Made by a program: the position numbers and the translations under genes
Origin: a virus
DNA length: 31,271 nucleotides
Reading direction: 5' to 3' (one strand)
Virus record (IMG/VR): IMGVR_UViG_3300021085_000129
Span: 1 to 31,271 of that record
The notes under the pieces: model-generated
What the model saw: the letters and a program-made list of their open reading frames with translations, nothing else
The model's database searches: none
What the model was told of the DNA's origin: nothing
Shown here: in pieces, positions 1-31,271 of the stretch
How the letters are laid out: each line of letters starts with the position of its first letter
Numbering within the stretch: the first letter of the stretch is position 1

Positions 1-1125
1 TCTGGCCTATACTCTCTTTTTATCCCAATGGAGTGGAACTACGAAGGATTTATTGACGAGTACGGAGTTCCAGTTTTCACTACTCCTGATATCGACGTGT
101 TCGCTCCAGACGGTGAACTAATAGATATAGGCGTAATAGATAGCTGGCAAAACGAAGTAGATGGTTTAAAAGATGATCAAGACGCTTTAAACGAATTTTA
201 CCGTCAGTTTCCTAGAACTACAGAACACGCGTTCAGAGATGAGACTAAAAATAGTATATTTAACTTAGTTAAATTATACGAGCAGATAGATTACAACGAA
301 GAGATGGCCAAAACCCTAGGTATTACAACGGGTAATTTTCAATGGGTAAATGGAATTAAAGATTCACAAGTAATATTCTATCCAGACCCAAAAGGTAGGT
401 TTAAAGTAAGTTGGGTACCACCATCTCAAATACAAAATAGAGTAGTACTTAAAAACGGTGTTAAACACCCTGGTAACGAGCATATGGGTGCTTTCGGTTG
501 TGATAGTTACGATATATCAGGTACAGTAGATGGAGTTGGATCGAAAGGGGCTTTACACGGTTTAACTAGGTTCAGTATGGAAGACGCTCCAGCTAACAGT
601 TTCTTTTTAGAATACTTGTCAAGACCACCAACAGCCGAGATGTTCTTTGAGGACGTTCTAATGGCTTTAGTATTTTACGGGATGCCTATACTCGCAGAAA
701 ACAATAAACCTCGTCTCTTGTACTACCTAAGGCGTAGAGGATATAGAGGGTTTAGTATGAATAGACCTGATAAAGTATGGAATAAATTATCTGTTGCAGA
801 AAAAGAAGTAGGTGGTATACCTAACTCTAGCGAAGATATAAAACAAGCACATGCTGCTGCTATTGAGATGTATATACAAGACCATGTAGGCATGAAGCAA
901 GATGGAACGTTTGGAGACTTATATTTTAACGAGCTTCTAAACGATTGGAGCAGGTTTGATATAAACAAAAGAACAAAGTTTGATGCGTCTATAAGTTCTG
1001 GTTTAGCTATAATGGCTAACAACAGGCATTTATATGCGCCAAATGCAAAGGTTGAAAAACCACAACTAAATATAAACATTTCTAAGTATAGTAATACTGG
1101 AACAAATTCACAAATAATCAAATAA
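1..1125 (+). CDS. terL: Terminase large subunit, C-terminal part (5' end cut off)
   Basis: Large terminase: the ATP-driven motor and nuclease that packages DNA through the portal. The frame is open to the first base (nine codons precede the ATG at 28), so the gene starts outside the window and the ATPase half is missing. What remains is the RNase H-like nuclease domain. Counting from the Met at 28, the three acidic positions expected for metal binding can be placed: D159 in 'GAFGCDSYDIS', E224 in 'ILAENNKPRLL', and D319 in 'TKFDASISSGLAIMA', which corresponds to the usual late 'HDD..DAL' motif. The segment between E224 and about residue 250 ('LLYYLRRRGYRGFSMN') is a typical terminase follow-on. 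The downstream neighbour is the portal gene, the normal order for a packaging cassette. Family assignment is strong; the catalytic residues are my alignment by eye. Confidence 0.88.
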   Translation, partial: SGLYSLFIPMEWNYEGFIDEYGVPVFTTPDIDVFAPDGELIDIGVIDSWQNEVDGLKDDQDALNEFYRQFPRTTEHAFRDETKNSIFNLVKLYEQIDYNEEMAKTLGITTGNFQWVNGIKDSQVIFYPDPKGRFKVSWVPPSQIQNRVVLKNGVKHPGNEHMGAFGCDSYDISGTVDGVGSKGALHGLTRFSMEDAPANSFFLEYLSRPPTAEMFFEDVLMALVFYGMPILAENNKPRLLYYLRRRGYRGFSMNRPDKVWNKLSVAEKEVGGIPNSSEDIKQAHAAAIEMYIQDHVGMKQDGTFGDLYFNELLNDWSRFDINKRTKFDASISSGLAIMANNRHLYAPNAKVEKPQLNINISKYSNTGTNSQIIK

Positions 1126-1130
1126 TAAAT

Positions 1131-3551
1131 ATGGCAGAGTCTGGCATTAGAAGTTATTTCCCGAGTCAAACAGTTAGTGATGCTGAAAAGCTAAGCTACG
1201 ATTATGGTTTGAAAGTAGGTAAAGCAATAGAGCAAGAGTGGTTTAACAATGATAAAAATCATAATAGATATAGAACTAACCAAAACGATTTTCATAATTT
1301 AAGGTTGTATGCTAGAGGTGAGCAGTCAATACAAAAATATAAAGACGAGTTATCTATAAACGGTGATCTGTCTTATCTTAATTTAGACTGGAAACCTATA
1401 CCTATAATATCAAAATTTGTAGATATAGTTGTTAATGGTATAGCCGAAAGAACTTATGACGTTATAGCTTATTCGCAAGATCCTTTTGGCGTGGCTAAAA
1501 GAACTGAGTATATGGAGAATATACAAAGCGACATGAAACTAAAAGATTTTAATAACAACATAGAGCAAGCTCTAAGGTTAAAAATGCGAAAAAGCCAAGT
1601 AGAAGAACTTCCTGATTCGCAAGAAGAGTTAGATCTTCACATGCAGCTTTCTTATAAGCAATCAGTGGAGATAGCAGAAGAACAAGCAATCAACACTCTT
1701 TTAGAAGGCAACAAATACGAGCTTATTAAAAAGCAATTTTACTACGATTTAACTGTTCTAGGAATTGGAGCGGTAAAAACTTGTTTTAACACATCTGAAG
1801 GCGTGACTGTAGATTACGTTGATCCAGCAAACTTAGTCTATTCTTACTCTGATTCACCATACTTTGATGACATATACTATGTAGGTGAGGTAAAAACGAT
1901 ACCAGTAAACGAGTTGGCAAAACAATTTCCTCACTTAAATGAAGCGGATCTTGAAGATATAATGAAAAACAAATCTAACAGTAGGTCTAATTATAACTCA
2001 AGACACACTTACCAAAAAGAAGATAACAATACTATTCAGGTTTTATACTTTAACTATAAAACTTATATGAATGAAGTTTATAAAGTAAAAGAAACCGCTA
2101 CTGGTGCTGATAAAGTTATACAAAAAGATGATTCTTTTAATCCTCCTAATGATAAAGAAGGTGGATATGGTAGAATGCTAAGATCAATAGAGTGTCTTTA
2201 TGATGGAGCTATGATACTTGGTACTAGCAAGTTATTAAAGTGGGAAATGGCTAAAAACATGATGAGGCCTAAAAGTGATTTTACTAAAGTAAAGATGAAT
2301 TACTCTATAGTAGCTCCTAGAATGTACGATGGTAGAATAGACTCACTTGTTAAAAAGATTACTGGTTTTGCTGATATGATACAATTGACACATCTAAAGT
2401 TACAACAAGTATTATCAAGAATGGTTCCAGATGGTGTTTATCTTGATGCTGATGGTTTAGCTGAAGTTGATTTAGGCAATGGAACTAATTACAACCCACA
2501 AGAAGCTTTAAACATGTTCTTTCAAACAGGATCTGTTATAGGTAGAAGCTTTACGTCAGAAGGTGATATGAACCCAGGCAAAGTACCTATTCAAGAAATA
2601 ACATCAGGTAGTGGTGGTAATAAAATGCAAGCTCTTATTGGTAATTACAATTACTACTTACAAATGATAAGAGATGTAACCGGGCTTAACGAGGCTAGAG
2701 ATGGTAGTATGCCAGATAAAAACGCTTTAGTTGGCGTTCAAAAGCTAGCCGCTGCAAATTCAAACACAGCAACAAGACACATATTGCAGTCTGGTTTGTT
2801 TTTAACTGCTGAAGTTTGTGAATCTTTATCTCTTAGAATATCTGATATTATAGAGTACTCTCCAACTAAAGATGCTTTTATACAAGCTATAGGTGTTCAT
2901 AACGTTGAAGTTTTAAAAGAAATAGGAGACTTACATCTTTATGACTTTGGTATATTTATAAACTTACAACCAGACGAAGAGCAAAGAATGATGTTAGAAA
3001 ACAACATTCAGATGGCCTTGCAACAACAAGTTATAGAGTTGGCTGATGCTATAGATGTTAGAGAGATAAAAAATATAAAGTTAGCAAACCAACTATTAAA
3101 AATACGTAGAAAAAAGAAGTTGAATAGAGACCAAGCGTTGCAACAGCAAAACATGGAACAACAAGCACAGTTAAACCAGCAGTCAGCACAGATGGCAGCT
3201 CAAGCTGAGGTTCAAAAAAACCAAGCTGTGACTGAAAGTCAAGCTCAACTTGAACAAATTAAAGGTCAAATAGAATCTCAACGTATGATGCAGGAAGTTC
3301 AAATGAAAAAAGAACTTATGGGTCTAGAGTTTCAATACAACATGCAACTAAAGAGTGTGGAGTCTTCTGTTAAAAAACAAGGCGAAAAAGAAAAAGAAGA
3401 TCGTAAAGACGAAAGAACAAAAATACAAGCAACACAGCAATCAGAAATGATTGACCAAAGAAATAGTGGTAAACCACCTAAAAACTTTGAATCCGCAGGT
3501 AATGATATACTAGGTGGAGGATTTGATTTAGGTTCGTTTGACCCTAGATAA
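1131..3551 (+). CDS. Portal protein
   Basis: Probable portal (head-tail connector), the dodecameric ring through which DNA enters and leaves the capsid. Support is its place directly after the terminase and before scaffold and capsid genes, its size (806 residues, long but in the range of podovirus and crAss-like portals), and its composition: a mixed alpha/beta body to about residue 640, then a long Gln/Lys/Glu-rich helical tail (about 650-775, with runs such as 'QQQNMEQQAQLNQQ'). That tail is likely a coiled coil and recalls the C-terminal helical barrel of P22-type portals. The end is Gly/Asp-rich and probably flexible ('GGGFDLGSFDPR'). The ATG lies five bases after the terminase stop behind an 'ataaat' leader with no Shine-Dalgarno. 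Function is inferred from context and general family resemblance, not from one diagnostic motif. Confidence 0.85.
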   Translation: MAESGIRSYFPSQTVSDAEKLSYDYGLKVGKAIEQEWFNNDKNHNRYRTNQNDFHNLRLYARGEQSIQKYKDELSINGDLSYLNLDWKPIPIISKFVDIVVNGIAERTYDVIAYSQDPFGVAKRTEYMENIQSDMKLKDFNNNIEQALRLKMRKSQVEELPDSQEELDLHMQLSYKQSVEIAEEQAINTLLEGNKYELIKKQFYYDLTVLGIGAVKTCFNTSEGVTVDYVDPANLVYSYSDSPYFDDIYYVGEVKTIPVNELAKQFPHLNEADLEDIMKNKSNSRSNYNSRHTYQKEDNNTIQVLYFNYKTYMNEVYKVKETATGADKVIQKDDSFNPPNDKEGGYGRMLRSIECLYDGAMILGTSKLLKWEMAKNMMRPKSDFTKVKMNYSIVAPRMYDGRIDSLVKKITGFADMIQLTHLKLQQVLSRMVPDGVYLDADGLAEVDLGNGTNYNPQEALNMFFQTGSVIGRSFTSEGDMNPGKVPIQEITSGSGGNKMQALIGNYNYYLQMIRDVTGLNEARDGSMPDKNALVGVQKLAAANSNTATRHILQSGLFLTAEVCESLSLRISDIIEYSPTKDAFIQAIGVHNVEVLKEIGDLHLYDFGIFINLQPDEEQRMMLENNIQMALQQQVIELADAIDVREIKNIKLANQLLKIRRKKKLNRDQALQQQNMEQQAQLNQQSAQMAAQAEVQKNQAVTESQAQLEQIKGQIESQRMMQEVQMKKELMGLEFQYNMQLKSVESSVKKQGEKEKEDRKDERTKIQATQQSEMIDQRNSGKPPKNFESAGNDILGGGFDLGSFDPR

Positions 3552-3558
3552 ATTTATT

Positions 3559-3578
3559 AACTATTATTATATTATATT
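3559..3578 (+). promoter_or_regulatory. A/T-only translation leader with TAT-TAT-ATT repeats
   Basis: The bases just before the ATG at 3579 are an alternating T/A run ending in 'tattatattatatt'. The same run precedes the genes at 6375 and (shorter) 7286. There is no purine-rich Shine-Dalgarno, as usual in Bacteroidota. It probably acts as an unstructured ribosome landing site. An AT-rich promoter element cannot be excluded. Confidence 0.5.
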
Positions 3579-4826
3579 ATGGCAGAAAAAGAAGAGCCAA
3601 TCGTAGACAACGATAATGGCAAGATTAAAGTAAAAGCAAAAAAAGAAAAACAACCTGATAACACTGAAACAAAAGGAAACGTTACTAAGGTTAAAGAAAA
3701 AATGAAAATGAAACCTATAGTAGTTGAAGAAACGCTTACTAAGGTTGACTTAGCAAAACCAACAAAACCAAAAGAAGATGAAGTTAAAGAAGATAACCCT
3801 GTCAACGAGGGAGTGGCTGGAGTCGATGAAAATGCCGATGCCACACAAAAACAAGAAGAAGTACAACCGGAAGAAGAAACACAAGAAGCTCCAGTATTAG
3901 AAGAGATTACTGAAGAATCTACAGAAGAAGTTGCGGAGGTTGAAGAGAAAATTGAAGAAGCCGTTGCGGAAGCTGAGGCCACGGGAAAACCACTTCCAGA
4001 AAATATCCAAAAGCTAATGGAATTTATGGAGGAGACCGGTGGGGATCTAAACGACTATGTTCAGTTGAATAAAGACTATAGCAAATTAGAAAACGAAGAC
4101 TTGCTGTATGAGTACTACAAACAAACAAAGCCTCACTTAAACAATGAAGAAATAAACTTCATGATGGACGATCAGTTCGCTTACGATGAAGAGGAAGATG
4201 AGGAGATAGATATAAAAAGAAAAAGGTTAGCGTTAAAAGAGCAAGTTGCGAACGCTAAAAGCCACTTGGACGGGCAAAAGTCCAAATACTATGAAGACAT
4301 CAAAGCTGGAAGCAAGCTCACTAATGAGCAGCAAAAAGCAGTTGATTTCTTTAATAGATATAACAAGGAGTCGGAAGTAACTCAAAAAGCAGCAAAGAAA
4401 AATACTGATATTTTTACACAAAAAACAAATAATGTTTTTAACGACAAGTTCAAAGGTTTTGAATATAACGTCGGTGATAAAAAATACAGGTTTAATGTAA
4501 ACAATGCTGAAGAGGTTAAAACAACACAAAGCGATATAAATAATTTTACTAAAAAGTTTTTAGATAAAAATAATACATTATCAGATGCTAAAGGTTATCA
4601 TAAATCTCTATACACAGCTATGAACGCAGATGCTGTTGCAAAACACTTTTACGAACAAGGAAAAGCTGATGCTATGAAAAATAGCGTTGCAAATGCTAAA
4701 AACGTAGATATGGCACCAAGACAAAGTCATGGGGTTGTTGAGGCTGGAGGTGTAAAAGTAAGGGTGTTAGGCGGTAACTCTTCTGATTTTAAGTTTAAAA
4801 TTAAAAACAATAAATTTAAAAATTAA
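3579..4826 (+). CDS. Capsid scaffolding-like protein
   Basis: Likely scaffold or head-assembly protein, lying between portal and major capsid genes where scaffolds normally sit. The first 135 residues are low-complexity and highly charged (Glu, Lys, Val, Thr, Pro), including 'EEVQPEEETQEAP' and 'EITEESTEEVAEVEEK', and look disordered. The helical core, about 138-260, starts at 'PLPENIQKLMEFMEETGG', passes an acidic stretch 'DEEEDEEIDIKRKR', and continues with charged helices. This core type is familiar from scaffold genes of marine podoviruses. The C-terminal 60 residues are basic ('FKFKIKNNKFKN') and could bind the capsid shell or DNA. The long Ser-rich reading frame on the opposite strand at 3572-3982 is only the mirror of the Glu/Thr-rich region. 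No head maturation protease domain is seen here or in neighbours, so how the scaffold leaves the head is not shown. Confidence 0.72.
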   Translation: MAEKEEPIVDNDNGKIKVKAKKEKQPDNTETKGNVTKVKEKMKMKPIVVEETLTKVDLAKPTKPKEDEVKEDNPVNEGVAGVDENADATQKQEEVQPEEETQEAPVLEEITEESTEEVAEVEEKIEEAVAEAEATGKPLPENIQKLMEFMEETGGDLNDYVQLNKDYSKLENEDLLYEYYKQTKPHLNNEEINFMMDDQFAYDEEEDEEIDIKRKRLALKEQVANAKSHLDGQKSKYYEDIKAGSKLTNEQQKAVDFFNRYNKESEVTQKAAKKNTDIFTQKTNNVFNDKFKGFEYNVGDKKYRFNVNNAEEVKTTQSDINNFTKKFLDKNNTLSDAKGYHKSLYTAMNADAVAKHFYEQGKADAMKNSVANAKNVDMAPRQSHGVVEAGGVKVRVLGGNSSDFKFKIKNNKFKN

Positions 4827-4832
4827 AAAATT

Positions 4833-6302
4833 ATGGCAATTACAAATGGTAGTAGTTTGAATAGTGTTCCAGCTCCAATACAGCAAACACTAGCTACAAA
4901 CTACTTAGATTTCAACACAGATATGGGTTGGGCTCAACAATATTTACCAGATCTTATGGAGAAAGAAGCTGAAGTTTTCGGACCGAGAACTATATCAGGA
5001 TTTCTTTCACAAGTAGGAGCTGAAGAAGCGATGCAGGCTGATCAAGTTATTTGGTCTGAACAAGGTCGTTTACATCTATCTTACAAGTGTGATATAGATA
5101 CTAACAACATTATTACTATCCAACAAGATATTGATGGTAATACAATATCAACAACTACACACCACGGTGTTAGATTAAACGATACGGTTATCGTAGCTGC
5201 TCCTACTGGAGTTTTTAAAGGTTTAGTAACTCTTGTTAATGGTTTAAGCATTACTGTTGCAACTTACGATGCAACTACAATACCAACTTCAGGAAACACT
5301 GCTGACTTCGCAACTACTCTTTTAGTTTATGGTTCTGAATATGCTAAAGGTGTTGGTTACAATAACACTGATGATGCTACTGTGCAATCAAGAGGCGCTA
5401 ACGAACCTCAGTTCAAAACTTTTAGTAACAAACCAATCATTATGAAAGACTACTACGAAGTATCAGGTTCTGATACAGCTAGAATTGGTTGGATTGAAAC
5501 TACTGGTGAAACTGGTCAGTCAGGTTACTTGTGGTACTTAAAAGCTGAAGCTGATACAAGAGCTCGTTTTAACGACTACTTAGAAATGGCAATGTTAGAA
5601 GGTGAAATTGATCGTCTTGATGCTTCTTCTAATTTAGTTGAAGATGCTTTATATGGAGCTGATGGTACTAAATCTGTTGGTACAGAAGGTTTATTCGCTG
5701 CTATTGAAGCAAGAGGTAATATGACTTCTGGTGTTACTGGTGTTAACGCTGCAACTGATTTAGCTGAATTTGACGCTATCTTAGCTGAGTTTGATAAGCA
5801 AGGTGCTATTGAAGAAAACATGATGTTTGTAAACAGAGCTACTTCGTTAGCAATGGATGACATGTTAGCTTCTATGAATTCTTACGGAGCTGGCGGTACT
5901 TCTTACGGAGTGTTTGACAATTCTGAAGATATGGCATTAAACTTAGGTTTTTCTGGTTTCAGAAGAGGTTCTTATGACTTCTACAAGTCTGACTTTAGAT
6001 ACTTAAACGACCAAGCTACTAGAGGTGGTATTAACGCTGCTAATGCTGCTAACGCAATTAGAGGGGTAATTGTTCCTGCTGGAACTTCTACTGTTTATGA
6101 CCAACAATTAGGAAAGAATCTTAAGAGACCTTTCTTACATGTTCGTTATAGAGCTTCTCAAACTGACGATAGAAGACTAAAAACTTGGGTTACTGGTTCT
6201 GTTGGAGCTGCTACATCTGCTTTAGATGCAATGCAAATTCACATGTTATCAGAAAGATGTTTAGTTACACAAGGTGCTAACAACTTCATGTTAATGAACT
6301 AA
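4833..6302 (+). CDS. Major capsid protein
   Basis: Probable major capsid protein of the HK97 fold. Support: 489 residues, position after the scaffold gene, own strong terminator directly downstream, and a regular codon pattern (repeated GCT, TCT, GGT, TTA) suggesting high expression. The N-terminus ('LATNYLDFNTDMGWAQQYLPDLMEKE') resembles the N-arm of capsid proteins in uncultured marine podoviruses. A beta-rich insert at about residues 85-180 ('DIDTNNIITIQQDIDGN' through 'LLVYGSEYAKG') may be an extended loop or an added small domain. The second half is mixed helix and strand and ends in a helix-strand segment ('ALDAMQIHMLSERCLVTQG'). Fold assignment is inference; the role is well supported by context. 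Confidence 0.85.
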   Translation: MAITNGSSLNSVPAPIQQTLATNYLDFNTDMGWAQQYLPDLMEKEAEVFGPRTISGFLSQVGAEEAMQADQVIWSEQGRLHLSYKCDIDTNNIITIQQDIDGNTISTTTHHGVRLNDTVIVAAPTGVFKGLVTLVNGLSITVATYDATTIPTSGNTADFATTLLVYGSEYAKGVGYNNTDDATVQSRGANEPQFKTFSNKPIIMKDYYEVSGSDTARIGWIETTGETGQSGYLWYLKAEADTRARFNDYLEMAMLEGEIDRLDASSNLVEDALYGADGTKSVGTEGLFAAIEARGNMTSGVTGVNAATDLAEFDAILAEFDKQGAIEENMMFVNRATSLAMDDMLASMNSYGAGGTSYGVFDNSEDMALNLGFSGFRRGSYDFYKSDFRYLNDQATRGGINAANAANAIRGVIVPAGTSTVYDQQLGKNLKRPFLHVRYRASQTDDRRLKTWVTGSVGAATSALDAMQIHMLSERCLVTQGANNFMLMN

Positions 6303-6315
6303 GCACAATTATTTT

Positions 6316-6353
6316 AAAGAACCGGGGCTTCGGCCTCGGTCCTTTTATTTTAT
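6316..6353 (+). terminator. Intrinsic terminator after the capsid gene
   Basis: An 8-bp stem, 'accggggc' (6321-6328) with 'gcctcggt' (6333-6340), one G-U pair, closes on the very stable loop 'ttcg' (6329-6332). It is followed by 'ccttttattttatt'. The stem may extend through g6319-c6342 and aaa/ttt (6316-6318 with 6343-6345) past one mismatch. It begins 14 bases after the capsid stop codon, and no other terminator this good was seen in the window. It would end or attenuate capsid transcripts and protect the 3' end of the capsid message. Confidence 0.88.
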
Positions 6354-6374
6354 TAATTTATATTATATTATATT
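6354..6374 (+). promoter_or_regulatory. A/T-only translation leader, second copy
   Basis: The run 'ttatattatattatattatg' ends in the ATG at 6375 and nearly repeats the leader before 3579. It sits directly after the capsid terminator, so a promoter restarting transcription could overlap it, but no clear Bacteroidota -7/-33 promoter pair is visible. Confidence 0.45.
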
Positions 6375-7229
6375 ATGGCAAAAAAAACAAAAAAAGTGTT
6401 AGCACAGGGAGACCCTGGTGACGAGCATATAGAAAAAACAGTTACAGAATTTTTTGAAGAAACTGTAACTCAAGAACCAGAAGTAAGAGAAAGAATTAAA
6501 CCCTCTAATGAATGGGAAATAAAAGATAGAGTTTATTATTTAAAAGGTAATAAAAAACCTTTATCTAGAGCAATTAAAGCTGCAAACGTTTATTACTTTG
6601 ACGAAGAAAAAGGTTACGAAAGAGAACTTAAGTATTGTCAAAATCAAAAAACTTCATTTGTAGATGAGATGAAAGGTGATCAAAGGCTAGAGCATATAAT
6701 TTTTAGATCCGGTAGTTTGTTTGTTCCAAAAAACAAGCAGACTTTACAAAAACTATTAAGCTTGTACCACCCACATAAAGATCAAATTTACTACGAATAT
6801 AAACCAGCTAAATTAGCTGAAGAGGAAATAGATGTATTAAACATGCAGGTTGACGCTTTAGTAGCAGCCAAAAATGTAGATATAGATATGGCAGAAGCTA
6901 TTATGCGCGTAGAAAAAGGATCTGAGGTGTCTAGCTTAAGCTCTAAAGAACTTAGAAGAGATTTACTTGTATTTGCTCGTAATAATCCTAAATTGTTCTT
7001 AGAATTAGCGGATGATGAAAACGTAATGTTAAGAAACTTTGGTATTAGAGCTGTTGAACAAGGTGTATTAAGATTATCTTCTGATCAAAGAAACTTTTTG
7101 TGGGGTAGTAATGGAAGAAAGTTAATGGTTATACCGTTCGACGAGCACCCATACACTGCTTTAGCACACTGGTTTAAAACAGATGAAGGAATGGATATTT
7201 ACTCCAATATTGAAAAAAGATTAAATTAA
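6375..7229 (+). CDS. Conserved-looking virion-module protein, function unknown
   Basis: I do not recognise a characterised family. The 284-residue protein has a charged N-terminal 50 residues, then a central basic-aromatic region ('RVYYLKGNKKPLSRAIKAAN' and 'LEHIIFRSGSLFVPKNKQTL'), and a helical C-terminal half ('ELRRDLLVFARNNPKLFLEL', 'NVMLRNFGIRAVEQGVLRLS') ending in 'TALAHWFKTDEGMDIYSNIE'. There is no signal peptide or membrane segment. Its place just after the capsid gene fits a minor head, decoration or head-completion protein. The 'ADDENVMLRNFGIRAVEQG' segment reads like a short helical repeat that could bind a partner. Start chosen at 6375 for its A/T leader. Confidence 0.6.
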   Translation: MAKKTKKVLAQGDPGDEHIEKTVTEFFEETVTQEPEVRERIKPSNEWEIKDRVYYLKGNKKPLSRAIKAANVYYFDEEKGYERELKYCQNQKTSFVDEMKGDQRLEHIIFRSGSLFVPKNKQTLQKLLSLYHPHKDQIYYEYKPAKLAEEEIDVLNMQVDALVAAKNVDIDMAEAIMRVEKGSEVSSLSSKELRRDLLVFARNNPKLFLELADDENVMLRNFGIRAVEQGVLRLSSDQRNFLWGSNGRKLMVIPFDEHPYTALAHWFKTDEGMDIYSNIEKRLN

Positions 7230-7235
7230 TCTAAC

Positions 7236-7274
7236 TGTAGATGCAGTCGCTCTACGGGGCGATTGCAAACTACA
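7236..7274 (+). other. Two-part RNA hairpin in an intergenic leader
   Basis: An inner 8-bp stem pairs 'gcagtcgc' (7243-7250) with 'gcgattgc' (7259-7266), with one G-U pair and an 8-base loop. An outer 5-bp stem pairs 'tgtag' (7236-7240) with 'ctaca' (7270-7274). A small internal loop separates them (2 and 3 bases). No T-tract follows, so it is not a standard intrinsic terminator. It ends 11 bases before the ATG at 7286 and may control translation of the mini-gene, stabilise the RNA, or mark a processing site. Confidence 0.65.
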
Positions 7275-7285
7275 AATTATATTAT

Positions 7286-7450
7286 ATGGAAAAAAATAAA
7301 TCAAAAGGATTAGGCGACACTGTCGCTAAAATAACAAAAGCAACTGGAATTAAAAAAGTTGTAGACAAAGTTAGCGAGGTAGTAGGTAAAGACTGTGGTT
7401 GCGCTAAACGTCAAGACACTTTAAACAGATTGTTTCCTTATAATAATTAA
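7286..7450 (+). CDS. Small Cys-Gly-Cys protein (54 residues)
   Basis: A small basic protein starting 'MEKNKSKGLGDTVAK' with an amphipathic helical first half ('KITKATGIKKVVDKVSEVVG') and a C-terminal motif 'DCGCAKRQDTLNRLFPY'. A similar C-terminal pattern, Cys-Gly-Cys-x-x-Arg-x-x-x-Leu-Asn-x-Leu-Phe-Pro, is familiar to me from short proteins of Bacteroidota phages, but its function is unknown. With only two close Cys it cannot form a full zinc site alone; an oligomer or a disulfide could. The frame is open from an ATG at 7241, but that start lies inside the RNA hairpin, whereas 7286 has the same 'aattatattat' leader as the genes at 3579 and 6375, so I chose 7286. It sits between head and neck genes, so a minor structural or assembly role is likely. 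Confidence 0.7.
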   Translation: MEKNKSKGLGDTVAKITKATGIKKVVDKVSEVVGKDCGCAKRQDTLNRLFPYNN

Positions 7451-7459
7451 AAAGAAATT

Positions 7460-8176
7460 ATGATTAGCATAGACACGGTGTACCAAAAGGTTTTAGCTTT
7501 TGCTAATAAAGAGCAAAGAGGATATATAACTCCACAGGAGTTTAATTTGTTTGCCAACCAAGCTCAATTAGAAATATTTGAACGATACTTTCACAACGTC
7601 ATGAATGCTCCTAAAAAAGACACAAACTCATTAGTGTATTTAGATTTGGATGAAACTATAGAGGAAAGAGTTAGAATATTCGAAAAAGTTTATGGTATAA
7701 ACGCTATAAACACACTGCCTAATGTTGGTAGTAATACTAGAGTTAAAAAAATAGATCCTAATGTTGTTTATAGAGTAAATAGAATAGAGTATTTAGACAA
7801 CGAATGCGAGCTTTTGAGTACCAATGATTTTAATGAGTTTAGAAATGGACCAGCATTATTAAGACCTAGCAACTCTAGACCTATAGCTAATATAAGAGCT
7901 AACCAAATAAGAGTTGTTGCAGACAACGGCATTTTAGTTGTTCCTACTGGAATATTTTATTTTCAAAAACCAGCTAAGGTTTCTTGGGGCTACTTTGTGG
8001 TGGGTGGTAAAGCACTACACGATAGTAGCGATACTAAAACTACTAACTTTGAGTTACATTCATCTGAGGAGTCTGAGTTAGTGTACAAAATACTTAAGTT
8101 TGCTGGTATAACTACAAAGCAGCTAGACATTCAACAAGCCGGTAATGCTTTAGAAAACATTCAACAACAACAATAA
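7460..8176 (+). CDS. Neck/adaptor-type structural protein
   Basis: A 238-residue protein that begins 'MISIDTVYQKVLAFANKEQR' and continues with 'YITPQEFNLFANQAQLEIFE', a helical opening that I associate with portal-adjacent structural proteins of marine podoviruses and crAss-like phages. The middle (about 90-180) is beta-rich with a 'NVVYRVNRIEYLD' strand pair, and the C-terminus returns to helix ('ELVYKILKFAGITTKQLDIQ') ending in a Gln run. Position after the head genes and before a second adaptor-like protein suggests a ring or stabilisation protein of the neck. The precise counterpart in P22 or T7 cannot be named from sequence reading alone. Confidence 0.62.
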   Translation: MISIDTVYQKVLAFANKEQRGYITPQEFNLFANQAQLEIFERYFHNVMNAPKKDTNSLVYLDLDETIEERVRIFEKVYGINAINTLPNVGSNTRVKKIDPNVVYRVNRIEYLDNECELLSTNDFNEFRNGPALLRPSNSRPIANIRANQIRVVADNGILVVPTGIFYFQKPAKVSWGYFVVGGKALHDSSDTKTTNFELHSSEESELVYKILKFAGITTKQLDIQQAGNALENIQQQQ

Positions 8177-8185
8177 AAATAACAA

Positions 8186-9550
8186 ATGGCATTATTAAAC
8201 CAAACTAAAAAAGATTATTATGATAGTAATGAATTTGGAGGATATCAATTTGTTTCTTTAGACGATATTATAACTCAGTTTAAAGTTATTTATGTTGGAG
8301 AAGATAAAATTATACCTCGAGCTAAAAGAGCTGATATAGCTTTTCACGCCCAAAGAGCTTTGCAAGAACTTTCTTTTGATACATTAAAATCTATAAAATC
8401 ACAAGAAGTAGTGGTACCTCCAACTTTACAGATTCCACTTCCACAAAGCTACGTAAATTACACTAAGTTAAGTTGGGTAGATTCTTCAGGTGTAAAACAT
8501 CCTATCTACAAAACAAACAAAACAAACAACCCTACAAAATATTATCAAAACGAAGATGGTGATTTTAAAATAAATCCTGTTGGTACTTTAACACTTGGTT
8601 CAAACGTAGTTGTTTTAGACGGTGATTATAGCGATATATTAATACACGGCATGAGAGTTGTTAGTCCAAGTTTACCACCAGCAAGCTTTATACACAATGT
8701 AGTTACTACGAGTGGTATAACATCTATAACTTTAGAAAATAAAAGCGGCACAAATACTAAGCTAGCTCTATTCTCTACAAACGAAAGATTAGATATTACT
8801 AGGTTTAACTTTATTAACTCTGCTGGACTTATGGCTGGTAATACTAAGTTAATATCAACAACAACAACAAGTGCTGGTAGCATTGGCGATACAGCATTAA
8901 ACATAAGCGATGTCACTGGTATTGAAGAGGGTATGGTTATTAACCACCCTTCTTTTGTTAATGACAACTCCATAAACAGTGGTAAGTCTGCTATAACCGT
9001 TGTTGGTGTTGGCAGCACTACAGTAGAGCTTTCGCACGCTGCGGTTAAGACTATAGGTTCTGGAGATGCTGTTGGTTTTTTATCTAGCGAAACAAACTCT
9101 ACAACTTGGGATAACTACAAGTCTCAAAGCCCATCAGAAAACAACAATGACGATTACGAGGATGATACTTACTGGCCTATTAATGGTAATAGATATGGTC
9201 TTGACCCTCAACACGCTCAAGCTAATGGCTCTTTTTATATAGACGATTTGGTTGGAAAAATTCATTTTAGCTCTAATATTTCAGGAAAAACTGTGATCTT
9301 AGATTACATAAGTGATAGTCTTGGTACTAACGACGAAATGCAAGTACACAAGTTCGCGGAAGAAGCTATGTACAAGTGTATAGCATATGCAGTGCTTTCT
9401 TCGAGGTCGGACGTTCAAGAGTATGTAGTTCAAAGATATAAAAAAGAAAGATTTGCAGCAGTAAGAACTGCTAAGCTAAGACTATCAAATATAAAATTAG
9501 AAGAATTAACTCAAATACTTAGAGGCAAATCTAAGCAAATAAAACACTAG
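8186..9550 (+). CDS. Tail adaptor (tubular)-like protein with inserted beta module
   Basis: A 454-residue structural protein. The first 100 residues ('KRADIAFHAQRALQELSFDT', then 'VVVPPTLQIPLPQSYVNYTK') and the helical last 90 ('EMQVHKFAEEAMYKCIAYAV', 'RYKKERFAAVRTAKLRL') fit together as one helix-plus-strand adaptor of the type that joins portal to tail hub (general resemblance to T7 gp11-like tubular proteins). Between them lies a Ser/Thr-rich beta insert, about residues 165-300, with the motif 'DVTGIEEGMVI' around G249-M250. A related Gly-Met module occurs in the genes at 9554 and 18149. The (ACA) run at 8862-8876 encodes part of a Thr string. It ends three bases before the next ATG, so the two genes are probably translationally linked. 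Confidence 0.65.
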   Translation: MALLNQTKKDYYDSNEFGGYQFVSLDDIITQFKVIYVGEDKIIPRAKRADIAFHAQRALQELSFDTLKSIKSQEVVVPPTLQIPLPQSYVNYTKLSWVDSSGVKHPIYKTNKTNNPTKYYQNEDGDFKINPVGTLTLGSNVVVLDGDYSDILIHGMRVVSPSLPPASFIHNVVTTSGITSITLENKSGTNTKLALFSTNERLDITRFNFINSAGLMAGNTKLISTTTTSAGSIGDTALNISDVTGIEEGMVINHPSFVNDNSINSGKSAITVVGVGSTTVELSHAAVKTIGSGDAVGFLSSETNSTTWDNYKSQSPSENNNDDYEDDTYWPINGNRYGLDPQHAQANGSFYIDDLVGKIHFSSNISGKTVILDYISDSLGTNDEMQVHKFAEEAMYKCIAYAVLSSRSDVQEYVVQRYKKERFAAVRTAKLRLSNIKLEELTQILRGKSKQIKH

Positions 9551-9553
9551 TAT

Positions 9554-12500
9554 ATGCCAGAGATTAAGAATCAGTTTACCGGTGGTAAAATGAACAAAGA
9601 TGTAGACGAGCGTCTTGTTCCTAAAGGAGATTATAGACACGCTGTTAATATTCAAGTTACAACTTCAGAAGGGTCTGATGTTGGTACCGTTCAAAATATA
9701 CTAGGTAATAGTCTTGCCATAACACCAGGTTTGCCTATAAACGATGCGTTAAGCTTATTCAACAACCACATATGTGTAGGTTCTATATCTAATGAAGCTA
9801 AAAATGAGCTTTACTGGATGTTAGCTGAGTACACTTGGAAAGATCAAATAACACAATCAGGCAATGTTCTTTTACAGCAAATTGTTCATACAAACTCATC
9901 ACCACTACTAAACGTTATAGCAACTAACTTTCAGAATTATAATAGTTTTAATTGGATTGTTGAAAGCAAATCCGCTATTGTTAAGTATAAAAACAACAAC
10001 GCTGAGTTGGTTTTTGTAGACAAAGCGTCTGTTACTATAAATGCTTGGGATGCTAATATAGGTTCAACAGACGGTGGTCAGTTTGAGGTGTTAGCTAGCG
10101 ACGTAGCTCCTTCTAGCTCTTTTACACCCACTATATCAAGTGGGTTTTCTAGTTTTGGTACTGGATATGGTTTTAATAATTCTACGATATTTCAATTAGA
10201 AGTTGGTGATGTTACAAATATAACAGCTGGTATGGACGTTGTTGGCGTCGGGTTAAACCCTCACACTAACGAAATAATGAATTTTTGGCCAAACACCTCT
10301 GTGTTAAGTGTTGAGCAAGTTGGAACATGGACAGATGTTAATGGAGATCAAAGAATACAGGGTATAGTTCAACTAAATAACACTACTGGAGGTTTTGGTT
10401 GTATCGCGGCGGACAACACGTATACTTACGCTCCTAACTTAGTTAATCCACCAAATTGTCCTAGCGCTTGGATTCCCATTCAAATGATTGTTACACACTG
10501 GGTTTTTCAATCTAAAACATTACAGTTAGATAGAAAAAACTTAATAACTGGAATAAATATCATTGATGATCTTTTATTTTGGACTGATAACTATTCAGAA
10601 CCAAAATGTATAAATATTACAGACAGCATAAAAGGTACTGATCAAACTGGTAATTTTCATACAGATATATTTGTTGAGGAAAGAGACATATTAGTTCCAG
10701 CTAGGGAAAAACATGTTACTGTTATTAAAAATGCACCTAAAAACCCTCCTATAATAAATTCAAAGCAAGGTAGAGATGGTAACTCTTATGGTATAGCGTA
10801 TCAAGTACCTACTGCTAATGCTGGGGTTGGAGACACTTTGACTATAGATATAACTTCTCCCTTTACAACTGAATTAAACTATCAAATTGGAGATGTTTTG
10901 GCTTTTAAACTATTAAGCTCTTACTTGTCAACAAATATAACTTCATTTTTTCCAATATCAACAAACTCTAATTACACTTTGTCTGGTTCTATAGTCTCTA
11001 TAGGTAGTTCTTCAGCTAGCGGTATGACAAGTGTATCTATAATTGTACAACAATTTGTTGGTAATTCATTAGGTAGTGACTACGCTGTTGACTTGTTAGA
11101 TAATTCTAAAGTATTATACAAACTAAAATTCCCAAGATTCGCGACTAGATATAAATATAAAGACGGTCAGTATTCTTCTTTTTCACCTTTCTCTGATGTT
11201 GCTTTTGTTCCCAGCAACTATGAGTATAACGCTACAACAGGTTTTAATATTGGCATGGAAAACAGTATTACCTCTGTTAGCTTAAAAGATATTATAACTT
11301 TAGATATACCAGAAGACGTTATAGATATAGATATACTGTATAAAGAGTCAGATTCTCCTAATGTTTATCTTTTAGAAACAATAACAAACCTACCTCAAAA
11401 ACTTCCAGTTCCGGCTGATACTTCTATTTGGAATCCTAAAAAATTAGACGACAACTACGAATACATAATAACGTCAGAAAACATCAACGCTTTAATATCT
11501 TCTGAGCAAATACTAAGAAGCTATGATAATGTGCCTAGGGCTGCTTTAGGTCAAGATATAGTTGGGAGTAGGCTGGTTTATGGTAACTACTTACAAAATT
11601 ACAATATAGAAAAAGAAAATATATCAATAAGCACATCTATATCTCCTTATCCAAATAACGAAAGATTTAAAAGTATAAAATCTATAAGAGACTACGAGGT
11701 AGGTTTAGTTTTTTCTGACAAATATGGTAGAGAAACACCTGTTATAACTAGCGAGCAGAATAAGGTGACTCTATCTAAGGCTAACGCGGACAAAAATAAT
11801 AGATTTAAAGTTTCTTGGAAAACCACTGATGGGTATCAACTTCCTGATTGGGTTGAATCTTATAAGTTCTACGTGAAAGAAACGTCAACAGAGTACTATA
11901 ATTTGTCTATGGATAGGTTCTACGATGCTGAAGATAGTAATATATGGCTTTCTTTTCCGTCTTCAGAAAGAAACAAAGTAGATATTGACACTTATTTAAT
12001 ATTAAAAAAAGAACAAAACTCTAGCAATTTAGTTTTAGCTGATTATAGATATAAAATTCTTGATATTAAAAACGAAGCCCCTAATTTTATAAAGGTAGAT
12101 AAAAAAGATTTAGCAAAAATTGTAGAAGGTCCTGTTACAAGCGCTAATAATGGTGGTAGTGGACTTCCTGTTACAACAACGGGCTTGTTGTTTGTTGACA
12201 ATACTACTAGTGCTTACCCTGACAGCGTCTTAGTAAATGGCTTGCCTGGCACTAAAAAACTACATGTTAAAGGCGACATTACTCCAACTGGAGTTAATCG
12301 TATTGGCGGTAGTGTAGGTCGTTTAAGACCTAGTGATTTAATAAGTGATGAGTATGAAGTAGAGGTTAGGATAAATACTTTTAAATCAAACTTTGTACAA
12401 GGCAACTATGTTACTTCTTGGAGAAAAATAAACAAAATAACTCATTACGGCAAAAACGGAGTAACTCTTGATACTTTACCTACTACATCAGCACAGCAAC

Positions 12501-15500
12501 AGGATTTCACTATACATTTATCAGAAGCTTGGGAGAACGATTCAAGTTTCTTTTTCACAGATCAAGTTGGTACAGTTACAGCCGAAGGTACAAACGGCGC
12601 GCCAGTTTTAGAGTTTAGAAAACTAATACGTAGAGATAACTTAGCAGAGTTTGCTGGTAGGTTTTTTGTTAAAATACTAAAAGATATAAGTTTCTACGAA
12701 CAAGTGTTAAGCCAAATGGGCAGTCAAACTTTAGTTCCTAAACTTCAACAAGATCTTGGTTATGTAAAAGATTTTACACAAGAAGATTTTAGTGGTCAAG
12801 GTAATATTTCCTCTAACTTTTTTACAACAGTTTCTAGTCAAATATCTGCTTTGCCACACCCTTGGGCTAGCGCTAGATATCCAGGTGGTGTAAGTGGAGT
12901 ACCTATACCAACTGACGCTTATTACCATCCATCAGCTTGGTCTTACATACATGATAAGTTAAACGCTACAACGGCAAAAGGTTTTTTTATTGACGAAGCT
13001 TTTGCTACTGGTATATCTCCGTTTTATAACTTTAGAGAGGCTTTTCAAACTCGTTTTGTAGATGATAGTGAAACTAGAGAAAGAAATCAAGTTGCTCTTT
13101 TTGGAGGTTGGGATTCTGCATCTTCACCTCAACCAACTTTAGATTACTACAGTAACGTTGATACAAACCTAAACTCTTTATACGCTTATCACAACCAGAC
13201 ATATAGCGATCAACTAACTGATTACACTGGATGCCAAACGGTAAGTGGTGTAACTAACGGTATCCCATCTAATTTAACTAACCCTTGCCCCGATAGAATA
13301 GCTGCTGTTGTATGGGAACCATTGTTAAACAACACTTCTTTATCTCAAAACAAATACTATCACGAGGGCAACGGAGCAGGTGCTTCGCCCGCCAACGTTC
13401 TTGATATATCTATAATAGGAGGTATTGGAAATGAGTGGAAACCTAGCCAAGGTGGTTTAGGTTTTACTCCTCATGATCCAAACGGTTTTGGGTATTTAAC
13501 TTGGAACGACGCGCAGTTAGCATTAACATCCTTAGACGATGCGCAACGTGATGTTATGTTTGAACTTTGTACTATAGGTAACAAATTTAGATTTGATAAC
13601 GATCCTACCGAGGAAGTGTTTACTATTTTAGATTTTAGAATACAATCAAAGAAAAATTATTCTGAAGGTTTTTATGACGATACTTACCCTGGTGCAATTC
13701 AGGCTGATCCAAATTTTAGCTCAAACTACCCTCATGACGGCTCAACTCCAATATCCGATAGTGTTAATTACACTGCAAATGCAAATCACAGGCATACTAT
13801 TAGCGTACTGTTAGATAAAGATATAGGTACAAGTGGTTACACTCCTACAGATGGGAGTATTGGTAATGTTCCTGGTTATGCTGGTAACTGGAACACACCA
13901 ACAATAACTGGCGACTTTGCTAAAATAGTGTTTTTAGAAGCACAGACGGTTTTTGATGGTTTTGGTGTTGACTCTAGTTTGAACCCCTCTATATGGGAGA
14001 CCGAACCAAAACAAAACGACGGTCTTGACATTTACTATGAAGCTAGTAGGTCTTACCCTTTTTCCATAAGTAAAGACAATGCTTTATTAAAAATGCCTAT
14101 TGGTAGTTTGATAAGACCTGACGATCCTTCTGTGCTAATACAACCTGGCACTACAGTTGTTGATTGGCAAGAAAGACAAATTAGTAACTCTATAGTTTTA
14201 GTAACAAACAAACCTTTGACGTTTGCAAACGAAGATATTATACGTTTTACTTTAGATGATGGATCAGAATCTCAAGCTGAGTTTTGGCAATCAGCAGCTT
14301 CGGCTACTTTTCCTAATGGACCAACAAACCCCTTAAATACAACTGGTACCGCTAATTATTTTCAATATTATGTTAGGCCGTTTAAACTAGGGCTGCTTAA
14401 TGGATTGTCTTGGAGTAACTGTTTTTCCTTTAACAATGGCGTAGAATCTAATAGTATAAGAGATGACTTTAATTCTGTGTCTATAGATAATGGAGCTATA
14501 GCCTCTGCAACTATTCTAGAGCCTTATGAAGAAGAACGTAGAAAAAGCGGTTTAATATTTTCTGGTTTATACAACTCTAACTCTGGCGTTAACAATCTAA
14601 ATCAATTTATAGCTGCTGAAAAAATAACAAAAGACTTAAACCCTACTTATGGTAGTATTCAAAAATTACACGCTAGAGATTCTGATTTAATTGCTTTATG
14701 TGAAGATAAAGTGATTAAAATACTAGCAAATAAAGATGCTTTGTTTAATGCTGATGGAAACCCTCAATTAACCGCTAACGAAAGGGTTTTAGGACAGAGT
14801 ATTCCTTTTGTTGGAGAGTTTGGTATATCTACAAACCCAGAATCATTTGCTTCAGAATCCTATAGAGTTTACTTTACTGACAAAGTAAGAGGGAAGGTTA
14901 TTAGGTTATCTATGGATGGGTTAACACCTATATCAGAGCATGGTATGAAAGATTATTTTAAGGATAATCTAAAGTCTAACGATAAAATTATAGGTAGTTA
15001 TGATGATAAAAAAGACGAATACAATGTAACTCTACCTAACACTGGAACAACTGTTTCTTTTAGCGAATCAGTTAGAGGTTGGGTTAGTTTTAAGTCATTT
15101 GTTCCTGAAAATGCTATTAGCTGCGCTAACGATTACTACACAATAAAAAATGGTGTAATATGGAAGCACCACGTCGAAACAATTCCTGAAACTAGAAACA
15201 AGTTTTACGGCGCTCATACTGAAAACGACTACTCATCGCTAGAAGTTATTTTAAATGATGCGCCTAGCGTTGTTAAATCGTACAAAACAATAAACTACGA
15301 GGGTAGTCAGTCTAAAGTTGATCAATTTGTTTCTAACACAAACCCTAACACTGGCGTGACTTTAAGTGACAATGAGTACTACAATCTAACGCTTAAAAAA
15401 GGTTGGTATGTAAATAATATAATTACAGATAAAGAAAAAGGTAGTGTAAATGAATTTATAGAAAAAGAAGGTAAATGGTTTAATTATATAAAAGGTAAAA

Positions 15501-17764
15501 ACGTTCAGTTGTCAACGGGCAATCAAATACATATTAATAATGACGGCAGCTCTTCTTTTGATCAAGCTAGTTTTAGTATACAGGGCTTAGGAGTATATGA
15601 TGGACCTGTAGCTGTACCAGTTCCTGGTTGTACAGATAACACTTTTGCAAACTATAATCCAAACGCGACTGTAGATGATGGTAGTTGTTTTAACCCACCA
15701 CCACCACCTCCAAATCCAATATATGGATGTACTGATGCTTCTGCAACAAATTATAATTCGTTATCAAATGTAGATGATGGTTCTTGTTTTTATACTGGAA
15801 TTGCTGTTTATGGCTGTATGGATGCATCAGCTACTAATTATAACTTTGCTTCAAATGTTAGTGACAACTCTTGTCTGTGGATGGGGTGTACAGACAATAG
15901 CGCTCTAAACACAACAGACTTTACAGCTGCTTACAATTACGCTGCGGCCAACAATATACCTGTAAATATTGCTGATGATGGTTCATGTATTGCTGTAGCT
16001 TTAGGTTGTACAGATCCTACGGCGTTTAATTATGATAACACAGCAACTGTTGATGATGGTAATTGCATACCAGTTATAACAGGTTGTATGGATCCTACGG
16101 CATCTAACTACATACAACCAACAGGTACTAGCTCTGATATAAACACTAGTGATCCTAACGCTTGTGTTTTTGACGGATGTACAGATGATACACCTGGTAT
16201 TAATCCAGATATCAATGGAAATATACCACCTTCTGGACCAAACATAACAGGTTACTTAGCTACAAACTATGATCCTGCTGCAAATAATGACGATGGTTCT
16301 TGTGCTTACAGTGTTGGTTGTACTGATCCTACACAAGCAAACTACAACCCATCAGCTCAAATAAACGATCCTAGTAATTGTATTGCTTGCGATTGGGTAC
16401 AAGGTGGCGTTTATCCTTACAATGGTAATCCTGTTGCTATTACTAATATAAATGAATCAACGCCAAACACAAATGACGGTCAAATTGCCGTTGAAGTAAA
16501 TGTAAACTTTCCTAATCCAACTGCTCAAGGTCAAACTTACACTCCGTTTACAATAGAGTTGTTAGACTCTAGTGGCGCTGTGGCTGTTTATACTTTTACT
16601 CCAAACTCAGGTTTATATAACTTTGTAAATTCAAACTCTATACTTTTCTCTAATTTAGCTCCAGGTGTATACACAGTTCAGGTTTTAAACGGCCCTAACC
16701 AGTATGGTGTTAGCGGTATATGTGAGTATAATGAAAACATAACTGTTTTAGTTGGTTCTCCAATATTAATACAAGGTTGTATGGATCCAAACGCTTGTGA
16801 TTACAATCCTCAAGCTAATGATTCAACGCCGTGTAATTACGCTACGTGCGCTGGTTGTATGGACAATGCTTTTCCAGCTGATAATTATGGTTCTCAAACT
16901 GGTACCGGTGGAGTTGGCCAAATGGGAACTCCTTGTATCAGTTTAATAAACGGAAACATTAGCAATCTTTGTACGATACAGTGTGGTGATACTAGCAGTG
17001 CGACGCCTCAAGGTAATGGTTGTTGCGCTTACACTATACCTGGGTGTACGGACGGTAGTACAGATGCTAACGGAAACAATGTAATGTTTAATTATAATCC
17101 TGTAGCTACTGTGGATGATCTTTCATGTATACTTGCTTTTTATGGTTGTATAGATCCTACAGCATTAAACTATAATTCTTTAGCAAATGTAGATAATGGA
17201 ACATGTATACCAAACATCGTTGGTTGTATGGATTCTACTGCGCTGAATTATGACGCTACAGCTACTGTAGATTCAACTCCAACTAGCTGTTGTTATATCT
17301 CTGGTTGTACTGATCCAGCTTATCCAAACTATAACCCAAGTGCGTGTCAAGACGATGGTAGTTGCGCGCATGTTTACGGGTGTATGACAGCAACAGCTTG
17401 TAATTTTGACTGCTCAACAGCTTTGAACTCTGGCTCTACAACACCTTGTACTGACGGTGTTTCTATGGATGATAACAGTTGTGTGTTTGGTGGTTGTACA
17501 GATCCACTTTCTTGCTTTTTTGATCAAGCGTTAGCAAATACATTTCCTTGTACTGATGACGACCAATGCATATACCCAGGTGTACCTAACAATAACATAG
17601 GTTATAATGCCGTGGAAAACAATGCTGGCATACCAGGTTGCGCTTGTGAACAGCCGTCTCCTTGTGATCAAGTTACTGGCAACAATGCAACTACCTTTGC
17701 AACTTTAAATGATTGTTTAAATGCAGTTGCTCAAAACTCCGACTGTAATACGTCTACCCAATAA
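9554..17764 (+). CDS. Giant tail hub/receptor-contact protein with Cys-rich repeat C-terminus
   Basis: A 2736-residue virion protein. The N-terminus 'KNQFTGGKMNKDVDERLVPK' followed by 'RHAVNIQVTTSEGSDVGTVQ' resembles the opening of tail hub proteins in short-tailed phages (P22 gp10 / T7 gp12 type; crAss-like phages have similar starts). The body to about 2015 is beta-rich. It includes a Gly-Met beta module near G226-M227 and, at about 1690-1830, segments such as 'LIALCEDKVIKILANKDALF' and 'VYFTDKVRGKVIRLSMDG' that look like propeller blades. From G2025 to the end there are about 17 Cys-rich 'GCTD...DDGSC' units, interrupted at 2279-2407 by a SprB-like domain, with a six-Pro linker at 2048-2053. 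No signal peptide. The likely role is central tail hub with an extended cell-contacting C-terminus. Role of the N-terminus is fairly sure; receptor contact is inference. Confidence 0.78.
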   Translation: MPEIKNQFTGGKMNKDVDERLVPKGDYRHAVNIQVTTSEGSDVGTVQNILGNSLAITPGLPINDALSLFNNHICVGSISNEAKNELYWMLAEYTWKDQITQSGNVLLQQIVHTNSSPLLNVIATNFQNYNSFNWIVESKSAIVKYKNNNAELVFVDKASVTINAWDANIGSTDGGQFEVLASDVAPSSSFTPTISSGFSSFGTGYGFNNSTIFQLEVGDVTNITAGMDVVGVGLNPHTNEIMNFWPNTSVLSVEQVGTWTDVNGDQRIQGIVQLNNTTGGFGCIAADNTYTYAPNLVNPPNCPSAWIPIQMIVTHWVFQSKTLQLDRKNLITGINIIDDLLFWTDNYSEPKCINITDSIKGTDQTGNFHTDIFVEERDILVPAREKHVTVIKNAPKNPPIINSKQGRDGNSYGIAYQVPTANAGVGDTLTIDITSPFTTELNYQIGDVLAFKLLSSYLSTNITSFFPISTNSNYTLSGSIVSIGSSSASGMTSVSIIVQQFVGNSLGSDYAVDLLDNSKVLYKLKFPRFATRYKYKDGQYSSFSPFSDVAFVPSNYEYNATTGFNIGMENSITSVSLKDIITLDIPEDVIDIDILYKESDSPNVYLLETITNLPQKLPVPADTSIWNPKKLDDNYEYIITSENINALISSEQILRSYDNVPRAALGQDIVGSRLVYGNYLQNYNIEKENISISTSISPYPNNERFKSIKSIRDYEVGLVFSDKYGRETPVITSEQNKVTLSKANADKNNRFKVSWKTTDGYQLPDWVESYKFYVKETSTEYYNLSMDRFYDAEDSNIWLSFPSSERNKVDIDTYLILKKEQNSSNLVLADYRYKILDIKNEAPNFIKVDKKDLAKIVEGPVTSANNGGSGLPVTTTGLLFVDNTTSAYPDSVLVNGLPGTKKLHVKGDITPTGVNRIGGSVGRLRPSDLISDEYEVEVRINTFKSNFVQGNYVTSWRKINKITHYGKNGVTLDTLPTTSAQQQDFTIHLSEAWENDSSFFFTDQVGTVTAEGTNGAPVLEFRKLIRRDNLAEFAGRFFVKILKDISFYEQVLSQMGSQTLVPKLQQDLGYVKDFTQEDFSGQGNISSNFFTTVSSQISALPHPWASARYPGGVSGVPIPTDAYYHPSAWSYIHDKLNATTAKGFFIDEAFATGISPFYNFREAFQTRFVDDSETRERNQVALFGGWDSASSPQPTLDYYSNVDTNLNSLYAYHNQTYSDQLTDYTGCQTVSGVTNGIPSNLTNPCPDRIAAVVWEPLLNNTSLSQNKYYHEGNGAGASPANVLDISIIGGIGNEWKPSQGGLGFTPHDPNGFGYLTWNDAQLALTSLDDAQRDVMFELCTIGNKFRFDNDPTEEVFTILDFRIQSKKNYSEGFYDDTYPGAIQADPNFSSNYPHDGSTPISDSVNYTANANHRHTISVLLDKDIGTSGYTPTDGSIGNVPGYAGNWNTPTITGDFAKIVFLEAQTVFDGFGVDSSLNPSIWETEPKQNDGLDIYYEASRSYPFSISKDNALLKMPIGSLIRPDDPSVLIQPGTTVVDWQERQISNSIVLVTNKPLTFANEDIIRFTLDDGSESQAEFWQSAASATFPNGPTNPLNTTGTANYFQYYVRPFKLGLLNGLSWSNCFSFNNGVESNSIRDDFNSVSIDNGAIASATILEPYEEERRKSGLIFSGLYNSNSGVNNLNQFIAAEKITKDLNPTYGSIQKLHARDSDLIALCEDKVIKILANKDALFNADGNPQLTANERVLGQSIPFVGEFGISTNPESFASESYRVYFTDKVRGKVIRLSMDGLTPISEHGMKDYFKDNLKSNDKIIGSYDDKKDEYNVTLPNTGTTVSFSESVRGWVSFKSFVPENAISCANDYYTIKNGVIWKHHVETIPETRNKFYGAHTENDYSSLEVILNDAPSVVKSYKTINYEGSQSKVDQFVSNTNPNTGVTLSDNEYYNLTLKKGWYVNNIITDKEKGSVNEFIEKEGKWFNYIKGKNVQLSTGNQIHINNDGSSSFDQASFSIQGLGVYDGPVAVPVPGCTDNTFANYNPNATVDDGSCFNPPPPPPNPIYGCTDASATNYNSLSNVDDGSCFYTGIAVYGCMDASATNYNFASNVSDNSCLWMGCTDNSALNTTDFTAAYNYAAANNIPVNIADDGSCIAVALGCTDPTAFNYDNTATVDDGNCIPVITGCMDPTASNYIQPTGTSSDINTSDPNACVFDGCTDDTPGINPDINGNIPPSGPNITGYLATNYDPAANNDDGSCAYSVGCTDPTQANYNPSAQINDPSNCIACDWVQGGVYPYNGNPVAITNINESTPNTNDGQIAVEVNVNFPNPTAQGQTYTPFTIELLDSSGAVAVYTFTPNSGLYNFVNSNSILFSNLAPGVYTVQVLNGPNQYGVSGICEYNENITVLVGSPILIQGCMDPNACDYNPQANDSTPCNYATCAGCMDNAFPADNYGSQTGTGGVGQMGTPCISLINGNISNLCTIQCGDTSSATPQGNGCCAYTIPGCTDGSTDANGNNVMFNYNPVATVDDLSCILAFYGCIDPTALNYNSLANVDNGTCIPNIVGCMDSTALNYDATATVDSTPTSCCYISGCTDPAYPNYNPSACQDDGSCAHVYGCMTATACNFDCSTALNSGSTTPCTDGVSMDDNSCVFGGCTDPLSCFFDQALANTFPCTDDDQCIYPGVPNNNIGYNAVENNAGIPGCACEQPSPCDQVTGNNATTFATLNDCLNAVAQNSDCNTSTQ
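15626..17761 (+). repeat. About 17 Cys-rich DDGSC-type protein repeats
   Basis: Coding tandem repeat of irregular spacing inside the giant tail protein (residues 2025-2736). The consensus unit is Gly-Cys-Thr/Met-Asp-Pro-x-Ala-x-Asn-Tyr-Asn-x-x-Ala-x-x-Asp-Asp-Gly-Ser-Cys, about 20-25 residues plus a linker. Good units start at G2025, G2058 and G2087. Later units carry insertions or extra Cys, and the last (G2695) is degenerate. Each unit has two framing Cys, suggesting one disulfide per unit, and the Asp-Asp-Gly could bind calcium. Such repeats are common in secreted flavobacterial proteins. The DNA copies have diverged, so this is an old protein repeat and not a recent duplication. Confidence 0.9.
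16388..16774 (+). other. SprB-like Ig-type domain inserted among the Cys-rich repeats
   Basis: Residues about 2279-2407 break the Cys repeat series. The segment has 'NTNDGQIAVEVNV', then strands 'YTPFTIELLDSSGAVAVYTF', then 'LAPGVYTVQVLNG' and a closing 'GICEYNENITVLV'. The order 'nDGqI.v.v ... pf.i.l ... nLapGvYtV.V.n' matches the look of SprB repeat domains of Bacteroidota gliding adhesins. The domain assignment is by eye and the first part is longer than a usual SprB unit. Confidence 0.55.
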
Positions 17765-17775
17765 ATTAAAAAAAT

Positions 17776-18138
17776 ATGGCTATAATATCAATGACATTTA
17801 ACTTTAACAATATAAACACATCCGCTCAAGTGGGTGATATTGTTTATTTTTCTTACAACGGTCAATCTTTAGGTGGTTTTGACACTACTGACTTGCAGTT
17901 TACAAAAATGTTAGGTCCAATTACAATTATTGACGGTGATCAAATAACAGTTGAATATGATAACACGGTGCATCCAAATGGAGTTCCAGGAGGTGCTTTT
18001 ATTTCTTTTGTAAAAGACAAATCTGTAAATACATCTAGCCTTTTAGGTTACTATGCTAGTGTTAACTTTATAAACAACTCAACAAAAAAAGCAGAGCTTT
18101 TTAGTGTTGGTTCTGAAATATCACAAAGTAGCAAATAA
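17776..18138 (+). CDS. Small beta-rich tail-associated protein
   Basis: A 120-residue protein without signal peptide, Cys or membrane segment. It reads as a run of short strands: 'QVGDIVYFSYNGQSLGGF', 'KMLGPITIIDGDQITVEYD', 'GGAFISFVKDKSVNTSSLLG', and 'YYASVNFINNSTKKAELFSV', ending 'GSEISQSSK'. I have a sense of this pattern, especially the 'VNTSSLLGYYA' core, from marine phage structural cassettes, but know no function. It lies 11 bases after the giant tail gene and 10 bases before the next beta-rich gene, so it is very likely co-translated with them and part of the tail tip or fibre assembly. Confidence 0.62.
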   Translation: MAIISMTFNFNNINTSAQVGDIVYFSYNGQSLGGFDTTDLQFTKMLGPITIIDGDQITVEYDNTVHPNGVPGGAFISFVKDKSVNTSSLLGYYASVNFINNSTKKAELFSVGSEISQSSK

Positions 18139-18148
18139 ATATTAAATT

Positions 18149-19690
18149 ATGAAAAAAACTATAAACTCTTTTGATCTTGATTTGTCTGATATACCCAGTG
18201 TTGGATCTATTAGAAGGTTTACTATTTTAGGTGACAACAATTCTGAGTTTACTTTAGAAATAAAAAACGAAAACAATTATTATTATAATTTTAAAACAAA
18301 AACTTTTGCTGCAGCTGAGTATAAGTTAGATGGATTTATATCTGGATCTGTTTATTCAGGTTTAATAAACTTTCCAACCGTGACCAGCAACGATGTTTAT
18401 AACGTAACGCTTTTTGCAAAACTTGGAACTGAACATGCTAAATACAAGGAGGTTAGGTTTGCTGACAATACTATAGATGTAAACTCTTCCACTGGATCAA
18501 ACTCTTTACTATTAAAAAAAGTTTTATATCAATATACTAACTTATTATTAACTATATCTAACTACTCTCCAAGTTCAACTATAAGTCTAACTAATACTAG
18601 TGATACTATATCATTGTTTAGAAATATAGCGAATACTAAACAAAGTTTTTCTATATCCTGCTCTTCAGCGTCTACGGAATCATTTAGAATAATAAAACAA
18701 CCTACTGAAGACGATATAGTTTCTTTTGTAACTTTGACTGTTGGTAGCGAACCAAAATTGTTAAATGGTGAAAATGAATTTCCAGCAATAACAGTTACTG
18801 GTAAGATAAATGGAGTTATTAACAACAGTGATAATGTTACTGTAGATGGTTTGAGCGGAACACCTTTAATAGGTGATAAGTTTTTTGTGGTTGATTCTGT
18901 AAACTCAACGTCACCACAGATAGTTGAAAATGTTTCGGAGACAGCTATAACCTCATCTGTAGCTATAAATGCTGCTGATAATAAAAGTATTCAGTTTAGC
19001 AATAGAAAAAACTACCAATGGCCAGTTAACAATGTTTTAAATATTAAACCAGGCATGAAACTTTTTGCTGGAACAAACGTAACAGCTGACACAATAGTTT
19101 CTGATTTCCAAGATTATGTTGAATCTAATAACGTAATTTTTTCTAAAAACTACAAAGAGGCTATACAAACCGAAAACCAAATTCCAACTATAGTAAATGG
19201 AATAATAACCGTTCAACCTGGTAATTTGATATTTAGCAATCAACAAGCTTTGTTACTTGCTGGAGATACTATAAAAATAGGAGGCTATGGTATTGATACT
19301 TTTTACGATCTACATGGTTATAAAATAAAGTTAACAAGTTTGAAAATAGCTTTAACCGAGGTTACAACAACTACAACTTCTGCTTCCTCCGCTAGCACTA
19401 GTGTTGCGATTACTGAAAGAAATGGTATAATGAATAGTATTAGCACCGTTAGCGGTATAGGTATAGATCCAAAAGTTGTAGACCCAACTGTTAGCAGTGG
19501 TGGTAATGCTACGGGTGCAGGAACAATAGTTCTTAGTGCGGCTCAAACTTTAGAGAGTGGTGTAACATTAACATTTCCTGGAGCTGGTAAAATTGCAACT
19601 ATAACAGGTGAGATAGAAATACTGCAAGTAGGCACTCAAAATGCTACTTTGAATTTTGACGTTGAAAAACTGCTTTCCACGTCAGCATAG
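18149..19690 (+). CDS. Beta-rich tail/fibre-like structural protein
   Basis: A 513-residue Ser/Thr/Asn-rich protein with almost continuous predicted strands and almost no Cys (one, about residue 171). The N-terminus 'MKKTINSFDLDLSDIPSVGS' has no signal peptide. A Gly-Met beta module lies near G302-M303 ('NVLNIKPGMKLFAGTNV'), related to those in the genes at 8186 and 9554. A Thr/Ser linker at about 410-422 ('TEVTTTTTSASSASTSVA') separates a C-terminal domain that includes 'AGTIVLSAAQTLESGVTLTF'. This composition is usual for tail fibre, spike or baseplate-wedge proteins that bind outside the cell. No enzymatic motif was seen. It is the last gene before a 51-base A/T-rich gap. Confidence 0.6.
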   Translation: MKKTINSFDLDLSDIPSVGSIRRFTILGDNNSEFTLEIKNENNYYYNFKTKTFAAAEYKLDGFISGSVYSGLINFPTVTSNDVYNVTLFAKLGTEHAKYKEVRFADNTIDVNSSTGSNSLLLKKVLYQYTNLLLTISNYSPSSTISLTNTSDTISLFRNIANTKQSFSISCSSASTESFRIIKQPTEDDIVSFVTLTVGSEPKLLNGENEFPAITVTGKINGVINNSDNVTVDGLSGTPLIGDKFFVVDSVNSTSPQIVENVSETAITSSVAINAADNKSIQFSNRKNYQWPVNNVLNIKPGMKLFAGTNVTADTIVSDFQDYVESNNVIFSKNYKEAIQTENQIPTIVNGIITVQPGNLIFSNQQALLLAGDTIKIGGYGIDTFYDLHGYKIKLTSLKIALTEVTTTTTSASSASTSVAITERNGIMNSISTVSGIGIDPKVVDPTVSSGGNATGAGTIVLSAAQTLESGVTLTFPGAGKIATITGEIEILQVGTQNATLNFDVEKLLSTSA

Positions 19691-19741
19691 TAAAAAAACA
19701 AGCAAAACTGTGACTATATTATATATAAATTAAATTAAATT
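19691..19741 (+). promoter_or_regulatory. A/T-rich gap before the cupin gene, possible promoter
   Basis: The bases 'tgactatattatatataaat' (19711-19730) and then three 'aaatt' units run up to the ATG at 19742. It is among the longer gaps in the window. It holds the same alternating T/A run seen in other leaders and no terminator. A transcription start here is possible, but the usual Bacteroidota -7 motif is not clear. Confidence 0.3.
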
Positions 19742-20233
19742 ATGTCTAAAAACGAGTTGCAAGAAATATTTGACAATACACCTGCTGAATCATATAAAGA
19801 AAAAGTAAAGAAAATTGAAGATTATTTTATTAGTATAGCCGATGGAAAAACAGTTGTTGGTGATAACACTGAGTTGGTTTATCCAGACTTTTGGAAATAC
19901 AAGCATTCATTTGCCGATGGTATATATATACGAGAAATGGGCATGAAGAAAGGTCAGTTAGGTTTTTCAGCGATACACAAACATAGCTATGGTTTTTTTT
20001 TACTATCAGGAGTTTTAGCTTCTTCAAAAGAAGATGGTGTAGAAGAGTTTATCGCTCCATGTTATATAATATCACCTAGAGGAGCTAAAAGAATAGTTTA
20101 CGCGGTAGAAGACTGCGTTATAACCACGGTACACGCAAATCCAACAAATACACGGGACTTAAAAGAAATAGAGATAGCAAATGTTGTGTTCAACTGGGAT
20201 GATTACGATGAATATTTAAGATCAAAAAAATGA
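19742..20233 (+). CDS. Cupin-fold protein
   Basis: A 163-residue single-domain protein. Cupin motif 1 is seen as 'GFSAIHKHSYGFFLLSG' with H79, H81 and G90, but the usual Glu a few residues after is replaced by an aromatic. Motif 2 is 'ISPRGAKRIVYA' (P112, G114), where the expected His is R117. A further His, H131, in 'TTVHANPTNT' could be a metal ligand instead. So a metal site with H79, H81 and H131 is possible but degenerate, and a non-catalytic binding role is just as likely. The N-terminal 60 residues are helical and contain 'EDYFISIADGKTVVGDNTEL'. A cupin within a virion cassette, between tail and ejection proteins, is unusual in textbook phages. It could be a structural cap, a sugar-binding part of the tail, or a host-directed enzyme. 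Confidence 0.68.
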   Translation: MSKNELQEIFDNTPAESYKEKVKKIEDYFISIADGKTVVGDNTELVYPDFWKYKHSFADGIYIREMGMKKGQLGFSAIHKHSYGFFLLSGVLASSKEDGVEEFIAPCYIISPRGAKRIVYAVEDCVITTVHANPTNTRDLKEIEIANVVFNWDDYDEYLRSKK

Positions 20234-20258
20234 AAAAAATAATTAAAATAAATAAGAT

Positions 20259-20951
20259 ATGAGTTTTGGTGCAATGGCAGTAGCTGGAATAGGCGCTGGG
20301 ATTAGCTTGATAAACGCTAATAAAAATAGATTGGACGCTAAAGAGATTGTAGGTGATGCTGAAATAGAAAGAAACAAACAACAAGATTTATTAAACAAAC
20401 AAAAAGCACAGTATAAAGCTATGGAGTTTAAAAATCCTTTTGCAGACATGGAAAATACTTTTGAAGATTTAACCGTTAATCAACAGCAAGCTCAGTTTCA
20501 AGCTCAGCAAGGTGCTCAACAAAGAGCAAATATAATGCAAAGTATGAAAGGCGCTGCTGGTGGTAGTGGTATTGCTGGTTTAGCACAAGCTATGGCAAAC
20601 CAAGGTCAACTGCAAACTCAAGCTATATCAGCGTCTATAGGACAACAAGAATCTAGAAACCAAGCTTTAGCGGCTAAAGGAGCTGCTAGCGTACAGTCGA
20701 TGCAAAGACAAGGTGATCAATACGTTCAACAGCAAGAAGCTAATAGGCAAGCAACACTTTTAGGTATGCAAATGGGTGAAACTGCTGGGGCTAACACAGC
20801 TCTTCAAACTGCGGAAGGTAACCTAGCAAACGCTCAAGTTGCGCAGCAACAGATAGTTGCTAACGCTTTTGGAACTTTTGCCCAAGGTCTTGCGTCTAAC
20901 GCTGATACGCTAGGCGGTACAGATAACAATATATTCACACCAAAAATATAA
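20259..20951 (+). CDS. Pilot/ejection-like internal virion protein
   Basis: A 230-residue Ala/Gln-rich protein. The first 20 residues, 'MSFGAMAVAGIGAGISLINA', form a Gly/Ala-rich hydrophobic segment without a cleavage site, like the membrane-seeking start of T7 gp14-type and microvirus pilot proteins. The rest is helix-forming, with many Gln ('NQQQAQFQAQQGAQQRANIM', then 'GAAGGSGIAGLAQAMANQGQ'). It has no Cys. The gene sits between the cupin and a run of large proteins that look like internal virion proteins. The likely role is to enter the cell envelope during DNA ejection. Function is inferred from composition and position. Confidence 0.66.
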   Translation: MSFGAMAVAGIGAGISLINANKNRLDAKEIVGDAEIERNKQQDLLNKQKAQYKAMEFKNPFADMENTFEDLTVNQQQAQFQAQQGAQQRANIMQSMKGAAGGSGIAGLAQAMANQGQLQTQAISASIGQQESRNQALAAKGAASVQSMQRQGDQYVQQQEANRQATLLGMQMGETAGANTALQTAEGNLANAQVAQQQIVANAFGTFAQGLASNADTLGGTDNNIFTPKI

Positions 20952-20954
20952 AAC

Positions 20955-22535
20955 ATGGCATCAGATATAAACTTAATAAAAGCATCTTTTGATCTTGCAA
21001 ATAGTAAAGCCGCGGCTAACGTGCCTGATATGTCTAAAACCTATAAGTCTACCGTAGATGTTGGTAAAATGTACCTAGACGTAGTCTCTGGTATTGGAAA
21101 AGAAATGGCTTTAGATAGAAAGAAAAACGAATTAGGCCGCGAAAAACAACTTGAGAGTCTAAAGTCTGTTATAAAAAGAAACTTCTCTGAGATGTATAAA
21201 AAAGGCGGTAATCAAGGTGAGGAAACTATAATGGCTGTTCGTGAAGGTGTAAAGAAAATACAAGAAGATTTTGAAAGAGTTAATACTTATGGTGATAATG
21301 ACAACGATGAAAACGAGTACGCTAGAATACAATTAGAAGCTAGAGCTGCTAAGTTAATATCAAGCGTAACAAACTCTAGAGAGTTTTTTGGTCAATTAGG
21401 AGGTAGAGTTGACAACTTGAGAGTTGAAGACATAACTAAATTTAAAGGACATCTTTTAGACCCGATGCGTAGAGCTATGGATATAGACAACCATAAAAAC
21501 GACCCTGGAGTTATCGTTAGGTATGATCACGAAAAAGAAGATTTAGTGTATGAGGTAGACGGTGATTTTAGTATGACTCTTGATGAAATGGTTAAAAGTT
21601 TACCGGAGTACGATACGGCTAAACATAACAGAATAGCTGCATTTTTTAATACAGCTTCTGATACTGCTAAAATTGACGCTGGAGCAGAAACACCTGTTAA
21701 TCAGTTTGAAAACAATGATTATTTACAGGGTCAAAAAATTGAATTTAAAAAAGAAATAAATAATGAAGAAGACTTTTTAGATATATCTGGAGCTAAAATT
21801 ATTGGTGATCGTAGTTTTAGAGAGGCTTTAATTAATAGGGCTGATATATCTGTCGCTGCTATAAGAACTATGGTTGGCGAAAATGAAGCTGACATTGGCG
21901 CTCTTTACGCTGCTATGGATCATGATAATTCTGGTGGAATAAATTTTGATAAAGATTTAGCTGAACTAAAAACAACAGAAGCTAGAGAGGAATTTAAGAA
22001 AAACTACGAGCTTCTAATAGATGCTATAACAAACCCTGAGAATACAGCTTTCAACCTATCGATGTCTAAAGATCTTTTAGCTGACTATTACGTTGGATTG
22101 AAAAAACAAAATTACGACAACACCTATAACTACTACAACAAAAAAAGCAAAGAGAATTATGATAAAGACATCCCTGGTAATTATGAAATAGGTGGAAAGA
22201 GAGGTGTTTTTGACCCTATGGGCGGTACTAATGGTTCTGGTTTTAGAAGAGGTTTATGGAAAAGCAACCAACAATTAGACGTGAATAAGCAAATAACAAA
22301 GATGAGAAAACGTGAAAAGTTCTTTGATTACCTAGGTAATACTTGGAGAATGGGTGGAGATGGAAAAATACGTGGTTTTCACGCTGGATCTAATAATGAA
22401 GTTATATACGAGTGGGATAACAACCTTGGCGAGTACCTTGATGGAAAGGAAGATAGAGCTAGAAAAATTAAGAAGTTTACAGAGCAAGAAGCATTAGATA
22501 TGTTGTTTGGAATGGGATCGCAAAATATAGGTTAA
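20955..22535 (+). CDS. Unknown helical protein, probable internal virion protein
   Basis: A 526-residue charged, mostly helical protein with no signal peptide or membrane segment. I do not recognise a family. The N-terminal 120 residues are coiled-coil-like ('ALDRKKNELGREKQLESLKS'). The middle is mixed, and residues 322-333 ('DHDNSGGINFDK') look like a calcium-binding EF-hand loop, with Asp/Asp/Ser in positions 1, 3 and 5 but Lys in place of the final Glu. The C-terminal part is rich in Tyr, Asn and Gly, ending in a small strand domain with 'GNTWRMGGDGKIRGFHAGSN'. It begins three bases after the preceding stop and is followed 14 bases later by the giant polyvalent gene, so it is probably an ejection protein made with its neighbours. 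Confidence 0.6.
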   Translation: MASDINLIKASFDLANSKAAANVPDMSKTYKSTVDVGKMYLDVVSGIGKEMALDRKKNELGREKQLESLKSVIKRNFSEMYKKGGNQGEETIMAVREGVKKIQEDFERVNTYGDNDNDENEYARIQLEARAAKLISSVTNSREFFGQLGGRVDNLRVEDITKFKGHLLDPMRRAMDIDNHKNDPGVIVRYDHEKEDLVYEVDGDFSMTLDEMVKSLPEYDTAKHNRIAAFFNTASDTAKIDAGAETPVNQFENNDYLQGQKIEFKKEINNEEDFLDISGAKIIGDRSFREALINRADISVAAIRTMVGENEADIGALYAAMDHDNSGGINFDKDLAELKTTEAREEFKKNYELLIDAITNPENTAFNLSMSKDLLADYYVGLKKQNYDNTYNYYNKKSKENYDKDIPGNYEIGGKRGVFDPMGGTNGSGFRRGLWKSNQQLDVNKQITKMRKREKFFDYLGNTWRMGGDGKIRGFHAGSNNEVIYEWDNNLGEYLDGKEDRARKIKKFTEQEALDMLFGMGSQNIG

Positions 22536-22549
22536 AATAAAATATAAAT

Positions 22550-25500
22550 ATGAACGAAGAAATATTAAATAATATTTGGAACACGTTGTCTAACGATCCA
22601 AACGCTAGCCTTAAAGCGCAAGATTTTGAAGAATGGAAAAATAGTTTTATTAATAATAAAAATATACAGTCTAACGTGTATGATTATTTAAAACAAAACC
22701 ACAACGTAAAAGCTAACAACTTAGAAGAGTGGATAACTGGCGTGATGGGAAAGACAGAAGGTACTCAGGAAATAGATGCGCCTGTAGTACCGAACGTAAA
22801 TTTTTCCGGCAGTACGGAATTAGCATCGGAGCTTTCTGGTTTGGGTTTAGATGGACAAGAACTAAAAACATATGAAGACGGTTTAAATAAAGCTCTTGCA
22901 AAAACTGAAGTTGAAATGGAAGAGGTTTTAAAGTTAGCGGAAAAAGCTCCAACCTCACAGTATCTTGCTACAAAAGGTTTTCTTGGGCAGTTTGAAAAAA
23001 GGAATGTTTACGCATTTCAAGATTTTTTAAATGAAGATCAATCTAACATAGAAGAAGCTAAAGAAAAGTGGATACAGCAAGAAAGAGAAAAAATTCAAAG
23101 TAGAAACCTAGAAAAGGTTTTTGAAGAATTAAAAAGCGATGTTTTACCCTGGTGGACTGGGCCTGTTGGAATATATGGTTCGGCAAGAAAAATACTAGGC
23201 CCACAATCTTCTGTTGTAATGATAAATGAAGATGGTGAAAAAATCGAACAAACACCAGATGCGCTACCTTTTGGTTTAGGAAAGCAAGAGGAAAAATATG
23301 AAAAAGTTAGAAATATTTTGCATAAAGAGTATATTAGTCAGATGGAAACAATAAACTCAGAAGCAGAAGTTGTAGTCGATAACATAGAACTTTCTGTTGG
23401 TCAAATGAATTTGATTGATTATGAGTTGCAGGCATTAAAGTCTGAATATGAGCGAAACCCGCCAAGCTCTCAAGAAGCAGTTGATTATTTTAACGACTTA
23501 GTGGCTAAAAGAAAAACACTATTTAATACTTATAAGACAAACCTAGATAAACTAAACCAGTCAGACGTAAACTACGATAGCTTAGCAGATATTGCTGATA
23601 TGGTAAAAAGAACTTATAGTAAAGTGCAAGTTGCAGAAAATAGAGTTGAAAGCACTGTGTTAAGGCTTCAATCAGGTTTACTTAAAACTTTAAAAGAATC
23701 AACAGTTGGACTGGAAGAAAAATTTTTAAATGTTGATTTAAACTCAGAAGAAAATTTAGAGCTAGTTAGTGATTTTATGAGACCACTAGCTAAAGGCATG
23801 GGTAATTTAGGTGATGCTATGGATAAAAAATCTTTAGATTTATACAATAAATCTGAAAAAATAAATGAGTTTACCCAAAAAAGACAGGACACGGATATAA
23901 AATCAGTTGAAGATTTAGGAGAGTTTGTTTTAGATCTTTTTAGCGAACAAGCGGTAAACACTGCTTTAACACTAAGCATGAATGGTTTGGGTTTAGGTAT
24001 TATAGCCGCGGGCGCCACTGGTAATAAGTTTACAGCTATGGATAAAGATTTTGCTGAAGGTAAAATTTCTATGTCTCAATATTACGCGGCTGGAGTAGGT
24101 TACGGTCTTGCTGAGTATATTACTGAAAGAGTTTCTTTAGCAAACTTAAAACTAGGTATGAAAGGTTTTAGAAGAGCTTTAGATTTAGCTGGTGGTAAGT
24201 ACACTTTAAAAAGTTTTAGTTTCAAAAAATCATTAGCTATTTATGGTAAAGCTGTTGGATCTGAAGGTTTTGCTGAATTTTCTGCGTCAGTACTTCAAAA
24301 CGCTTTAGATAGATACGCATTAGAAGACAAGTCTGTTGGACTTATGGATGGTACTAAGGAAGCTTTTTGGTCAGGCGCGGCTATGGCTGGTTTAGGTTTT
24401 AATGCTCCAGCTTTAGCAGCTGCAGCTTATAGAGCAGCTACTCCATCAAAAGGTTGGGATAAAATAAATGAAAATACAAGAAAATTAATAGAACTTTCGG
24501 AGGTTTTTGAACAAATAGCTCTTGGGCCTAGAACACAAGAAACATTAGATCAAGCTAAAGCTGTTAGAGCTCAAATGGATGAGCTACTAAGAGATAACAT
24601 AAAACAAAAAGGTTTGGCAGAAAGAAGAGTAGATCAACTTTCAAATAACGAGAAAAGAACCTTAATAGATCTAGAAATAAAAAGAAATAAGTTTGCAAAC
24701 CAAATAGATAAGGTTAACGAGAATAAAAAGCTTTCAGAAAAACAAAGAAAAGATTTAATAAATAGATACGCAAAGCAAATATCAAAATTAGAAAGTAAAA
24801 AAGATTTAATATTAAATAGCGCTATGTACTCTAGTGACATGCGTAAAACTACAAAGTTAACTTTAGAAGACGCTATATTAAAAGGCTTAAATATAAAGAG
24901 TATACAAGCTGAAAACAATGATGACGCGCTAAAGCAAGCTATAAAGCATGTTGACAACTCTGATTTAACTGCAGAGCAAAAAAAAGAATTAAAAGATAAA
25001 TTAAAACAAACGTTTGACCAAGTAGACGTTTATGTTCATGGTTTTGCTATTGGTAAAAAACAAGGCTTGCCAATGCAGTTTCAAATGAAAAGCAATGCTA
25101 CTAACAACAGTACTGGCAACGCTTCAGTGCACTCTCACGAGCTAGGTCATAATTCTGTTCTTAGTAAAATTCTTGAAGGTAACGGAGATATGCTTGGACT
25201 TGTTGATGAATTTGAAGGTTATATTAGAAATAGGTTTAAAGGGCTTACTGAATTTGTAGAAAAAGAAGGTAGGTTTCAATTGACTCAGTATGCAACTACA
25301 AAAGAAGCTGTAACTAAAGAGTTAAAAAAAGAGCTTGGTAGAAAACCAACAGATCAAGAGGTCAAAGATAGAATATACTTAAACAAAGTAAGTATAGCCG
25401 AAGAAAAGCTAGCTGTTGCTATAGACTATATACGTCAATTTCATAATGAAAAAATAGACAAATCTTTCAAAGGTAAACTGTTGGATATGTGGAATAAGAC

Positions 25501-28500
25501 TAGAAACGCCGATGATATTAATGAAATACAAAACGGTGAAGATGTATATAACATGCTAACTAGTTTTGTTGCTGGTTTTGAAAAAGGCGAAATGAGCGGT
25601 TTAGCTGCAAGAGTAATATCTGGAAAAGTTAAAGCTCGTGCTCGTAACGCTAAAGAAGTAGAAGACAACAGAGTAAGAGAGCAAAAGTCAGCAACAAAAT
25701 CTATAAACGATTTTGGCAAAAAAATTGTAGATAAAGACGGTACTGTAACAGATTTAGAACAGAAAGGCCAGGGTAACTATTATTTTAAAGTTGAAGCTAA
25801 AAATATTTGGAAGCAAATACAAGAACAAGGTTTATTAGATGGTCTTATATTAGCTCAACCACACGAAGGCGTTAACAATAAAGCTTTTTTAGACACTACC
25901 TATGCAGAGCTTTTTTCTTGGTTTGAAAAATATCAACCTGAAAGAAAAAATTCTAGTGGTTTATTTGGTCATATAAACCCTCAAATACCTAATAGAGCAA
26001 AACAAGCTTATAACGTTATAACAAAAGGTGAGATAAAATACACTAAAGAAATAGGTGAAACAACTAAAGAAGGTGAGGTTAAAATTCAAGTTGCAGCTGA
26101 AACCACTAACGAAATGAAACAGCTTGAGGAAAAAGACATGTCTATTCAAGCTCAGGCACAAGAAAAAGAAGACAAACAAAAAGTAAAACAACAAAAAGAA
26201 TCTAAGTTTAGAAAAGCTCTTGGTATAGAAACAGGTGGTGTTTTATACATGAAAGTTTTAGATGCTGCTAGAAACAGCTTGTTAAGAGCGTATAGCACAA
26301 AAGACACGGTTAGACAAATACAAAGAAACCTAAGAGATCAAGCGAATAGGTATTTATTTAAGGATATTAAAAACTTTTTAGGTACGATTAAGTATAGATC
26401 TAATTTAAAGCAATACAGAGAAAACATAATGGAAAGCTTGTTTGTAGCTGACTTAGTGCAAATGGAAAGAGAGGTACCTGAAGCTGATAGAGTGTTCACT
26501 AAATTTGTTAAAAAACTTACCACAAAACAAGAGGTTATAGATGCTGTTGATCAAAATCTACTTCCACCATCAGCTATAAACGCGTACATTAAAGATAAGT
26601 CTGTTAACTTGTACGAAAAAGCAAGGCCTACTGAAGAGCAGTTTTTAGCATATTTTATGATACCAGCAATAAACCCTGTTACAGGTTTAAGGTCTGGTAA
26701 AAAAGGCACTAGAAAAGATACACTAGCAAAAAACATGGCTGGCGCGTTAGCTTATGATGCTACGATGCAAGTCGCTCAAGAACAAGATATAATTGAAAAA
26801 CGGCAAGAACTTGCTGATGCTAGAGGTGAAACTTTAGTTGAAGACAATTTAGATCAACTTGCTGTTTCTATAAGTAGAAATATAGATGTTAAATTTTCAA
26901 ACAAGTCTAATGAAAATAGAATTATATCAAACATGGCTGGCGAAATAATTAGTTTAACTAACGAGATGAGGACTAATGCTGGCTTGGTAACATATGAAGA
27001 TGGTCAGTATAAAATAAACTCTACGGTTTGGAAAAGATGGACTAAAAAAGCTAAATTTAAAAAATCTGATTTAGCCATTATAGCTGAATTCACCTACAAA
27101 GCATATAGATCGGAGCGGTATAGTAGGCTAACAGATTACGAAATAGCTACAAAAGTGCTAAAAACAGTAATAAAAGCTAGAAAAAATAAAAATGATATAA
27201 AAGTCCATCAAGCATTTGAGCAAATGATTATATCATCGTTGCAATATGCTGTTCAGAATATAAACTCTAGACTAAGGACGAACAAAAAAGTAAAAGAAGG
27301 AGTTGGTCAAGGCGATGCTTATATTAGTTACGGTAAAAATATACTTGGTATTGAGGTTAAAATGAATGAAGCAGATGGCGTTTCTCAAACTGTAAATGTA
27401 ATTCAAAACGAAAATGGAGAGTACTCTTTAAGCTACGCTAATGAAAACCCAACTACAAATGAAAATGGTGATACCTACGATAGCTTAATAGGTATTGAAA
27501 TACAAATAGCTTTAAAAGAATTAAATAAAAAGTTAAAAGAAAATAATTTAGGCGAAATTAAGAATGGCAACCAACTTTCTCCAAAACAAATTAAATATAT
27601 ACAAGATAATAATTTAAAAACAGAACTGTTTAAACATATAGATGTTAGCGAAATATATGCTGCTTGGCATTATGCTAATGGAAAATATACTAATAAACCA
27701 CAAGGATTTATTCAAGTAGGAAAAAGTTTGTACAGAATGATTACTGGCAATAGTAATTTAGACGGTTTAACAAGTTCTATTGTACAAGCGTTTAAAGGCG
27801 ATATACCTATTTTTAAAACGGAAAATGGAATAAAAATGCAGCTTCAAGCTAGATTAGACACGCAAAATGGAGTGTTAAAGTTTAGAGTTTCTCCTAGAAT
27901 AATAGATAACGAGTTAGTTAAATCTAATGTTAATCTTTTAAAACCTACAAATGCTGTAGAATTTGCCAAAGCTGTTGAAAAAGTAATGATACCTTTTAGC
28001 AGAGCGGAAAACTCCAACAACATACAAAAAGCTGTGCAATTTTCTAGATCCGCGAATAACCCAACAAAAGGTATTACTGTTTTAGATTTTGACGATACAC
28101 TTGCTACAACTAAATCGTTAGTTAAATTTACTAGACCAGATGGTACAACTGGTACTTTAAACGCAGAGCAATATGCTAGTACTTATGAAAACTTATTAGA
28201 TCAAGGTTACACTTTTGACTTTTCAGAGTTTAATAAAGTTGTAAAAGGTAAGTTAGCACCGTTGTTTCAAAAAGCTTTAAAGCTACAGGGTAAGTTTGGC
28301 TCTAAAAATATATTTGTATTAACAGCAAGACCACCTGCTGCTCAGAAAGCTATATTTGATTTCTTAAAAGCTAACGGATTAAATATACCTATTGATAATA
28401 TAACTGGTTTAGGCAACTCTACAGCTGAAGCTAAAGCTCTTTGGATGGCTGAAAAAGTTGGCGAGGGATATAATGACTTCTATTTTGCTGATGATGCTTT

Positions 28501-30694
28501 ACAAAACGTACAAGCTGTAGCCAATATGTTAGATCAACTTGATGTTAAATCTAAAGTTCAACAAGCTAGAGTAAAGTTTAGTAAAGGTATGAACGATACT
28601 TTTAACAATATATTAGAGGAAATTACAGGTATTGAAAGTCAAAAACGTTTTTCAGCTATTAAAGGTAGAAAACGTGGCGAGGACAAAGGTAAGTTTAGAG
28701 TGTTTATACCACCATCACATGAAGATTTTGTAGGTTTATTATATAACTTTATGGGTAAAGGTAGAAGAGGTGATGCTCATAGAGATTTTTTAGAGCAAGC
28801 TTTAGTTAGACCTTTAAATAGAGCTTATAGAGAACTAGATACTGCTAAGCAAGCTATAGCAAATGATTATAAAAAATTAAACGAGCAATTTCCCGATGTA
28901 AGTAAAAAGCTTATAAAAAACACTCCAGATGGTGATTTTACTTTTCAAGATGCTATTAGAGTTTATTTATGGAATAAACATGGTCATAAAATACCTGGTT
29001 TAACAGAAACTGATCAAGCTAAATTAACTAAGCTAGTAGAGTCAGATCCACAGCTTCAGGCGTATGCTGAAACTTTAAATGTTATATCTAAGCAAAAAGA
29101 TTATGTAGCCCCAGGTCAAGCATGGGAAACAGCTAACATAAGAATTGATTTAGTTGACGCTACAGGTAGAGTTGGTAGAGCTCAATATCTTTCTGAGTTT
29201 ATAGAAAATGCTGATGTATTGTTCTCTGAAGAAAACTTAAATAAAATTGAGGCTGCTTATGGTAAAGATTTTAGAGAGGCTTTAGAGGATATGTTACATA
29301 GAATTAAAACTGGTGTTAATAGACCTAAAGGTCAAAGTGGTAAACCAAATAAGTTTTTAAATTGGTTAAACGCTTCTGTTGCTGGTGTTATGTTTTTTAA
29401 CACTAGATCTGCTCTGTTACAGCAACTTTCTAATGTTAACTACTTAAACTTTGCTGATAACAATATACTAGCTGCAGGTAAAGCTTTTGCTAATCAAAAA
29501 CAATATTGGAAAGACTTTGCGTTTATACTTAACTCAAACATGTTAAAGCAAAGGCGTGGTGGTATTGGTACTGATGTAAACGGTGCTGAACTTGTAGAAG
29601 CTATTAAAAAAGCTAGGCCAGATAGTATGTTTGATCAAGTAGCTATTATAACAGGTAAACTACTTAGATTAGGTTTTTTACCTACGCAAATGGGTGATAG
29701 TATTGCAATTGCTACTGGTGGTGCGGCATTTTACAGAAATAGAGTAAACACATACTTAAAACAAGGTTTGAGTCAAAAAGAAGCTGAGGCTAAAGCTTTT
29801 ACTGATTTTCAAGATATAACTCAGTCTACACAACAGTCAGCTAGACCTGATATGACATCACAACAACAGGCTAGTTGGATAGGTAAGTTGGTATTAAACT
29901 TTTTAAATACACCATCTCAATATAATAGAATAATTAAAAAAGCAGGTAGTGATCTTAAAAACAGAAGAATAACAAAACCTAACACTAGTCAAACGCAAAG
30001 TGATATGTCTAACTTGTCTAGAATATTATATTACGGCGCTGCTCAAAATTTAATATTCTACGGTTTACAAACAGCATTGTTTGCGGTTATGTTTGGTGAT
30101 GATGATGATGATGAGAGCGAGGCGTTTTTAAAGAAAAAAGAAAGAGTTATAAATGGCTCTATAGATACTATATTAAGAGGTTCTGGTATATACGGCGTTG
30201 CTTTGTCTACTATTAAAAACATGATGATTAAGTTTGCGGAGCAAAGAGAGAAAGGTTATAACAAAGACGAAAGCGCTGTCATAATGGAAGCTTTAAACTT
30301 TTCACCTGTACTAGGTATTAGAGCTAGAAAAATAGTTAATGCTGAAAAAACGCTTAATTATAATACTAAGGTTATTGATGAAATGACAACTTTTGATATT
30401 GACAATCCACAATGGTCAGCTGTAACTAATTATGTTGAAGGTACAACTACTTTACCTGTAAATAGATTATATCAAAAAACAATAAATGTAAGAAATGCTT
30501 TAGATAATCAGTATACAGCATTTCAAAGAGCAATGTTCTTTAGTGGTTATACAACTTGGAGTTTAGATCTTGGTGATACTGAAAAGATGAAAAAAATAAA
30601 ACAAGATATTAAAGCTAAAGCTAAAAGAAAAAAGAAAAGTAAAGGTAGAAGTCAATTGAGATCAAAGCCAAAAGCAAGATCGAGAAATAGGTAA
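22550..30694 (+). CDS. Giant polyvalent internal virion protein (peptidase-, nuclease- and phosphatase-like modules)
   Basis: A 2714-residue multidomain protein of the 'polyvalent protein' style described for phages and conjugative elements, likely packaged and injected with the genome. Order: two short helical motifs at 1-70 ('DFEEWKNSF', 'NLEEWITGV'); coiled coils; a Gly-rich hydrophobic segment at 470-490; a coiled coil at about 640-790; a zincin-like site at 863-867 (HELGH); a region near 1160 with 'SGLFGHINPQIPNRAKQAYN', a motif type I recall from large polyvalent proteins; a PD-(D/E)xK-like signature at 1557-1604; a HAD phosphatase at about 1838-2000; helical segments; membrane-like stretches at 2274-2284 and 2489-2516; an Asp run; and a strongly basic tail (about 2680-2714). 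'FS[RKNA]' motifs recur at module edges. Which modules are active is inference. No RNA polymerase or transglycosylase motif was found. Confidence 0.8.
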   Translation: MNEEILNNIWNTLSNDPNASLKAQDFEEWKNSFINNKNIQSNVYDYLKQNHNVKANNLEEWITGVMGKTEGTQEIDAPVVPNVNFSGSTELASELSGLGLDGQELKTYEDGLNKALAKTEVEMEEVLKLAEKAPTSQYLATKGFLGQFEKRNVYAFQDFLNEDQSNIEEAKEKWIQQEREKIQSRNLEKVFEELKSDVLPWWTGPVGIYGSARKILGPQSSVVMINEDGEKIEQTPDALPFGLGKQEEKYEKVRNILHKEYISQMETINSEAEVVVDNIELSVGQMNLIDYELQALKSEYERNPPSSQEAVDYFNDLVAKRKTLFNTYKTNLDKLNQSDVNYDSLADIADMVKRTYSKVQVAENRVESTVLRLQSGLLKTLKESTVGLEEKFLNVDLNSEENLELVSDFMRPLAKGMGNLGDAMDKKSLDLYNKSEKINEFTQKRQDTDIKSVEDLGEFVLDLFSEQAVNTALTLSMNGLGLGIIAAGATGNKFTAMDKDFAEGKISMSQYYAAGVGYGLAEYITERVSLANLKLGMKGFRRALDLAGGKYTLKSFSFKKSLAIYGKAVGSEGFAEFSASVLQNALDRYALEDKSVGLMDGTKEAFWSGAAMAGLGFNAPALAAAAYRAATPSKGWDKINENTRKLIELSEVFEQIALGPRTQETLDQAKAVRAQMDELLRDNIKQKGLAERRVDQLSNNEKRTLIDLEIKRNKFANQIDKVNENKKLSEKQRKDLINRYAKQISKLESKKDLILNSAMYSSDMRKTTKLTLEDAILKGLNIKSIQAENNDDALKQAIKHVDNSDLTAEQKKELKDKLKQTFDQVDVYVHGFAIGKKQGLPMQFQMKSNATNNSTGNASVHSHELGHNSVLSKILEGNGDMLGLVDEFEGYIRNRFKGLTEFVEKEGRFQLTQYATTKEAVTKELKKELGRKPTDQEVKDRIYLNKVSIAEEKLAVAIDYIRQFHNEKIDKSFKGKLLDMWNKTRNADDINEIQNGEDVYNMLTSFVAGFEKGEMSGLAARVISGKVKARARNAKEVEDNRVREQKSATKSINDFGKKIVDKDGTVTDLEQKGQGNYYFKVEAKNIWKQIQEQGLLDGLILAQPHEGVNNKAFLDTTYAELFSWFEKYQPERKNSSGLFGHINPQIPNRAKQAYNVITKGEIKYTKEIGETTKEGEVKIQVAAETTNEMKQLEEKDMSIQAQAQEKEDKQKVKQQKESKFRKALGIETGGVLYMKVLDAARNSLLRAYSTKDTVRQIQRNLRDQANRYLFKDIKNFLGTIKYRSNLKQYRENIMESLFVADLVQMEREVPEADRVFTKFVKKLTTKQEVIDAVDQNLLPPSAINAYIKDKSVNLYEKARPTEEQFLAYFMIPAINPVTGLRSGKKGTRKDTLAKNMAGALAYDATMQVAQEQDIIEKRQELADARGETLVEDNLDQLAVSISRNIDVKFSNKSNENRIISNMAGEIISLTNEMRTNAGLVTYEDGQYKINSTVWKRWTKKAKFKKSDLAIIAEFTYKAYRSERYSRLTDYEIATKVLKTVIKARKNKNDIKVHQAFEQMIISSLQYAVQNINSRLRTNKKVKEGVGQGDAYISYGKNILGIEVKMNEADGVSQTVNVIQNENGEYSLSYANENPTTNENGDTYDSLIGIEIQIALKELNKKLKENNLGEIKNGNQLSPKQIKYIQDNNLKTELFKHIDVSEIYAAWHYANGKYTNKPQGFIQVGKSLYRMITGNSNLDGLTSSIVQAFKGDIPIFKTENGIKMQLQARLDTQNGVLKFRVSPRIIDNELVKSNVNLLKPTNAVEFAKAVEKVMIPFSRAENSNNIQKAVQFSRSANNPTKGITVLDFDDTLATTKSLVKFTRPDGTTGTLNAEQYASTYENLLDQGYTFDFSEFNKVVKGKLAPLFQKALKLQGKFGSKNIFVLTARPPAAQKAIFDFLKANGLNIPIDNITGLGNSTAEAKALWMAEKVGEGYNDFYFADDALQNVQAVANMLDQLDVKSKVQQARVKFSKGMNDTFNNILEEITGIESQKRFSAIKGRKRGEDKGKFRVFIPPSHEDFVGLLYNFMGKGRRGDAHRDFLEQALVRPLNRAYRELDTAKQAIANDYKKLNEQFPDVSKKLIKNTPDGDFTFQDAIRVYLWNKHGHKIPGLTETDQAKLTKLVESDPQLQAYAETLNVISKQKDYVAPGQAWETANIRIDLVDATGRVGRAQYLSEFIENADVLFSEENLNKIEAAYGKDFREALEDMLHRIKTGVNRPKGQSGKPNKFLNWLNASVAGVMFFNTRSALLQQLSNVNYLNFADNNILAAGKAFANQKQYWKDFAFILNSNMLKQRRGGIGTDVNGAELVEAIKKARPDSMFDQVAIITGKLLRLGFLPTQMGDSIAIATGGAAFYRNRVNTYLKQGLSQKEAEAKAFTDFQDITQSTQQSARPDMTSQQQASWIGKLVLNFLNTPSQYNRIIKKAGSDLKNRRITKPNTSQTQSDMSNLSRILYYGAAQNLIFYGLQTALFAVMFGDDDDDESEAFLKKKERVINGSIDTILRGSGIYGVALSTIKNMMIKFAEQREKGYNKDESAVIMEALNFSPVLGIRARKIVNAEKTLNYNTKVIDEMTTFDIDNPQWSAVTNYVEGTTTLPVNRLYQKTINVRNALDNQYTAFQRAMFFSGYTTWSLDLGDTEKMKKIKQDIKAKAKRKKKSKGRSQLRSKPKARSRNR
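25007..25549 (+). other. Zincin-like metallopeptidase domain in the giant protein
   Basis: Residues about 820-1000. The zinc-site motif is 'SVHSHELGHNSVL' with H863, E864 and H867. E951/E952 in 'VSIAEEKLAVAIDYI', about 85 residues later, is a good candidate for the third ligand, as in gluzincin-type sites. A segment about 60 residues further on, 'INEIQNGEDVYNMLTSF', is often found beside such zincins in polyvalent proteins in my recollection. Activity is not proven; a cut of the giant protein itself or of a host protein would fit. Confidence 0.68.
27182..27409 (+). other. PD-(D/E)xK nuclease-like signature in the giant protein
   Basis: Residues about 1545-1620. 'GQGDAYISYGKNILGIEVKM' holds D1589, then E1602-V-K1604 after 12 intervening residues, the classic D-(x10-15)-ExK spacing on a beta hairpin. 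Upstream, 'HQAFEQMIISSL' gives E1557 in a helix, where many members of this superfamily have a conserved Glu. The core strand-turn-strand is clear, but the rest of the fold cannot be confirmed by eye. Role inferred: DNA cleavage. Confidence 0.5.
28061..28549 (+). other. HAD-superfamily phosphatase domain in the giant protein
   Basis: Residues about 1838-2000 hold all four HAD motifs. Motif I is 'VLDFDDTLA' (nucleophile D1846, D1848). Motif II is 'VLTARP' (T1925). Motif III is likely K1962 in 'AEAKALWM'. Motif IV is 'FYFADDALQNV' (D1981, D1982). The set looks intact, so activity is plausible. The 'TARP' form recalls polynucleotide 3'-phosphatase and acid phosphatase branches, but the substrate cannot be read from sequence. 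Confidence 0.85.
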
Positions 30695-30724
30695 ACAATT
30701 AAAAAAATAAGTGATAATAAAAAG

Positions 30725-31271
30725 ATGGTAAAAAGACTAATTATAATACTACTACTTGTGTGTAACGTTGCAACAGCACAAACATTCGGTTTGCAGGAGG
30801 CTAGAGACTTGTTAAAGTTCTCTACGTTTTATGCTGCTGTCAATGGTGGAACATCACTTTCTGATATCAAGGTATTCTCTGTAGATAACGGTTTATCTAC
30901 ACGGACTATTTCAACTCCTTATGATTATAATTTTACCATAGGATTACGTAAAATCGCTAGGTTTGGCTACGAGAACAAGGCGCAAACTTTTTACGATGGA
31001 ACAGAATCTAATTATAGTGATGCGGCTACTGTAGGTAAAGTAAAAGGGGTTGAATACTTATTTGAGGCTGATTTTAAAAGACAAGAAGGTGTAGATTACA
31101 TAGATCAACACCATTTCATTAGATATAGTTCTGATGATGGTTGCCAAGATAAATTATGCATAAATGTATTTGCTTTAAAGCTTGAGTACTTACAAGATGG
31201 TTTTGCTGATATAAAATATTTCGAAGCATCTCAAAGGTATAGGTTAAAAATTGGTAGAAACTTTTCTGTAA
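30725..31271 (+). CDS. Secreted, probably outer-membrane beta-barrel protein (3' end cut off)
   Basis: The frame is open from the ATG at 30725 to the last base (182 codons seen). A clear signal peptide, 'MVKRLIIILLLVCNVATAQT', has a basic n-region, a hydrophobic core and a probable cut after Ala18, before Gln19, the usual Bacteroidota form. There is no lipobox. The mature part alternates polar and non-polar residues in strands: 'YDYNFTIGLRKIARFGYEN', 'VEYLFEADFKRQ', 'HHFIRYSSDDG' and 'FALKLEYLQDGFADIKYFEA', then 'RYRLKIGRNFSV'. This suits a beta-barrel or periplasmic beta protein. Two Cys ('DDGCQDKLC') may form a disulfide. A phage-coded envelope protein could block superinfection or remodel the host surface; that is inference. 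It follows the giant gene by 30 bases. Confidence 0.72.
   Translation, partial: MVKRLIIILLLVCNVATAQTFGLQEARDLLKFSTFYAAVNGGTSLSDIKVFSVDNGLSTRTISTPYDYNFTIGLRKIARFGYENKAQTFYDGTESNYSDAATVGKVKGVEYLFEADFKRQEGVDYIDQHHFIRYSSDDGCQDKLCINVFALKLEYLQDGFADIKYFEASQRYRLKIGRNFSV

Follow-up and report, generated by a model that had tools for sequence, protein, structure and literature searches.

At the downstream end of the structural gene array of a short-tailed phage lies a single reading frame of 2714 residues, and its composition raises the question of what one protein, encoded at this location, could be doing with the sites of a peptidase, a nuclease and a phosphatase. The window analysed here is the whole 31271-base virus record IMGVR_UViG_3300021085_000129 (IMG/VR), in which the genes run from terminase through portal, a capsid-type protein, structural genes, a muzzle-type giant protein, a short tail fibre and two smaller genes to the frame at 22550-30694. 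This order is syntenic with gp090-gp101 of Cellulophaga phage phi38:1, a podovirus of the Pervagoviridae, and phage phi40:1 is likewise syntenic; the giant gene is the positional homologue of gp101 in both. Portal, muzzle and gene order together point to a Pervagoviridae/Crassvirales-like podovirus of Bacteroidota. The genes that bear on this are as follows.

9554..17764, + strand: muzzle-type tail protein, 2736 aa (Pfam crAss_MUZ_C, E 5.9e-7; PHROG 14478, E 2.8e-126), which fixes the phage type
20259..20951, + strand: 230-aa protein at the gp99 position, upstream of the giant gene, with a hydrophobic N-terminus; candidate ejection protein
20955..22535, + strand: 526-aa virion-type protein at the gp100 position, upstream of the giant gene; phi40:1 gp100 is annotated from MS/MS
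22550..30694, + strand: putative giant polyvalent-type virion protein, 2714 aa; single ATG-started open frame, uninterrupted

The muzzle-type frame also carries, at 15623-17365, at least six diverged copies of a GCTDxxAxNYNxxAxVDDGSC-type repeat resembling Bacteroidota surface-protein repeats, and similar DNA is present in the sister frame (21371-23563) of the closely related stretch L003.

The whole giant protein has no significant domain in Pfam or PHROGs and no significant match to PDB sequences by phmmer, so that all of the evidence rests on comparison with its relatives, which are encoded in 156 IMG/VR stretches, the best 80 of the 156 being kept. A sequence-only reading of this frame had described an HExxH site, a PD-(D/E)xK-like site and a full set of HAD motifs, and each of these is backed by conservation in relatives, giving three independent conserved enzyme sites (zincin, PD-(D/E)xK and HAD) in one chain. 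The ranges that it proposed for the zincin and HAD domains were right, whereas the nuclease is better drawn at residues 1473-1834. Its hydrophobic segments were overstated: every 19-residue window has a Kyte-Doolittle mean of at most 1.5, and by this measure the giant protein contains no strong transmembrane segment.

25136..25150, + strand: HExxH site H863-E864-x-x-H867 (HELGH, residues 863-867)
25403..25405, + strand: E952, probable third zinc ligand of the HExxH+E type
26966..28051, + strand: putative PD-(D/E)xK nuclease domain, aa 1473-1834, in an exchangeable slot; supported by conservation and by predicted strands at D1589 and E1602-K1604
27218..27361, + strand: PD-(D/E)xK site, with E1557 at 27218-27220, D1589 at 27314-27316 and E1602-x-K1604 at 27353-27361

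An HExxH motif is found in 67 of the 69 relatives of at least 2200 aa, and is expected in only ~0.85% of shuffles of the giant protein; its place is fixed, lying 845-1194 residues upstream of the HAD motif in relatives. The surroundings are so divergent that many versions fail to align by BLAST, and in an alignment of 50 sequences with ~14% identity the only invariant columns are H863, E864, H867 and E952. Because these 50 sequences were picked for holding HExxH, the invariance of the first three residues is partly by construction; that of E952 is free of this effect. There is thus strong evidence for a peptidase at the HExxH position, the four residues being the predicted ligand and catalytic set of an HExxH+E zincin.

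The nuclease site required a different argument, as a PD-(D/E)xK pattern in a single sequence is worthless alone: D...ExK occurs 28 times in the giant protein and 22 times in shuffles. Conservation in homologues indicates that the site is real. Residues E1557, D1589, E1602 and K1604 are among nine positions invariant in eight aligned relatives, with identity to the window protein as low as 17%, and four held-out relatives match the nuclease profile (E 2.6e-19 to 1.5e-6) and keep the D, E and K, with a literal P-D in three of the four. The nuclease is absent from that slot in two relatives, L020 and L021.

In the predicted models HExxH lies on a helix preceded by strands, and a helix is followed by strands at the nuclease D and ExK. 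Foldseek of the two large models, one with the zincin region and one with the nuclease region, returned nothing significant from the PDB, probably because both are multidomain. PDB profile searches with the zincin, nuclease and HAD alignments gave no relevant match.

28055..28597, + strand: HAD phosphatase domain, aa 1836-2016; best family match, Pnkp-type 3'-phosphatase
28085..28099, + strand: HAD motif I, D1846-x-D1848-x-T1850, aligning with T4 Pnkp D165/D167/T169
28139..28156, + strand: HAD cap site, identified by comparison with relatives, some of which have a kinase-like insert that is absent here
28322..28330, + strand: HAD motif II, T1925-A-R1927, conserved in relatives
28433..28435, + strand: HAD motif III, K1962 (T4 K258)
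28490..28495, + strand: HAD motif IV, D1981-D1982 (T4 D277/D278)

All of the HAD motif residues (D1846, D1848, T1925, R1927, K1962, D1981 and D1982) are invariant in ~80 relatives, the motifs of six insertion-bearing relatives having been read by hand. The idea that DFDDT belongs to an RNA polymerase was discarded, the T-R-K-DD set that follows being that of a HAD. The phosphatase of the sequence-only reading can be refined, its best match being the Pnkp-type 3'-phosphatase family. Pfam DUF2608 matches 44 of 48 HADs, with generic HAD models matching weakly, and the top PHROG is phrog_415, 'polynucleotide kinase', which matches 38 of 48 HADs, with 1e-7 as the best value and 9e-5 for the window protein. 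The phrog_415 profile matches the 3'-phosphatase half of T4 Pnkp (8.6e-26) as well as the giant proteins of L039 (1.2e-9) and L003 (4.6e-6); direct hhalign of the HAD to T4 Pnkp is weak and covers motif I only. Since the Pnkp 3'-phosphatase is the best family match, end repair is a more plausible role than that of a generic phosphatase.

The likeness to T4 Pnkp (PseT) extends to the aligned catalytic residues, the common PHROG family and a kinase partner in some relatives. T4 Pnkp differs in being a free enzyme with an N-terminal kinase, whereas the giant-protein relatives that have a kinase carry it within the HAD, after motif I and before motif II, and in the spacing of these two motifs, which is 46 in T4 Pnkp and 79 in the giant protein. 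Four relatives (L060, L061, L071 and L074) carry at this position a P-loop domain of ~200 residues that matches polynucleotide-kinase profiles (phrog_505, 1.2e-10) and, weakly, the structures of CthPnkp, the Clostridium Pnkp kinase (0.0017), and T4 Pnk (0.04). A separate scan yielded 27 kinase loci, some of them on contigs already counted; in 25 loci motif I precedes the P-loop by 34-37 residues, and 26 have HExxH. Although the window protein itself has no 5'-kinase domain, gene fusion with the nested kinase is the strongest reason to regard the HAD as a repair enzyme for nucleic-acid ends, and nesting a kinase within a phosphatase would be a new layout for a known enzyme pair. We note that other inserts occupy the cap site elsewhere, of ~45 residues in L034, L057 and L075 and of ~67 residues in L020 and L021. 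L125 and L126 (frame from 3373) encode a giant zincin protein with a polynucleotide-kinase-like domain and no HAD motif, and L128 and L131 belong to a single contig, IMGVR_UViG_3300025131_000066, with two giant kinase-HAD frames on opposite strands, representing either two paralogues or a chimeric assembly.

Which ends might be repaired is suggested by the ligases encoded nearby. Of 31 contigs from relatives, 14 encode an ATP-dependent DNA ligase, whereas no RNA ligase was found in the contigs of the viral relatives searched and no RtcB in the giant-protein relatives searched, all of these contigs being mostly fragments; DNA end repair is therefore somewhat favoured over tRNA repair, and a T4-type tRNA repair cycle with its own RNA ligase is unsupported. 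Phage phi38:1 (L081, record 19292-20377) does encode an RtcB-type RNA ligase.

Nucleotidases are well established among the HAD families, and a nuclease and a phosphatase within one chain could also serve host takeover and nucleotide scavenging, the nuclease degrading host DNA, the HAD stripping phosphates and the products feeding phage replication. We consider this quite improbable, as the best HAD family is the Pnkp 3'-phosphatase and relatives insert a polynucleotide kinase, both of which indicate end repair, and as the nuclease slot often holds something else while the HAD stays.

The remaining parts of the chain are as follows.

22550..22756, + strand: fixed N-terminal ~69 residues, at the end of a conserved DNA island before the swapped cassette; homologous N-terminus in L021
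22757..25682, + strand: swapped cassette, aa ~70-1044, within which module A and the zincin lie; DNA without similarity to that of sister L003
23837..24889, + strand: module A, aa ~430-780; all-helical model, common to gp101 of phi38:1 and phi40:1
25742..26944, + strand: module B, aa ~1065-1465, a putative module; profile in 18 relatives, i.e. part of them
28598..30619, + strand: conserved helical C-terminal region, aa 2017-2690; fold like parts of named large polyvalent proteins
30575..30691, + strand: basic tail, 19 K/R and 3 D/E in 39 residues

The sister stretch L003 has 93-94% DNA identity to the window at 12539-22164 and from 25683 to the window end, and at the counterpart of 22757-25682 it has an unrelated 2.9-kb cassette with a different zincin, within which protein identity drops from 95% to ~22%. 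The left boundary is sharp, with a conserved island of 233 bases (22524-22756, 93% DNA identity to L003) followed by an abrupt loss of similarity. Close DNA searches with the zincin region alone matched only the L003 contig, and this seeming rarity turned out to reflect cassette exchange. In most other pairs of giant proteins whose C-termini share at least 85% identity, the front halves are likewise unrelated. The constant parts are the HAD and the C-terminal domain, and the exchanged ones are the zincin cassette and the nuclease slot; the combination of peptidase, nuclease and phosphatase in the sequence-only reading is thus present here, but it is not fixed across relatives.

A second stretch is replaced in L003, at 22165-22523, corresponding to the last ~130 residues of the upstream 526-aa virion-type protein, whose C-terminus is possibly a co-adapted partner or substrate of the zincin cassette. 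Co-exchange of the two as a general rule was rejected, not being general in other close pairs. The joint change in this one sister pair would fit a role in virion morphogenesis only, in which the giant protein is an internal ejection or scaffold-like component, the zincin matures virion proteins, and the nuclease and HAD take part in packaging or entry mechanics with no effect on defence; this is also in keeping with a place after the muzzle gene, beside virion proteins annotated by MS/MS, and with the zincin being the most constant cassette function despite its changing sequence. We regard so restricted a role as unlikely, however, because near-identical phages swap whole cassettes rapidly, which better fits an arms race than a fixed mechanical role, and because morphogenesis has no need for a Pnkp-type HAD, sometimes with a nested kinase.

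Several observations suggest that the giant protein is carried in the virion. In phi40:1, gp097-gp101 are annotated as structural from experimental MS/MS proteomics. Phage gp101 resembles the giant protein in its equal place in the gene order, in its homologous module A and, by the phi40:1 annotation, in being a virion protein; it differs in its length of 1691 aa and in having neither HExxH nor a HAD motif, and its C-terminal similarity to the giant protein is not significant, such that the homology with phi40:1 is limited to module A and position. An unbiased tblastn search matched module A to gp101 at 3e-7, with 28% identity over aa 505-756; an iterated profile recovers module A in 24 relatives, phi38:1 included, its E-values including training hits and not being counted as proof. 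In a Foldseek search of BFVD, which gave 57 matches at E <= 1e-3, the model of the C-terminal region resembled large proteins named as polyvalent, and this region is probably a virion or ejection anchor. Homology thus speaks well for a place of the giant protein in the virion, from which it would be delivered. Virion presence being deduced from homologues, one could also imagine a late polyprotein that never enters the particle and works in the producing cell only; gene order, the MS/MS annotation of the phi40:1 homologue and the polyvalent-type C-terminal fold make this highly improbable.

These data agree with the earlier description of a virion-type multi-enzyme protein in a short-tailed Bacteroidota phage, for which synteny, the muzzle domain, the phi40:1 gp101 MS/MS annotation and the Foldseek polyvalent matches all speak, and with its very basic tail. 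The proposal that the protein may constitute a new system was too strong, as polyvalent proteins with a zincin already form an established class (PMC5512222). According to that source, the zincin is a hub domain of the polyvalent proteins of phages and conjugative elements, present in ~36% of known ones, and the giant protein appears to share with them its very large size, its multidomain architecture, its location near terminase, portal and structural genes, its zincin and its unrelated effectors in one chain. It differs in having no recognised LPD, no LPD-type domain being detected by Pfam in the giant protein (such domains are usual, not obligatory, in the class), and in having a fixed HAD and C-terminus with a swapped front. 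Text searches of PMC5512222 found no HAD phosphatase there, and the paper states that the ParB DNases of polyvalent proteins occur without other DNase domains. The PNK-HAD enzymes with which jumbo phages heal ends are free phage repair proteins (PMC7824862). In crAss001, the large cargo proteins gp45-gp50 are encoded after the muzzle gene, as is the giant gene here, and are stored in capsid and tail; large crAss001 cargo is RNA-polymerase-associated (PMC10172136), whereas no such domain is recognised in the giant protein, which has putative peptidase, nuclease and phosphatase domains instead. Judged from sequence, the giant protein is a polyvalent virion protein of a known kind, and an unusual one in combining an end-repair HAD that stays fixed with peptidase and nuclease slots that can be swapped and, in some members, with a nested Pnkp.

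The best explanation, to which we assign a probability of roughly 0.6, is a virion-carried polyvalent protein from which a peptidase releases a nuclease and a 3'-phosphatase that act early on nucleic acid. The helical C-terminal and module A regions, by their homologues and fold, would anchor the protein in the particle and lead it, together with the DNA, through the tail. As assembly or entry proceeds, the zincin would most likely divide the giant chain into units, and it may also cleave host proteins. The released units would be the PD-(D/E)xK nuclease and the Pnkp-type 3'-end phosphatase, with a nested 5'-kinase added in some relatives, and nucleic acid would be their substrate during the first minutes after infection begins: the nuclease would cut, and the HAD would clear 3'-phosphate ends that a ligase could then seal. 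Such end cleaning might shield the incoming genome or host RNAs from damage by defence systems. More tentatively, the protein may be a phage counterpart of polymorphic toxins, a constant C-terminal anchor and a constant end-repair phosphatase, which some members have as a Pnkp with a nested kinase, being furnished with exchangeable peptidase and nuclease cassettes as a pre-made counter-defence delivered before phage gene expression.

If the preferred explanation holds, Bacteroidota phages bring along in their particles ready-made enzymes for end repair and cutting, these enzymes are diversified through the exchange of cassettes in an otherwise almost unchanging phage, and Pnkp-type repair joins the functions delivered with phage DNA. 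The window and its sister L003 would then provide a natural comparison of which host barrier each cassette answers. We also note a relative (L082) in a short contig binned with Aliivibrio, which is probably a mis-binned phage contig.

Follow-up and report, generated by a model that had tools for sequence, protein, structure and literature searches.

A recurring Phe-Ser motif at the joints of exchangeable modules in a giant phage protein, a possible proteolytic cut site

The window (the whole 31,271-base stretch of viral DNA analysed here) carries virion genes in a podovirus-like order and a giant gene, P0001. A short Phe-Ser motif recurs in the product of this gene, which raises the question of whether the motif marks the edges of its modules and whether the chain is cut there. 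Two features set the frame:

22550–30694, plus strand: giant gene P0001, an open reading frame of 2714 aa
28655–30691, plus strand: C-terminal module, the best conserved part, distantly common to Pfam-defined polyvalent proteins

Scans of P0001 against Pfam and PHROG gave no domain at E ≤ 0.01, and no Pfam LPD (polyvalent-associated) domain was matched in P0001 or in any of 16 relatives scanned, five of which matched DUF5763. By tblastn, P0001 matched gp101 of Cellulophaga phage phi38:1 at 28% over aa 505–756, with the same gene order, and its C-terminal module matched Pfam-defined polyvalent proteins by BLAST with a best E of 1e-10. The same chain holds several distinct enzymatic domains, namely an HExxH module, an HhaI-like nuclease and a Pnkp-like HAD domain. 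Judged from its sequence, P0001 is best explained as a virion-borne polyvalent protein of a new, polyvalent-like kind; a remote polyvalent protein, JC1 gp69, has been detected in virions by mass spectrometry (PMC9144972). The window encodes a second giant protein (9554–17764, 2736 aa), which has many Cys-containing repeats, GCTDPxAxNYNxxAxVDDGSC, near its C-terminus, in the C-terminal third.

The preliminary description had listed five motif copies, at F1449, F1816, F1831, F2010 and F2034, and all five lie in the reading frame exactly where it placed them. It had also assigned them one shared core, which holds for the first four, all of the form [VI]-x-F-S-[RKN], and fails for F2034 (QKRFSA). 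The copies and the two modules beside which they fall are as follows:

26888–26902, plus strand: joint motif 1, VKFSN (F1449), before the nuclease module, in a segment with pLDDT below 50
27200–27985, plus strand: PD-(D/E)XK nuclease-like module, HhaI endonuclease-like, aa 1551–1812
27989–28003, plus strand: joint motif 2, IPFSR (F1816), 4 aa past the nuclease by its structural limit
28034–28048, plus strand: joint motif 3, VQFSR (F1831), 7 aa ahead of the HAD module by its structural limit
28061–28573, plus strand: HAD phosphatase module, aa 1838–2008
28571–28585, plus strand: joint motif 4, VKFSK (F2010), 2 aa past the HAD module, with pLDDT below 50 at aa 2008–2012
28646–28657, plus strand: RFSA at F2034, an element of the C-terminal module conserved across relatives, not a joint copy

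In the alignment of homologues, F2034 sits in the C-terminal module within a conserved stretch of its own, [EK]KxFSxxKAxxxG, so that its grouping with the other copies did not hold, and it belongs to a different class. The loose form FS[RKNA] occurs six times in P0001, the sixth being FSAS at F577, which the first list lacked. At least six such matches were reached in 51 of 3000 shuffles of P0001, a mildly unusual count that is weak and post hoc within one protein and leaves some room for chance or ordinary composition when this chain is taken alone.

The module limits come from an AlphaFold2 model of aa 1400–2110 (mean pLDDT 74.7). Foldseek gave no significant hit for this model or for a model of the zincin of locus L003, and the nuclease and HAD modules were named afterwards by structural realignment with VIA-align. 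The nuclease (model residues 152–413) reached Z 9.0 to 6uke, and the HAD module (model residues 439–609) Z 10.9 to the T4 Pnkp 3ʹ phosphatase, 5uj0. As the nuclease ends at aa 1812 and the HAD module runs from 1838 to 2008, F1816, F1831 and F2010 lie only 4, 7 and 2 aa from a domain limit, and the claim that the motif flanks the HAD domain on both sides is borne out. The further claim was that it precedes the nuclease-like region; the copies lie around the nuclease, F1449 before it and F1816 after it. In the model, F1449 and F2010 are in segments below pLDDT 50, and F1816 and F1831 lie towards the tail of a long helix, where it is weaker. F2034 also falls within a short segment below pLDDT 50. 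With T4 Pnkp as the best match of the HAD module, and with a polynucleotide-kinase domain (phrog_415/505) observed in some relatives, the analysis suggests nucleic-acid end repair as one function of the cargo.

A scan of viral contigs gave 79 homologous loci, of which 64 full-length relatives were used for regional counts of [KMQ]FS[KR] against the expectation from local composition. Whole-protein counts of FS[KR] are misleading, as they mix joint copies with conserved C-terminal positions, and for this reason sites were counted by region and by unrelated flanks. The regions were the part before the zincin, the part from 100 aa past HExxH up to the HAD domain, the 25 aa past the HAD domain and the C-terminal module. 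In both the part before the zincin (4 copies, 2.9 expected) and the C-terminal module (1 copy, 3.5 expected) the motif was at chance level. Between the zincin and the HAD domain there were 52 copies against 4.0 expected, a 13-fold excess, and the 25 aa after the HAD domain, where joint motif 4 lies in the window protein, were the most enriched place, with 24 against 0.5, about 45-fold. The control motifs [KMQ]LS, [KMQ]FT and [KMQ]SF were flat in the same regions, and in other proteins of the same phages [KMQ]FS[KR] was seen 3 times with 3.1 expected. When sites were grouped by flank similarity, 18 unrelated contexts remained between the zincin and the HAD domain against 4.0 expected sites, while comparison motifs gave mostly about 1.0–1.2-fold and none, sub-patterns of the motif aside, above 2.1. 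Of 63 relatives, 53 had one or more [KMQ]FS in the cassette and about 10 had none; at a place comparable to joint motif 1, many relatives have xVKFS, xIKFS or xVMFS. The regional enrichment refutes chance or ordinary composition, which, with the flat controls and the independent set described below, we consider extremely improbable.

We also considered whether the recurrence reflects a repeat at the DNA level. The Ser codons of the five window copies are TCA, AGC, TCT, AGT and TCA, and at 90 sites Ser was encoded by AGY in 57% and by TCN in 43%, with 36 distinct 12-mers. Such mixed codons indicate that the peptide rather than the DNA is conserved, and a DNA-level repeat was rejected.

The joints also often coincide with breaks in homology. 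Most relatives align only from about aa 1820, that is, from the F1831 copy onwards, and the nuclease module was found in just 9 of 75; together these indicate that the module before F1831 is exchanged. Upstream of the HAD domain, a homology breakpoint was no more than 10 aa away from 42% of FS[KR] sites; the share was 12% for random positions, 9% for other FS sites and 7–19% for comparison motifs. The window protein and that of locus L002 are 76% identical in their best segment and differ in their zincin modules, and they turn near-identical exactly at the joint where L002 has KPKFSKTQTKTINDFG. The expectation that homologues would keep the motif at domain edges is thus supported, as is the description of it as a repeated linker sequence, with low-confidence linker segments in the models. 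At the level of sequence, these comparisons establish the motif as a selected linear peptide feature at the joints of an exchangeable cassette.

What the feature does is a separate matter. The link to breakpoints would fit a passive joint, a flexible linker or helix cap preferred at recombining seams and neither cut nor bound, as would the location of F1816 and F1831 in a long-helix tail and the interchange of FSR with IAR among relatives in the pre-HAD alignment. A passive linker, however, does not need a fixed Phe-Ser, DNA homology gives no explanation given the mixed Ser codons, and the motif is missing from the N- and C-terminal parts; we therefore judge this reading rather improbable.

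The reading that we prefer is proteolysis. On this reading, exchangeable enzyme modules, here the HhaI-like nuclease and the Pnkp-like HAD, follow one another in the cassette that runs from the zincin to the C-terminal module, and every joint bears [VI]-[KRMQ]-F-S-[KRQ] within a linker for which poor folding is predicted. The motif may be where the chain is cleaved so that the modules come apart, either inside the capsid or once the host cell has been entered. The protease would most likely be the zincin of the same chain, or otherwise another one from phage or host. The features concerned are the following:

24857–25579, plus strand: zincin-like metallopeptidase module, aa ~770–1010, with HELGH and a downstream EE pattern
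25136–25150, plus strand: HELGH active-site motif, aa 863–867
25667–25705, plus strand: post-zincin joint, aa ~1040–1052, with KKPKFSKTQTKTINDFG in L002 and VREQKSATKSINDFG in the window, and the homology breakpoint of the two

At this post-zincin joint the window protein itself is without the motif. The H, E, H and E165 of the zincin were invariant in 33 relatives, and the window residues H-E-H-E are intact (HELGH and AEEKLAVA). Structural assignment stayed weak for this module: the best matches of the L003 zincin model were mostly metallopeptidases, with a Z of only 4.3. The sole internal segment of that model below pLDDT 50 (residues 248–259) is centred on its FSK. From aa 2588 to its end, the L003 protein carries a C-terminal tail, CAAFSKSGNRCKKEVESGGSYCTIH, that resembles a small zinc-binding unit.

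In many zincins the preferred residue directly following the cut is large and hydrophobic. The key position of the motif, held by F and sometimes by M or Y, fits this preference, and a zincin with thermolysin-like preference would cut directly before the Phe.

Polyvalent proteins of other phages and prophages provided an independent set of 67, several of them with Pfam InPase, ART-PolyVal, ddrB-ParB, LPD23 or LPD38 domains. In this set, [VIL][RKMQ]FS[RKQ] occurred 19 times against 2.5 expected, in 13 unrelated contexts, figures to be read with the fact that the motif letters were widened after part of these data had been seen. Of 22 contexts of [RKMQ]FS[RKQ], 54% were at homology breakpoints, compared to 15% of random positions and 3–25% for controls. 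Among individual cases, L141 has HFSL or RFSL four times (0.3 FSL expected), Vibrio phage 1.205 has NDVMFSRE 125 aa downstream of HExxxH, and L226 has PDIRFSRS 9 aa past its ART domain. In Vibrio phage 1.205.O the protein is NVP1205O_20, a chain of 3130 aa with joints at F2002 and F2217. One group has the zincin HEVLAHYGL bracketed by the motif: most of its members carry I[RL]FSKQAMAQG at −92, and many carry GGKKFSQE at +125. No enrichment was seen for the Tyr form [VIL][RKMQ]YS, and of the proteins found only through LPD38 (9 loci), most had no FS[RK]. The motif was absent from all 7 polyvalent proteins that have no HExx(x)H, with only 1.1 expected, a sample too small for significance. Little came from two scans for proteins related to other polyvalent proteins.

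The co-occurrence of motif and zincin, the bracketing of a zincin in another family and the argument of Iyer et al. 2017 that zincins process polyvalent proteins (PMC5512222) speak for cutting by the zincin. Against it, the protein of L038 (aa ~1008) reads EELFH where HExxH is expected and still has three good copies (AGAKFSK, LNVKFSK and YVKFSK), and P1 DdrB, the one cited example reported to be processed, has no FS[KR]. In L064 (aa ~938), EELYH replaces HExxH and no strong motif is present. In both loci the first zinc-ligand His is changed to Glu.

The persistence of copies in L038 despite its altered zincin would also suit a docking role, in which each joint would attach to a protein of the capsid, scaffold or portal or to an internal protein, and the module is held or threaded without a cut. 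Such a role would use a motif of this sort: short, aromatic plus basic, present in several copies per chain, set in linkers that fold poorly and limited to the cargo part. The motif is found, however, in unrelated phage groups with the zincin as its recurring companion, and it brackets the zincin domain itself, so we think docking unlikely.

That the motif is a proteolytic cut site, for whichever protease, we rate as evenly balanced. That the zincin is the general cutter across lineages is a tentative proposal on our part. Similarly tentative is the wider idea of a single cleavage code, [VI][KRMQ]FS[KRQ], common to several tailed-phage lineages, at which giant cargo proteins that carry a zincin would be cut into separate anti-host enzymes.

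If the motif is a cut site, uncharacterised giant proteins of phages could be split in silico into working modules, where and whether polyvalent proteins are processed would become a direct experiment, and a code would be suggested by which one virion protein packs several enzymes and releases them. If the code is indeed shared, it would amount to a common polyprotein grammar that also permits module exchange at the same joints. Even if uncut, the motif can serve to mark where modules begin and end.

A literature search for the joint motif found no description, and as far as the searched literature shows it is undescribed. The nearest named relative of P0001, gp101 of phi38:1 (Pervagoviridae, annotated 'structural protein'), is syntenic and homologous over the stretch given above; it differs in being 1691 aa long, with no HExxH found and a single, unrelated FSK. 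Phage prohead protease sites are likewise short sites in precursors of virion proteins; they differ in residues, and no such protease was identified here. The P1 capsid protein is cut between E120 and S121 (PMC9024508). P1 DarA, DarB and DdrB were considered as expected carriers of the motif and rejected, as it is in none of them. DdrB and DarB, which differ from the window protein in having no FS[KR], are virion-carried polyvalent proteins, and DdrB has HELGH and is reported as processed, a size reduction being proposed or reported in PMC5512222. The polyvalent proteins of Iyer 2017 differ from the window family, which has no Pfam LPD domain match, and the sections consulted of PMC5512222 name no joint motif or cut sites. 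They likewise combine in one chain many exchangeable enzyme modules and a zincin-like HExxH peptidase, and their location is the virion, as would be that of the window protein.
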